From assembly GCA_903843305.1 (NCBI GenBank), contig CAIMPI010000027.1:26671-90670 (forward strand): a stretch of DNA of 64,000 nucleotides. Reading direction: 5' to 3'. This document shows, piece by piece, positions 1-64,000 of this stretch. Both the position numbers and the translations under genes were made by a program. Positions within the stretch are counted from its first letter, which is position 1. Every line of letters begins with the position of its first letter. Under the pieces are notes generated by a model. That model saw only the letters and a program-made list of their open reading frames with translations, made no database searches and was not told the DNA's origin. The stretch comes from an uncultured Chlorobiaceae bacterium (GTDB lineage: Bacteria > Bacteroidota > Chlorobiia > Chlorobiales > Chlorobiaceae).

Positions 1-704
1 ATCGCTCGGTTATCAGAGCAACATCGGATTTGGCCATAGCCTACAAACTTAATACCGCTTTTTATGAAGCTCGTGGTATTGCTGGATTGCAGGATATGGA
101 ACATACGCTTCGAACAATTCCAGAAGTATGTATGACGATTGCTGACGCCAAGCGGGCAGATATCGGCAATACCAGCAAAATGTATGCACAGGCTTTTTTT
201 GATCATTGGTCTTTTGATGCCATTACTGTTGCCCCTTATATGGGGTTTGACTCTCTTGAGCCTTTTTTTGCCTACAAGAATAAACTGGTCTTTGTGCTTT
301 GCCTCACCTCGAATGAAGGATCAGCAGATTTTGAGGAGCAGGAAATGAAGAATGGCGCTCCACTCTATCGTTCTGTGCTTGACAAGGTTGGTTTATGGAG
401 CAGGAACGGAAACGGCGGAGTTGTTGTTGGTGCAACCAAAAGCAATGTACTTGGACAGATTCGTCACGAGGCACCTGATCTTTTTATGCTTATACCCGGA
501 GTTGGCGCTCAGGGAGGATCACTTCAAGATGCAGCAAATCTTGGCGTTGATGAACAACGGCAAAGCGCTGTTATCAATGTCAGCCGGGCACTTATCTATC
601 CTGCACCGGTTGTTGCAGGTACCTTTACGAGTGTTGACGATTATGAGCGGACAGTGGCAGCAGAGGCGTCAAAAATTTGTAATGAGATGGCACGTGTGTT
701 ATAA
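1..704 (+). CDS. pyrF: Orotidine 5'-phosphate decarboxylase, 5'-truncated by window edge
   Basis: Frame is open to base 3; motifs DAKRADIGNTSKMYAQAFF and PGVGAQGG are typical of PyrF. Confidence 0.9.
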   Translation, partial: RSVIRATSDLAIAYKLNTAFYEARGIAGLQDMEHTLRTIPEVCMTIADAKRADIGNTSKMYAQAFFDHWSFDAITVAPYMGFDSLEPFFAYKNKLVFVLCLTSNEGSADFEEQEMKNGAPLYRSVLDKVGLWSRNGNGGVVVGATKSNVLGQIRHEAPDLFMLIPGVGAQGGSLQDAANLGVDEQRQSAVINVSRALIYPAPVVAGTFTSVDDYERTVAAEASKICNEMARVL

Positions 705-805
705 TAATGATGATGACTTGTTGGCATTATTCTGGGAGATGACGGGTAATTCTGATGGTTTGACGTATGCTTGATGGCAATCAAATGGAGTTTTAAATAA
801 ATACT

Positions 806-2650
806 ATGTGTGGAATTGTTGGATATATAGGGTGGCAGGATGCGGCACCGGTTCTCCTGAAAGGGTTGAAGCGGCTTGAATACAGAGGGTACGATTCGGC
901 AGGAATTGCCTTGCTGAACGGTACGCTTTCTGTCATGAAGCAGAAAGGAAGTGTCAGTGGTCTTGAAACCGACACTCTTGCGTTCAGGAAGGAAACTCCT
1001 GGTGCGACCATGGGTGTCGGTCATACCCGGTGGGCTACCCATGGTGAGCCCAGTGATCGCAATGCACATCCCCACCTGAATACAGCCGGGGACATCGCAG
1101 TCATTCATAACGGAATTATCGAAAACTATTCAGCTCTTAAACAGGAGCTTATTTCTCAGGACTATGTTTTTGTCAGCGAAACTGATTCTGAGGTTCTGGT
1201 TCACCTTATCGACAGAATCTGGAAAAGTGAACCTTCGCTTGACCTGGAAACGGTCACCCGCAGCGCTCTTCGTCATGTTGAAGGCGCTTATGGCCTCTGC
1301 GTCATCTCTTCACGTGAGCCCGACAAGATCGTCGTTGCACGCAAGGGTAGTCCACTGGTCATCGGTATTGGTATTGGTGAGTTTTTTATTGCTTCGGATG
1401 CAGCCCCCATTATAGAACATACAAACAAGGTGGTTTATCTTTCTGACGGCGAACTCGCAGTGGTAACAAGGGAGGGTTATTCTATCAAGACGATTGAGAA
1501 TGTTGAACAGGAAAAGATTGTGACGGAACTGGATTTTTCACTGGAAAAAATAGAGAAAGGTGGGTTTGAGCACTTTATGCTCAAGGAAATTTTTGAACAG
1601 CCTGCCGTCATGCACGATGTCATGCGAGGGCGCGTGCGCCTTGAGGAGGGACGACTCTGCCTTGGCGGGATTGAAGATTACCTCGATCGTCTGAAGCAGG
1701 CAAAGCGCATCATTATCTGTGCCTGTGGTACGAGCTGGCATGCCGGTCTTATCGGCGAATATCTGATTGAAGAGTTTGCCCGTATTCCTGTCGAGGTTGA
1801 CTATGCCTCAGAGTTCCGGTATCGCAATCCAATTGTTGGTGTCGATGATGTGGTTATTGTCATATCTCAGTCGGGTGAAACTGCCGATACCCTTGCTGCA
1901 CTTCGTACGGCAAAGGAGAAGGGGGCGCTCGTCATGGGAATTTGTAATGTTGTTGGTTCTACTATTGCCCGCGAAACCCTTTGTGGAATGTACACTCATG
2001 CCGGACCTGAAATTGGTGTGGCTTCGACCAAAGCCTTTACTGCTCAGGTAATTATGCTCTATATGCTTGCTCTTGCCCTCAGTAAAGGCAGAACTATATC
2101 CAGCGATGAAATTGTACTCCATCTTAAAGAACTTGTAACTATTCCTGAAAAAGCTGCCCGTATTCTTGAACTCGACAGTCAGATCAAATCAATTGCGGAA
2201 CGCTTCAAAGATGCCAAAAACTTCCTCTATCTCGGTCGAGGGTACAACTTCCCTGTTGCCCTGGAAGGTGCGCTGAAGCTCAAGGAGATCTCCTATATCC
2301 ATGCTGAAGGTTATCCCGCAGCAGAGATGAAGCATGGCCCTATTGCACTGATTGACGAGGATATGCCTGTCATTATTATTGCCACTCGCGATAACACCTA
2401 TTCGAAAATTCTCAGCAACATCGAGGAGGTGCGCAGCCGTAAAGGACGGGTTATTGCCATTGCCAATGATGGTGATCAGGAAATCAGTCGTCTGGCTGAA
2501 CATGTTATTTATATACCGCAGGCTTCAGGGCCGATAACTCCACTTCTGACGGTTATTCCCCTGCAGCTCCTTGCCTATCATATAGCCACACTCCGGGGAT
2601 GCAATGTGGATCGTCCACGAAATCTGGCAAAGTCAGTGACAGTCGAGTAA
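806..2650 (+). CDS. glmS: Glutamine-fructose-6-phosphate aminotransferase (isomerizing)
   Basis: N-terminal MCGIVGYIG class II amidotransferase, two SIS domains, C-terminal PRNLAKSVTVE. Confidence 0.97.
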   Translation: MCGIVGYIGWQDAAPVLLKGLKRLEYRGYDSAGIALLNGTLSVMKQKGSVSGLETDTLAFRKETPGATMGVGHTRWATHGEPSDRNAHPHLNTAGDIAVIHNGIIENYSALKQELISQDYVFVSETDSEVLVHLIDRIWKSEPSLDLETVTRSALRHVEGAYGLCVISSREPDKIVVARKGSPLVIGIGIGEFFIASDAAPIIEHTNKVVYLSDGELAVVTREGYSIKTIENVEQEKIVTELDFSLEKIEKGGFEHFMLKEIFEQPAVMHDVMRGRVRLEEGRLCLGGIEDYLDRLKQAKRIIICACGTSWHAGLIGEYLIEEFARIPVEVDYASEFRYRNPIVGVDDVVIVISQSGETADTLAALRTAKEKGALVMGICNVVGSTIARETLCGMYTHAGPEIGVASTKAFTAQVIMLYMLALALSKGRTISSDEIVLHLKELVTIPEKAARILELDSQIKSIAERFKDAKNFLYLGRGYNFPVALEGALKLKEISYIHAEGYPAAEMKHGPIALIDEDMPVIIIATRDNTYSKILSNIEEVRSRKGRVIAIANDGDQEISRLAEHVIYIPQASGPITPLLTVIPLQLLAYHIATLRGCNVDRPRNLAKSVTVE

Positions 2651-2682
2651 GAATTACTTTTTCATCTCAACTGAAATAGTTT

Positions 2683-3624
2683 ATGCAAAAGAATATTGTT
2701 ATTACAGGAGCCACCGGTCTCATAGGTGTTGATCTTTCCCTGAAATTAATTGCCAAAGGGGAGAAGGTTGTTCTTTTTGTCCGTTCACCGGAAATCGCCG
2801 CACGTAAAATTCCGGGTGCATCGGAGTATGTACAGTGGGACTCTGCTATGGAAAGCGGCGAATGGACGGCTTTTCTCAGCGGAGCGAAGGCTGTAATTCA
2901 TCTTGCAGGAAAGCCTTTGCTTGAAAGTCGCTGGACTGAAGCGCACAAAAAAGAGTGTTATACATCCAGAATTCTCGGCACCCGGCATTTGGTGTCTGCT
3001 ATTGCTGCAGCATCTGAAAAACCACAGGTTTTTATCTCTTCATCGGCCATTGGCTACTATGGCTCTTTTTACCGTTGCGACGATACTCCCCTGATAGATG
3101 AATCGGGCAATAAAGGAAGCGATTTTCTTGCCAAGATCTGTATTGACTGGGAAAAGGAGGCACTTGGAGCCGAAAAGAACGTCTCACGGCTTGTGCTCTT
3201 GAGAACGGGTATTGTTCTTTCGACAAAAGGCGGGATGCTACAGAAGATGATGGCTCCCTTCCAGTTTTATGCTGGTGGGCCTATTGGTTCAGGCCACCAG
3301 TGTATCTCATGGATTCACCTTGATGATGAGATTGCCGTGATACTTGAGGCACTTAATAATCCGGCCTATCGTGGAGCAATTAATCTCGTCAGCCCGGCAC
3401 CAGTTTCTATGAAGGAATTTGCCGAGGCACTTGGTCAAGTTCTCGGAAGACCATCTCTGTTACCTGTGCCAGAGTTTGTCGTGCGTCTCTTGATGGGTGA
3501 AGGGGGAGAATATGCTGTGAAAGGTCAGAATATCAAACCTGGATTTTTGGCGGCGCAACGTTTTTCATTTCAGTATCCGGCCCTGTCCGGTGCTCTCGCG
3601 GACCTTATTTCGCATAAAAAATAA
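2683..3624 (+). CDS. TIGR01777/YfcH-type NAD(P)-dependent epimerase
   Basis: ITGATGLIG Rossmann motif and family pattern (SSSAIGYYG, LRTGIVLS, WIHLDDE). Confidence 0.88.
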   Translation: MQKNIVITGATGLIGVDLSLKLIAKGEKVVLFVRSPEIAARKIPGASEYVQWDSAMESGEWTAFLSGAKAVIHLAGKPLLESRWTEAHKKECYTSRILGTRHLVSAIAAASEKPQVFISSSAIGYYGSFYRCDDTPLIDESGNKGSDFLAKICIDWEKEALGAEKNVSRLVLLRTGIVLSTKGGMLQKMMAPFQFYAGGPIGSGHQCISWIHLDDEIAVILEALNNPAYRGAINLVSPAPVSMKEFAEALGQVLGRPSLLPVPEFVVRLLMGEGGEYAVKGQNIKPGFLAAQRFSFQYPALSGALADLISHKK

Positions 3625-3658
3625 GCTGGTTTACAAATAAATCAATAAGGAGTACAAT

Positions 3659-4156
3659 ATGGGCACAAGAGGCCGCGAAATTGTTGGAGAACACCTGCCG
3701 CGTGTTCTTGAATTGCTCAGTAAGGCTTTTGCTGACGAATGGCTTGCCTATTATCAGTACTGGATTGGGGCAAAGGTTGTTCAGGGACCTATGAAAGATG
3801 CCGCTATTGCGGAGCTTCTGCAACATGCTGCTGATGAACTTCGTCATGCTGACATGCTGACTACAAGGATTATTCAGCTTGGCGGAAAGCCGCTTTCGAG
3901 CCCTCTCGACTGGTTTACCTTCTCGAACTGCGGTTATGCAGCTCCAGAAGATCCTTTTATAAAGAGAATACTCGAACAGAACATTGCCGGTGAACAGTGT
4001 GCTATCAATGTCTATAACAGCATTATTGAGGAGATTGGCATGAAAGATCCGGTCACCTACAATCTCGCTGTGCAGATTCTCCAGGATGAGGTCGAGCATG
4101 AAGAGGATCTGCAGGCGCTCCTCGAAGATCTTGGTATTTTTCTTGTAAGGTCGTAA
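3659..4156 (+). CDS. Ferritin-like domain protein (bacterioferritin/DPS-like)
   Basis: Four-helix ferritin pattern with EWLAYYQYW, HAADELRHADML, EVEHEEDLQ. Confidence 0.8.
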   Translation: MGTRGREIVGEHLPRVLELLSKAFADEWLAYYQYWIGAKVVQGPMKDAAIAELLQHAADELRHADMLTTRIIQLGGKPLSSPLDWFTFSNCGYAAPEDPFIKRILEQNIAGEQCAINVYNSIIEEIGMKDPVTYNLAVQILQDEVEHEEDLQALLEDLGIFLVRS

Positions 4157-4175
4157 TACACTCTTCTTTCCCGAC

Positions 4176-4211
4176 ATAAAGCCAGGCAGAACAGTATCTT
4201 TCTGGCTTTAT
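4176..4211. terminator. Hairpin ATAAAGCCAG/CTGGCTTTAT downstream of the ferritin-like gene
   Basis: Perfect 10-bp inverted repeat, 16-nt loop, just after stop codon. Confidence 0.6.
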
Positions 4212-4378
4212 TGCTTACATCTTGCGCCGCATAAGACATGGTTCCCTGTTTTTTGATTGAAAGTCTTACCTTTTTGTAATAAAAAACGATAAATTTTTTG
4301 TTTTAGTTAAAAAACTAACTACATTTTTGTCAAGTCCATTAATTATTAAGGTAATTTTCAATTTCATCGAATATTATT

Positions 4379-5713
4379 ATGAGAAAAAAACTTTTAACGA
4401 TTCTGCTGTTCCTGCTGGCAGCATCGTTGTTTCAGGGTACCGCTCATGCAGCAGAAGAGGTGGTTACTGATACCGGAACAACCTCATGGATGCTGACCTC
4501 CACAGCACTGGTTTTGCTTATGATTCCTGGTCTGGCCATGTTTTATGGGGGACTCGTCCGGACAAAGAACGTTATTGGTACCATGATGCACAGTTTTGGT
4601 GCAATGGTAATTATTGGAGTGCTCTGGCCGATGGTTGGCTATGCCCTAAGTTTTGGCCCTGGTGTTCTTGGCGGTTTTGTAGGGTGGGACAGCAAATATT
4701 TCATGTTGCAAGGTATCGATGAAACCATTATGCCGACGCATATTCCCGAATATGTGTTTGCAATGTTCCAGGGTAAATTTGCCATTATTACTCCGGCACT
4801 GATTGCAGGAGCTTTTGCGGAACGAGTTAATTTTAAAGGGTATGCCCTGTTTATTGCGCTGTGGAGTATTTTTGTCTACAGCCCGATTTGCCATTGGATG
4901 TGGGCTGCCGACGGTTTTCTTTTCAACCTGGGAGCTGCTGGGGCCATTGACTTTGCTGGTGGTACTGTTGTTCATATTTCTTCAGGTGTTACAGCACTTG
5001 TTGCTGCACTCTACCTTGGCAAAAGGCGTGGTTATCCAAAAAATGTCATGCATCCGAACAACCTTGTGATGACGTTGATTGGTGCCGGACTGCTCTGGGT
5101 AGGATGGTTCGGGTTCAACGCGGGTAGTGCTATTGCCAGCAACCTTTCAACCGCAAGGGCTCTTACGGTTACACAGATAGCTGCCGCATCGGGCGCATTT
5201 ACCTGGATGGCCATTGAAATGTTCCAGCATGGCAAAGCGACCAGTCTCGGTGTAGCTTCAGGTATTCTTGCAGGTCTTGTTGCCATAACTCCGGCGGCAG
5301 GTGTTGTTCAGCCTTCGGGAGCACTTGCTCTCGGTGTTCTCGCTGCAATTTTCTGCTATTGCGCAATTTTGATCAAAAACAAGCTTGGCTACGACGACAG
5401 TCTTGATGCTTTTGGTGTTCACGGTGTTGGAGGTATTGTAGGTGCTCTGGCTCTGGTGTTTTTCATTCGCCCGGCATGGATGGCTGATGCTGCCGCCAAA
5501 ACACTGGACAAAAGCTGGACAGTCTGGCAACAGCTTGGTGTTCAGGCTACAGCAGTAGGCGTTACCATTGGTTATGCTGCAGTGGTTTCTTTTATTCTCT
5601 TGTTCCTGGTTGAAAAAACAATCGGTCTGCGTATCTCTGAAGTTGATGAAATGTCCGGTCTCGATCAGAGTATGCACGGTGAACATGGATACGGCCTTAT
5701 CAACCTTAACTAA
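4379..5713 (+). CDS. amtB: Ammonium transporter with signal peptide
   Basis: Amt family motifs (GLAMFYGGLVRTKN, DFAGGTVVHISSG, DAFGVHGVGGIVGAL). Confidence 0.96.
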   Translation: MRKKLLTILLFLLAASLFQGTAHAAEEVVTDTGTTSWMLTSTALVLLMIPGLAMFYGGLVRTKNVIGTMMHSFGAMVIIGVLWPMVGYALSFGPGVLGGFVGWDSKYFMLQGIDETIMPTHIPEYVFAMFQGKFAIITPALIAGAFAERVNFKGYALFIALWSIFVYSPICHWMWAADGFLFNLGAAGAIDFAGGTVVHISSGVTALVAALYLGKRRGYPKNVMHPNNLVMTLIGAGLLWVGWFGFNAGSAIASNLSTARALTVTQIAAASGAFTWMAIEMFQHGKATSLGVASGILAGLVAITPAAGVVQPSGALALGVLAAIFCYCAILIKNKLGYDDSLDAFGVHGVGGIVGALALVFFIRPAWMADAAAKTLDKSWTVWQQLGVQATAVGVTIGYAAVVSFILLFLVEKTIGLRISEVDEMSGLDQSMHGEHGYGLINLN

Positions 5714-5722
5714 TTTGTTGCA

Positions 5723-6064
5723 ATGAAACTGATAACCGCAATCATTCAGCCGGACAGACTCGACCATGTTCGTGAGGCTCTGATCCAGGCCGATATAACA
5801 AGAATTACTGTCAGCCGGGTAACAGGTCATGGCAGGCAGGAGGATATAGATATCTACAGAGGACAGAAAATAGCGCCAAACCTGATTCCTAAAATCAGGC
5901 TTGATATTGCAGTTAATAATGAGTTTGTCGATATCACTGTCGATACCATAATTAATTCTGCGAGTCACGGTGTTGGCGAAATCGGTGACGGAAAGATCTT
6001 TATAACTTCTCTTGAAGAGTGTATCCGTATCAGAACCAGGGAACGCGGCGGAAAGGCGATCTGA
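5723..6064 (+). CDS. glnB: Nitrogen regulatory protein P-II
   Basis: MKLITAIIQPDRLDHVREAL and C-terminal VGEIGDGKIFI; linked to amtB. Confidence 0.92.
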   Translation: MKLITAIIQPDRLDHVREALIQADITRITVSRVTGHGRQEDIDIYRGQKIAPNLIPKIRLDIAVNNEFVDITVDTIINSASHGVGEIGDGKIFITSLEECIRIRTRERGGKAI

Positions 6065-6082
6065 TAAACCCCTCATTTCAGC

Positions 6083-6115
6083 GCGTCGGGCAGGGTAATA
6101 CACGCTGCCCGACGC
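6083..6115. terminator. Strong hairpin GCGTCGGGCAG/CTGCCCGACGC between convergent genes
   Basis: Perfect 11-bp GC-rich stem, 11-nt loop. Confidence 0.7.
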
Positions 6116-6141
6116 CGCTGATCTCCTAACAGGTACAAGTC

Positions 6142-6729
6142 TTATGTCGGACTCTCCCTGGGGTTCGGCTGTGGTATTGGCGGCGGCGGCTGGTTCTGTT
6201 TCCATGCAGGATAATAAGTATTCAGCCATCTTTCCGCATCGACGTCGCCAAGTTGAGCTGCCCGGCAGAAGTCTTCGGTCTGTCCAGCAAAATCACCGAT
6301 TTTGCTTTTGGCGATACCACGGTGAAAAAAAGCTGACGCCATTTTTTTGTCGAGTTCAATAGCCTGTGAAAAATCGAGAATAGCGCCGACAAAGTCTCGG
6401 GTCATGTTTTTCGCGACTCCCCGATTATAATAACCGACAGCCTTGAAATACGGCTCACCGAATGTTATAACCATTGAGTAGTCATTAATAGCTTGTTGAT
6501 ACTTTTTCAACTGCAGCTCTGCTATGGCACGCATCTGGAATGCCATGGTAAAGGAGGGATAGTCATCAATCGCCTTGGTATACAATTTTACAGCTCGTAC
6601 CAAGTCACCCTGCTGGTGCTTTTCAAATCCCTGGTTGAATGAGTTGTTTGCTGATTCAGACGGGGTTATGCCTGCCGTCATCAGCATAAACACTGCGGCA
6701 ACCGTGATAAAACACAAAATCCTTTTCAT
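6142..6729 (-). CDS. Secreted TPR-repeat protein
   Basis: Signal peptide MKRILCFITVAAVFMLMTAG from an internal start; TPR repeats; proline-rich C-terminus. Confidence 0.8.
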   Translation of the reverse strand: MKRILCFITVAAVFMLMTAGITPSESANNSFNQGFEKHQQGDLVRAVKLYTKAIDDYPSFTMAFQMRAIAELQLKKYQQAINDYSMVITFGEPYFKAVGYYNRGVAKNMTRDFVGAILDFSQAIELDKKMASAFFHRGIAKSKIGDFAGQTEDFCRAAQLGDVDAERWLNTYYPAWKQNQPPPPIPQPNPRESPT

Positions 6730-6925
6730 TGATGCGCCACGTTTCTCTGGTAATCTGACTGATAAAGCAGGAACATATCCGTTTATAAATACTGAAGTTT
6801 TCGGAAATTTGAAGTCCTTTTTTTTGTACCGCAAAATGAGGTCGTTCGTCAGTGTTTATTTGTACATGTTATCATGCTTTTTCTATCTTGCTTTCGGTCA
6901 CTATTATCAACGTATCTCTTCGTTA

Positions 6926-7672
6926 ATGTTCAGGATCAGCCTTGAGGAATTTGAAGGGCCGCTTGATTTGCTGCTTTTTTTTATCAGGCGTGATGAACTG
7001 GATATCTATAATATTCCGATTTCAAAAATTACTGCTGATTTTATTGGCTATATCAAGGATGTCAGCAATCTCAACCTTGAAATTGCTGCTGATTTTATTT
7101 ATATGGCATCCATGCTGATGAGTATCAAGGCGAAAATGCTTCTTCCACGTCCCGTTGAGAATGATGTCGAGACCGACGAGTTTGATCCTCGAAACGAACT
7201 TGTACAGCGGTTGCTTGAATATAAACAGATCAAGGAGGGCGCAAGTGCACTGAATCAGCTTGCCGAAGTGCGGGGAAACCTTTTTGCACGGGGCTCTTTT
7301 GATGAGTTGGAGGAAAAGGTTACCAAAGAACTGGATGAGTTGATTCATCGACCAACACTCTACCATCTCATGCTGGCCTATAAATCGGTACTGGAGAACT
7401 TGCCCCGTCCTATGACCCGCAATGTCATGGATGCACCGGTAACAATGGAGGAACAAACAATAATGATTCTTTCGAGACTTCAGGATCGGAAGCAGATCTC
7501 TTTTCTTTCAGTGCTTGAAGGCGTCACCGAACGACTTATTCTTGTGGTTACCTTCCTGGCAGTGCTCGAACTTTGTAAAAACAGAAGAATTATTGTATTG
7601 GTGAAGGATGGTCATGATGACTTCTGGATTGAACTGAGAGCCGGATTGTCCTCTCCGATGATAACCATATAA
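6926..7672 (+). CDS. scpA: Segregation and condensation protein A
   Basis: MFRISLEEFEGPLDLLLFFIRRDELDIYNIPISKIT; the listed ORF start at 6575 is too far upstream. Confidence 0.92.
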   Translation: MFRISLEEFEGPLDLLLFFIRRDELDIYNIPISKITADFIGYIKDVSNLNLEIAADFIYMASMLMSIKAKMLLPRPVENDVETDEFDPRNELVQRLLEYKQIKEGASALNQLAEVRGNLFARGSFDELEEKVTKELDELIHRPTLYHLMLAYKSVLENLPRPMTRNVMDAPVTMEEQTIMILSRLQDRKQISFLSVLEGVTERLILVVTFLAVLELCKNRRIIVLVKDGHDDFWIELRAGLSSPMITI

Positions 7673-7773
7673 ACATACTGATCGCTCTGAAATGCCCCTC
7701 TTTGCCCTTAAAAGGTTGCTCCATACATATAATCACCGGTCAGGGTGATGTGCTCCCATCCTGAAGCTCCCCC

Positions 7774-8193
7774 TTATTCGCCGATAATCTTGATGAGCAC
7801 CCGTTTTTTTCTATTGCCGTCAAACTCCCCGTAGAAAATCTGCTCCCAGGTACCAAAATGCAGTCGCCCTTTTGTGACGGCAACAACGACCTCCCGACCC
7901 ATGATCTGGCGCTTGTGATGTGCATCGCCGTTATCCTCTCCGGTTCTGTTGTGCTGGTAGCGGCTTAGCGGTTCATGCGGAGCCAGCTCCTCAAGCCACC
8001 GCTTGTAGTCTTGATGCAGCCCCGGTTCGTCATCATTGATAAAGACTGAAGCTGTTATGTGCATCGCATTCACCAGGCAGAGACCTTCCTGAATGCCGCT
8101 CTCCTGAAGAGCCCGCTCAACGTCGCCAGTGATATTTACAAAACCCATTCTTGCAGGTATCTGCAGCCAGAGTTCCTTGTGGTATGATTTCAT
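7774..8193 (-). CDS. YjbQ / UPF0047 family protein
   Basis: Family motifs [38 protein letters not shown]. Confidence 0.88.
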
Positions 8194-8625
8194 TCTTCAG
8201 AAGGTTAACGTTCATAGTCTTGACCGTATTCATTTTTATACCGGAAATTACCATTTTGAGCGGAAGATGCAGGTATAGGGCAGGAAATAATTACGATGTT
8301 CCAAATGTCATCTCAGAATTGGGATTTTAAAACCCGTCAAGAGATTTCATAAGCCCTTAACTTATATTAATATCAATACATCAGGAATGAACTGGTTTCT
8401 GCAGAAACATCAGTCCCTCTTATAAGATTTTAAGGAGCTGCCACCTTGGGTCAGGATTGAGCGGAATTGCGTTAAGCTATAAAACATTATCTTCATCATC
8501 TGGTGAGCATTTCAAAAGACGGTCTGATCTTTGGTTATATCACATTCTGAGGACGCTTTAAACCTCATTTTAAGACCAGTAGGTACGAACCACAATTTGC
8601 AACACAACGGACGACAGTACAATTC

Positions 8626-10176
8626 ATGAACCACAACGGAAGCAATATAGAATCAAGACTTTGGGCGGCGGCAGACGAACTTCGGGCAAACTCGAAACTG
8701 AAGTCTTCGGAATACTCGGTTCCGGTTCTTGGACTGGTGTTTTTGCGATTTGCCGACCACAAGTTCCAGATGGCAGCGAAAGAGCTTGAAGGATCGGGTG
8801 GGACACGTCGCCGCATCGGCCCGGGGGACTACCAGGCTCAAGGTGTACTCTTTCTGCCGGAGGAGGCTCGCTTTTCGACACTGATACAACTCCCTGAAGG
8901 TATCAACATTGGTGCGGCAATCAACGATGCCATGCGGGCCATAGAAGCGGAGAACCCGGATCTCAAGGATGTCTTGCCCAAGACCTACAACCGTTTCGAG
9001 AACTCCCTGCTCAAGGAACTGCTCAAAACCATGAACTCCGTTCCTATGGACATTGAGGGAGATGCTTTTGGCAAGATTTATGAATACTTCCTTGGGCACT
9101 TTGCCATGAGCGAGGGGCAGAAAGGTGGAGAGTTTTTCACTCCAACCGCCATTGTTCAGCTCGTTGTCAGTATCATCGAACCGTTTCATGGGCGTATTTT
9201 TGATCCAGCTTCGGGCTCTTGCGGCATGTTTGTGCAGAGTGCCCGCTTTGTTGGTGAACACAAGATGAACCCTGATGCTGAGCTGAGTGTTTACGGGCAG
9301 GAGAAGGTTTCTGAAACGGTGCGTCTTGGCAAGATGAATCTTGCGGTGCATGGGCTTGGTGGCGATATTCGTCAGGGCAACGCTTACTACGAGGATCTGC
9401 ATAGCTCTATCGGAAAGTTTGATTTCGTCATGGCCAATCCCCCCTTTAACGTTGACCGAATCGACAAGGAACGGCTCAAGGATGACAAGCGGTTTCCTTT
9501 TGGCCTGCCGCGTACCGATAACGGTAACTACCTCTGGATTCAGCTCTTTTACAGTTCTCTCAACGAAACTGGTCGAGCAGGGTTTGTAATGGCCAACTCT
9601 GCATCTGATGCCCGTGGTTCTGAAATGGATATCCGCTGTGACCTTATTGAGGCAAGTGTTGTGGATGTCATGGTCGCCGTCGGTTCCAACTTCTTTTATA
9701 CGGTAACGCTTCCCTGCACCCTCTGGTTTTTTGACAAGGGCAAAGGTAAGACCAACCGAGCCAATACCGTGCTCTTCATCGATGCCCGTCACCTCTACCG
9801 CCAGATTGACCGTGCTCACCGCGACTGGACACCCGCACAGATTGAGTTTCTGGCCAATATTGTCCGACTCTACCGTGGTGAAGCTACAGAGAACCTGCAT
9901 GAAAGTGCCGGTTTGGTTGGAGAACACTTCCCTGATGGCCACTATGCCGATATCGCCGGTTTGTGCAAAGTAGCAACGAAAGATGATATCGAAGCACAGG
10001 GGTGGAGTCTCAACCCCGGACGTTATGTGGGCGTGACCGCCAAAGTTGAAGATGACTTCGATTTTAAGGAACGGCTTGAAGAGCTGAACGAGGAACTTGA
10101 AACTCTCAATATTGAAGCGCGGGAGCTTGAAGAGCGGATTGCGGAGAATGTCGTCAAGTTGCTGGAGGTGGAGTGA
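8626..10176 (+). CDS. hsdM: Type I restriction-modification system, N6-adenine methyltransferase subunit
   Basis: [27 protein letters not shown], catalytic NPPF. Confidence 0.95.
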
Positions 10177-10496
10177 TGGCGAACAAGCAAAAAGAGACCG
10201 CCGGAAAGATGCATTTGTCGCCTCCTCTTCTGGGAGAGCTTCGCGGGATGATTGAAGAGAGTCGCAAGAGCCTTGCCGGTGCGGTTAATGCTTCAATGAC
10301 GATGCTTTATTGGCGAATCGGCAAGCGAATTGTTGCGACGCTGTCGCAACAATTGAGTTGGTCGCATTTCTGCGAAATCATCACTCTCGAAAATTATTTA
10401 CCCCGTGATTTCTATGCGGAAAGATATCGTATTGAACGTTGGAGGGCAAAAGGGTCTGCTCGAAGTGTTGGCAAGTTGCTGAAGGAGGGGAAGTGA
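10173..10496 (+). pseudogene. DUF1016/YhcG (PDDEXK) gene remnant, internally deleted and 3'-truncated
   Basis: N-terminal LYWRIGKRI is joined directly to IVATLSQQLSWSHFCEIITLENYLPRDFYAERYRIERW; the nuclease C-terminus is absent. Confidence 0.7.
10328..10354. repeat. Perfect 12-bp palindrome AATTGTTGCGAC-GCT-GTCGCAACAATT inside the yhcG remnant
   Basis: Read directly from sequence; encodes IVATLSQQL. Confidence 0.95.
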
Positions 10497-11662
10497 TGGC
10501 GATTTTCCCTAAAAAAACACTTGATGACATGCTTGTCTTTTACAATGGTAAGGCAATTAAACCGAAAGGTATAGGTGAATACCCTGTTTATGGGGCTAAT
10601 GGTATTATTGGTGGTGACGATAACTATATATTTTATAACGGTATAATAATCGGACGAGTTGGCGCTTATTGTGGTTCCGTTCAATATTGCTTTGGGAAAT
10701 TCTGGGCTTCTGACAATACAATAGTGGTCAAACCGAAAACTGATAACCAAGACATTCGTTTTCTATACTATTTGCTGGGGTTACAGAATCTCAACAATTA
10801 TGCAGGTGGAGCAGCACAACCTCTCGTTACACAAACTGTACTCATGCAAGTTGAAGCTTTTTGTCCTCCTCTCCCCGTACAGCGAAAAATTGCAGCTATC
10901 CTCTCAGCCTACGACGACCTGATTGAGAACAACCTGCGGCGTATCAAGATTCTGGAAGAGATGGCGCAAAACCTCTACCGCGAGTGGTTCGTCAAATTCC
11001 GCTTTCCCGGCCATGAGCATGCACGGTTTGTCGATTCGCCTTTGGGCAGAATACCGGAGGGATGGGAAGTGAAGGCACTTGGAAAGATTGCTATTCAAAC
11101 AAGAGATGCTGTGCAGCCTGGTTCAGTTGATCCAGAAACTCCTTATTTCGGTCTTGAACATCTTCCAAGAAAATCCATTGCACTCTCAGATTGGGGTTTC
11201 GCTGCTGAAGTTAAAAGCACCAAATTGTTGTTCAAAAAGGGTGACATACTGTTTGGAAAAATCCGTCCATATTTTCACAAAGTAGGTGTAGCTCCGTTTT
11301 CTGGGGTGTGTTCCTCGGACACCATCGTTATCAGACCAAGAGAAAATGATTGGTTTGGTTTAGTTCTTGGCTGCACTTCAAGTGTCGAGTTTGTAGAACA
11401 TGCAACGGGAACTTCTCAGGGAACGAAAATGCCAAGAGCAAATTGGGATGTTTTGGTGAAGTATCAAATATCCTTGCCGAATCGAGCAATCCTTTGTCAG
11501 TTTAACAACGTTATGAGCGACATCGTAAGTCAGCTTCATAATTTTGTGTTTCGTAATCATACCCTCCGCCGCACCCGCGACATGCTGCTCCCCAAGCTCT
11601 TCTCCGGCGAGATGGATGTCTCCGACCTTGATATTACCATTCCAGAGGAGGCTGTTGCATGA
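10496..11662 (+). CDS. hsdS: Type I restriction-modification specificity subunit
   Basis: Two TRDs; central PVQRKIAAILSAYDDLIENNLRRIKILEEMAQNLYREWFVKFRFPG; C-terminal LRRTRDMLLPKLFSGEMDV. Confidence 0.93.
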   Translation: MAIFPKKTLDDMLVFYNGKAIKPKGIGEYPVYGANGIIGGDDNYIFYNGIIIGRVGAYCGSVQYCFGKFWASDNTIVVKPKTDNQDIRFLYYLLGLQNLNNYAGGAAQPLVTQTVLMQVEAFCPPLPVQRKIAAILSAYDDLIENNLRRIKILEEMAQNLYREWFVKFRFPGHEHARFVDSPLGRIPEGWEVKALGKIAIQTRDAVQPGSVDPETPYFGLEHLPRKSIALSDWGFAAEVKSTKLLFKKGDILFGKIRPYFHKVGVAPFSGVCSSDTIVIRPRENDWFGLVLGCTSSVEFVEHATGTSQGTKMPRANWDVLVKYQISLPNRAILCQFNNVMSDIVSQLHNFVFRNHTLRRTRDMLLPKLFSGEMDVSDLDITIPEEAVA

Positions 11663-11850
11663 AAATTGAAACGTTACTCAGCCGACCGGAGGGAAAAAAC
11701 CTTGCGTTCAAACCTGGGGCGGACATCAACCCTGACACACGGGACGTCCGGGTAGTGTCCGTGTTGTTTGCCGGGTTCCGTGAAGCAACTGGAAAAAGTG
11801 CTTATGACCCACAGAAACGCTATTTGCCAGCAAAGGAGTCCCAACCATGA
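11659..11850 (+). pseudogene. Probable scar of an AlbA/Schlafen-type putative DNA-binding protein gene
   Basis: N-terminal MKIETLLSRPEGKNLAFK resembles the AlbA_2 start (..RPEGKTLEFKRD..), then unrelated sequence and a stop overlapping hsdR. Confidence 0.5.
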
Positions 11851-14800
11851 CACCACCTTCCGGCGGGTACAGTGAAGATGCTCTGATTGAGCAACCAGCA
11901 ATTGCCTTGCTTGAAAGCCTTGGCTGGAAGACCATCAACGCTTATAGTGAGTTCGACCACGGTACGAGCATCCTGGGCAGGGAGACCAAAGCGGAAGTTA
12001 TCCTGAAAACGCACCTGCGCCTTGCCCTGTTGCGTATCAATCCTGATGTGGCGGTTGAGTCCATCCACCAAGCCATTGAGGAGCTGAACCGTGACCGTTC
12101 GCGCATGAGTGCTGTTGCGGCCAATCGTGAAATCTATCTTATGCTCAAGAGTGGTGTCCGGGTTCCAGTAGCCGATCCTGATGGTGATGGGGAATCGGTG
12201 GAAGTGGTTCGGGTGGTTGATTGGGAGAACAGCGCCAATAATGACTTTCTGCTTTGTTCACAGTTCTGGGTAACGGGTGAAATGCACACCAGACGAGCAG
12301 ATCTGGTTGGCTTCGTGAATGGGATGCCCTTGCTCTTCATTGAACTGAAAGCGACCCATCGACGGCTGGAAACGGCCTGGAAGGATAATTTGCGTGACTA
12401 CAAGGATACCGTACCGCAGCTTTTCTGGGCCAACGCGTTCATCATCCTTTCCAATGGCAGCCAGAGCCGCCTTGGAACAGTATCTGCCGGGTGGGAGCAC
12501 TTTGCTGACTGGAAAAAGATTGGCAGCGAAAGTGAGGCCGGGCGGGTATCGCTGGAGACGATGTTGCGCGGAGTCTGTGATCCGGTACGGTTTCTTGACC
12601 TGGTTGAAAACTTCACCCTCTTTCAGGAAGTGTCCGGCGGATTGATCAAGCTGACGGCGAAGAATCACCAGTACCTCGGTGTGAATAACGCTCTGGAAGC
12701 TCTTGCCGATATTCGCCAGAGGGAGGGGAAGCTTGGTGTTTTCTGGCACACGCAAGGGAGTGGCAAAAGTATCTCGATGATGTTCTTTGCCCAGAAGGTA
12801 CTGCGCAAGGTGACGGGGAACTGGACGTTTATTGTTGTTACTGACCGGCAGGAGCTGGACGGCCAGATTTACAAGCACTTTGCCTCAGCCGGTGTGGTTA
12901 CTGAAAATGGTGCTCAGGCAGAGAGCAGCAAGCATCTGCGGCAGTTGATGACGGAGGATCACCGCTATGTGTTCACGTTGATTCACAAGTTCCGCACCGA
13001 GAATGGAGAGGCTCACCCCATGCTCTCCGACCGTCGAGACATCATTGTCATTACCGACGAAGCTCACCGCAGCCAGTACGATACTCTGGCAATGAATATG
13101 CGTACAGCTCTCCCAAACGCCTCTTTCCTGGCCTTTACAGGAACTCCGCTGATTATCGGGGAGGAGAAGACACGGCAGGTTTTTGGTGAGTACATCAGCG
13201 TTTATGACTTTCAGCAGTCGGTGGCCGATGGAGCAACCGTTCCTCTCTATTATGAGAATCGTATCCCTGAACTGCAACTGGTCAATGAGAACCTCAACGA
13301 AGATATGGAGTGTCTGCTCGAAGCAGCAGAACTCGACGAAGCACAGGAGAAGAAGCTTGAGCGGGAGTTTGCCCGTGAGTATCATCTGATTACCCGTGAC
13401 GACCGGTTGGAGCGGGTGGCAAAAGATCTTGTCGAACATTTCACCGGGCGCGGCTTTCAGGGCAAGGGCATGATGATCTGCATCGACAAGGCGACAGCCA
13501 TCAAGATGTATGACAAGGTCAAGAAGCATTGGACGGCGAAGATTGCTTCATTGCAGGCTGAACTGATGCGGAGTACCGATGCAGAGAGGCGAGACATCAA
13601 AGATCGCATTGCACGGATGAAAGAGACCGATATGGCGGTGGTGGTCTCTCAGGGGCAGAATGAGATTGCCGATATGAACGAGAAGGGGCTCGACATTCGA
13701 CCGCACCGTAAACGAATGGTGGAAGAGGATCTTGAAAAGAGATTCAAGGATCCGGATGACCCGTTCCGGCTGGTCTTTGTCTGCGCCATGTGGATGACCG
13801 GCTTTGATGTTCCGAGCTGTTCTACCCTCTACCTCGACAAGCCGATGCGCAACCACACCCTGATGCAGACCATTGCCCGTGCCAACAGGGTTTTTCTTGA
13901 CAAGGTGAGTGGCCTGATTGTGGACTATGCCGGTGTGTTCCGTAATCTGGAGAAAGCGCTTGCCATTTACGGTGTGGGCAAGGGCGGCAAGAAGCCGGTT
14001 GAAGACAAATCCGCATTGGTGGTCGCATTACAGCAAGCTTTGGAAGCAAGCCGAAGCTTGTGCACACAACAGGGCGTGAACCTTGCCTTGATCCAGAATG
14101 CTGAAGGGTTTTCGCGTGTCGAACTGCTTGACAATGCCGTTGAGGCACTGATTGTCTCAGAAGAGGTCAAACGACGTTATCTTGACCTGGCCAATACCGT
14201 CCAGCGGCTTTACAAGGCAGTATTACCAGACCTTCAGGTACATGAGTTTGCTGCTGAAGTATCGCCCATCAAGGTCATTGCTGATAAAATCCGTGCATTG
14301 GTTCCCTCTGCCGATATTACACAGGTGATGGAGCAGGTGGAAGCACTGCTTGATCAGTCGATTGCGACTGAAGGCTATTTTATCAGGGAGGTCAGTGCGC
14401 CTGATAACGATGAACACTTGATTGCCCTCAGCTCCATTGATTTTGAAAAGCTGGCTGAAAAGTTCAAAACAAGCCGAAAGCGAACGCTCAACGAAAAACT
14501 CAAGGGAAGTGTAGGACAAAAGCTGATAGCAATGGTACGACTCAATCGGACTCGTATGGATTATCTCGAACGGTTCCAGCAAATGATTGCGGCTTACAAT
14601 GCTGGAAGCCTCAATCCCGAAGAGTTTTTCCGCCAACTGGTCACTTTTGCCCAGAGCCTGAATGAAGAAGAGAAACGGGGAGTGAGCGAACAGTTAACCG
14701 AAGAGGAGCTGGCACTTTTTGACCTGTTGATGAAACCGCCGATTGAGATGAGTGATGCTGATCGGGAAAAGGTGAAAGCTACCGCAAAAGAGTTGCTGGT

Positions 14801-15008
14801 GACACTCAAGAACAACAAACTGGTGCTTGATTGGCGGAAACGGCAACAGGCGCGTGCAGCGGTCAGGGTGGCCATTGACAAGCTGCTGGATGACCACCTG
14901 CCAAGGGCATACACGCCAGAACTCTTCAAGCAGAAATCAACTGCGGTGTTCCAGCATGTTTATGATGCCTATTATGGTTCAGGGCGCAGTGTCTATGCAG
15001 CAGCGTGA
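11847..15008 (+). CDS. hsdR: Type I restriction endonuclease subunit R
   Basis: 1053 aa; Walker A HTQGSGKS, DEAHRS, SF2 helicase motifs, FTGTPLI. Confidence 0.95.
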   Translation: MTPPSGGYSEDALIEQPAIALLESLGWKTINAYSEFDHGTSILGRETKAEVILKTHLRLALLRINPDVAVESIHQAIEELNRDRSRMSAVAANREIYLMLKSGVRVPVADPDGDGESVEVVRVVDWENSANNDFLLCSQFWVTGEMHTRRADLVGFVNGMPLLFIELKATHRRLETAWKDNLRDYKDTVPQLFWANAFIILSNGSQSRLGTVSAGWEHFADWKKIGSESEAGRVSLETMLRGVCDPVRFLDLVENFTLFQEVSGGLIKLTAKNHQYLGVNNALEALADIRQREGKLGVFWHTQGSGKSISMMFFAQKVLRKVTGNWTFIVVTDRQELDGQIYKHFASAGVVTENGAQAESSKHLRQLMTEDHRYVFTLIHKFRTENGEAHPMLSDRRDIIVITDEAHRSQYDTLAMNMRTALPNASFLAFTGTPLIIGEEKTRQVFGEYISVYDFQQSVADGATVPLYYENRIPELQLVNENLNEDMECLLEAAELDEAQEKKLEREFAREYHLITRDDRLERVAKDLVEHFTGRGFQGKGMMICIDKATAIKMYDKVKKHWTAKIASLQAELMRSTDAERRDIKDRIARMKETDMAVVVSQGQNEIADMNEKGLDIRPHRKRMVEEDLEKRFKDPDDPFRLVFVCAMWMTGFDVPSCSTLYLDKPMRNHTLMQTIARANRVFLDKVSGLIVDYAGVFRNLEKALAIYGVGKGGKKPVEDKSALVVALQQALEASRSLCTQQGVNLALIQNAEGFSRVELLDNAVEALIVSEEVKRRYLDLANTVQRLYKAVLPDLQVHEFAAEVSPIKVIADKIRALVPSADITQVMEQVEALLDQSIATEGYFIREVSAPDNDEHLIALSSIDFEKLAEKFKTSRKRTLNEKLKGSVGQKLIAMVRLNRTRMDYLERFQQMIAAYNAGSLNPEEFFRQLVTFAQSLNEEEKRGVSEQLTEEELALFDLLMKPPIEMSDADREKVKATAKELLVTLKNNKLVLDWRKRQQARAAVRVAIDKLLDDHLPRAYTPELFKQKSTAVFQHVYDAYYGSGRSVYAAA

Positions 15009-15015
15009 GCTACAA

Positions 15016-15360
15016 ATGAAATCACAACAAATTATGAAAGTAACAGCTTGGAATAACGGCTCTTACAGCAAATCAGGTTCTGGCTATGGGCTTAGGATTT
15101 CTCGGCAAGAAGATCGAGATAAGTATTTCAAAAGAGAGTGCTCCCCTATATCTCTTTTTCTACCAGAACAGCAAAAGCCAATCAAAGTTAACGTTGATAA
15201 GAATTCTTTTTGGAAGGATAGGAAAGCCTGTAGGGAGTTACTCTCAAAGGAAATCGGTCTTTGGCTTATTTACAAAGGATATGCGAAATGGCCGACAAAC
15301 AGCCCGCCTGAGTTTGAATTGGAATCGGAGGATTTTATATCCTTTAAATTATTATCATAA
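15016..15360 (+). CDS. Small conserved-type hypothetical protein at the end of the R-M operon
   Basis: In-frame ATG 8 nt after hsdR stop; MKVTAWNNGSYSKSGSGYGLRIS...; upstream part of the listed ORF overlaps hsdR and is spurious. Confidence 0.65.
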   Translation: MKSQQIMKVTAWNNGSYSKSGSGYGLRISRQEDRDKYFKRECSPISLFLPEQQKPIKVNVDKNSFWKDRKACRELLSKEIGLWLIYKGYAKWPTNSPPEFELESEDFISFKLLS

Positions 15361-15752
15361 TCTCAACTTTATAAAAGTCATTTGGTCGTAGATAAGCTTG
15401 ATTGTTTAAAAGTCAATAATTATTACGAGCTATTATTTATTAAAATAGGTTGTAAGTTCATAAAATAACTGGAGCCAATTAAATATAATGACAGATATAC
15501 TTACAGCGATTCTTGTTGGAATTACTGCTTTTTATGCGTGGGTTACATTCACCTGAGTTGAGCGATTTAGTATAAAAAAACCCTCTCCTGAGAAGATAAA
15601 GTGTTACATTGTAATGTGTAACGACGAAATTACCATTACAGATCACACAACCCAACAGGTAGAGGGGTATTGGCCTTTTTAGGCTCTAACAAAATCAGGG
15701 GTTTGCGGTCTTCCTGCGGCGGGAAACTCGACAAAAGAATTCATTTCGTCTA

Positions 15753-16253
15753 TTATCCTTCATTGGCAATACTTAGGATGTTCTCAATCCTGTCCCGTAT
15801 TTCAGCACTAAAACTTCTTGTCGGGTCTTTGTCACCTAGCGGCATTGACCGTACCAACTTCACCAGATTTGCCGCTTCTCTCTGTTCTTCTTGAACATCA
15901 CGATCACGAGAAATAAGAGATTTTTCAATTTGGTTTTGATAGTCTTTCCATGTCGCCTCATATTTATCAGCATGTTTACTGATAAATGGTCTAAATATCT
16001 CTACAGCAGCGGCATGTCTTGGTAATTCTTTTTTTATGCAGTTGGATACGTCTTCGTATGTATAGTGCCCGCCTTTATCAGTTTCGAATAGTCGCAACAC
16101 TGCAAGTGTTGAGCCAAAAGCAGCTCGAAACTTAGCAAGGGCTGTAGCTCTTACCAGCCTGTCATTCGCATGACGCGCAGCCAAATAACCGATAAACCCC
16201 GACCCGAAGATTCCTAATAAACTAACGAGGGCATCCAATGGTTTGAAAGTCAT
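15753..16253 (-). CDS. Hypothetical protein with N-terminal transmembrane helix
   Basis: 166 aa, helix ALVSLLGIFGSGFIGYLAA followed by a charged helical region. Confidence 0.6.
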   Translation of the reverse strand: MTFKPLDALVSLLGIFGSGFIGYLAARHANDRLVRATALAKFRAAFGSTLAVLRLFETDKGGHYTYEDVSNCIKKELPRHAAAVEIFRPFISKHADKYEATWKDYQNQIEKSLISRDRDVQEEQREAANLVKLVRSMPLGDKDPTRSFSAEIRDRIENILSIANEG

Positions 16254-16393
16254 ATCAATACATATTTTTACAAATTTAAATTAGAACCGAATCGTCATAA
16301 TGCAGGATTTTTCACTTTATTACTCGACATAATAATGCATTTTTTCCAGTTAATCCACAGATGAAAAACCCGATCAAAAACAGAAAAAACAAT

Positions 16394-16567
16394 CTACGGA
16401 GTTAGGGTTACGTTCGTAGTAGTCACAGGCCGTTCCATTTCATGCAGACGACGAGCAAGGAATGTGTCACCGAGTGCAAGTGCAGAGTGAGAGAGCGCAG
16501 AAATAGAACGAGGGTCGAACGGGACGGCGTGTTCAATAAGGCTTTCAAAATATTCTTTTGAAAGTGG
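16394..16567 (-). pseudogene. Fragment resembling a plasmid replication initiator RepA (RepA_C type)
   Basis: Own reverse-strand translation PLSKEYFESLIEHAVPFDPRSISALSHSALALGDTFLARRLHEMERPVTTTNVTLTP*; no start codon, preceded by in-frame stops. Confidence 0.5.
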
Positions 16568-16801
16568 CTATTATTGCCCATCCCCCGAAATTGTAAAATC
16601 AGCCCAATACTTCGGGTTGGCTTATCGGGCGAAGCCTTCTTGTACATTTTGCGAACCAGTTGCATTTCCAGTGGCCAGTCATATTAAACTGTCTTGATGG
16701 CTTAACCGATAGCAGATCTTGCTGCTACGCTGGTTCCAAGTTACTGGCGGAACTGCCCGGAATATCTTGTCTGTCAATGGGACCTGTCAAACAGGCGAAA
16801 C

Positions 16802-17113
16802 CTACACTACATCTCTATCAAAATTCTGAGCCGTATGGAAGATCGTAAGAATCGTCACGGTATTGTTACGAACCGTGTAAACAACAAGGTATGGAGCATC
16901 TGAAAACAGAAGTTCTCGTGTACCCATCAGACGACCTGGTTTGCCGCTATCCGGGTATTTAGAAAGCTGGGTAGCAGTTTTTTTGATAATTGCAAGAATG
17001 ACTTTTTTTGCTGTTGCTGGACTTTCGTGAGCGATATATGCCTCAATTTCTTCGAGACGGATTTTTGCCTGGTTAGTCCACTGTACCTGCAATTTTCCCC
17101 TCCCAGTGTTCAA
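16802..17113 (-). CDS. RelE/ParE-family toxin
   Basis: VQWTNQAKIRLEEIEAYIAHESPATAKK...PDSGKPGRLMGTRELLF...YLVVYTV; C-terminal HTAQNF. Confidence 0.85.
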   Translation of the reverse strand: MNTGRGKLQVQWTNQAKIRLEEIEAYIAHESPATAKKVILAIIKKTATQLSKYPDSGKPGRLMGTRELLFSDAPYLVVYTVRNNTVTILTIFHTAQNFDRDVV

Positions 17114-17345
17114 TCATTTTTTCTTGCGAGATGACCTTACCTTCTTCAAGGTCACGAAGACCGTCCTGAATGCTTTTGAGCTGCCATTCATTCAGAGCAA
17201 GATATTGATCGATTGCTTCCTCGATGACAAAGGTTTTTGTTCTTCTGGTTGCCAGAGCAAGCTGTTCAATCCTGTTTTTGGTGCTCGCAGGAATTTTAAA
17301 ACTTACTTGATTTCGTGGTTCCATTTGTTTTGCTGAAGATAACAT
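17073..17345 (-). CDS. Ribbon-helix-helix (CopG/ParD-like) antitoxin
   Basis: NQVSFKIPASTKNRIEQLALATRRTKTFVIEEAIDQYL; overlaps and precedes the toxin. Confidence 0.82.
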   Translation of the reverse strand: MLSSAKQMEPRNQVSFKIPASTKNRIEQLALATRRTKTFVIEEAIDQYLALNEWQLKSIQDGLRDLEEGKVISQEKMIEHWEGKIAGTVD

Positions 17346-17566
17346 GCCGTCTCCGTACTATGGGTTAGTATTTCAAAGTATTTCGATAAAATACAAATCA
17401 TAAAATGAGGAATCAAGATTTGATTACGGGACTGGCGCACCGTTTGGCAACAGTACAACAACTTCAAGCGAACCCTCAACACCTGACATCTCATTGGGTG
17501 CCCATAAACGACCGGCGGAGCCTCCGTTGCATTACAGTTTTGTTCGTGTATTCAAGACTGAAAAAT

Positions 17567-18196
17567 TCATTGATATATTGCGGGAAATTGGTTACGCAAC
17601 CGTTTGAGCTTTGGCATATCATTGATGATGATATAGGGATCAGTAGGATGAAGGGCGAGATAATTCTGGTGATACTTCTCCGCAGGATAGAATTGTTGCA
17701 GCGGCACGATTTGTGTTACGACAGGAGAATCAAATTTGTGTGAGGCTGTGAGTGCCTTGATGTAGCTTTGTGCAATTTTCTGCTGCTCATTAGTGGTGTA
17801 AAAAATCACTGAGCGGTATTGATTTCCGTCATCAGGGCCTTGTCGGTTTAGCTGGGTTGGGTCATGTGCAACGTTAAAAAACACGTACAGCAATTGCTGA
17901 TAGGTAATTTTGTTTGGGTTGAAACGAACCATTACTGATTCAGCATGTCCGGTATTGCCATTACTCACTTGTTCGTAATGCGCCGTTGCCGCTTTACCGC
18001 CAGCATATCCTGATTGCACATCTGAAACACCTTTCACATGCTTAAAGACTGCATCCACACCCCAGAAACAGCCACCGGCAAAGACTGCTGTTTGTTCGGT
18101 TGGCGATGCGGCAGCATTTGAAAGTGCACTCATTCCAAGCATTAAGCAAACGCTGAGGTTTAATAAATAAATGCAGATATGCTTGTTGTTGAGCAT
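17567..18196 (-). CDS. msrA: Peptide methionine sulfoxide reductase A, secreted
   Basis: AVFAGGCFWGVDAVF catalytic motif; YAGGKAATAHYEQVSNGNTGHAE; N-terminal signal peptide. Confidence 0.95.
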   Translation of the reverse strand: MLNNKHICIYLLNLSVCLMLGMSALSNAAASPTEQTAVFAGGCFWGVDAVFKHVKGVSDVQSGYAGGKAATAHYEQVSNGNTGHAESVMVRFNPNKITYQQLLYVFFNVAHDPTQLNRQGPDDGNQYRSVIFYTTNEQQKIAQSYIKALTASHKFDSPVVTQIVPLQQFYPAEKYHQNYLALHPTDPYIIINDMPKLKRLRNQFPAIYQ

Positions 18197-18213
18197 GATA
18201 ACCCTCCTGTTGA

Positions 18214-19914
18214 TTAACCGAAAGTGAAGGCAAAGGCCTCAGCACCGGCATCTAAAAATTTAATGCTAAAGGTATGAGTGGCATTTTTTCCTCTTTGTCT
18301 GATGAGCTGATAGAGTCGTTGTTCCCTGATTACGCCGTAGCCTTGCGCGTCGATATCCGTACCGTGATCAGCACCAGGGGGAATTCCATCCAGAGTGACT
18401 TTGATACGAACCGGTTTATGGTTGTGTGAACCCAGTACAAGATGAAGATCGCGTCCTTGAAAACGGAAACTGACTGCTCCCCCAGATTTTTGCAATACAA
18501 CTTCTTCTGTGGATATTATCCACTTGCCGTTTAATGACCATTGGTCTGGTTTGAGTGAGCCGGGGGAGCTGTACTGTGCGACAACATCCTGTTTGATTGC
18601 TTCTGGAGATGCAAAATTCTGTTGCCGGCCGTACCCCAAGTAGGTTTCCGATGAGCGTTCCATGTCAGTTGCAGCGGCTGTTGTTCCTGAACCCGATACG
18701 TGCACGAAACCCTCGCTCCTGAACTCCTCGCCATGATGAGCCTCCTTGAGCAAGAGTTGTATCATTTGCTCAGTTTCCTGATATGCTCCTTCACCAAAGT
18801 GTTTTTGGCGAATCATGCCTTGTACATCTATCAGGTAATGAGCTGGCCAGACGTCGTTTTTGAATGCATTCCAGATAGCGTATTGGTTATCCATTGCCAC
18901 GGGATACGTAAGACCAAGATCATGAATAGCTTGTGCTACATTGTGTTGTTCTTTTTCAAAAGCAAATTCCGGGGTATGAACGCCGATGATGACCAGCCCC
19001 TGATCTCGATATTTTTCATTCCATGCCTTCAGATAAGGCAAAGTTCGTAAGCAGTTAATGCACGAGTAGGTCCAGAAATCCACCAGCACTACTTTACCGC
19101 GTAGCATCTCGCTTTTCAGTGGTGGAGAGTTCAGCCATTGTGTTGCACCAGCGAGTGGCGGCATTGATGAGGTTGTAGTCCCGTTACTTGCTTCTGGTTT
19201 TGTTGTCAGTTTGGAAACTAATTGACGTTCAGTAGTGGCGGTGCTTAAAAAAGTAAACTGCGACAGGACGCGAGTATCCCAACCGAGAGCTATAAATAAC
19301 ACACCGACCACTACAGCAATCCCCAAACCACGTCGTATCCATTGTTCTGCTCCCAGCCCGCGCTTCATCAGTTTTAAAATTCTTCCGCCCGCAAACAGGG
19401 CGAGGGCAAGCGAAGTTGCCGCACCGGAAGCAAACACCAGGAGCAATAAGGCACTATACAGATTTGCGCCATTCAGTGCAGCGCCAGCGAGTACCAAACC
19501 AAGAATCGGTCCTGCGCAAGGAGCCCATAAAAACCCGACTGCCACACCCAGCAGCAACGAGCCTTTGAGACTGCCTTCCTTATCGGCTTGTTGTTCCAGG
19601 CGTCCTCCCAGAGTGACAAACGGACGCATCAGGCGATCCGACAGTGCAGGAAAGATGAGTGCCACTCCCAAGAATAATAACAGCAACATCGCAGCATAAC
19701 GGCCATACTGATTGATCTGGACCAGCCATGCACCACCTACTGCTGCAAAACTGGCCAACAGTGTGAAGGTAGCAGCCATTCCGAGCAAAACAGGGAGGCC
19801 ATTGCGGAAGAAAGATTTATCTGAACGGGCAAAAATAAATGGTAGGACCGGCAACACGCAAGGGCTGAAAATAGTCAGCAGGCCACCGAGATATACCAGA
19901 AAAAATATCAGCAT
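18214..19914 (-). CDS. dipZ: DipZ-like fusion: CcdA/DsbD transmembrane domain plus thioredoxin-like domain
   Basis: N-terminal FSPCVLPVLPF and GFLWAPCAGPILG; C-terminal thioredoxin motif WTYSCINCLR. Confidence 0.9.
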   Translation of the reverse strand: MLIFFLVYLGGLLTIFSPCVLPVLPFIFARSDKSFFRNGLPVLLGMAATFTLLASFAAVGGAWLVQINQYGRYAAMLLLLFLGVALIFPALSDRLMRPFVTLGGRLEQQADKEGSLKGSLLLGVAVGFLWAPCAGPILGLVLAGAALNGANLYSALLLLVFASGAATSLALALFAGGRILKLMKRGLGAEQWIRRGLGIAVVVGVLFIALGWDTRVLSQFTFLSTATTERQLVSKLTTKPEASNGTTTSSMPPLAGATQWLNSPPLKSEMLRGKVVLVDFWTYSCINCLRTLPYLKAWNEKYRDQGLVIIGVHTPEFAFEKEQHNVAQAIHDLGLTYPVAMDNQYAIWNAFKNDVWPAHYLIDVQGMIRQKHFGEGAYQETEQMIQLLLKEAHHGEEFRSEGFVHVSGSGTTAAATDMERSSETYLGYGRQQNFASPEAIKQDVVAQYSSPGSLKPDQWSLNGKWIISTEEVVLQKSGGAVSFRFQGRDLHLVLGSHNHKPVRIKVTLDGIPPGADHGTDIDAQGYGVIREQRLYQLIRQRGKNATHTFSIKFLDAGAEAFAFTFG

Positions 19915-19919
19915 AAGTG

Positions 19920-20045
19920 TCAGCTCTTTTTTGGCTTTTTCACGAAGCGCATCGCTACGGTATTCATGGAATAGCGCAACACTGCAGGTTCAGGGCCATC
20001 GTTAAAGACATGACCAAGATGGGCATCACATAAGGAGCGTTGCAT
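19920..20045 (-). pseudogene. msrB: 3' remnant of methionine sulfoxide reductase B
   Basis: Reverse-strand translation [41 protein letters not shown] matches the MsrB C-terminus; only 41 codons. Confidence 0.8.
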
Positions 20046-20435
20046 GGTGATTCATACGTTTTTCAAAACAACCCAAGTGTTAACAAAATAAGCCAACAAT
20101 AAGTGCCGCAGGAGGCGACCTTGTCTTGAGTGATCAGGAAAGAAACTTGCAACTATACTCCTAAACTACTTATTCGCGACACCCGTATAAGAGTTTTTGC
20201 AATGTGTGCATGATATGCACTCTTTCAGAAGAGAAAAAATATTCACAGTTTCAAAAATACTATTCTCTGTCTTTCCCCCTTTATGTTTAAATTCCCGCAA
20301 TATTACCCAGAGTATGGAGAGGGTTCCAATAACAGGGTTATTAAGAAATTTGTAAAGTTTTGGTCGATGCGCCTGTTTTTTGCATGCGACTAACTTGCTA
20401 TAAAATATAGATATAATTAATTTTTTGTAAAAATT

Positions 20436-21710
20436 ATGCCGGAAATTATGCCTTTTAAAGGGATTTTATACAATCCCGAATTGCTCACGAGTGCCGACGG
20501 ACTGATTTGTCCGCCTTACGATGTTGTCTCCCCTGCGTTTCAGCAGAAGCTCTATAATTGCTCGCCATTTAACGCCATAAGGCTCGAACTCCCAATGGAG
20601 GCTGACCCCTATGAAGCTGCCGCATCACGCCTTGCGGAGTGGCTCCAGACGGGTGAGCTTCAGCACGATTCTGTGCCAGCGATCTACCCCTATTTTCAGA
20701 CTTTCGAGGACTCCGACGGAGTTTCGCATACCCGATGCGGTTTTTTTGCCGCCATGCGTCTGTATGATTTTTCAGAAAAAAAGGTGCTGGCACATGAAAA
20801 GACACTTTCAGGCCCAAAGGCCGACCGTCTCAACCTCTTCAGAAAAACCAAAACCAATATCAGCAGTATTTTTGGCCTCTATGCCGATGAAAGCAAAACC
20901 GCTGAACGCGTAATGAAAAGCTTTGCAGAGACCAATGTACCAGTTGTTGATGCACTGTTTCAGGGGGTGAGAAACCGGATGTGGCGAATTACCGATCCTG
21001 AACTTGTTGCGCAGTTCCAGCATTCGCTGCAGGAAAGCGCCGTTTATATTGCCGACGGTCATCACCGTTACGATACCGGTGTCAACTATCGTAATGAACG
21101 TGCAGCCGCAAACCCCTCTCATACCGGACAGGAACCCTATAACTTTATTCTGACCTACCTCGCGAATATTCATGACGAAGGACTGCTTATTTTTCCGATC
21201 CATCGGCTTGTACACAGTCTGGCAGGTTTTGATCTTGCTGTTTTAAAGACTACTCTTGAGGAGCATTTTACCTTAACCGATCTCCAGGACAGGGCAGAAC
21301 TCAAACGTTTTCTTGACCGAGAACCTTCAAACTTTACCTACGGCGTGGTCTCCACAGGTTCGGTTTTCGGAATAACCCTGAAAAGCAATCCAGAAACTCT
21401 GGTTGATCCTTCACGTCCGGAAGTGTTGAGGCGCCTTGGCCTGGTTCTTCTGCACGATCTCATTTTAGGAAAACTGCTTGGTATTTCGCAGGAAGCCATG
21501 GCGAAACAGAGTAATCTGCTCTATGTGCATGATGACCGTGAGGTTTTTGAGGCGGTCGAGTCGGGCAAAGTTCAGGTGGGCTTTGTGGTCAAACCGACAA
21601 CAGTTGAGCAGGTGCTCGCTGTTTCGGAGACAGGAGAGGTGATGCCACAGAAATCGACCTTTTTCTATCCCAAAATCATGACCGGCCTTGTGTTTAATCC
21701 GATTGCCTGA
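20436..21710 (+). CDS. DUF1015 family protein
   Basis: Motifs CPPYDVVSP, ADGHHRYDTG, PKIMTGLVFNPI. Confidence 0.9.
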   Translation: MPEIMPFKGILYNPELLTSADGLICPPYDVVSPAFQQKLYNCSPFNAIRLELPMEADPYEAAASRLAEWLQTGELQHDSVPAIYPYFQTFEDSDGVSHTRCGFFAAMRLYDFSEKKVLAHEKTLSGPKADRLNLFRKTKTNISSIFGLYADESKTAERVMKSFAETNVPVVDALFQGVRNRMWRITDPELVAQFQHSLQESAVYIADGHHRYDTGVNYRNERAAANPSHTGQEPYNFILTYLANIHDEGLLIFPIHRLVHSLAGFDLAVLKTTLEEHFTLTDLQDRAELKRFLDREPSNFTYGVVSTGSVFGITLKSNPETLVDPSRPEVLRRLGLVLLHDLILGKLLGISQEAMAKQSNLLYVHDDREVFEAVESGKVQVGFVVKPTTVEQVLAVSETGEVMPQKSTFFYPKIMTGLVFNPIA

Positions 21711-21717
21711 CCCGGTC

Positions 21718-22158
21718 ATGACAGAAGAGTTTCTCTCTCATTCCGAGCGCGATACGCGCCAGATTGCCATGCTGTGCGCCTCAAGCCTGCAACCAGGAGA
21801 TATTGTCTCTCTCTCAGGGCAACTCGGGGCGGGTAAAACCCTCTTCATGAGAGGGATTACTGAATTTTTCAACTGTGATGAGCAGCTTTCCAGCCCCACC
21901 TTCTCTCTGTTCAATATCTACCAGGGATCATTTGAAGGCGGAGAGGTTGTGCTGCACCATTTTGATCTCTACAGAATTGAGTCACTTCGGGAGCTCGAAG
22001 CTATAGGGTTCGACGAATATCTCTCCAGCGGCGATCTCTCTTTTGTGGAGTGGGCTGAGCGATTTCCCGAATACGCCTCTCTCTACACGCTGACGGTATC
22101 TCTTGAGTATACTGGCGACGAGAGCCGCCGAATTCTTATTAATCGGGTTGATCGATGA
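21718..22158 (+). CDS. tsaE: tRNA t6A threonylcarbamoyladenosine biosynthesis ATPase
   Basis: P-loop GQLGAGKTLFMRGI, SSPTFSLFNIY, HFDLYRI. Confidence 0.93.
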   Translation: MTEEFLSHSERDTRQIAMLCASSLQPGDIVSLSGQLGAGKTLFMRGITEFFNCDEQLSSPTFSLFNIYQGSFEGGEVVLHHFDLYRIESLRELEAIGFDEYLSSGDLSFVEWAERFPEYASLYTLTVSLEYTGDESRRILINRVDR

Positions 22159-22835
22159 ATATTCTGGCCATTGAGTGTACCCATGAAGCCTTGAGTGCAG
22201 CAGTCTCATGCTCCGGTGTCGTGACCGAAGCTCTTTGCGTAGACTGGAAAAAGGCTGCGGAGTCGCTTGTACCGCTTGTCGAACAGGTGATGACGGAGAG
22301 CCGTCTCAATCGGCAGGAGCTGGAGTGTATTGCCATCTCCTCAGGCCCCGGCTCCTTTACTGCGCTGCGCATCGGTATGTCTGTTGCCAAAGGAATTGCC
22401 TATGGGCTCGGCATACCGCTGGTTCCGGTGCCCACCTTATCAGCCATGGCAGCATCATTACAGGCAGCCGCTGGTACGGTTATGGCGGTAATTACGGCCC
22501 GCAAGGGAGAGTATTACTATGCGGCCTATCGTTCAGAAGATCTCTCTTCAAGCGTATGGCATGATGAGGTTAAAAGGGGCTCTGCGGCTGATGTTGCGTC
22601 TGCAGCGGACGTTCTTGCCCTGAGTGGTGAGGCGGTTGTTGTCGGGCGCAGACTTGATGAGCTAATTCCTCTGTTGGCAGCTTCCGGCGTAGTGTACAGA
22701 GAAGCAGACTTTTTTTCCGCCCGTTCGCTTTTTTCTGCTGCTGAAAGGCTTTTTGCGCCAGCGGATACTGCGGATCTTAATGGGATTTCTCCCGATTATC
22801 GGCAGACGTTCAGCCCCAATGGCGGGCGCGGGTGA
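22155..22835 (+). CDS. tsaB: tRNA t6A biosynthesis protein TsaB
   Basis: MNILAIECTHEALSAAV, SSGPGSFTALRIGMSVAKG; overlaps tsaE. Confidence 0.92.
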   Translation: MNILAIECTHEALSAAVSCSGVVTEALCVDWKKAAESLVPLVEQVMTESRLNRQELECIAISSGPGSFTALRIGMSVAKGIAYGLGIPLVPVPTLSAMAASLQAAAGTVMAVITARKGEYYYAAYRSEDLSSSVWHDEVKRGSAADVASAADVLALSGEAVVVGRRLDELIPLLAASGVVYREADFFSARSLFSAAERLFAPADTADLNGISPDYRQTFSPNGGRG

Positions 22836-22929
22836 GTTCGGAATGAATTCTATGTATAGTTGTAGCGCGGAATGCAGGCGCGTATAGTCATATCAGTCTC
22901 AATCAGGTCAGTTGAAAGTAGAACAATCT

Positions 22930-24084
22930 ATGAACATCAAAAAAATATTCACCACGTTACTGGTTTTCTTTTTTTTATTGGTTCCCACTATAAGTTATGC
23001 CCAAAAAATTTCTTTGTACGACCATACTGGCGAGGCTGTTGCGTGTATTGCTGATGATGAAAATATATACTTGTCGAAGGGTGATGCGATCGCATATCTG
23101 AACGAGCAATCTATTTATGGTTTAAATGGAAAACATCTTGGCTGGTTTAAGGACGGAATAATCTGGGACCACGAAGGTTATGCCGTTGGCTTTATTGATG
23201 GTGCATTCAATAAAGTTAAAGAATTTGAAGGCCTAAAGGCTATAGACGCCTTGAAGGAGCAAAAAAATCTTAAGATTCAAAAGGGTCAAAGGGGAACACT
23301 ATCCCTTTTAAAATCAAGTCAAGATCCAGCACCCATGGAGCCCAAATATCAAAGCAAATGGGCAAGACTTTCCTTGGAGAATTTTTTCACAACTGGACAA
23401 CAATTCGATAAATACGCATCTTATACAGCTCAAGATTACTCCGTTGTTAATAATGTCTGGAATAAGCAACTCGGTAATGGTTGGCAATGTATTAATCTGC
23501 CGAATAAGCAAAGTTTTTCCTGGAACTGGAATTGGGTCGATAATAAAAAGACCGTACCTATCTCTTATCCATCCGTTATTTTCGGAGACAAGCCCTGGGA
23601 TTGTCAAGGAACAACCGCACGCACCCTTCCTTGTATAGTGTCAAGTCTTAAACAGCTTTATGTTGCGCACGATTACGCTCTGAATTCCGATGGTGGCAAG
23701 TACAATGTTGCCTATAGCTTGTGGCTCACAGACGGGCCATTCTCCAGCGTTAAAGCTATTCGGGCTGAGGTTATGGTCTGGGTTGAATCAAGTGGTGACG
23801 TTCAGCCGTATGGATATCCAGATCATCTGATTGAAGACACAGAGAACTATACACTTTATAAGCACAAGCGTACTGAAGGCACTAAGCGCTGGGATTGTTA
23901 CAGCTTCAAATTGAAACAGTCACATCGCATAGCCCTTATAAACTTAGGCGAGCTCCTTCAAAATCTCATTAAAAACCAGGGATTAAGTACAGATCTCTAT
24001 TTGACCGATGTTGAGTTTGGAACCGAAATCTGGAACGGTCAGGGTAAAATGAATATCAATTTTTATAAAGTTTCAATGCTCTGA
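22930..24084 (+). CDS. Secreted protein: 4-fold beta-flower-like N-terminus plus GH12 (endoglucanase-like) C-terminus
   Basis: Signal peptide MNIKKIFTTLLVFFFLLVPTISYA; ISLYDHTGEAVACIADDENIYLSKGDAIAYL; GH12-like YNVAYSLWLTD, AEVMVWVESSGDVQPYG, YLTDVEFGTEIWNGQG. Confidence 0.7.
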   Translation: MNIKKIFTTLLVFFFLLVPTISYAQKISLYDHTGEAVACIADDENIYLSKGDAIAYLNEQSIYGLNGKHLGWFKDGIIWDHEGYAVGFIDGAFNKVKEFEGLKAIDALKEQKNLKIQKGQRGTLSLLKSSQDPAPMEPKYQSKWARLSLENFFTTGQQFDKYASYTAQDYSVVNNVWNKQLGNGWQCINLPNKQSFSWNWNWVDNKKTVPISYPSVIFGDKPWDCQGTTARTLPCIVSSLKQLYVAHDYALNSDGGKYNVAYSLWLTDGPFSSVKAIRAEVMVWVESSGDVQPYGYPDHLIEDTENYTLYKHKRTEGTKRWDCYSFKLKQSHRIALINLGELLQNLIKNQGLSTDLYLTDVEFGTEIWNGQGKMNINFYKVSML

Positions 24085-24199
24085 CGTACAGGTAGCAGTG
24101 GCTGCTGCTGTCAGCTCCCAGGTTTTCAAAATACCACTTTGTGCAATATCTCGGGAAGGGTTTCATGACTACACGTTCCTCTGTTGCAAGTCGGAATTT

Positions 24200-25654
24200 T
24201 CAGGCACTGAAAAGTTTTCTGTACTCGGCATTGACCTCCTGATCAGCCGTTTTCACGGTTATTTTTTCTGGAATGCTCTTATAGAGGGCTCGGAATTTTC
24301 TGATACAGGCCGATGATGAAAAGTATATTTCGTCAATAAAGTCAAGGTCCAAAGATTCATTCAGTTCAGGTGTATTATGCTCTGCGTCCTCAACCTGAGT
24401 GCAAGGGAAACGTACTTTGATATACTCCTCAGAAGCATAGATACCGGAATCCTCATCCACAATCAGCACCTTTTTCTTTTTGGAGTACCAGTTATCCTCA
24501 ATAAACTGGTTGATATTTTCACCAAGAATAAGCAGTGCTGGAGAATAGACCGCCTTTTCACTTTTTCTTAATTCACCCAGAGTTCCGGTGATAATTTTTT
24601 GATTGTACCTTGTTGCATTCTGAACGATAGCGACCATGGTCTCTTCATCCCTTCCTTTTTTTGCAACCGCATTCAGCACTTCCTGAACAGTCGATGCCAC
24701 CATGTAATAGACAAGGGTATCGGCATCCGGCACCTGAATTTTGTTGACAGGATGACCAGTGCAGAAGGCAACCGATGAGGAGATTTTTCTCATGGTCAGC
24801 GGTATTTCTGTATAGGCGCTGGCTCCATGGGCGGCTGTAATACCGGGAATAATTTCATACCTGATTCCATGTTGCCTCAGCACTTCTATTTCTTCGCCGC
24901 CTCGGCCAAAAATAAAGGGATCTCCGCCTTTGAGTCTTGCAACTTTTTTCCCTTGCAGGGCGTGACGAATGATCTCTTCATTGATGGCTTCCTGTTCAAA
25001 GTGATGGTGGTCTTTTCTTTTACCGGTATAAATTTTCAAGGCTTTAAACTGGGCAACAAGCTCGCTGCTCACCAGATCATCGTAAAGAATGACGTCGGCT
25101 TCACGAAGCACTCTTTCCGCCTTTATGGTCAGTAATTCCGGATCACCAGGCCCAGCGCCGATGATAGAGACATATCCTTTCTTGTGCGGTTCGGAGCGCT
25201 TTGTAAAGAAATCACCATGCTGGAGCATAGCTTTTATCTTGTTTCGCCACTCAACTGTTTTTTTTACATTTTCGCCATTTGAAGATACGGCAATGGTCAT
25301 CTCATCTTTCTTGATAACTGCCGGTGAGATAAAATCTGATAACTCCCGGTTATCGACAACATTGACCATAATTCCATAAGTTGCCGCATCGTTTTTTATC
25401 CTGCGGTTCACCTCTAAGTTGTTGGTGCAGGCATAGACAAGAAAGAAGCCCTCAAGATCTGATGTTTCATACTCTTTACAGATCTCCTCGAAGCCCATCT
25501 GATGCAACTCATCCTGGATCTCGGGAGATATAATTAAAATATTCCGGGTGTACTGCAGAACCGTCTTGATCTTATGAAGCGCAATTTTACCGCCTCCGAC
25601 AAAGAGAATTTTCTTGTTATCTATTCTGATGTTCAATGGCAGAAAGCTCTTCAT
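24200..25654 (-). CDS. cysG: Siroheme synthase-like fusion: precorrin-2 dehydrogenase + uroporphyrinogen-III C-methyltransferase + degenerate HemD-like extension
   Basis: N-terminal [58 protein letters not shown]; extra ~90 aa C-terminus. Confidence 0.88.
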
Positions 25655-25703
25655 GATTCACCCTTATTATTGGCAGGATCTCCCGCAACCTCAAACTGAT
25701 TGT

Positions 25704-26861
25704 TCACTGTTCGTTTTCCATCTTTACGGCAACGACCACCTTGAGCAATATGGTAAGCAAAAGAATTCCGATACCCCAGATTCCAAGGGTAACGAAAATT
25801 TCAGTTGCGGTGGGAGTGTACTGAACAATCTCCTGCTGTGGCGAAGGAACAAAGCCTCCCAAAATCAGGCCGACACCTTTGTCAATCCAGATGGAGAGGA
25901 CAAGAGCTGAACATGCACCGACAAGCCATGGTGTTGATTTCCTTAATGCCGGAACAAGAAGAACGATGATGGACGCTACCCCGGAAATCAGGGAAAACCA
26001 CATCAAGGGCACAAACTGGCAGTTGCCGTCAAGACCAAAAAAGAGGTATTGCAGACTCTCTTTATGGGCGGGCACGTTGCTGTAAAATGCGGTAAAGAAT
26101 TCCGTGCCGAGAAAGAAGATATTGGCCACACCAGCATAAGTTGCCAAGACAGCAAGTTTCGCTCTTGCCTCTTTGCCAGTGTCGAACCCTGTTGTTCGTT
26201 TCAGGATGAGGGAGACAAGAATAAGCAGCGCCGTTCCGGCGGCAAAGGCGGAGGCGAGAAAGCGCGGGGCAAGTACTGCCGTCAACCAGAGGTGGCGGCC
26301 TGGCATCCCTGCATAGAGAAATGCGGTAACGGTATGAACACTGAATGCCCAGGGAATTGAGAGATAGATCAAAGGCTTGACCCAGGCTTTAGGCGGCACT
26401 CCCTTTCTCTCCGCACCGAGCATCGCCCAACTGCTGACCAGGTTCATGAGAAGATAACCGGAGAGCACAAGAAGATCCCAGAAGACCATAGAGTGGGGGC
26501 TGGGGTATAACATGATGTTCAGGAGACGATCAGGCCTGCCCATATCAGCCAGAATGAAAAGCATACTCATCAGGGTTGCCGATACCGCCATAAACTCACC
26601 AATGATCACTGTTTTTGCAAATTCCTTCTGATGATGCAAGTAGTAAGGGAGAACCACCATAACCGCAGAGGCTGCGACGCCAACAAGAAAGGTGAATTGT
26701 GCAATATAGAGGCCCCAACTTATATCCCGCCCCATTCCTGTGACGGTAAGCCCGAACCACCTCTGCTGGTTGTAGGCTGAGAGGCCGATACCTATAACAG
26801 AGATAAGGAAGGCTATCCATATCCAGTAACTGCGGTTTCCTTTCAGAGCTTTCTCAATCAT
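25704..26861 (-). CDS. dsrP: Membrane protein of Dsr complex, NrfD family
   Basis: Multi-TM NrfD-like protein directly downstream of dsrO. Confidence 0.9.
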
Positions 26862-26870
26862 GGGAAATCG

Positions 26871-27650
26871 TTAAATAATGTAAAAAACTGAAGGTTTGGT
26901 TCCCAACTCAGGCTTCCGCTGCATGGTCTCATTGGCTTCAAGAAGGCGACGAATATCGGAGCGGGGATCGTTCAGATCACCGAAGGTCAGTACCTGCTCA
27001 GGACAGGCCTCTGTGCATGCAGGCTGCTGGCCTTTGACCAGGCGGTCGGAACAGAAATTGCATTTTTCAACAACGCCTTGCTCCCTTGTGGGGTATGTCG
27101 TGACCGGATCGTGTATGGCCGTGCGCGGATCCTGCCAGTTAAAGCTTCGTGAACCATAGGGGCAAGCCGCCATACAGAAACGACATCCGATACAGCGGTG
27201 ATAATCCATCGCCACGATACCGTCCCACCGTTTAAAGGTCGCCTCGGTCGGGCATGCTTTTGTGCAAGGCGAATCGGAGCAATGGTTGCACAGGGCAAGA
27301 TATGAGCGATCCTGAATCTCCTTGCTGACAAATTGCTGGCTGGCTGTTGGAAAGACCTTCTGGTATGAGTTTTGCCAAATCCACTTGATCTCGTCTTTCT
27401 TGTTCCTGAAATCAGGAACGTTATGGACGTGATGGCACGCGGCTGAACATTGCTGGCAGCCCTCCTTGCATTTGCGCGTATCAATCAGCATTCCCCATCG
27501 AATTTTTCCCGGAACAGGTTTCTCATCCCAGACAGGAAGAACCGTTTTTTCCAGTGAAAAGGCGGGAACAAGCCCGGATGCAGCGCCGAGCCGGACAAGA
27601 ACCCCTAATGCGGTTTTCTTGATAAATTCTCTTCTTTGTTCATTCATCAT
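26871..27650 (-). CDS. dsrO: Periplasmic ferredoxin-like iron-sulfur protein
   Basis: Tat-type [12 protein letters not shown]; cysteine clusters [31 protein letters not shown]. Confidence 0.92.
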
Positions 27651-28030
27651 GGTGTTTCCATCGGCGACAGATGACAATTCCAGCACTTTGGTTTTACATT
27701 GGCATAGCTATGGCAGTTGAAGCAGAAAAGTCTGTTGTTGGAGTGACAACCCAGGCATGTATTCAGACTCTTCTCGAATTTACTGCCATTTGGAGCGATG
27801 TAGACTCGATTCCCGGTTCGAACCGATGAATTCCGCCACTCATACAGCACCTGCATGTGATTGGCGCGCATGAACGCTGCCGGAGCGATGCACTTGGTAC
27901 TGTCAATCGCCATAGTCTTATGAACGGATGGTGGTGGAGTTTCAGCCTCCCCTTTCCGGAAAACATTCAGCACAGCAAAAAGAATAATGGCGGTAACGGT
28001 AATAATCCAAAGTAATTTTCTACTCATCAT
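27647..28030 (-). CDS. dsrJ: Triheme cytochrome c DsrJ
   Basis: N-terminal membrane anchor; CLGCH, CFNCH, CWNCH. Confidence 0.92.
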
Positions 28031-29669
28031 CATCACCTCCATCCTCAAAACCTGCCATTGCATTCTCCCTCAAGTCGGTTGTTCTCTTTTTCTCACCCTG
28101 CATGACAAGCGCATTCCCTACAAGCTCATGAAGACCATAGACCGAAACCCCCGGATTCCAGTAATTCATCAGAGGAGGAAGACTGGCCCGGTCGATGGCG
28201 CAGATGGTCACAAGGGAGTTGACCTTGTGGCGATCTTTGACCTGCTTGACGGCATTGGCTCTCGGAAATCCGCCCCTCATACGAATCTCCATATACTCTT
28301 CTGCATTAAGACCACTTCCGGAACCACAGCAGAAGGTCTTCTCCCGGATGGTATCCTCCGGCATTTCATGAAAACTGTTGCAGACGCTCCGTAGAATAGA
28401 ACGGGGCTCCTCGAACATGCCCATTCCTCTGGCTACGTTGCAGGAATCGTGAAAGGTTGTCCGCAGATGATCGTTTCGCTTCGGATCCAGTTTCAGCTTT
28501 TTGTTATGGATCAAATCAGCAGTAAATTCTGCAATGTGTACCATTTTTGTGGCGGCAGCATTACTGAAGCGGGTTCCTGTAATCGGAGAAACCGGCACCT
28601 CAAGAAAATCCGCTGGGCCGTTCATAGTGTTCATATACTGATGTACCACACGCCACATGTGCCCGCACTCACCACCGAGTATCCATTTCACTCCAAGCCG
28701 TTTTGCTTCATGATACATCTTGGCATTCAGCTTCTTCATCATATCGTTCGAGGTGAACATGCCGAAATTACCCCCTTCAGAAGCGTAGGTGCTGATGGTA
28801 TAATCAAGACCAATATGATGGAAGAGTAACAGATAGCCCATCATCGTATAGACGCCGGGATCACCGAACACATCGCCGGAAGGAGTAATGAAGAGTACCT
28901 CCGCACCCTTGCGATTGAAGGTAGGAGCCACTGCAATCCCGGTAAGATCTTCAATATCCTCAGCCAGTGACGTTATATTCTGGACAAAGGTGTGCGGCTC
29001 AATACCAAGGTGATTGCCGGTGCGGTTGCAATTCGAAACAGGAGCAAGAATCCAGTTATTGTTCACGCCAATGAGGTTCAGCAGCTCCCTGACCATCATG
29101 GTTATCTCCGCAGTATCGATCCCGAAGGGGCAGAAAACAGAGCAGCGGCGACATTCGGTACACTGGTGAAAATACATGTGCCACTCTTTGATCACGGCTT
29201 TCGTCAGCTTCCGTGAACCTGAAAACCCTTTCAGAATCTTCTCTACAAGAGGAAAATCATTGCGATAGACCGAGCGAAGCAGCTCTGCACGAAGTACCGG
29301 CATATTTTTAGGATCACCGGTGCCAAGGAAAAAATGGCATTTGTCGGCACAGGCTCCGCAACGAACACAGGCATCAAGAAAAAGTTTCAGTGAACGGTAC
29401 TTCTTCAGGCGACTTTGCAACCCGTCACTAATCGTTTTCTGCCAGTCTGCAGGCAGTTGCCAGTCCTCGTCGGTTGCCGCCCATTTCCTTGGATTGGCAA
29501 AACCAAGATCTGCAAGCACCTCCGGTTTGCCGGGAAAACACCAGTTCCCATCACGGAACTCTACAGGGATGTCCCACCACTCCTGGGCAGAATAGTCGCC
29601 TTTGAGAACACTGGGCTTTTCGTCGAACTCTTTTTTAAGCTCGGATAGTTTTGGAGCGTATTTCGACAT
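28020..29669 (-). CDS. dsrK: HdrD-like iron-sulfur protein
   Basis: [32 protein letters not shown] domain [12 protein letters not shown]. Confidence 0.94.
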
Positions 29670-29671
29670 AA

Positions 29672-30667
29672 TTATTGCTTTTCAATCGGCAGATTGGCCT
29701 TTTTCATCTTCTCGCGGTAATCATCCTCATACTCGGAGTATGTTCTGAACTTGATAACAGCATTCCATGGATTGACATGCCGTTTTTGACGACTGTTATT
29801 GCTCAGATTGCGGGTCGGACTTAAAAAAATCGCTCCGGCATGCATCAGCTTGCTGAAGGGGAAATAGATCGCAAGAACTGAAACCAGGAAGAGATGAACA
29901 TAAAAGAGAGTGCCTATCTCTCCCGGATCATCAAAACTGAAGTTGACAAGCCTCAGCATCTGGTCTTTGACCGGCATGATATCCAGTCTTACCACGTAGC
30001 GCATGAGAACGCCAACCACAACGATAGCCGCTATGAGAAAAAGTGGGAAGTAATCAGTCTGCAATGAAATAAGACGCATTTTTGCATCGTTCAGCCGGCG
30101 AAAAACAAGAAAGGTGATGGCCGCAAGAACCAGCGCATCGGTGATATAAAAGGCCGGAAGAGTGACGTCAAGAAAACCATCCGCATGATCAAGAAAATCG
30201 GTGAATCCCGGAACCATGACAAAAAAGAAACGGGAGTGGCGAAGCACAATGACAAGCAGTGACCAATGAAACGCAAGTCCTCCAAGCCATAGCCATTTGT
30301 GTGATCCGTACGCCAGATTGGCATCTTTATGGAGCTCGGCCCTGGTATTGCGGAAAAGAGAGCGGAAGAAAAGCACTTCTGACAAAACCCTGACTGCTGC
30401 TTCCCAGAAATGAGCGGGACTTTCCAGTCTGTCATACTTGATCCAATCCAGAGATTTTTCCTGTCCGCAGGTTGTTGGAATACGAAATGGAACAGGTCGC
30501 CTGAGCCAGTCTGTCAGACGCAAGAGAAAACCAGCCAGTAATACAACAATTGCTGTATAGGGTATTATGACTCCGAAAAGATAGGATAAACCGGCATACT
30601 GCACGCCAAGAAAGGGGATAAGGGCAAGAATCGCCACCATAACAAGCGGCATAAGAACTTTCTTCAT
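29672..30667 (-). CDS. dsrM: Cytochrome b-type membrane subunit (NarI-like)
   Basis: NarI/HdrE-like multi-TM protein upstream of dsrK. Confidence 0.92.
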   Translation of the reverse strand: MKKVLMPLVMVAILALIPFLGVQYAGLSYLFGVIIPYTAIVVLLAGFLLRLTDWLRRPVPFRIPTTCGQEKSLDWIKYDRLESPAHFWEAAVRVLSEVLFFRSLFRNTRAELHKDANLAYGSHKWLWLGGLAFHWSLLVIVLRHSRFFFVMVPGFTDFLDHADGFLDVTLPAFYITDALVLAAITFLVFRRLNDAKMRLISLQTDYFPLFLIAAIVVVGVLMRYVVRLDIMPVKDQMLRLVNFSFDDPGEIGTLFYVHLFLVSVLAIYFPFSKLMHAGAIFLSPTRNLSNNSRQKRHVNPWNAVIKFRTYSEYEDDYREKMKKANLPIEKQ

Positions 30668-31125
30668 GCCTCAGCCCTCCTCAACGCCATGTACATACGG
30701 CGGCTACCCTCTTCAACTTTAAGCTGATATATTTTTTCCCGATGTTGCATGTAACTGTCGAATGCTTCAAGAGTGAGCGCGTCAAGACGCGAATTGAATA
30801 CCTCCTGCATCAAGGTGTCTGCCACAGTGGTTTTCATCATGATGTCACGCAGAATGAGTTTCGGTTCCAAAAAAATTGACAATGCTTTTGACGGCGGAAA
30901 GTTCTGTACGGCTAAAATCCTTGTAACATCTTCAAGGGCCTCCTTGCAATCGTTTTCACTCTTTCTGAGGGAGGAAAGAATCTTTTCCAGCGCCCCGGAA
31001 AGCACCATGGCAATCGGAGTACTGTAACCCATTTTTTCGGGAAACAATGCAAGCGCACAATCCAGCCATTGCTCAAGAATTGCTTTTTTGTTGGCCTCCA
31101 GCAAATCTGTCCATCTTGTCTTCAT
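30664..31125 (-). CDS. dsrT: RsbRD N-terminal-domain-like protein, dsrT position
   Basis: RWTDLLEANKKAILEQWLDCALALFPE; located between dsrH and dsrM. Confidence 0.7.
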   Translation of the reverse strand: MKTRWTDLLEANKKAILEQWLDCALALFPEKMGYSTPIAMVLSGALEKILSSLRKSENDCKEALEDVTRILAVQNFPPSKALSIFLEPKLILRDIMMKTTVADTLMQEVFNSRLDALTLEAFDSYMQHREKIYQLKVEEGSRRMYMALRRAEA

Positions 31126-31170
31126 AGCGTACTGAGTAACAATTTCAGAATTCTGTCATCAGTCAGCAAC

Positions 31171-31479
31171 TCAAAACCAACTGTTCACCTGATGTTCTTC
31201 GACAAGGCCGACAAATCCTTCGTAATCAACAGTTTCAACACCTTCAGCAAGAGCACCAATGCCCCGCGCATCCAAATCGGGCCTCAGTGCAAAAACAGGA
31301 TTGGTCTTTAGAACACGCTCAATCGTGGATGAAAATTTATTGCCGCTCTGAACCGCATAGACACCGTCTTCAATAAAGAGAACGGGATTGCCCGGCAACA
31401 GAAACCTGATACAGGTCTCGAATGTATTATTTTCAAAAGGAGACTTATTGATAGTATGCAACATGGTTCTTACGGTCAA
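31171..31479 (-). CDS. dsrH: DsrH/TusB family protein
   Basis: LHTINKSPFENNTFETCIRFLLPGNPVLFIEDGVYA; third in the E-F-H set. Confidence 0.88.
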   Translation of the reverse strand: MTVRTMLHTINKSPFENNTFETCIRFLLPGNPVLFIEDGVYAVQSGNKFSSTIERVLKTNPVFALRPDLDARGIGALAEGVETVDYEGFVGLVEEHQVNSWF

Positions 31480-31865
31480 TGGTGAATAATGACATCCTGT
31501 TCCTTCATCAGCAGGGCTGTCTCTTCGGCGTCAAGCACTTCGACATCCACGATGAGATCGTCTTCGGTCAGACCCCGTTCTTCCAGTGAGACTCTGTCGA
31601 CATAAAGTTTTTCAACATCATAACCATCCAGCGCCATGAAGGTCTTTGAAAAACCCTTGATACCGATACCGCTGGTATCCTGACCTTTTTTAAGGGCATA
31701 GACCCCGTCGCCGATAAAGACAACCGAAAGATCCTGCTCGTAGGCTGCCATAATCAGAATCATTTCCAGCCCCTCATAGGTATAGATTGTGCCGTGCGGC
31801 GCATGGCGCAGCACATGCATGATCTTCTTTACATTTTCGTTTTCCATAGATGCTTCAATCTCCAA
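31476..31865 (-). CDS. dsrF: DsrF/TusC family protein
   Basis: HGTIYTYEGLEMILIMAAYEQDLSVVFIGDGVYAL. Confidence 0.88.
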   Translation of the reverse strand: MEIEASMENENVKKIMHVLRHAPHGTIYTYEGLEMILIMAAYEQDLSVVFIGDGVYALKKGQDTSGIGIKGFSKTFMALDGYDVEKLYVDRVSLEERGLTEDDLIVDVEVLDAEETALLMKEQDVIIHH

Positions 31866-32214
31866 AGGTTACCAGTCGGTCGTTACGGATGGCAATGTCG
31901 GTAAGGGTTCCAAGGCCGGTGATAGCGCTTCCCTCTACCAGAACATCATCATTGATCCCTCGACGTTTGGAGGCTGCTATGCAGGCAAGGATTTCTACGC
32001 CATGTTTATTACTTAGTTCACTCCATCGTGCGGCGATATTGCGGTCGTCCTGGGGTGGGTCCATAAGCTTTGTCACATTGGTGACACCATCATTGTAAAG
32101 AAAGACTGCGTCAACCGTATGTCCTTTTTTGATGGCGGCTTCAGCAAACTTGAAGGCCGTATCAGAAGCCTGGTGGTTATACGGTCCCTCCTTGAGCAAA
32201 ATTCCTATTTTCAC
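31855..32214 (-). CDS. dsrE: DsrE/TusD sulfurtransferase, GTG start
   Basis: KIGILLKEGPYNHQASDTAFKFAEAAIKKGH; ILACIAASKRRGI active-site region. Confidence 0.9.
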   Translation of the reverse strand: MKIGILLKEGPYNHQASDTAFKFAEAAIKKGHTVDAVFLYNDGVTNVTKLMDPPQDDRNIAARWSELSNKHGVEILACIAASKRRGINDDVLVEGSAITGLGTLTDIAIRNDRLVTFGD

Positions 32215-32264
32215 TGCCGATCCGTTCGTTAAAAGTTTATGAAAAAACAGACTCTGCTGCGCGG

Positions 32265-32633
32265 TCAAACCCCTGCACGCTTCTCTTTAAATTCCTCATA
32301 AAGCGGCAACCATGTTTTTGAATATTCAGCGAATGGTTTTTCGATAAACTGGCAAAAATAAAGCGCGTTATCGGCGGCAAAAACGTTGCTGTTTTTCAGT
32401 GCATCCAGCGCCTTCTGGCCTGAATCAGCAGCATCATTTCCTGTAAGTTTCGCCTGGTTCCAATAATTGAGCGCCTCCTGCCGAAAAACAAAATTTTTCG
32501 GCAGTGACTGGGCCTGCTGGAGCGACGACACCTCTGTATTGCGGGGTCCGAAAGTAACCGGCCAGCCTGTTTCAGACCACTTTCTGGAGCATGCTATGGC
32601 CTCCTGAACCTGATTTATGACATCTTCTGACAT
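32265..32633 (-). CDS. Hypothetical protein embedded in the dsr operon (122 aa)
   Basis: ORF tightly spaced between dsrL and dsrE, same strand. Confidence 0.7.
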   Translation of the reverse strand: MSEDVINQVQEAIACSRKWSETGWPVTFGPRNTEVSSLQQAQSLPKNFVFRQEALNYWNQAKLTGNDAADSGQKALDALKNSNVFAADNALYFCQFIEKPFAEYSKTWLPLYEEFKEKRAGV

Positions 32634-32674
32634 GGATTGTTATCTCCTTGTTTTCATGGTTTTTTTCCCGGGGC

Positions 32675-34411
32675 CTAAAGGCCTTCACCCATCCCCATCT
32701 GGATATACCCTGAAGGGCAGACCAGTGAACAAAGATGGCATCCGACGCATTTGGAATAATTGGTATAGACCACTTCACCGGGCGGATTGTCTCTGAACCT
32801 CGTAACTGCTTCCTGGGGACAGAACGAGACGCACTGTTTGCAGTCGAAACAAAGCCCGCAGCTCATACAACGCTCTGACTCCGCCTTTGCTTCACTTTCT
32901 GTCAGCGCTACAAGGAGTTCGTCGTGGTTACCAACCACCTCTTCCAGCTCAATGGTCTCGCGCTTTGCCTGTTCCGAGTGGGCAAAGTAGAGCACATCCT
33001 GCTTATGGACTTTTGTTATCTCCCGATAACCCTGCTCAGGAAGAGACTCCCCTTTAAGAAAAGCATCGATAGAATTTGCAGCCTTGCGTCCATGACCAAC
33101 TGCCGTGGTGATAAGATCGACTTTTATGGCATCGCCACCGCCGAACAGTTTTTCTTTGCCAGGCAAACGAAAATATCTGTCAACCTTGAGCCATGGGCTG
33201 CCAGCGGTAACGCTTTCAAAACCACGCATGTCGGCTGTCTGCCCGATGGCAGCAACAACCATATCAGCCTCAATGTCAAAAGTTTCTTCGGTATTTTTAT
33301 ACCTGAAAAAGGGAATTGGCGAATTCCAGCCCTCTTCTCCCTTCACTTTTTTCACCATGCGGGCACAGCGAAGAGCTTGAACACCATCTTTTCCTTTGAT
33401 TACTTCCAGCGCCCCGGCCATATAATGCATGGTTGTTCCTTCCCTGGCTGCATCATCAAACTCTATCTGGAAACAAGCCATCTCCTCCTTTGGAACCCCG
33501 GCAACAACTGATGCCTGGGAACCAAGCCGAAGTGCAAGTCGCGCAACATCCATGGCGACGTTTCCATCGCCTATAATCAATACTTTTTTCCCTATGGCTA
33601 TATCATCGCCCTGGACTTCGTAGTTTCTCAGGAAATCAATGGCGTTGGTTACACCTGGAGTGCCTGCGGAACCCGGTACCGGAAGAGAACGACCAACCTG
33701 TGCCCCGGGAGCAATAAAAATCGCGTCGTACTCTTGATCCAGTTGCTCAAGGGAGATATCCGTTCCAACACGGACTCCCATTTTTGTTTCAACGCCAAGG
33801 TTGATAATGCGCTGAATTTCAGTGTCAAGAATTTTACGGTCGACCCTGTAGCCCATGATACCATAGAGCACCATGCCTCCCAATTTTTCATTAGTATCGT
33901 AAATCGTTACGGCATGACCTTTTCGACGAAGCTGGTATGCTGCGGAAAGTCCTGCAGGACCGCCTCCGATAACAGCAACTCTCTTGCCGGTATCAGGCCC
34001 TGCTCCGGGCAGTTGCAGGCCTGCGTCAATGCCGTAATTGCCAATCGCCTGTTCAACGGCATTAATGGCCACACTTTCATCGTGGTACTGGCGATTGCAT
34101 GCGCTCTGGCAGGGATGAGGACATATCCGGCCCATAACGGCAGGAAAGGGATTTGCATCAACAATCGTCTCCCATGCTGATTTCCATGCATTATCGGACT
34201 TGTCGATGCCGTTCAGCAGCCGCTGATAGCCCCGAATATTTTCCCCGGCCGGACATTCCGCTGAACATGGCGGAAGCTGGCTGACATACACCGGACACTT
34301 GTGACTATGATCTCCAAATGCGACAATTTTATCGGTTCCCTTCATTTCACTGTATGGGGGGAACACATAAGATGTCGCAAAATCAAGGACTGGATTGGAT
34401 TCTACCTTCAT
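32675..34411 (-). CDS. dsrL: NAD(P)H:acceptor oxidoreductase DsrL
   Basis: GltD-like flavoprotein (VAVIGGGPAGLSAAYQL) with C-terminal 4Fe-4S clusters; follows dsrB. Confidence 0.93.
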   Translation of the reverse strand: MKVESNPVLDFATSYVFPPYSEMKGTDKIVAFGDHSHKCPVYVSQLPPCSAECPAGENIRGYQRLLNGIDKSDNAWKSAWETIVDANPFPAVMGRICPHPCQSACNRQYHDESVAINAVEQAIGNYGIDAGLQLPGAGPDTGKRVAVIGGGPAGLSAAYQLRRKGHAVTIYDTNEKLGGMVLYGIMGYRVDRKILDTEIQRIINLGVETKMGVRVGTDISLEQLDQEYDAIFIAPGAQVGRSLPVPGSAGTPGVTNAIDFLRNYEVQGDDIAIGKKVLIIGDGNVAMDVARLALRLGSQASVVAGVPKEEMACFQIEFDDAAREGTTMHYMAGALEVIKGKDGVQALRCARMVKKVKGEEGWNSPIPFFRYKNTEETFDIEADMVVAAIGQTADMRGFESVTAGSPWLKVDRYFRLPGKEKLFGGGDAIKVDLITTAVGHGRKAANSIDAFLKGESLPEQGYREITKVHKQDVLYFAHSEQAKRETIELEEVVGNHDELLVALTESEAKAESERCMSCGLCFDCKQCVSFCPQEAVTRFRDNPPGEVVYTNYSKCVGCHLCSLVCPSGYIQMGMGEGL

Positions 34412-34429
34412 GAATTATCTCCTGTAAGT

Positions 34430-35509
34430 CTAAAAGCGGACATGAGCAGACTGATTGAATGTGGTTCTTGCATGACGGTAACTGTCAATCATGTCATCAT
34501 CAAAAGTAAGTCCTGTTTCTTCAAAAAAGCGCTTCCATCCAATCCGGTTAATCCACTCCCCGACTCGTTCCCAGGGACGTCCACCCTCTTTATATGCGGT
34601 AAGGATCTTGCCGATCACCTCGGTGACCTCAGGCCATCTTGGCGGATTGTTAGGCAGATTGTGGGCAACGATACTCATGGTTGATGGTTTTGAACGGGCG
34701 TTGCTGTTCTTGCCGCCAACCCAGATCGCAAATTTTGAATGCTCTGGATGGTTGATTTCCATTGCCGGACAAGCGCCAAAACAGGCGCCGCAACAGATAC
34801 ATTTTTCCTCATCGACCATGAGCGATTTCTTGCCATTGATCACCGTCGGCCTGATAGCCGCAACAGGACAACGTGCAACCGCCTTCGGTAATTCACATAT
34901 TGTGGCGAGGTGATCGTGATTGATTCTTGGGGGTCGGGTGTGTTTGACAACCACAGCGATATCGGCCTGGCCGCCACAATTAATGGCGCAGCAGGATGTC
35001 GAGAGCCTGACCTTGTTCGGCATCTGCATCCCCTTGAACTCATTATACACAGTGTCCATCATTGACTTGACAACTCCTGAAGCATCCGTCGCCGGAATAT
35101 CACAATGAAGCCACCCCTGGGTATGGGACACGGAAGAGACACACATCCCTGTTCCACCGACAGGAAAGCCCATTTCCTCGAGCTCGCGGATCATCGGTTC
35201 TACATTTGCTTCGTTGGGAGTCAGAAACTCAACGTTGTTGCGTACCGTAAACCGAAGATAACCATCGCTGTACTTGTCTGCGACATCACAAAGCCGTCTC
35301 AGCATATCAACCGTATCCTGACGGGGAGTACCTGCCCGGACCGTGTAGATTGCATCGCCACTTTGTGCGACATGCTTCAGAACACCCGGCTTGGGAATCT
35401 CGTGGTATTTCCACTTCCCATAGTTCTTTCTTACAACCGGATGCAAGGCCTCCTCGTAGCTGTGAGGCCCCGACTCAACGGTTTTCCACTTTTTTTCAGG
35501 ACTGCTCAT
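34430..35509 (-). CDS. dsrB: Dissimilatory sulfite reductase beta subunit
   Basis: Siroheme/Fe-S motifs STSCCAINCGGQAD; ferredoxin CICCGACFGACP. Confidence 0.95.
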   Translation of the reverse strand: MSSPEKKWKTVESGPHSYEEALHPVVRKNYGKWKYHEIPKPGVLKHVAQSGDAIYTVRAGTPRQDTVDMLRRLCDVADKYSDGYLRFTVRNNVEFLTPNEANVEPMIRELEEMGFPVGGTGMCVSSVSHTQGWLHCDIPATDASGVVKSMMDTVYNEFKGMQMPNKVRLSTSCCAINCGGQADIAVVVKHTRPPRINHDHLATICELPKAVARCPVAAIRPTVINGKKSLMVDEEKCICCGACFGACPAMEINHPEHSKFAIWVGGKNSNARSKPSTMSIVAHNLPNNPPRWPEVTEVIGKILTAYKEGGRPWERVGEWINRIGWKRFFEETGLTFDDDMIDSYRHARTTFNQSAHVRF

Positions 35510-35605
35510 ATAGTTAATTCCTTAAATTTTGCCTTTCTCCTGAGGTTTGTTTCAGTCTCATTGAGAGAGTTGAATTCGATCAATAGAATCTGCCGCTCAA
35601 CGGGC

Positions 35606-36850
35606 TCAGTACCTTGCCTTGAAATAAGGATTGTCACGAGGCCTTGTCACCATATTGATGTTTGCTTCAAGGCCTACTCCCTCAAGGAAAAGCTTCAAGC
35701 CAACACGCTCGATGGTTTCACCGATACGTTCGTGATCAAGTCCGTTGTCATCCCACCAGTCGATAATTTCCTCAACCAGTTCGATAAACTCCTCCATATC
35801 CTCGTCACTCTCCATCTTCATGAACGGCACAATCAGCGAACCCATATTGACACCGACTTTCAGGGTGTTCTTGCCACCCATCAGGAGGGAGATTCCCCGC
35901 TCCTTGCCAGGAGAAAGCGCCTTGGGCATAACGTTCAGGCAGTGCATGCAGCGTACGCAATCCCTGCTGTCAATAACCATCTCACCATTTTTCAGTGATA
36001 TAGCCTTCGTCGGGCACAGATTGATCACCTGGTTCACCGCAGCGTCCATCCCGTTCGCTTCTACCCATGCTGTTACCTCTTCAGGTTCAATCTGGATTGC
36101 ATCCTTCCATGTGCCTATAACGGCCAGATCGGAACGCATGATGGCATTGGTGCAATCATTCGGACATCCTGAAAATTTCAGTTTGATTTTATAGTTCCAC
36201 TCGGGACGATGCAGTGGTCCCACAAAATGTTTGAGCAGCTTGAGATGAGCCTTGAGATCATCGTAGCAGGCATTCTCGCAACGACCAGGTCCGATACAGG
36301 AGACCGCTGTGCGCATCCCTGCACCAGCGCCGCCGAGATCCCAGCCTGCCTGGTTAAGTTCATCAAAACACTCCTGAACTTTATCCTGTTCAATGCCTTG
36401 CAGCATAATGTCACCGGTCTGGCCATGCAGGGTAATGATGCCGCTGCCGTACTTTTCCCAGGTATCACAAAGCCCCCGAAGCATCTCGGTATTGTAGTGA
36501 AGCCCCGGAGCTGGCTGAATTCGCATCGTGTGAAATTCAGTAGCTTCAGGGAACTTGTCTTTTATCATTGAATAGCGCGTGATAACACCAGCGCCATAAC
36601 CGTCGACCGTTACCAGACCACCTTTCCAATACCCCATTTTGGTATTGTACGAATACTCAAGCTGATCCATAACCCCACGCAACATGGGCTTTTCCGTTCT
36701 TTCGGCAAGTTCCTTGAACCCGGAAATAAAACTTGGCCATGGACCTTTTTCCAGTTCATCGAGCATAGGGGTAGGATTCAAGAACTTCCCGTTCCCACCA
36801 TCTTTGCCATGTATTACTTCATCTGAAGCTGCCTTTTGAGCGCCTTCCAT
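35606..36850 (-). CDS. dsrA: Dissimilatory sulfite reductase alpha subunit
   Basis: GPGRCENACYDDLKAH, KFSGCPNDCTNA, CVRCMHCLN. Confidence 0.96.
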   Translation of the reverse strand: MEGAQKAASDEVIHGKDGGNGKFLNPTPMLDELEKGPWPSFISGFKELAERTEKPMLRGVMDQLEYSYNTKMGYWKGGLVTVDGYGAGVITRYSMIKDKFPEATEFHTMRIQPAPGLHYNTEMLRGLCDTWEKYGSGIITLHGQTGDIMLQGIEQDKVQECFDELNQAGWDLGGAGAGMRTAVSCIGPGRCENACYDDLKAHLKLLKHFVGPLHRPEWNYKIKLKFSGCPNDCTNAIMRSDLAVIGTWKDAIQIEPEEVTAWVEANGMDAAVNQVINLCPTKAISLKNGEMVIDSRDCVRCMHCLNVMPKALSPGKERGISLLMGGKNTLKVGVNMGSLIVPFMKMESDEDMEEFIELVEEIIDWWDDNGLDHERIGETIERVGLKLFLEGVGLEANINMVTRPRDNPYFKARY

Positions 36851-36904
36851 TATTACCTCCTTTGATTCACAGTAAATTGGGATCAGCAAACCTCTTTCCA
36901 TCCA

Positions 36905-37240
36905 TTAAACGCAACCCGTAGGTTTCGGCAGTCCGGCAATTTTGCATGCCTGCAAACCTGGCCCTTTTGGAAAAAGCCCATAAAGAAATTCGGATGCTGT
37001 TTTTTTATCCATGTCCTTCTCTGTGGCAATGGCCTTGGTAAGTACCTTTACGGCCGGAGCAATCTGATATTCATCATAATATCCTCTGAGGAAATTGATC
37101 ATATCCCAATGCGCCTGAGTCATTTCGATCTCTTCTCCCGCTGCCAATACCTTCGCAATATCCTCTGTCCAGTCTTCAAGATTAACAAGATATCCGTTCT
37201 CATCTGTTTCATAACGGGTACCATTGACTTCAATTGCCAT
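36905..37240 (-). CDS. dsrC: Sulfur carrier DsrC
   Basis: C-terminal arm GPGLQACKIAGLPKPTGCV with both conserved cysteines. Confidence 0.97.
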   Translation of the reverse strand: MAIEVNGTRYETDENGYLVNLEDWTEDIAKVLAAGEEIEMTQAHWDMINFLRGYYDEYQIAPAVKVLTKAIATEKDMDKKTASEFLYGLFPKGPGLQACKIAGLPKPTGCV

Positions 37241-37599
37241 AATTTGCTCCTTTAAATTACTATCAAGATTATATGAGATAATTTTTTTAAAACTTTAATA
37301 AAAAAAACCTTACAAGGGCAACTGCACCCATGAATAAAGAATTGGACATCCCGGTCATGCCGCAACGATCCCAAAAACTTGCTGAGCATACAATAAAGAG
37401 ATTATACAGTTATGTAATTAACAACTTGTTTGCAATTTTTCAAATTCTGATAAAAAATATTTCATTTTTTGGCACTGGTAACGGATTCGGGTATTTTTTC
37501 CAGGCATAGGTCACCCAGTTTCGGATGTTTGGAGCTACTCTGTTCCTCATAAATGATGCCCGCCGCCGCAAACAACGGGATATCTGGTTTTAGACAAAT

Positions 37600-37620
37600 T
37601 TCCCCGCAAGTGGCGGGGAA
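37600..37620. terminator. Hairpin TTCCCCGC/GCGGGGAA downstream of the cytochrome/DUF4405 cluster
   Basis: Perfect 8-bp stem, 5-nt loop, ~55 nt past the stop at 37674 on the minus strand. Confidence 0.55.
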
Positions 37621-37673
37621 TTCAACCCTAAGAGATTAAATCTTAACAGGGTTGCGGCTATCTCAATCAAAAC

Positions 37674-38523
37674 TTACCGACTGATCATTGTCTCCAGTAT
37701 TTTTCGCAGCTCGCTCATTTCGATCTTGTTGTTTTCTGCGATAGATTTTAGCGGCGAGTCGAGTTTTGCGTCAATGCCTTTCTGCCGAAGGGCAAGCTGC
37801 AGTGATGTGGATGAAACCCCACCCTCGTCGGCTATTTCCTGCAACGTTTTTTTCCCGAAACCCTGCCCCTGTATTTTATGCTTTTCAGTTTTTGTCGGAG
37901 CTATAAATTCATAGACTTCTTCGGCTGTCTTTCCATTTAAGGTTGCTATTTCAGCCAGAGTCTGATCCTGAGAAGTAACATTTAATCCCGCTTTTTCCAG
38001 CTTGGTTTTTAAGGCGGCGGGATCTCCACCAAGCCCTGGTTGCTCTGCAAGTTGCGTAAGTGTCATAAGTTCTGCATGTGGAACCGGAGCTTGCTTTTCC
38101 TGACGTTCCCATGAACTGGAAATTGCATCGCCAAACTTGATGACTGCCGAGAAGGGCTGAATACCATAGTATGTCCCTATGACGAAATGTCCCTATGACG
38201 AACAAAAAGGAAAGCATTATGATGGTGAGCAGTTCTCCAGGGCTTTTCAGGCCTTCGCTGGTCTTTGATTTCAGGTAGGAAAGGAAAGCTTTCCAGTTGA
38301 TAAAAAACAGATGAAACAGAGAGAGGATTAAAAAGGAAAACCCAAAAATAATGTGCTGGTTCTGCCATCCCCTTTTTGTCAGACCGATCATTCGCCAGTC
38401 TGTCCAGTTGGCAACCCTTCCGGGAGGAGATATATAAAGGATCACTCCTGAAACCAGCATCATGAGTAACGCGATGAAAAGCCCGAAGCTTATAAAAACC
38501 CGCCAACTGAATGATTTTTTCAT
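37674..38523 (-). pseudogene. DUF4405 membrane protein with C-terminal helical tail, frameshifted by a 16-bp tandem duplication
   Basis: ORFs 37951..38523 and 37674..38066 are two halves; removing one repeat unit gives a continuous 277-codon frame. Confidence 0.85.
38171..38202. repeat. Perfect tandem duplication (ATGTCCCTATGACGAA)x2
   Basis: Read directly: 38171-38186 and 38187-38202 identical. Confidence 0.98.
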
Positions 38524-38753
38524 GGTTCAGTGATTGTTGGTTTCCATTGCTTGGTATCGTGGCATGTAGAGCAGTTGGCCTGCGACTGGCGATGCCGATT
38601 GTCATCCGGCTGGTCACGCTGATGGCATCTTATGCACTGCACTGAAGCACTAAGCCTGCTATGGTCAAAGCTTGCGTGCTGTTCAATGGTTGTCGCTGCG
38701 GTTATTACAGGACTGAACAGCACGGCTATAGTGATAAACAATAATCTGCTCAC
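38520..38753 (-). CDS. Small periplasmic diheme c-type cytochrome
   Basis: Signal peptide; CIRCH and CSTCH. Confidence 0.8.
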   Translation of the reverse strand: MSRLLFITIAVLFSPVITAATTIEQHASFDHSRLSASVQCIRCHQRDQPDDNRHRQSQANCSTCHDTKQWKPTITEP

Positions 38754-38783
38754 AGCATCAAGAGTGTGCCAGTAACCTGTGTA

Positions 38784-39197
38784 TTACTGATTCATTCCCT
38801 GGCCTCGGCCCATGCCCATACCCCGTCCCATACCCATATTAGGATTGTATTGATCCCATACCCATTCAGCTACGGTTCTCAATTCTGCATCCGGTAGAAC
38901 CAGGGCAGGCATAAGGCCGAATCTGGTAATGGCTTGAGGATCAATCGCTTTATCCTTGTTTGGTGATTTCAGGTATGCAACAAGGTAATTAACACCATCT
39001 TTTTTTGTTTTGAATCTCTGATGGTATCGAGAAGCGAGAGGAGTAATCGGTGGTGCGTTTTTGGGCGGTGGCATAACGGAATGGCAGACACTGCAGTTCT
39101 TGTCAAAGATAGCTTTACCATCTTGAGTGCTTGTTGCTGCTTGTGCTACAGAATCGAAGCACAACCCCATGGTCATTATCAACAATAATCGTTTCAT
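38784..39197 (-). CDS. Monoheme cytochrome c with Met/Gly/Arg-rich tail
   Basis: Signal peptide MKRLLLIMTMGLCFDSVAQA; CSVCH; tail GMGRGMGMGRGQGMNQ. Confidence 0.85.
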   Translation of the reverse strand: MKRLLLIMTMGLCFDSVAQAATSTQDGKAIFDKNCSVCHSVMPPPKNAPPITPLASRYHQRFKTKKDGVNYLVAYLKSPNKDKAIDPQAITRFGLMPALVLPDAELRTVAEWVWDQYNPNMGMGRGMGMGRGQGMNQ

Positions 39198-39698
39198 AGC
39201 TAAAGAGATCAATAAATTAATAAGAAAAAAAAATTTCATATTTGTTTAGCTCCATCAAATGTAATTAAATAATCAATGCAAGACCAATTTATTGATTAAA
39301 GCAATTTATAAGATTTTATCACACTTCATCGAATAAGCCATCTAATAAAAATAACTTATTAGGTATTAGCACTATTATATAAAGCAGATTTTATCCGATA
39401 AATTTCAGATATTTTTAACAATCACTATCGGGTGTGCTCTATGCTTTTCAGGTAACGATTGTGAATAATTCCGTTTTATATTATTTGTAATTATTTGATA
39501 AGCTATTTATATAAATCAGTGATAGTAAGCTATTAAATATAGTACCGATATAGAAATTGTATAGTCTTTAGAAGCAAATTACTTGTCAAAAGTGCTCCAC
39601 TACATTTTCATTGTTTAACAGTAAGTGAAATTGTATTATTGTTATAATAAATGTTTTTTTATCCCCAAATCGAACTCACCTTTAAACACTGAAAACCA

Positions 39699-39926
39699 AT
39701 GCAAAAAAATGTAGGGCAAATAGATAAAATAATCCGGATAGTTATCGGGGTGGCAATCATCATTGCCGGACTCATCAATCATTCGTGGTGGGGAGTTGTT
39801 GGAGTCGTGCCTATTCTGACCTCGTTTATAGGGTTTTGTCCACTCTATACCATACTGAATATTTCGACATGCGGAAGTTGTTGCAGCAATGAAAAACCCA
39901 GGAAAAACAGCTCGTGCAAGTCTTGA
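39699..39926 (+). CDS. DUF2892-type (inner membrane YgaP-like) small protein
   Basis: MQKNVGQIDKIIRIVIGVAIIIAGL...IGFCPLYTILNISTC. Confidence 0.85.
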   Translation: MQKNVGQIDKIIRIVIGVAIIIAGLINHSWWGVVGVVPILTSFIGFCPLYTILNISTCGSCCSNEKPRKNSSCKS

Positions 39927-39958
39927 CTGGTGAATGACATTTTACTTGGATAAAAGAG

Positions 39959-40003
39959 ATGTACAAAGCAACTTTTGCATGGAATTCAGGTTGCTTTGTA
40001 CAT
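39959..40003. terminator. Long perfect hairpin ATGTACAAAGCAAC/GTTGCTTTGTACAT
   Basis: 14-bp perfect stem, 17-nt loop, between convergent genes. Confidence 0.6.
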
Positions 40004-40030
40004 GCGTTGAGGATCAAGCCTTAATGTTTT

Positions 40031-40189
40031 TCAGGAGTGTCCTCCAACGACAATTCTCATAATCTTGACATTTAACACGACGAATCTAACGAGCTGCCAT
40101 AACAGATTTTTCCTCCAATAGAGGGTGCTTTTTGACGGTACCGGAGGATAAGCTTCGTCGTAATATGCCTTGACTTTATTGGTGCCCAT
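40031..40189 (-). CDS. Small hypothetical protein (52 aa) directly downstream of SQR
   Basis: Reverse-strand translation MGTNKVKAYYDEAYPPVPSKSTLYWRKNLLWQLVRFVVLNVKIMRIVVGGHS*, below the ORF-track cutoff. Confidence 0.5.
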   Translation of the reverse strand: MGTNKVKAYYDEAYPPVPSKSTLYWRKNLLWQLVRFVVLNVKIMRIVVGGHS

Positions 40190-40225
40190 AGTTATTCAGG
40201 TTTGAGATTATTATTAAATTAAAAG

Positions 40226-41680
40226 TTATTCTGGAATTAACCACCAGAAAGGGTAGCCCTTTGCTTTATGGAAAAAGAGGTAGTGAAGAATAACTTTCAG
40301 CCAGTGCCCTGCCAGACCAGCCTCTCCGAGAGAGTAGTTCATATCACGGCCCCATTCAGGATATTTGTTCCAGTCAGGAACAACAGGGAAGAGTGTCATT
40401 GATGCACCGAGCCCATCTAATGAACCAAAACCAGCCGATACAACGCATGCCGCACCCATTTTGCTCATCGAGGCTTTATGGCGATGCTCTTTGGCCCCCT
40501 GAATTTGTTCCGAAATATTAAGCGCTACAATTTTACCCATGACACCTGCCGGCATACCGGTGCGTGGTGCTGTCGGAAATATCTGCCTACCGCTCGGGCT
40601 TGCCATTGGCTTGGAAATCGGATGCGGAGGGGCAAAAGCTATACCTGGCGCATAGATATTCTTGTAGAGCGGATTCTGGTAAAGAGATGGCCAGTCAGCA
40701 GCAAGCCATTCATCAAAGGGTTTTGCTTCATAATTTGCATCAACCTTCATGAACTTGTTTGGCGCAAACATCTTTTCAGTAATCTCGACTCCGCTCTTAT
40801 CGTAGGCTGTCAGACCAACTCCTGAAAATGAGGGAATAAGCATGGCAAAATCAAACTCCTGCATCAACTCTTCACCAGCGAGCGTCTCATAATGTGCTTT
40901 ACCGGGTTCAACCTTATGGACGCCAGCTCGTCTTATCCAGTTTATACCGTATTCTGCCATGAGAGATTCTGTGAAGACCTTCGTCGGTGTGTAATAGCCG
41001 CCTCTGTTAATAAAAGCGCCAGCCATTCCGAAATCGCCCAACTCATACTCATTGGACAGCCAGGTAATCTGCGCTTTATCGCTCAGACCGCGTTTTGAGA
41101 TCTCCCAGGCAACATTCAGAATGTATTCAAAAGCCGCACCCTGACAGGTCGCCATGGCATGACCAGTACCAATCAAGATACGCTGCTTATGACCGGCCTG
41201 CATTTTTTTGATATTGTCCTGAAGATGTTCCCAAGCATGGGCGGCATGACTGTAAGTACAAACCGAGAAGCTGTTTTTATCGGGGCCAAGACCCTCTGTT
41301 GCCTCGAAATTAAGCTTTGGGCCGGTTGCGTTGACAAGATAATCATAGTCAACTTTCTCGGTCTGTCCGTTCCGTACCCCATCGGTATACTCAATCGTCA
41401 CATACCCTTTATGAATTTCCGCGTCTCCTTCAGGATGGATTTCAACAGCTTTGGCCTGTTTCAGGATAATGCCCCATCGGTTATAGACTTTTTTCAGTTC
41501 AAAGCGGACATCATCAATAGTCATCTGACCGACACCAACCCAGATGTTTGATGGAATCCACTGATAGTAACTGTTCGGGGTAACAACAACCACCTCATGA
41601 TGTTTGCCGAGCTTCTTTTTGAGAAACGAAGCGGCAGTGTGGCCTGAAACCCCAGCCCCTAAAACAACAACCTTTGCCAT
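40226..41680 (-). CDS. sqr: Sulfide:quinone oxidoreductase-type flavoprotein
   Basis: VVVLGAGVSGHTAASFLKKKLG FAD motif; ATGPKLNFEATEGLGP; IAFAPPHPISKP. Confidence 0.85.
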   Translation of the reverse strand: MAKVVVLGAGVSGHTAASFLKKKLGKHHEVVVVTPNSYYQWIPSNIWVGVGQMTIDDVRFELKKVYNRWGIILKQAKAVEIHPEGDAEIHKGYVTIEYTDGVRNGQTEKVDYDYLVNATGPKLNFEATEGLGPDKNSFSVCTYSHAAHAWEHLQDNIKKMQAGHKQRILIGTGHAMATCQGAAFEYILNVAWEISKRGLSDKAQITWLSNEYELGDFGMAGAFINRGGYYTPTKVFTESLMAEYGINWIRRAGVHKVEPGKAHYETLAGEELMQEFDFAMLIPSFSGVGLTAYDKSGVEITEKMFAPNKFMKVDANYEAKPFDEWLAADWPSLYQNPLYKNIYAPGIAFAPPHPISKPMASPSGRQIFPTAPRTGMPAGVMGKIVALNISEQIQGAKEHRHKASMSKMGAACVVSAGFGSLDGLGASMTLFPVVPDWNKYPEWGRDMNYSLGEAGLAGHWLKVILHYLFFHKAKGYPFWWLIPE

Positions 41681-41785
41681 AGATACTCCAGGTTTTCAAT
41701 GGTTCTGAATGATGCTCTAATCTTGTTCGATTGAGCCGGAGAATTACTCAACTGTTGACCGTTCACTTGAATGCGTGACCGAGGA

Positions 41786-42442
41786 CTACACCGACAACCT
41801 TGACGCAACGGACAAAAAAACAGGATATGCTGCGGTTGCGCCTGATCGGTTCGTTTTGTTTATGGTGTAAATGGTTTCAAATGATAGCGCCTGCAGTCCA
41901 GCATCGTAAAACAGCGCAGCAAGTTCTCTGCGCTCAAACCCATGATGAACCTTTTCAAGAGGGTCATCATGAAACATGCCATCTTCCAGGTCAAGATCCG
42001 CTATAGTGAGAATGCCGCCAGGAGAAAGGAGAATGGATATGCGGTTTAAAAAACCGGCGGTATCATCAATATGGTGAAGAGTCATACTGCTGTAAATCAG
42101 ATCAAAGCTCTTTTCGGGAAAATCACTTTCGGAAGATGATGAGAGATTCAGGCTGCGCGTTTCGATATTGGTTATTCCTGATGCATTGATTTTATCCTGA
42201 AGCACCGCGAGCATCTCAATAGATGTATCAACAGCAGATATCTTCTTCACCAGCGGAGCGATTTCAAGGGTAACCAACCCTGTGCCGCAACCGAACTCCA
42301 GGGCATTCATGTTTTTTTCGGGTTTTATTGTGGTTATGATTGCCTGTGAAACGCTCAGTGCAAGCGCTCGGCGTTGAGGATTTTCATCCCATTTCGAAGC
42401 TTCGCGATTAAATTTATCCGGACTGTTCCAGATGTCATTCAT
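41786..42442 (-). CDS. Class I SAM-dependent methyltransferase
   Basis: ALEFGCGTGLVTLEIAP motif I; FDLIYSSMTLHHIDD. Confidence 0.88.
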   Translation of the reverse strand: MNDIWNSPDKFNREASKWDENPQRRALALSVSQAIITTIKPEKNMNALEFGCGTGLVTLEIAPLVKKISAVDTSIEMLAVLQDKINASGITNIETRSLNLSSSSESDFPEKSFDLIYSSMTLHHIDDTAGFLNRISILLSPGGILTIADLDLEDGMFHDDPLEKVHHGFERRELAALFYDAGLQALSFETIYTINKTNRSGATAAYPVFLSVASRLSV

Positions 42443-45400
42443 AAACTCTTCTCCTTTCGAATTACTTTCGAGTTCTTTTCCGCCATATAATAGACAAGCG
42501 GCACGACAACGAGTGTCAGAATGGTTGAAAGCACACCGCCCCAGATCAGCGAGATGGCAAGTCCCTGAAAAATCGGATCAAAAAGCATCACCACAGAACC
42601 AATAACAACAGCCCCTGATGTCAGAATAATCGGGCGTGTTCTTACTGCGGCAGACTCAATGACCGCCTGCTTGAGATCAGCTCCCTCAGCTCTGCGAATC
42701 TGAATGAAATCAATAAGAAGTACCGAGTTACGCACCATAATGCCCGCAAGCGCAATCATGCCGATCATGCTTGTTGCGGTAAAGAAGGCTCCATGCAGCC
42801 AGTGGCCAGGAATAATGCCGACAAGGCTCAACGGAATGGCAATCATCATGATCAGCGGAGTCTTGAAGGACTGGAACCAACCGATAATCAGGAGGTAGAT
42901 GATAACAAGAACCACGGCAAACGCCGTACCAAGATCCCTGAACACCTCGAAGGTAATCTGCCACTCACCATCCCACTTCATAGAGGGCTTGTCCTCTGAC
43001 ATTGGATTTGCCGTATAGAGCGGATTGACGGAGTATCCGCCGGGAACCTTGAGCTTCTGGATCTTTTTATCCATATCAAGCATTGCATAGACCGGGCTTT
43101 CGGTCGCTCCGGCAACATCCGCAGTCACATAAACCACTCTGCGAAGATCCTTGTGGTAAATGCTTTTATCCTGAATTTTTTCCTCAACCGTCACAAGTTC
43201 AGACAGTGGAATCATTTCACCGGCACGCAGACGAGTTGTCAGAGTTCCCATACCCTGTGACTGCACAAAAATACCGGAAAGATCATGCAGCGATGTTCTG
43301 TCAGACTGGGGCAAGCGAACCTGAATAGTTACAGGATCAAGCTCATTTGCTGTATGAATCAGCCCGACATCCATGCCGGCAAGCGACATACGCAGCGTCT
43401 GGGCAATCTGCTCGGCACTGACTCCCCTGAACGCAGCTCGTTCTTTGTTGACCACCAGATTGTAAACCTTCTGATCGGCTTCAACCAGCCAATCAATATC
43501 AACAACGCCTGGAGTTTCTTTAAATACTTGTTTTACCTGTTTTGCAAGGGCAATCTGTTCACTCTGTGATGGCCCGTAAATTTCAGCAACAAGCGTAGAC
43601 ATAACAGGAGGCCCGGGCGGAATCTCGACAATCTTGGCATTCCCATTATAACGCTGTGCAATCAACTGAACGCCGGGTCTCACACGTTTGGCAATATCGT
43701 GGCTCTGTGCTTTACGTTCGCCTTTATGCACAAGATTAACCTGGATATCAGCCATATTCGCCTTCTGTCGGAGATAGTAGTGGCGTACAAGACCATTGAA
43801 ATTAATCGGAGCATTGGTACCAACATAGTACTGGTAACTGCTGACCTCCGGAATGGTTTTCAAATATGCGGCAACCTCCTTGGCTGCTCTGGCTGTCTGC
43901 TCAAGCGAGGTACCTTCGGGCATATCCAGAATGACCTGAAACTCGTTCTTGTTGTCAAACGGAAGCATTTTCATCTGTACGGCCTTCAGTGGCACCAGTG
44001 CAATTGCACCGAGCAGCATCAAGGCTACCACACCAAAAGCAACCCATCGTTTGAAGCTGCTCTCGATGAACGGCGAGAGGATGTTGTTAAAGAGCTTGTA
44101 GTAGCCCGTTTTGGTAATGTCGTACTCTTCATGATGACCCTCTTCAGTTTTCAGAAGACGATAGGAGAGCCATGGGGTTGCGATCAGTGCAACGAGCAGC
44201 GAAAAGATCATGGCAAGCGTGGCGCCTATCGGCATAGGGCTCATATAGGGGCCCATCAGGCCCGAAACAAACACCATCGGAAGCACTGCAGCAATAACCG
44301 TAAAGGTTGCCAGAATAGTTGGATTACCCACTTCATTGATGGCGGTAATGGCGGCCTGAAGCTTCGGCTGCCGTTTCATGGCAAAGTGCCTGTGAATGTT
44401 TTCGGCAATGATAATCGAGTCATCAACAACAATACCGGTAACAAATATCAGGGCAAAGAGAGTCACCCTGTTGAGCGAATAATCAAGAAGGTAGTAGATC
44501 AGGAGTGTAAGGGCAAAGGTGATCGGCACCGATGCCAGAACAACAAGCGCGCCGCGCCAGCCAAGGAAAAAACCGACAACAACCGTTACCGCCACAACCG
44601 CCATGAGCAGGTGCTCAAGAAGGGTAAAGACCTTTTCGGAAGCCGTTGCTCCATAGTTCCGCGTTTCAGTCACGGTTATGCCTGAAGGGATAACCGTCTT
44701 CCTGAGCCCTTCTACCTTCGACATAACCTTGTCGGCAAGTACCGAGGCATCGCCGCCTTTCCGCTTCGCAACAGTCAGCGTCACCGCTGGATACTCTCCT
44801 GCCACAGAACCGTTCGGGGCTGCCGCCGCCCATCCGAAAAAATTGTAGTTATTGACCTCTTCAGGGCCATCAACAATTGTTGCAACATCACGCAGATAGA
44901 CCGGAGAAGCCCCATAGATACCAACAACGATATTGGAGACCTCTTCGGCGCTTTCAAGAAATTTCCCCGAGCGGACAACGATCTCCTGGTTCATCTGTTT
45001 GAAATCACCGGAAGTCATCTGGCTGTTGCCCTGCTGAATCTGACGGGCAATCTGCATCGGGCTGACATTGAACTGCTGAAGTTTCGCCTTGTTGAGTTCA
45101 ATTTTTATCTGGCGCTTCAATCCGCCCTTTATCTCTACATCACCGATGTTGTTGATTTTTTTCAGTTCTTCAGCCACCGCTGCCGCACTCTGACGAAGCT
45201 GGTATGGATTCTTCGTCTTGCTCCAGAAGGTGAGATTAAGCACTGGAACATCGTCTATAGAGACCTTTTTCATCAGCGGAAACTGGACTCCAGAAGGCAT
45301 CTTGTCCATATTTTTCATCAGGGTAGACCAGAGCTTGACCATACTGCGCTCTGCATCCTCACCTACTTTGAAGCGAACAGTTACGAGGGCAACGTCAGGC

Positions 45401-45669
45401 ATTGAGGTGGAATAGACATAATCCACCCCCGGAATTTCAGTCAGGGTTCTCTCAATCGGCTTGGCCACTCGGGCTTCCACCTCTGCGGGAGCTGCTCCTG
45501 GGAAGGGGATATAAAGATCAACCATCGGCACCACAATCTGAGGCTCTTCTTCACGCGGTGTCATAAAGGTTGCCATGATACCCACAAGAAGAGAGGCCAC
45601 CATAAGAAGCGGAGTTATCTTTGAATTGATAAACTGTTTTGCAAGTTTACCGGCAATACCTTCGTTCAT
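42439..45669 (-). CDS. RND-family efflux transporter, inner-membrane pump
   Basis: 1076 aa AcrB/CusA-like; duplicated TM halves; GIVVDDSIIIAENIHRH. Confidence 0.93.
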   Translation of the reverse strand: MNEGIAGKLAKQFINSKITPLLMVASLLVGIMATFMTPREEEPQIVVPMVDLYIPFPGAAPAEVEARVAKPIERTLTEIPGVDYVYSTSMPDVALVTVRFKVGEDAERSMVKLWSTLMKNMDKMPSGVQFPLMKKVSIDDVPVLNLTFWSKTKNPYQLRQSAAAVAEELKKINNIGDVEIKGGLKRQIKIELNKAKLQQFNVSPMQIARQIQQGNSQMTSGDFKQMNQEIVVRSGKFLESAEEVSNIVVGIYGASPVYLRDVATIVDGPEEVNNYNFFGWAAAAPNGSVAGEYPAVTLTVAKRKGGDASVLADKVMSKVEGLRKTVIPSGITVTETRNYGATASEKVFTLLEHLLMAVVAVTVVVGFFLGWRGALVVLASVPITFALTLLIYYLLDYSLNRVTLFALIFVTGIVVDDSIIIAENIHRHFAMKRQPKLQAAITAINEVGNPTILATFTVIAAVLPMVFVSGLMGPYMSPMPIGATLAMIFSLLVALIATPWLSYRLLKTEEGHHEEYDITKTGYYKLFNNILSPFIESSFKRWVAFGVVALMLLGAIALVPLKAVQMKMLPFDNKNEFQVILDMPEGTSLEQTARAAKEVAAYLKTIPEVSSYQYYVGTNAPINFNGLVRHYYLRQKANMADIQVNLVHKGERKAQSHDIAKRVRPGVQLIAQRYNGNAKIVEIPPGPPVMSTLVAEIYGPSQSEQIALAKQVKQVFKETPGVVDIDWLVEADQKVYNLVVNKERAAFRGVSAEQIAQTLRMSLAGMDVGLIHTANELDPVTIQVRLPQSDRTSLHDLSGIFVQSQGMGTLTTRLRAGEMIPLSELVTVEEKIQDKSIYHKDLRRVVYVTADVAGATESPVYAMLDMDKKIQKLKVPGGYSVNPLYTANPMSEDKPSMKWDGEWQITFEVFRDLGTAFAVVLVIIYLLIIGWFQSFKTPLIMMIAIPLSLVGIIPGHWLHGAFFTATSMIGMIALAGIMVRNSVLLIDFIQIRRAEGADLKQAVIESAAVRTRPIILTSGAVVIGSVVMLFDPIFQGLAISLIWGGVLSTILTLVVVPLVYYMAEKNSKVIRKEKSL

Positions 45670-45752
45670 TGGTTCTGAACCTCCTCAGTCACATTCGGAC
45701 TCTTTATTACGGTTAATCCTTCACTAAGCACAGGGTTATACTTTTCCACCAC
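45666..45752 (-). pseudogene. Possible remnant of the periplasmic adaptor (MFP) gene, or a short coupled leader ORF
   Basis: Frame encoding (KGEL)VVEKYNPVLSEGLTVIKSPNVTEEVQNQ*, its TGA overlapping the RND start as ATGA. Confidence 0.45.
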
Positions 45753-45777
45753 AAGTTCTCCTTTAGATATTTTTAGT

Positions 45778-47103
45778 TTAGTCTCCCCTGTAGTAAGCCA
45801 GTTCGCTTTTTGCCATGCAATAGTCATATTTCGCCTGATTCAGCCTTATTTTTGCGTATGTATGAGCCTGCTCGCGCATCAAAAGCTCAAAGGTCATAGC
45901 CATACCGGTCTTGAACTGTGCTCCGATATAATCAAGACTTACCTTAGCATCTTCAAGTGATTTCTGCGCAACGTCTATTCTTGCCCTCGCGGTTTTCAGC
46001 AAACGCTTCGACTTTTCAATTTCAGCAATACTGCCACTTTTTGCCGCATCATAATTGTACATTGCCTCACGCTCCTGCGCTTTGGCCTCCTGAATACGAC
46101 CTGCTGTAGCCATCCCATCGTAAATATTCCACTGCATATTCATGCCAAGCACCCAGCTTGAACCTCCACTGAAGATATTATTGCTGTGCAGGTTGGTCTG
46201 CAGAAACGCATTCAAGCGGGGGCGTTTCGATGCACGAATCATATCTTCCTGTAAAATTGCAACATGACGCCAGGTTTCGAGCGCTTTGAGATCGGCGCGG
46301 TTCTCCGAGACTGCTTTATCACTTTCCGCAGGCAAGAGAGTGTCAATGACAAGATCTCCGGTTGGAACAAGAGTCACACCGGAATCAAGACGCAGCATCA
46401 CTTTCAGTGCATCCGTTGCATTTTTTATCTCGTCAAGCAGCATCATTTTCTGCTCAAGCAACTCGGAAAGCCTTACATCGGTCGAGAGCTTGTCTGACTT
46501 GGGCAGCAAACCGGCGCTGTAGCCTCTGGCGGCTTCACTACTGTGCGACTGCATGGTTCGGATGGACTGTTCGACGGCATCAATATTCTTTTTTGCAAGA
46601 ATAAGACCGTAATAGACTCTGGTGACCTGCAGTCCGACAGACTCCCCGGTTCTGACGGTCATAAGTTCCTGGGCTTTTTTGGACGTAACAGCCAACCGCC
46701 TGCCAATGGCGGCATCGGCATTGTAGACCGGCTGCATAACCTGAATTGAGGTATTGAAGTCGTTAATGACATCAGGATGAGTCATCTTGTATGCTTCAAA
46801 ATCGGAGTTCAGCAAACTTTTCTGCTGCAGTTTGAAAACAAGAGCTGCACCGGGATCATTGGTCACCATCAGTGTCTCCGAGAGCGTAACTTTCGGAAGG
46901 TATGACTGACGGCTCTGAACAATCCTCGCCTCAGCCTGATCAACCTTGCTGCGGGCCGCCTTGATGGTGTAATTGTTTTCACGAGCCATCGAAAGTGCCT
47001 CGGAGAGAGAGAGTTTTATTGTTGTATCTCTGGCTGTTGCCTGTAGCGGTGAGCTGAGAGCACCCGCAACACAAAACGCGATCAATGCTTTATATACCTT
47101 CAT
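45778..47103 (-). CDS. tolC: TolC-family outer membrane efflux protein
   Basis: Signal peptide plus LSEALSMARENNYTIKAARSKVDQAEARIVQSRQSYLPKV. Confidence 0.9.
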   Translation of the reverse strand: MKVYKALIAFCVAGALSSPLQATARDTTIKLSLSEALSMARENNYTIKAARSKVDQAEARIVQSRQSYLPKVTLSETLMVTNDPGAALVFKLQQKSLLNSDFEAYKMTHPDVINDFNTSIQVMQPVYNADAAIGRRLAVTSKKAQELMTVRTGESVGLQVTRVYYGLILAKKNIDAVEQSIRTMQSHSSEAARGYSAGLLPKSDKLSTDVRLSELLEQKMMLLDEIKNATDALKVMLRLDSGVTLVPTGDLVIDTLLPAESDKAVSENRADLKALETWRHVAILQEDMIRASKRPRLNAFLQTNLHSNNIFSGGSSWVLGMNMQWNIYDGMATAGRIQEAKAQEREAMYNYDAAKSGSIAEIEKSKRLLKTARARIDVAQKSLEDAKVSLDYIGAQFKTGMAMTFELLMREQAHTYAKIRLNQAKYDYCMAKSELAYYRGD

Positions 47104-47108
47104 GACTG

Positions 47109-47360
47109 TTAGTGTTTTGAAATAAGTTTTAAAATCTTTTCTACACTTTTTAAGTCATCACGATTCAGACACTGCTGGAGGTTGCGCTGGAGTACAAGCG
47201 AAAAAGTATTGTCAAGAGCCGCTTTTGCCGCCTGGAACTGGGTAATAATCCGGGAACACTCTTCTTCCCGCTCAATCATCCTTGTCAATCCCTCAACCTG
47301 ACCTGCCACCCTTTTTAGCCTCAGAATCACATCTTTCATTGAATCCGCAGTTGTTTCCAT
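47109..47360 (-). CDS. CsoR/RcnR-family metal-sensing repressor
   Basis: ILRLKRVAGQVEGLTRMIEREEECSRIITQFQAAKAAL. Confidence 0.9.
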   Translation of the reverse strand: METTADSMKDVILRLKRVAGQVEGLTRMIEREEECSRIITQFQAAKAALDNTFSLVLQRNLQQCLNRDDLKSVEKILKLISKH

Positions 47361-47379
47361 GGTCGTATTATTTTAAAAT

Positions 47380-47412
47380 GTAATATACCTATACCCCGTA
47401 TTGGTATATTAC
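47380..47412. promoter_or_regulatory. Probable CsoR-type operator GTAATATACC-N13-GGTATATTAC
   Basis: Perfect 10-bp inverted repeat with centre TATACCCCGTATT, 20 nt upstream of the csoR-like start. Confidence 0.7.
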
Positions 47413-47623
47413 AAAAAAAGTCATATCATATCCAAGAGATTTTTATTCTGAACGGAGCCGACAAGGAATACAGGGAGGCACAATTACAACTGGACGCCGT
47501 TTAAATGAATTACAACTAACGCTCAACCTCGGCTTTGGTATTTGAAAATAAAGTCTGAGACAAAAAACGTTAGCCTGAGCAGGATGGACTAAAATATGTT
47601 AACCACTTATAATAAAATTTACT

Positions 47624-47998
47624 ATGAACAATACGCATGAAGTCAGCCCCACTAACGCCCTTGCACTGATTCAAAAAGGGGCGTTGCTTGTTGATGTTCG
47701 TGAGTCCAACGAAGTTGCAAAAAAATCGTTTGATGTTTCCAATATCATGCAGATTCCTCTCCGCGATTTACAAAAGCGATTTCAGGAAATACCTCTTGAC
47801 CGTAAGGTAATTGTCGCTTGTCATAGTGGAAATCGCAGCTTTATGGCGACTCGCTTCCTGATGAACCATGGATACACGCAAGCTGTCAATATGCAACAAG
47901 GAATTGTCCGTTGGGAAAAGGAAGGGCTTCCGATCAAAAGTGAGCTGAAACAAAAATCCGGGTCACGGCTGATGCAAATATTTAGCAGGAAGTCCTAA
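47624..47998 (+). CDS. Rhodanese-like domain protein
   Basis: LVDVRESNEV; active-site CHSGNRS. Confidence 0.9.
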   Translation: MNNTHEVSPTNALALIQKGALLVDVRESNEVAKKSFDVSNIMQIPLRDLQKRFQEIPLDRKVIVACHSGNRSFMATRFLMNHGYTQAVNMQQGIVRWEKEGLPIKSELKQKSGSRLMQIFSRKS

Positions 47999-48128
47999 AA
48001 AGAGAAATTAAAAGGACATTTGGTTGTCCTCCCTCAGTATAAACGGAGAAGAAGCTTTTCTCGCCCTGTCCAAGAAAATATACCAAGTTCATTTTCTGCA
48101 TTTCACTTTTTGCGAATGCACGTAAAAG

Positions 48129-49535
48129 CTATACACGCTCTCTATGGCCACGGATTTTGAATTCCTCAGCCAAAGAGACAAACGTTTCAGCCCACCCTGG
48201 ATTACCGACAGCATGCAGGTGCGCAAAAGAGGCAAAAAGGTTACGATAAAGCACACCGTCACTTTTTCCGGTTATTCCGTTTCCCCGGATAACGTCAAAC
48301 TGGCAGGAACACCCTGTGGTCGGAGTAATCGGCCTTGCATAATGAAACTCATGCGCCCTTATCTGGTCACCCTTTCGAAACCAGGGAGAGTCAGTTGTAC
48401 TCTTGAGATCAACGTATCCATGCCCTGCCGGATAATGCTCAAAACCGATATCAAAAGGCAGAATACCAGCAAGAGGATATTTTTTCGTTCCATAAGTGGC
48501 ATTCCGGCAAAGGTAAATCAAGCCGCCGCATTCAGCATAAAGCGGCATACCTGCCTCAACCCTCTCCTGCACCTCTTTCACGAGTCCCCTGTTGGCACTC
48601 AACACATCAAAAAACGATTCTGGAAATCCGCCACCAAGATAGAGTGCGTCAACATCAGGTAAAGAAATCTCCTGAAGAGCATTGATGAACACAAGCTCTG
48701 CTCCGTTGTTCCTCAAGGAGTTCAGGTTGTCAGGATAGTAAAAACAGAATGCTGCATCTCTGAACACACCGATCCTTGCTCTTCCTGAAATGCCCTTTCC
48801 AAAACTCGCAATTCTCTGCATAGGCATCGGGGGAGCCTGATAAAAGAGAGAATGGATTGCTTCCATATCACAATAATGGTCTACTCGCTCAGCCGCACCC
48901 TGAATGAACTGAACCGCATCAGATGTTTCTGCGACTGTTGTCAGCCCAAGATGCCGCTCAGGAATAACCAGCTCTTTGTCATAAGGGATCTCTCCAAGCA
49001 CCGGCACCTTGCAATAATGCTCAATTGCCTGTTTCTGTTTGTCTGCCTGCCGTGAACTGCTTACCTGATTTAAGAGTACACCCGCAATCTTCACGTTCGG
49101 AGGCATCGCCTGCATGCCCATAACCAGCGCGGCGATCCCCCTGTTTGTTTTTCTGCTGTCTACCACCAGCAATACCGGCGCCTGTAGCATTTGAGCAAGT
49201 CCTGCTGTGCTGTCAGAACCATCAAGGGAAAAACCATCATGCAAGCCATGATTGCCTTCAATCAAAGCGATGCTTTTACTCTCCATACCACTATTTCTCT
49301 GAAACGATCCAATACATCCGTATCTTCCCATAATGTAGGGATCAAGATTGTAGCACTCGCTTCCACTGGCCAGCCGATGCCACATAGGATCGATGTAGTC
49401 CGGACCTTTCTTGAAACTCCTGATGGGCACGCCCCGAGAGGCAAGAGATGCTAATATCCCAAGACTGATCGTTGTCTTGCCTGCACTCTTATGTGCTGCC
49501 GATATCATCAGACGAGGCAAGTTTACCAAATCCAT
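48129..49535 (-). CDS. dsrN: CbiA/CobB-type amidase, DsrN-like
   Basis: SAAHKSAGKTTISLGIL; YLGGGFPE; AECGGLIYL; sulfur-gene context. Confidence 0.85.
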   Translation of the reverse strand: MDLVNLPRLMISAAHKSAGKTTISLGILASLASRGVPIRSFKKGPDYIDPMWHRLASGSECYNLDPYIMGRYGCIGSFQRNSGMESKSIALIEGNHGLHDGFSLDGSDSTAGLAQMLQAPVLLVVDSRKTNRGIAALVMGMQAMPPNVKIAGVLLNQVSSSRQADKQKQAIEHYCKVPVLGEIPYDKELVIPERHLGLTTVAETSDAVQFIQGAAERVDHYCDMEAIHSLFYQAPPMPMQRIASFGKGISGRARIGVFRDAAFCFYYPDNLNSLRNNGAELVFINALQEISLPDVDALYLGGGFPESFFDVLSANRGLVKEVQERVEAGMPLYAECGGLIYLCRNATYGTKKYPLAGILPFDIGFEHYPAGHGYVDLKSTTDSPWFRKGDQIRAHEFHYARPITPTTGCSCQFDVIRGNGITGKSDGVLYRNLFASFAHLHAVGNPGWAETFVSLAEEFKIRGHRERV

Positions 49536-49638
49536 TGTATCTCCTTCCTGCCTTGACAGAACAAAGGGCTATTGTTAACCTTCAGCTCTTCAACATGCAC
49601 AGAAAATCCAGAAAAGAGCCTGACAGCACCAGGAAGAT

Positions 49639-49875
49639 TTACTTCTTCCTGATAAAAAAAGTATGAACATTTGAGGCCTCGGTATGAGCAACGAGTTCAT
49701 GACCAGTACGCTTTGCCCATGATGCCATATCATTGACGGAACCGGGATCAGTCGCGGTCATTTTCAGTATCTCGCCGCTGTTCAGCGAATCAATAGCTTT
49801 TTTTGTCTTCAGAATCGGCAAAGGGCAATTTAAACCTTCACAATTCAACTCCATATTACTTGCCATGTCACTCAT
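49639..49875 (-). CDS. tusA: Sulfurtransferase TusA
   Basis: ELNCEGLNCPLPILKTKKAI. Confidence 0.94.
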   Translation of the reverse strand: MSDMASNMELNCEGLNCPLPILKTKKAIDSLNSGEILKMTATDPGSVNDMASWAKRTGHELVAHTEASNVHTFFIRKK

Positions 49876-49918
49876 TAATATCTCCTGATTATTTTTGTAT
49901 TAAATCTTTTGACGCCCG

Positions 49919-50386
49919 CTAAGCCTTCGGGGTTTTCTGATCTGGCCGCAGCTTTACGGTAAAATATTCATCCGCATAAGCCGTTTCGACCACGGTACCG
50001 GCACTGTTCCAGAGGGGTTCTTCATAATCGTTCCACCCCCTCAAGCCTGTCCGTAGAGATATGGCCTGTTCATAACCAAGCAAGTGCATGGTATGAACCG
50101 CAAGAACACTGCGGTGACCGGAACGGCAAACCACGACGATTTCGCGAGTTCTGGCTTTCACCAATTCAGGCACGGTATCCTCGTAATCCCACTCACAGGC
50201 AGATTCCAGAATACCCCTTGGAACATTGATCGAACCTTTTATATGCAGGGCATCAAATTCATAGGGTTCACGCACATCAACAATCAGAAGATCTAGATTC
50301 TCTTCCATACGTGCGACGAGATCCCAAGGCATAATCTCTTGAACAGCAGGGAAACAGTTCTGAACAAGCTCTCTGTAACTCACCAT
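49919..50386 (-). CDS. rhd: Rhodanese
   Basis: LIVDVREPYEFDALHIKGSINVPRG; CRSGHRSVLA. Confidence 0.92.
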   Translation of the reverse strand: MVSYRELVQNCFPAVQEIMPWDLVARMEENLDLLIVDVREPYEFDALHIKGSINVPRGILESACEWDYEDTVPELVKARTREIVVVCRSGHRSVLAVHTMHLLGYEQAISLRTGLRGWNDYEEPLWNSAGTVVETAYADEYFTVKLRPDQKTPKA

Positions 50387-50404
50387 AGCAGGGAAGTTTT
50401 TGTG

Positions 50405-50914
50405 TCAAATAAAAAGTGAAATATTGGCGTCAGCTGCATATTCAAGAAAGGTTGCAGCTCCACCATATTCAACTCCTTCAATGAATTCCTCTTTTTCAAA
50501 GCCAAAAACCTCCATAGTCATCTGGCAGGCAATAAAACGAACACCGAACTCCTGACACATGCTCCGAAGTTCTTCAATAGTAGCCACTCCTTTCTTTTTG
50601 AATGTTTCTTTCATCAACATTGTCGCCATGTTGTCGAAACCAGGAACGTTACCGGAAATGACATTAGGAATCGGCCAGTTAACGGACTGAAATTCCTTGT
50701 TGCCAAATGGCATTTTCATCGGCATTGCCGGATTGCTGTGAGGAGAAACTTTGGCATCAAGTTCCTTTTTAAGCAGTGGTAAACCGTAAAAAGTAAAGAA
50801 TATGACAGCTTCCATATCCATGGCCGCAGCAGTTGAAGCCAAAATGAAAGGAGGGTATCCCCAGTCAAGTGTTCCCTGGGATGCAATAATTGCAAGTTTT
50901 TTGGTATCAGACAT
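50405..50914 (-). CDS. dsrE2: DsrE2-like sulfurtransferase (DsrE/F/DrsH family)
   Basis: KKLAIIASQGTLDWGYPPFILASTAAAMDMEAVIFFTFYGL; ACQMTMEVFGF. Confidence 0.9.
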   Translation of the reverse strand: MSDTKKLAIIASQGTLDWGYPPFILASTAAAMDMEAVIFFTFYGLPLLKKELDAKVSPHSNPAMPMKMPFGNKEFQSVNWPIPNVISGNVPGFDNMATMLMKETFKKKGVATIEELRSMCQEFGVRFIACQMTMEVFGFEKEEFIEGVEYGGAATFLEYAADANISLFI

Positions 50915-51056
50915 GGTTATTATCCTCAATGACGCCTTCCTGAAAAAGGAAGTACTGTTCTATAAAATTGTCGTAGCCACGTAGAGAGAACGATGAAGCT
51001 CGATAAAATTACTATATAACTATTTAATTATGAAATCAATCAATAAAAAGCGGGAT

Positions 51057-51482
51057 TTAGTGAATAAGCCCACTTGCTGCGACCAGAAGCACTACGACCT
51101 GTAATAGAGCAATTGTGGTGTAGAGGTAATTTTTTTCACGATAAAAGATTACACTTGCAAATGCAAGACAGACAACTGTCGCCATAGCGAGATAATAAAT
51201 CGACAAATAACTGACAACATCCCCCTGAAGAAGTGCTGCAGGACTGCTTAAAATTGACCATCCTGCCGGGGTATGAAGTTTTTGCTGCATTTCAGAAGCC
51301 TTGAGGTGCCAGTTCCCGGCGATGGCATCAATCGGTACGGAAACCGGAAGCAACTGCAAGACATAAACAATATAGCCTGCTGCCAGAAAAGCAATTCCGA
51401 CATGTGAGACCATTTCAAGTACTCGGGCATAGACAAGTTGAACCTTGTCAATATTGTGTGTGTTTCTCTCTTTATCGCTCAT
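51057..51482 (-). CDS. Hypothetical membrane protein (about four TM helices)
   Basis: Hydrophobicity pattern; overlaps upstream TSUP gene. Confidence 0.75.
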   Translation of the reverse strand: MSDKERNTHNIDKVQLVYARVLEMVSHVGIAFLAAGYIVYVLQLLPVSVPIDAIAGNWHLKASEMQQKLHTPAGWSILSSPAALLQGDVVSYLSIYYLAMATVVCLAFASVIFYREKNYLYTTIALLQVVVLLVAASGLIH

Positions 51483-52447
51483 ATTCCAAAACCTTTTAAC
51501 AGTGAACGTAAGCCTGCCACAACCAGCATGATAATGACAATCATTCGTACCGACCTTGTATTCACCTTGGTGAGCAGTTTAGCGCCGATTTTTGAGCCCA
51601 GCATAATTCCGCCGATTGCCGGAACTGCTATGAGCGGCACAACCGCTCCCTTGAAGATGTAGACCCAGGCGGCGGCAGCGCCATTAATTGAGAGAACAAG
51701 GCCGCTTGTCGCAACCGCGACTTTCAATGGAACACCCATGAGCATGTTAAAAACAGGAACATTCGCCCAGCCTGCACCCATACCGAACATTCCGCCAATA
51801 AAACCTATGATCATAAACAAAAAGAGACCGAGCGGGGTTCGGTGGATCTGCCATGACACATCACTTTTCGTCGATTCTTCATAGTAGATTCCCGATATTT
51901 GCAGCATTTTTGAGAGTGCATCGGGCTCTTTAAGATCCGGTGTACCGTATGCCCGAGCCTTCATCATAAGAGCAGCAATGCCCATGATGGCCAATCCAAG
52001 GAGGAGCTGCACAACATTCGCCGGCATGGCAAGTCCGGCCAGTGCCCCGGCAATCGAGCTTATAGAACCGACAAGTGCCATCGGAAGACCAAGCTTCAGA
52101 TCTGCAAGACCTTTTCTCATAAGAGGGGCACCTGCAGAAAGTGCACCAGACAGCGCAACAAGCAATCCTGCCCCACGAATAAAATCAAGATGAAAAGGGA
52201 AAAAGCCGCTGACAATGGGAACAAACAGTACCCCCCCCCCAACGCCGGCAAGCACGGAAAAAATTCCAAGAATAAATGAAAATACAAACAACAGTATCAT
52301 CCACACCCACCATGCCGTTTGTTCGGCTACATGAGGAGGTATCGCATAAACGATGTTTGTACCGATAAAGAGAAAAGCCAATGCCCCACTCGTAGCAGCA
52401 CAGCTTACCAATATCTTTCTTGTCGCTGAACTCATGATGTCTTTCAC
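51479..52447 (-). CDS. TSUP (TauE/SafE) family anion exporter
   Basis: GVGGGVLFVPI...; GGMFGMGAGWANVPVFNMLMGVPLKVAVATS. Confidence 0.9.
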   Translation of the reverse strand: MKDIMSSATRKILVSCAATSGALAFLFIGTNIVYAIPPHVAEQTAWWVWMILLFVFSFILGIFSVLAGVGGGVLFVPIVSGFFPFHLDFIRGAGLLVALSGALSAGAPLMRKGLADLKLGLPMALVGSISSIAGALAGLAMPANVVQLLLGLAIMGIAALMMKARAYGTPDLKEPDALSKMLQISGIYYEESTKSDVSWQIHRTPLGLFLFMIIGFIGGMFGMGAGWANVPVFNMLMGVPLKVAVATSGLVLSINGAAAAWVYIFKGAVVPLIAVPAIGGIMLGSKIGAKLLTKVNTRSVRMIVIIMLVVAGLRSLLKGFGI

Positions 52448-52532
52448 AGAATAATGGGGCGTATACCAAGCTGTTTTGAAAAAGCCTGAGGTATAAAGCG
52501 GAAACGCTCAACACCTCAGACTGCAATATTAT

Positions 52533-55394
52533 TTACTTCAGGTAATAGGTCTTTTCATCGGGCCTGAATGGGCGACCCATCCAGAGAGGACGACGAAGAC
52601 CGTCTGGCCCGGGCGCCGGCCTTGTCATGGCAAGCCACTCCTTGTAAATCTGGAATGAGCGCTCCGTATCGACAAACACGTCACCATAACAATCCTCTTC
52701 ATGCGCTTTTTCGATACGCACTTTCTGATGCCAGCAGTGCATGCCGCTGATAGGATCGGGATGAACCGGGAAGGTAATGTTCTGGTGCACCCCACCATCA
52801 GACCAGAATATTCTGGACGAATCGGGATCGCTGCTCTCATAGGGCTCAATGCTTTCGGCGACACGCATTTTCCATTTTCCGCCACCTTCACGCTTGATCT
52901 CAACCCTGTTGGTTGCCCAACGATTGGCCGCCGGATCCTGCTCGCGGCGCCAGCGACCGATATGGTGCGAACAGGCAACCACGCCGGGACGAATCCCTTC
53001 TGTAACCCATACACGGTTGATGAAAAAGCCGATATCAGTATTCACCCTGATAAGATCACCATCTTCAAAACCGAGGCTCTTTGCATCTGACGCATTCATC
53101 CAGACCGGATTGCGATGCGCAATCTCGGCCAGCCATTTGGCATTGCCGGAACGGGAGTGAATCAGGACAGGCAGACGGAAGGTTGGAACCAGCGCAAAAT
53201 CCCCCTTGCTCCGGTTCATGATCTCCTGATGCACATGGCTTTTGATGTAGACAGGAAGGCGATATTCAGGCCACTTCCAGTCGACCATCGTCTGTGAATA
53301 GAGTTCCTGCTTGCGCGACGGCGTTGGAAATCCGGTGCAATTTGCACCATTAACCTGAACACCGATTGACTTGCCATTTTTCGTTATAAGACCTGTCTCC
53401 GGCTTTACTGTTGAGCCTTGCAGATCCGCCTCCGACAAGGTTCTTTCATTGACCTTGTACACGTTGCTTTCAACCTCGAAGGCTCCATACTTCTGCATGT
53501 ATTCCAATGCTGTCAGTCCCTCTTTGGCCGCCTTTTCCGGCAGCCCGGGGACTCGCTCAAAGATATAACGGTAATACTCCTCAATAGTGATCTTTTCGCC
53601 GGGACGGTAAGGCGACATGCAATACTGCTTTATACCGAGGCTTCCATCCGGATCAATCCGCCAGGTAAGCTCAATCCAGAACTCATCCTCTTCCCATACC
53701 TCACCGGTATTTGCCTGCCAGGTATATTCCACTGGGTGTCCCATCTTTGCGTGAGCAACACGAAGAACCGGTTGACGGAAAGCAATCCACTTGCCCGCAT
53801 GGGTTTCATAACTGATAAGATCATGCCGCTCGGCAGAGTGCCCCATAGGAAGCACGTAATCGGCAAAATAGGCCGTTTCACTCCAGGTTGGAGTAAGCGC
53901 CGCATGAAGACCGATTTTTGATTCATCCTCCAGCGCCTCGATCCATGAAAAACCATCAGGATAGGTCCAGACTGGATTAAAGACTCTGGTAAAATAAACA
54001 TCGAGTTTGCCACGCCCCTCTTTGAGAAAATGGGGGAGCAGGAAGCTCAGCTCAAAATGGGCAAGAGGATACTCGTCAGGTAACTGGAGTGTGTTCCAGA
54101 AGGTCTGTGGTTTCGGCTTGGCATGAACATCCGGGTGGAATTTGTTCCATGCGCTTGGCGAAGTTCCTCCAAGCGTACCAACACTGCCGGTCAGAACATT
54201 CAAGAAATGGAGAGTACGTGATACTGCCCAACCACCAAGATTACCACTGCTTGCGCTACGCCATACATGCGTGGCAAACTGCGTACCTGCCTCACCTATT
54301 TTTCGGGCAACCTCAACAATCATTGCCGCCTTGACACCACTCTCTTTTTCTGCATACTCAGGAGTGTACGCACTGTACTCTTTTTTCAGAGCCTCAATGA
54401 AATTTTCAAAAGTCACCGGAGTCCCCTGATAATCCTGCCGCAGGTACTCCTTCCAGTTTACCCAGTTTTCGAGATAGTCGCGGTTGTAAAGCCCTTCATC
54501 GATAATAACCTTTGCCATGGCAAGCAAAATCGCAGGCTCACTGCCTGGAAAACTCGGCATCCAGTAATCCGACATGCTTGCCGTGTTTGAAAGACGAGGA
54601 TCCAGCACAGCAAGTTTGGCACCCTTCATTCTGGCCTCAATAATGCGCTGGGCATGAGGGTTGAAATAGTGCCCCGACTCAAGGTGGGCACTGACCAAAA
54701 GCATAAATTTAGCATTGGTATAGTCGGGCGACGGACGATCGAGCCCTTCCCATATCGCATAACCAAAGCGGGCACCCGAGGAACAGACATTGGTGTGGCT
54801 GTTATGGCCATCCACATTCCATGCCCTGAGCACCCATTCCATGAAACCTTCATGGCCGGGACGTCCGACATGGTAAGATATTTCATTGTTGCGCCCCTCC
54901 TGTATGGCTTTGCGCATTCTTCCTGCAATATCGTCAAGTACACTGTCCCAGCTCACCCTGTCCCACTTGCCGCCCCCTCTTTTTCCTGAGCGTTTCATAG
55001 GGTATAGCACTCGATCAGTATCCTCAATCTGGTTAAGGGTTGCAGGCCCTTTTGCACAGTTTCTGCCTCGGCTTGCCGGATGATAAGGATTGCCGACCAG
55101 CTTGCGCATCGTCATGGTCTCCTTGTCAACATAAGCCAGAAGACCGCAACCTGCCTCACAGTTAAAACAGGCTGTCGGAATCAGCATATACTCTTTAGCC
55201 TTGCGTTCAGGCCAACTTTTGGAATCGTATTCCACCCAGTTATCCCATTGATCGGGAGGTGGACAGTTTACCTGACTGCCATCGTAAGTTGCACTTTTTA
55301 CGCCACGACCATCACCCTCAGCATGGAGATCAGGAATGAGATGCAGCTTCTCAGCTATAGTTTCAATAACCGTTGGTTTATGGGTATAACTCAT
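52533..55394 (-). CDS. Molybdopterin oxidoreductase large subunit, SoeA/PsrA-like
   Basis: CFNCEAGCGLLAYV 4Fe-4S binding; RGRNCAKGPATLNQIEDTDRVLYPMKR; no signal peptide. Confidence 0.88.
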   Translation of the reverse strand: MSYTHKPTVIETIAEKLHLIPDLHAEGDGRGVKSATYDGSQVNCPPPDQWDNWVEYDSKSWPERKAKEYMLIPTACFNCEAGCGLLAYVDKETMTMRKLVGNPYHPASRGRNCAKGPATLNQIEDTDRVLYPMKRSGKRGGGKWDRVSWDSVLDDIAGRMRKAIQEGRNNEISYHVGRPGHEGFMEWVLRAWNVDGHNSHTNVCSSGARFGYAIWEGLDRPSPDYTNAKFMLLVSAHLESGHYFNPHAQRIIEARMKGAKLAVLDPRLSNTASMSDYWMPSFPGSEPAILLAMAKVIIDEGLYNRDYLENWVNWKEYLRQDYQGTPVTFENFIEALKKEYSAYTPEYAEKESGVKAAMIVEVARKIGEAGTQFATHVWRSASSGNLGGWAVSRTLHFLNVLTGSVGTLGGTSPSAWNKFHPDVHAKPKPQTFWNTLQLPDEYPLAHFELSFLLPHFLKEGRGKLDVYFTRVFNPVWTYPDGFSWIEALEDESKIGLHAALTPTWSETAYFADYVLPMGHSAERHDLISYETHAGKWIAFRQPVLRVAHAKMGHPVEYTWQANTGEVWEEDEFWIELTWRIDPDGSLGIKQYCMSPYRPGEKITIEEYYRYIFERVPGLPEKAAKEGLTALEYMQKYGAFEVESNVYKVNERTLSEADLQGSTVKPETGLITKNGKSIGVQVNGANCTGFPTPSRKQELYSQTMVDWKWPEYRLPVYIKSHVHQEIMNRSKGDFALVPTFRLPVLIHSRSGNAKWLAEIAHRNPVWMNASDAKSLGFEDGDLIRVNTDIGFFINRVWVTEGIRPGVVACSHHIGRWRREQDPAANRWATNRVEIKREGGGKWKMRVAESIEPYESSDPDSSRIFWSDGGVHQNITFPVHPDPISGMHCWHQKVRIEKAHEEDCYGDVFVDTERSFQIYKEWLAMTRPAPGPDGLRRPLWMGRPFRPDEKTYYLK

Positions 55395-55412
55395 AGTTTC
55401 TCCAGCACTTGT

Positions 55413-56966
55413 TTAACTTAACGGAACGGTTTGCGGTGCATGAATCCAGACTTTTTCTGTGTAGAAGACACCACAAAGTCCACAAATGGCGGCGACGGCA
55501 AGTATCACAGGAGAGGAAACAGCAAGACACAAGAGAAGGGGAAGGACATTCCCCAGCATGAAACTTCCATACCAGAACGTTTTTTTCAGTGAGCCGTGCA
55601 GGATAACTTCCGCAGCACGTTCTGCAGACTTTGACGGATGCTTGCCAAAAAGTTCAAGAAGCATAACCAGAATATGGAGAACAAAACCGCCCGCAAGAGC
55701 TGGCCTGAGCGTTTCGGAAAGATCTGGAGCACTGGATGTCACAACACCAAGAACGAGCATCGCTGAACCACCGGCGAGTAACGAGTTCAGGAACATGTGC
55801 AACAGAAGCATGGGACTTTGCCAGAAATCTCTCCCTTTGGCAGATCCAAACAGGAATGCGGTATAGGTCGCCGTTAACAGCGCAAAGAGCGCACCACACC
55901 ACAGCGATATTGTTTCGAAAAGAGGCAATTGCAGATATTTTGCAGTTCCCCACAAGGCAAGAAAAGCACCAAAGCCTGCAATAGTCAAACCGCCCTTCAC
56001 AAGCCATGAACCAAATTGCGGACGAAGCATCACTGAGGAAAAACGCTCTGGACGATCAAGATCTTTGACAAGAAATCCCCCCGTAAGGGCAAGAAAGAAC
56101 AGCGACGTCGCCCAAACAGCCCATTGCAGGGAATCTGAAAGGGAGTGCATCAGCAACGTCTGCAAAACAAACATCAGAAGAAACAATCCTGAGGCAACCG
56201 CCTTCGACCAGACATAAGCTGGAACCTCCCAGCCCCATACAACTCCTTTTGCTGGGATATCATATACTTTTCTGGCCTTTGGCTTTCCATCAACACCAAC
56301 TGCAGGAAGAGATTTTCGTGGGGGTTTCACAAACTCTTTTCCAGCAAAATGGCCAACACCCCGAGACTGCTCACTCCAGAGATATCCGTTAACTTCTGAA
56401 ACCTCCAGCGGATCAAGCGAAGCACCATCTCCATTGATGTAAAAAAGCTTGGGTGAAGTTCCTTTTTCAGGCTTTCGCACCATAGTCTGTTCTTTTGCAA
56501 CAAGAATAGCGATCTCACTCTGCGGGTCATCAAGATCTCCTGCAATAATTGCCTGCTGGGGACAAATCGCCACACAGGCAGGCTTGAGAGCAACCTCTTT
56601 TCGATGAGCACAATAATTACATTTTGCAGAGGTGTGACTCTCGGGATCCATATAGAGCGCACCGTAAGGACATGCTTGAGAGCAGGCTTTGCAGCCAATA
56701 CAGCGGCGCTGATCAAAATCGACAATACCGTCATCCCGTTGATGCAGAGCCTCGACAGGACAAATATCAACACATGGGGGTTCAGCGCAATGGTTGCAGC
56801 GAAGAACAGTAAAATATCTTTTACTGTTGGGAAAGGTGCCCTTTTCAACATACTTCACCCAAGTACGGTTTACACCAAGAGGTACCTGGTTTTCTGATTT
56901 ACATGCCACCGTACATGCGTGACATCCGATACATTTTCGGGCGTCAATAACAAAGCCGTAATTCAT
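55413..56966 (-). CDS. Fused iron-sulfur and NrfD/DmsC-like membrane-anchor subunit (SoeBC/PsrBC-like)
   Basis: N-terminal CIGCHACTVACKSEN and further 4Fe-4S clusters; C-terminal multi-TM domain in the same 517-aa ORF. Confidence 0.88.
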   Translation of the reverse strand: MNYGFVIDARKCIGCHACTVACKSENQVPLGVNRTWVKYVEKGTFPNSKRYFTVLRCNHCAEPPCVDICPVEALHQRDDGIVDFDQRRCIGCKACSQACPYGALYMDPESHTSAKCNYCAHRKEVALKPACVAICPQQAIIAGDLDDPQSEIAILVAKEQTMVRKPEKGTSPKLFYINGDGASLDPLEVSEVNGYLWSEQSRGVGHFAGKEFVKPPRKSLPAVGVDGKPKARKVYDIPAKGVVWGWEVPAYVWSKAVASGLFLLMFVLQTLLMHSLSDSLQWAVWATSLFFLALTGGFLVKDLDRPERFSSVMLRPQFGSWLVKGGLTIAGFGAFLALWGTAKYLQLPLFETISLWCGALFALLTATYTAFLFGSAKGRDFWQSPMLLLHMFLNSLLAGGSAMLVLGVVTSSAPDLSETLRPALAGGFVLHILVMLLELFGKHPSKSAERAAEVILHGSLKKTFWYGSFMLGNVLPLLLCLAVSSPVILAVAAICGLCGVFYTEKVWIHAPQTVPLS

Positions 56967-56986
56967 GGACTGGTTTGCTCTAAATA

Positions 56987-57115
56987 TTATAATACTGCTG
57001 CCGTTTTATAACTCTCGTCATCCCAGCTCTCAGGCTGAACATGACCGATGTATGACGGTTCTTTCTTGTCACCGTTCCGGAACCAGAAAAAGATGCCTGC
57101 AAAAGCGCCAATCAA
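56987..57115 (-). pseudogene. Possible C-terminal fragment of a membrane protein upstream of the fused psrBC-like gene
   Basis: Translation LIGAFAGIFFWFRNGDKKEPSYIGHVQPESWDDESYKTAAVL*; only a TTG start, stop just upstream. Confidence 0.4.
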
Positions 57116-57372
57116 GTTACTATATTGTTATATAATTGACGAGCGTTATTTTAAGAAAAGATATTTACTCTTCAAAAAGAAATTACAAGCAAGGAGCATT
57201 TGCGTATTTACACTAATACCCCGGGAAGTGACGTAAGGCGAGATGAGGAGCCGTCTGGCAGGCTTAACTATACAAGATTATAAAAAAGACAGTTAAACCC
57301 ACCAGTAGCTGTTGATGGATATTGAAGAAGGAACATGCAGAGAGCAACACGAGTTCAGGCAAAGAGTTTGAT

Positions 57373-58599
57373 TTATCCCACTTCCTTTCCTGCCATAACC
57401 AGGGTTGGAGGTGCACCAAGATGCCTTCCGGCTAACAGAACATTCCAGTAGAGCCATTCAAAACCCAACTTTCCTTGCCAGTTCATCTTTGTTTCCTTGA
57501 GAAGAGTGAATGGGCCCAGTTTTGGCATCGGGAACTTGCCGGGCAGGGGTTCTATCTTGTAGTTGAAATCAATCAACGAGGAGGTGCCTTTGGAATAGAC
57601 GATGAAGCAGGTTGAGTGACCATCATAAATCTCTTCCGGTTTCACGCCGTGGATTTCCGCCATAATATTAAAAACAACCACATCAGCCTCATAATGAGCT
57701 ACAGAACCAGCTTTTGAAGTTGGAACGTTCGTAGCATCACCGATCACATAGACCCTGTCATGCTTCAATGCTTTGAGCGTGTTTTGGTGAGTGGGCACAT
57801 AGCCGATACCGTCATCAATTCCTGAATTGCTGATAACTTTATCACCAATAGTTGTTGGCACAATTACAAGTGTATCATAAGAGATTTTGTCCCCTTGTAT
57901 AGATTCGATATACTTTTCCTTGCCATTCACAGCATTAAGTTCGTAACCGGTGGTGATTTTAATGTTTTTGCTCTTGGCAGACTCAGTGAAGACCGCTGAA
58001 GCCTTGGGTTTCGTGAACGCGCCTGACAAAGGCGTCACCAGTTCAATCTCTGTTTTGTTTCTGATACCTTTCTTCCGGCAGAACCAGTCTGCCATAAAGA
58101 CAAACTCAATGGGAGCAACAGGGCATTTGAAAGGAAGTTCAGCAATATTCATCACCAGTTTCCCACCATTAAACTCTTTCATTTTCTGGCGCAGCATTTC
58201 AGCCGCCGGAATGGTATAAAACGAAAAAGCATTCTTGCCCCATGCATCCATAAGACCATCATTTTCCTCAGGTGCAATATTGCATCCTGTGCTTATAATC
58301 AGAAAATCATAAGAAAAAGAGTGGTTTTTAGTCTTTACTTCTTTTTTATCAGGATCAATATGAGTGATTTCATCGATCACAAAATCAACACCGGGGAGAA
58401 TATACTTTGTTCTTGACCGCACAAGAGTGCTTGCCTTTTGAAGGCCAAAAGGGACAAAAAGCATTCCCGGTTGATAGATATGCTGATCATCACGATCTAT
58501 AACCGTGATCTCCCAGTCACTAGGCAAATGTCTCCTCAGATTATTAGAGACAATTGTCCCTCCGGTGCCTGCACCCAATACAACTATTTTTTTTGACAT
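57373..58599 (-). CDS. sqr: Sulfide:quinone oxidoreductase-type flavoprotein (second paralog)
   Basis: KKIVVLGAGTGGTIVSNNLRRHLP; PFKCPVAPIEFVFMAD; DRVYVIGDATNVPTSKAGSVAHYEADVV. Confidence 0.87.
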   Translation of the reverse strand: MSKKIVVLGAGTGGTIVSNNLRRHLPSDWEITVIDRDDQHIYQPGMLFVPFGLQKASTLVRSRTKYILPGVDFVIDEITHIDPDKKEVKTKNHSFSYDFLIISTGCNIAPEENDGLMDAWGKNAFSFYTIPAAEMLRQKMKEFNGGKLVMNIAELPFKCPVAPIEFVFMADWFCRKKGIRNKTEIELVTPLSGAFTKPKASAVFTESAKSKNIKITTGYELNAVNGKEKYIESIQGDKISYDTLVIVPTTIGDKVISNSGIDDGIGYVPTHQNTLKALKHDRVYVIGDATNVPTSKAGSVAHYEADVVVFNIMAEIHGVKPEEIYDGHSTCFIVYSKGTSSLIDFNYKIEPLPGKFPMPKLGPFTLLKETKMNWQGKLGFEWLYWNVLLAGRHLGAPPTLVMAGKEVG

Positions 58600-59163
58600 T
58601 ATTCTAAACTCCTTTTTCGGGATGAGTTATAAACAGATGAAGTGAAAAGACAAAAAGAAACTTTCATGACAACGCAAGAGGGCCGTCACTGACAGTATGG
58701 ATCTGACAAATAATCACAGAACCATTCTACTACCATTTCAGAAAGATGTAGACATGCCTAACGGGAGACTCTAATTCTTGTATTGTTCAACCACATAAAC
58801 ACTGCCAATAAAAACATCAAGCACAAGTGTGTAGTCGCAACAAAAGAATTCCTGTATCTCTGTATGCTTTTACAATTGTTAAAATATATATAACATCACG
58901 CGAAAATACAAAGAATACTATCCGGTAAAGCGTTCCTTTCAAAAACGTCCCGGTGATTCTCCGCCTTGCATAAGAAGAGTCATTACGCGATAATAGCAGT
59001 AATCTTGCTAAGCAAGCCAACTATTGTACAACAATATCCCAGTACCTTGCCAATAGATTCGAACTGCTTTTTTCCGTTCCGCCTGAGGGAGATAAGAAAT
59101 ATCTTTATAACTTTGCAGATTACGGAATCCTCTCTTTATAACATTTTACCGGTACGGCATACC

Positions 59164-59766
59164 ATGAACTCTTCTGATCCCTTGATGCAGCCGCTCTCAT
59201 TTGATGAGCTCAATATCCTTGAACACTTTCTCGTCTCAGAACAGACTCCCCCCGATTCGCTCGCCTCTCTTGAAATGCTTGATGGTTATATGACGGCCGC
59301 GGCGGCTGGTCCACAGGTATTCCAGGTTGACGACTGGTATGCTTCAATCTGGGATCAGGAAAAAAAGCTCATGCCTGAGTTCACCTCAACTGAGGAAGCT
59401 GATTTGATTGGCGAGCTGATTGTCCGCCATAATAATTCTATTACGCGAATCTTGAGTGAAGAGCCAGAGGAGTTTCTGCCGCTTTATGAGAGGGTCGGGT
59501 ATGAAAGTGAAGAAGAGGAAAAACTGGCTGTTGAGGAGTGGGCGATGGGATTTATTATCGGAATGGAACTGGCTTATGATGCATGGGAGCCTTTTTTTGA
59601 CAATGAGCAAGTATCTCTTTTTACGTTACCAATGTTTATGCTTGGAAAGGTCTCGGAGGAGTCCGAAAGCCTGACTGAGGAGGAAATCCTGGATCTGACA
59701 GAATCAATGGCTAACTCTGTGATTCTGATTAACTCTTTCTGGCATAGCAATGAGGATAAGGATTAG
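59164..59766 (+). CDS. UPF0149 / YecA-like protein
   Basis: PLSFDELNILEHFLVSE...LEMLDGYMTAAAAGP; EEWAMGFIIGME; internal start preferred. Confidence 0.85.
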   Translation: MNSSDPLMQPLSFDELNILEHFLVSEQTPPDSLASLEMLDGYMTAAAAGPQVFQVDDWYASIWDQEKKLMPEFTSTEEADLIGELIVRHNNSITRILSEEPEEFLPLYERVGYESEEEEKLAVEEWAMGFIIGMELAYDAWEPFFDNEQVSLFTLPMFMLGKVSEESESLTEEEILDLTESMANSVILINSFWHSNEDKD

Positions 59767-59782
59767 AGAGTAATACGTAAAA

Positions 59783-59814
59783 AAGCTCCGTGAAATTTAC
59801 ACTTCACGGAGCTT
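59783..59814. terminator. Bidirectional terminator AAGCTCCGTGAA/TTCACGGAGCTT
   Basis: Perfect 12-bp stem, 8-nt loop between convergent genes. Confidence 0.85.
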
Positions 59815-59844
59815 GAAGAACTGTTGGTGAGTCACAAAAATGGC

Positions 59845-60300
59845 TCAGGCTTCCGCACCTTCGGCCTCTACTTCAAAATGAATCTTTACCGCAATGTCCA
59901 TAAAGATTTTTGCGTCGGCTTCGTATTTGCCGAGCGATTTGATCGGTGCCTCAATGGTAATTTTCCTGCGGTCAATCTCAATACCCTGCACTTTCAGTGC
60001 ATCGGCAATATCCGCAGAGGTTACTGTACCAAACAGTTTGCCGGATTCACCTGCTTTAGCAAACACCTTGAGTGACAATTGCTCGATTTTCTGAGCATAT
60101 TCACGGGCGTTTTTGCGTTGCAGCTCAACCTTTTTGGTTTGCTGTTTCTTCTCTGTTTCAAGAGCTTTAAGCGTGCCCTCGGTAGCTCTTATAGCCATAC
60201 CCTGCGGAATCAGGAAATTGTTTGCGTAACCGTTTTTTACGGCAACAACTTCGCCTGCATCACCAAGGGTAGCCACATCTTTTCTTAAAATGACTTTCAC
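59845..60300 (-). CDS. rplI: 50S ribosomal protein L9
   Basis: [36 protein letters not shown]. Confidence 0.98.
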
Positions 60301-60336
60301 TGCTTAGCTTCCTTGTTCAATAGATTGCAAAATTGG

Positions 60337-60615
60337 TTATTTGTATTCGTCGACAACATAAGGAATAACGGCCAAGAAGCGTGCCCATTTTACTGAATGA
60401 GTAAGAAGGTTCTGCTCTTTGGCTGAAAGTCCGGTGATGCGACGAGGAATAATTTTTCCCTGATCGTTAATAAATCTTTTGAGTTTACGCTCATCCCTGT
60501 AATCGAAAAAAACGACTTGGTTCTTCGATACTTTCTTTTTGGAAGCAAGAGCATTGCTCAATGATTTGTTACCCTGTGCTTTGTAACCCGGTGATTGTGT
60601 GAATTTTTGTTTCAT
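60337..60615 (-). CDS. rpsR: 30S ribosomal protein S18
   Basis: FFDYRDERKLKRFINDQGKIIPRRITGLSAKEQNLLTHSVKWARFLA. Confidence 0.97.
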   Translation of the reverse strand: MKQKFTQSPGYKAQGNKSLSNALASKKKVSKNQVVFFDYRDERKLKRFINDQGKIIPRRITGLSAKEQNLLTHSVKWARFLAVIPYVVDEYK

Positions 60616-60649
60616 AAGTTCATGAAAAAATTTTGCTTACCCTGCCCTT

Positions 60650-61123
60650 TCAGTCTGAAGAAAGGTATTTGTATTCGTAAATGTAACCAGGATCCTCTTC
60701 ATGAATCTCTCCATGATGGTTATTATGACAATCGTCCTCAATAAAGCCCTCCTCGTCTTCCTCACCGTTTTTGTGCTTCTTGTTGAGGAACTGGATTCTT
60801 CTGGCCTTGATTTCAACAACAGTACGGGATGATCCGTCCTGCGCTTTCCACGTCCGGCTTTGTAATTCGCCGTCTACCAGGACTGCTGAACTTTTCTTGA
60901 GATTGTCACGGCAGCTTTCCGCAAGCTTGTTCCAGGCAACAATACCAACATAGCAGACATCTTCCTGCCAAAGGTGATTGCTGTCCCTGAATCTTCTATT
61001 ACATGCTATTGAAAAATTTACTACAGGTGTTCCGCCTGAATTTGTTTGCCTGAAAACAGGATCTTTAGTGAGATTTCCCGCAATGATTACACTGTTGATT
61101 TCAGGCATCTTTAATTCAGCCAT
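60650..61123 (-). CDS. ssb: Single-stranded DNA-binding protein
   Basis: INSVIIAGNLTKDPVFRQTNSGGTPVVNFSIACNRRF; between rpsR and rpsF. Confidence 0.95.
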   Translation of the reverse strand: MAELKMPEINSVIIAGNLTKDPVFRQTNSGGTPVVNFSIACNRRFRDSNHLWQEDVCYVGIVAWNKLAESCRDNLKKSSAVLVDGELQSRTWKAQDGSSRTVVEIKARRIQFLNKKHKNGEEDEEGFIEDDCHNNHHGEIHEEDPGYIYEYKYLSSD

Positions 61124-61187
61124 AACATCTTCTCCATTTTATTCTCAAAAGGAATATCTTCGAAGCTTGCGTTCAAACTAACCCTGA

Positions 61188-61589
61188 TCATTTTTCAACA
61201 TTATTGGAAGCCGCGGCCTCGGCAAGGGCGCTGTCTTCCGGGCTGCCAATCACAACACTATACTTCTCTACTCTTTTGCGCATTTCAAGCAGAGCGCTTG
61301 TGAGGTGAATAATCAGGTATCGCAACAGATCTTCCTCGTAACGAATTACTTTTTCGATTTCCGCTATAACGGCTGTAGCCGCAGTAAATTCGATGTGAGC
61401 ATAATACCCGATAGTTTTCTTTTTAATTGGATAGGCTGTCTTGCGCCTGCCAATTTCAAGAACACTACTGATACTGCCACCCTTTTCTGTAATAACCCTT
61501 TGCACCATCGCCATTGCTGCGGCAATGACTTCATCCTGAAGCCCTCCGTCAATGATGAGTGTACATTCATAAAGTTTGTTTATTTCCAT
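61188..61589 (-). CDS. rpsF: 30S ribosomal protein S6
   Basis: [17 protein letters not shown]...[22 protein letters not shown]; internal start. Confidence 0.95.
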
Positions 61590-61775
61590 AGCGCAAATGA
61601 TAATAATATTACTACTTATTGCTTGCAATATGGCGAGGGCCCGGCATTGCGCAAGCCAGCCCCACGGCTTCACGGTCTTCCAGTGAACACCATCATGCAA
61701 ATTTGAACCCTTAAGGTAAAGTATTTGAACCATTTTTCCAACCCTAAGGGAAAAGCAGCTAAAGCCGGTTTATTG

Positions 61776-62774
61776 TTACCCAAATTTATTCAGGTAATCG
61801 AGAATATGGTCAGCAATCATGCTTTGAGAAAGATCATTCATACAACGAAAATGGCCTTTCGGACAATGATTACGACCAATATGTGAACAGGGCCTGCAAG
61901 AAAGTCCTTCGACCTCGAAAAGATCATAAGGAGTATGATAGGGAAGAAAACCAAATAAGGGAGAGGACGAGCCAAAAAGCACAAAGAGTTTTTTACCGAA
62001 CGCCGACGCTATATGCATGAGTCCCGTATCATTACAAAGCACAGCATCACAACGTTCAAGAATCGATGCTGTCTGCATGAGCGTGCAGTTACCGGCAAGG
62101 TTGAGAACCATTGAGCGACAGGTATCGGGCAAAGCCTTCAGGATCTCTAAAGCATGGGAGGCATCCTCTTTTCCCCCGAGAAGGAGTACTTGTAAAGACT
62201 TTTGTTCGAGCAAAAAAGAGATCAGAGAAGCAAAGTGCTGCGGAGGGTAGCGCTTCGTAAAGTGTTTAGCGCCAAAACAAAGCCCGAGAGTTATAGTTGC
62301 CTGATCAAAAAAAGGACTGGCAAACGCTTTATCTTCAGAAGTGGGATAGAGCTCGCACCCCCAAAGATCACCAGATATCGAAAAGTCACGCAATGCATCA
62401 AGATAGCGGTCAACGACGCTTCGACAAGAACCGTAACAATTGATTTTGAAATATACCAATAACCATTTTTTCCAATTCTCTTTATGGTACTGAACCATGT
62501 GGGCTACTCTCAGAGAACGAACTATTGCCCGTGAGCGATAATTGTTCTGAAGGTCAACCACAAGATCATAACTACCTGTTGGTAATTGTTCTGTAGTGTA
62601 AATCGTTGAGATGCGAAGATTTGTAGCAAGAAGCGACACAAAGGATGGTTTTGTGCAGTAATCAATCCGAGCTTCCGGATATGCCTTGTCAAGGTAACGG
62701 AGCAATGGTGTGGTAAGGATAATATCGCCAATAGAGCTGAGCCTTAGCACAAGTATCTTGTTGATCGTCTGCAT
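61776..62774 (-). CDS. Glycosyltransferase family 9 (heptosyltransferase-like)
   Basis: ILVLRLSSIGDIILTTPLLRYL; CNDTGLMHIASAFGKKLFVLFGSSSP; CRPCSHIGRNHCPKGHFRCM. Confidence 0.92.
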   Translation of the reverse strand: MQTINKILVLRLSSIGDIILTTPLLRYLDKAYPEARIDYCTKPSFVSLLATNLRISTIYTTEQLPTGSYDLVVDLQNNYRSRAIVRSLRVAHMVQYHKENWKKWLLVYFKINCYGSCRSVVDRYLDALRDFSISGDLWGCELYPTSEDKAFASPFFDQATITLGLCFGAKHFTKRYPPQHFASLISFLLEQKSLQVLLLGGKEDASHALEILKALPDTCRSMVLNLAGNCTLMQTASILERCDAVLCNDTGLMHIASAFGKKLFVLFGSSSPLFGFLPYHTPYDLFEVEGLSCRPCSHIGRNHCPKGHFRCMNDLSQSMIADHILDYLNKFG

Positions 62775-62790
62775 ACTGTTGTGTGCCGAC

Positions 62791-63318
62791 TTACGACCAG
62801 AATTCCCACCAAGCCTTGTAAGCGGCAGGTTTTTTGCTTGGCAATGCAGCCTCAAGCTTCCTGATAGAGTGCTCAATCGTGAGTTGCTGCTCCTCTTTGT
62901 TCTTCAGTTCTCCTTTTTTTTCAGTAATCATCTCGCCAACGGTCCTGAATACTTTGAGTGCCTCTTCAAAACGGCCAACACCTTCCAGAGCAGCAGCCTG
63001 GTTGCGGACTGCATCGATCCAAAGTTGTCCTTCCTCCTGATGCAGTTCTCCCCTGCGGTTGAAATAACGAAGCGCAATTTCAGTTGACAGGAGAGCTTCG
63101 GCATAATGCCCAAGCTTTACAAGTGCACCTGAAAGTCCAGTATGAGATATGGCATCAAATCCGTCATAATCAAAAGCCTCATCTTGCGGTATGGTACGAG
63201 AAACCTCGATGGCTCTTCTGTAACTTGCCGCCGCTTCCTCAAAGCAGCCTTCCTGCAGTTGTTTTTCACCTTCGCTCAGTGCCAGATAGGAGTACCCAAC
63301 CTGTTTCAATGGCTTCAT
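62791..63318 (-). CDS. TPR-repeat protein
   Basis: Helical repeats such as EAAASYRRAIEVSRTIPQ, EALLSTEIALRYFNRRGE. Confidence 0.8.
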   Translation of the reverse strand: MKPLKQVGYSYLALSEGEKQLQEGCFEEAAASYRRAIEVSRTIPQDEAFDYDGFDAISHTGLSGALVKLGHYAEALLSTEIALRYFNRRGELHQEEGQLWIDAVRNQAAALEGVGRFEEALKVFRTVGEMITEKKGELKNKEEQQLTIEHSIRKLEAALPSKKPAAYKAWWEFWS

Positions 63319-63331
63319 AAGTTCTTTACTA

Positions 63332-63730
63332 TTAGGGTAAGATCAAGAGAGCGTCAAGCTGTTTCGGAATTTCCGGCCGTCCTTTTGTGTTGAGCGCAGT
63401 TCCGATGATTTTCGCCTTCAAAACCGACTTATGATCAGACAACCTGAAAATATCCTGATAAAAAACAAACTTCAAGGCTGACTCACGCCGCAGATTGAGA
63501 CCAACAACAAAAGTATCACCTGAGACAAGTGGAAATTTGTAATCAAGTTCGGCACGAACGACGACAAGATTGATTCCCTGTCTTGTATACTCGCTGAAAT
63601 CAATGCCAACTTGCTTCAGATATTCATGCCTGACATGCTCAAGATAGTTCTGGTAAACACTGTTATTGACTATTCCCTGCATGTCACACTCATAATCACG
63701 CACACTCATCTCAAGGGTAAATGTATACAT
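63332..63730 (-). CDS. Acyl-CoA thioesterase, 4HBT/YbgC type
   Basis: VRDYECDMQGIVNNSVYQNYLEHVRHEYL. Confidence 0.9.
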   Translation of the reverse strand: MYTFTLEMSVRDYECDMQGIVNNSVYQNYLEHVRHEYLKQVGIDFSEYTRQGINLVVVRAELDYKFPLVSGDTFVVGLNLRRESALKFVFYQDIFRLSDHKSVLKAKIIGTALNTKGRPEIPKQLDALLILP

Positions 63731-63889
63731 AATAACAAAATTTCATGACGGGCGCATGTTAGAAATGAAGATCGCTATCAAGTGGCGATAATATAATGAA
63801 AATCGGGGAAAGATCGGAGTTACCCATCAAGAGCATGTTACGGGTGTGGGAGAAAGGGAGTGAGGTAATGAGTAAAGGGAAGAAACAGC

Positions 63890-63913
63890 AAAGCCCATCG
63901 TAGGATGGGCTTT
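63890..63913. terminator. Terminator hairpin AAAGCCCATC-GTAG-GATGGGCTTT beyond the 5S rRNA gene
   Basis: Perfect 10-bp stem with tetraloop just past the 5S 3' end. Confidence 0.8.
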
Positions 63914-63925
63914 AGCTGTGATAAA

Positions 63926-64000
63926 AACTCGGCGACGACCTACTCTCCCGCGGTTAAGCAGTACCATCGGCTCTCCAGGGCTTAACTACTCTGTTCGGAA
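63926..64000 (-). rRNA. rrf: 5S ribosomal RNA, 3' portion (truncated at window end)
   Basis: Reverse complement TTCCGAACAGAGTAGTTAAGCCCTGGAGAGCCGATGGTACTGCTTAACCGCGGGAGAGTAGGTCGTCGCCGAG is 5S-like. Confidence 0.93.

Follow-up and report, generated by a model that had tools for sequence, protein, structure and literature searches.

The flower-GH12 gene and its product

The window, that is, the whole 64,000-nucleotide stretch of DNA analyzed here, derives from a green sulfur bacterium, an organism that lives on light and sulfide. An open reading frame on its plus strand (22930–24084) encodes a protein of 384 amino acids in which a 4-fold beta-flower domain is fused to a GH12 domain, as identified by the frame itself and by Pfam matches, and which is predicted to be secreted. 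The frame opens with an ATG at 22930, 94 bases 3' of tsaB (22155–22835, plus strand), and its stop codon ends at 24084; the alternative start, a TTG in the same frame at 22912, is less likely. A scan for promoters and terminators returned no signal exceeding chance. Residues 1–24 (22930–23001, plus strand) read as a type I signal peptide, MNIKKIFTTLLVFFFLLVPTISYA^Q, with the junction SYA^QKIS and, as judged by eye, without a lipobox; the hydrophobic N-terminus is conserved in orthologues, and the fusion protein is probably exported. The beta-flower domain follows at residues 25–156 (23002–23397, plus strand), and the GH12 domain occupies residues 157–384 (23398–24081, plus strand), its start being set by the YASY start of a leaderless GH12 paralogue.

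Both domain assignments made in a preliminary description of this DNA are upheld by profiles. The N-terminus matches PF21784 (Bflower) across residues 28–153 with 91.4 bits against a curated cut-off of 25 (6.5e-26, Pfam), and the C-terminal half matches PF01670 (Glyco_hydro_12) across residues 169–380 with 73.6 bits against a curated cut-off of 27 (3.1e-20, Pfam). The motifs quoted for the latter were all located (SWNWNW at residue 197, SYPSV at 212, YNVAYSLWL at 258, AEVMVW at 279, and GTEIW at 364). A chance resemblance to GH12 or flower proteins is ruled out by the profile scores together with the orthologues, and a decayed gene by intact frames and low dN/dS.

The beta-flower domain

The beta-flower is a fold reported in 2023, with no function proven for it, and it shares a Pfam clan with the Tubby-like domains (Durairaj et al., PMC10584680). 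A four-petal flower is expected to have eight strands (PMC10584680), and a prediction from flower sequences only places eight strands, mostly at pLDDT 86–92, within domain residues 1–70. A fold search of the PDB with the flower gave no relative at E < 0.001, which agrees with the earlier report of no convincing PDB match (PMC10584680). Alignment with stand-alone flowers shows that the domain retains the C-terminal W..LS.E.FF motif with which those proteins end. Thus, the fusion has in common with other PF21784 proteins (PMC10584680) the eight short strands and this terminal motif, but the short repeat tract that they carry between barrel and motif is replaced by a non-repetitive linker, and the fusion carries an enzyme. 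Because the protein is apparently secreted and the flower is related to Tubby-like domains (PMC10584680), our guess is that the flower is an added module that would hold the enzyme at the envelope surface or on a polymer. Joined as it is to an enzyme with assayable chemistry, the flower offers a first handle on beta-flower function.

A stand-alone beta-flower protein of 119 amino acids with MKPMKQMKPMKG repeats is encoded on contig C145 of another genome, G018 (L009:1146–1505, minus strand). Just upstream (L009:1618–2991, minus strand) lies a gene for a radical SAM protein that resembles RiPP peptide maturases (PapB 1.5e-38, below the cut-off). The 119-residue protein may be the precursor of a modified peptide, with the beta-flower as its leader.

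The GH12 domain

The preliminary description had named the GH12 beta-jelly roll as the fold to look for, and the predicted structure matches dozens of solved GH12 enzymes. In an AlphaFold model built from nine sequences the GH12 domain is mostly at pLDDT 75–94; in the same model the flower is weakly predicted and residues 90–156 form an unstructured stretch. The best 50 Foldseek matches listed are exclusively GH12 or GH12-type cellulases, headed by 2jem (target-normalised TM 0.87, E 1.3e-19, 25% identity in the structural alignment). The closest solved relatives of the domain are the Bacillus licheniformis xyloglucanase (2jem/2jen) and the GH12 domain of GuxA (7mkr). The two catalytic glutamates, also anticipated from the sequence, are E280 and E366; in alignment they pair with the 7mkr glutamates that occupy the catalytic positions of GH12, and both are invariant across the seven Chlorobium copies. 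E280 (23767–23769, plus strand; AEVMVW), the expected nucleophile, aligns with the glutamate of GTEIMIW in 7mkr, and E366 (24025–24027, plus strand; VEFGTEIW), the expected acid/base, aligns with both 2jem and 7mkr; judging by the alignment, the two are expected to face each other in the cleft. We infer that the fusion protein is an active retaining GH12 endo-beta-glucanase.

Compared with known GH12 endoglucanases and xyloglucanases (BlXG12 2jem, the GuxA GH12 domain 7mkr, and Cel12A), the protein shares the fold, both catalytic glutamates, and the motifs rich in tryptophan and tyrosine, but it is distant in sequence and bears a beta-flower at its N-terminus where carbohydrate-binding modules are usual. 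GH12 chemistry is already known; the enzyme family is ordinary, and it is the architecture and the host that are unusual. The distance from 2jem, a clear but divergent match, would suit a rival explanation in which the flower does the work, with the GH12 domain being catalytically weak or serving as a binding module, a lectin-like use of the fold, all the more as its activity is a prediction. We consider this improbable, since both glutamates are retained in 7/7 copies and dN/dS in the GH12 part is low.

Distribution and origin of the fusion

GH12 occurs in 5/86 genomes of the family, all within the single genus Chlorobium, and the window genome (G000) has one GH12 and one flower. Three genomes (G000, G032, and G064) encode the fusion, and four (G032, G064, G062, and G084) encode a GH12 protein of 224 amino acids without a signal peptide; in G032 and G064, which have both forms, the two stand in tandem with the leaderless gene directly behind the fusion. 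From stop to stop the leaderless frames measure only 225, 230, 230, and 254 codons and so have almost no space for a leader. These leaderless proteins (L016:6817–7488, L017:6815–7486, L018:5992–6663, and L019:5992–6663) are under strong purifying selection; as cytoplasmic beta-glucanases they would be a puzzle in a phototroph. Their dN/dS values are 0.06–0.16 and those of the fusions 0.15–0.26, with synonymous sites saturated in some pairs; the fusion orthologues are under purifying selection.

Several features bear on how the fusion arose. The Chlorobium GH12 copies group together, with all three fusions in a single clade (95/100). The flower part retains the end motif of a free-standing flower, and the GH12 part opens with DKYASYTAQDY, the counterpart in alignment of ERYASYPAQDY at the start of the leaderless protein. 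Therefore, the fusion apparently unites an entire gene for a secreted flower with an entire gene for a leaderless GH12 protein. An assembly chimera or a frameshift fusion is ruled out by the identical junction in two other genomes.

The slot itself is conserved: tsaB precedes every GH12 locus in the five genomes, and rsfS and/or gyrA lie beyond it in the four other than G000. Among the near relatives checked (G078, G069, and G055) we found no GH12 remnants, the order there being tsaB-rsfS-gyrA. Neither rsfS nor gyrA was found within the window, so the locus is rearranged there. Directly downstream of the fusion gene, where other Chlorobium genomes have rsfS-gyrA, the minus strand carries a siroheme synthase-like gene and a dsr-like sulfur cluster (24200–36901). 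In the close relative G073, tsaB is directly followed by a gene that fuses a BcsZ-like GH8 with a GH16 of the beta-1,3/1,4-glucanase type (L100:2114–4378, contig C189), and therefore different beta-glucanases occupy that place. The patchy occurrence of GH12, typical of accessory traits, would fit an antagonistic or envelope role in which the enzyme cuts a surface polymer of a neighbor or consortium partner and the flower is an adhesion module. We give this little credence, as no adjoining immunity gene, toxin delivery motif, or defence neighbor was seen and the actual neighbors are tsaE/tsaB and the siroheme/dsr genes.

The pairing of flower and GH12 appears to be new as far as we have searched. 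Scanning 84,980 genomes for the Chlorobium GH12 motifs, a pattern search that reaches close relatives only, turned up only four Chlorobium or Chlorobiaceae records plus a single Treponema GH12 that lacks a flower. At the level of the phylum, 395 genomes yielded ten with GH12 and eleven with an above-cut-off flower, and only the three Chlorobium genomes combine the two in one protein; no plasmid or phage record covered 80% of the fusion query.

A glucan synthase cassette and the proposed role

The preliminary description suggested a role on a cell-surface polymer of the bacterium itself or of a neighbor, and the first of these is supported by the presence of a beta-glucan synthase cassette in this genome. 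On contig C37, consecutive genes encode a TPR protein (749 aa), a GT2 (511 aa), and a GH8 (428 aa). The GT2 matches solved BcsA at about 1e-43 and, with DDS, DAD, TED, QQHRW, and FQVTPK, has 5/5 of the processive beta-glucan synthase motifs (DD, DxD, (T)ED, QxxRW, and FxVTxK) in the set for BcsA, CrdS, and BgsA that we took from PMC6821405. Against the TIGR03030 BcsA equivalog it scores 241.5 bits, below the cut-off of 699.1, so we call it only a BcsA-like GT2, and it has no match to a PilZ domain; for these two reasons the polymer cannot with certainty be called cellulose. The motif set leaves the linkage unsettled, being common to cellulose, curdlan, and mixed-linkage synthases (PMC6821405). 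The GH8 is BcsZ-like, scoring under the equivalog cut-off. A text search of the open-access literature found no title or abstract on a Chlorobium cellulose synthase.

Across the 86 genomes, GH8 is present in 27, namely 5/5 with GH12 and 22/81 without (Fisher p 0.0023), and it nearly always adjoins a BcsA-like GT2. Within the nearest 14 genomes, 13 of which have GH8, the association is absent (5/5 GH12 genomes versus 8/9 others, p 0.64) and may thus only mark the clade; we therefore reject co-occurrence of GH12 and GH8, confounded as it is by phylogeny, as functional proof. Since GH8 is present in all five GH12 genomes and usually adjoins a BcsA-like GT2, the bacterium itself probably makes a beta-glucan exopolymer. 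Extra GH8 genes lie beside a purF-like gene in G055, G069, and G077 (L078, L082, and L084), there without an adjoining GT2.

Based on this evidence we lean, with moderate confidence, toward the hypothesis that the fusion is an exported, active GH12 endo-beta-glucanase that acts on the bacterium's own beta-glucan, with the flower probably as an anchor. The most likely substrate would be a cellulose-like or mixed-linkage exopolymer, made by the BcsA-like GT2 and exported via the TPR/outer-membrane protein encoded with the BcsZ-like GH8. Cleavage of this glucan by the GH12 domain, whether periplasmic or at the surface, would free, trim, or remodel it, by analogy with the BcsZ-type endoglucanases of cellulose systems, while the flower would probably keep the enzyme on the envelope surface or the polymer. 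Like the BcsZ-type GH8 of cellulose synthase operons, the fusion is thus proposed to be an exported endo-beta-1,4-glucanase working on self-made glucan, but it belongs to an unrelated family and fold and its gene lies outside the synthase operon. The latter point speaks against an own-glucan role, as do the GH8 that the genome already has for that job and the leaderless paralogues, which would be cytoplasmic and away from the polymer.

Alternatively, the enzyme could attack foreign beta-glucans or xyloglucans in algal or plant debris of lakes, where it would loosen detritus or nourish a heterotrophic partner from which sulfide or CO2 flows back. That the closest solved relative, 2jem, is a xyloglucanase and that the isolate names of three GH12 genomes (Umea1, Kiruna3, and L442-64) suggest northern lakes are in keeping with this possibility, which we nonetheless hold to be rather unlikely. 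The genome has its own glucan cassette; GH1 and GH94 were not found, and its two GH3s have the KHFPGHG motif of NagZ and are NagZ-like, so there is no obvious use of cello-oligosaccharides, or visible route for the products, in those families. Given the cassette, the GH8-GH16 in the G073 slot, and this glycosidase complement, we favor trimming or release of the bacterium's own glucan over feeding.

We agree only partly that a cellulase-fold enzyme in an autotroph is a surprise: the host is indeed unusual, but endoglucanases are a normal part of cellulose-making operons (PMC9693552, PMC5407803), and the Acidisarcina cellulose locus, where GH5 has displaced GH8, provides a precedent for a change of family (PMC9693552). 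Our results suggest that some members of the genus Chlorobium have a cellulose-like exopolymer system. As a speculative extension that we advance with low confidence, the flower may be a new type of accessory module that steers glucanases to the envelope or to the cell's own beta-glucan, and green sulfur bacteria may build and trim a cellulose-like coat with a trimming enzyme, GH12 or GH8-GH16, that depends on the species and is encoded at one slot.

The left-hand portion of the window (8626–15008) contains a type I restriction-modification-like gene set with, by appearance, M, S, and R subunits.
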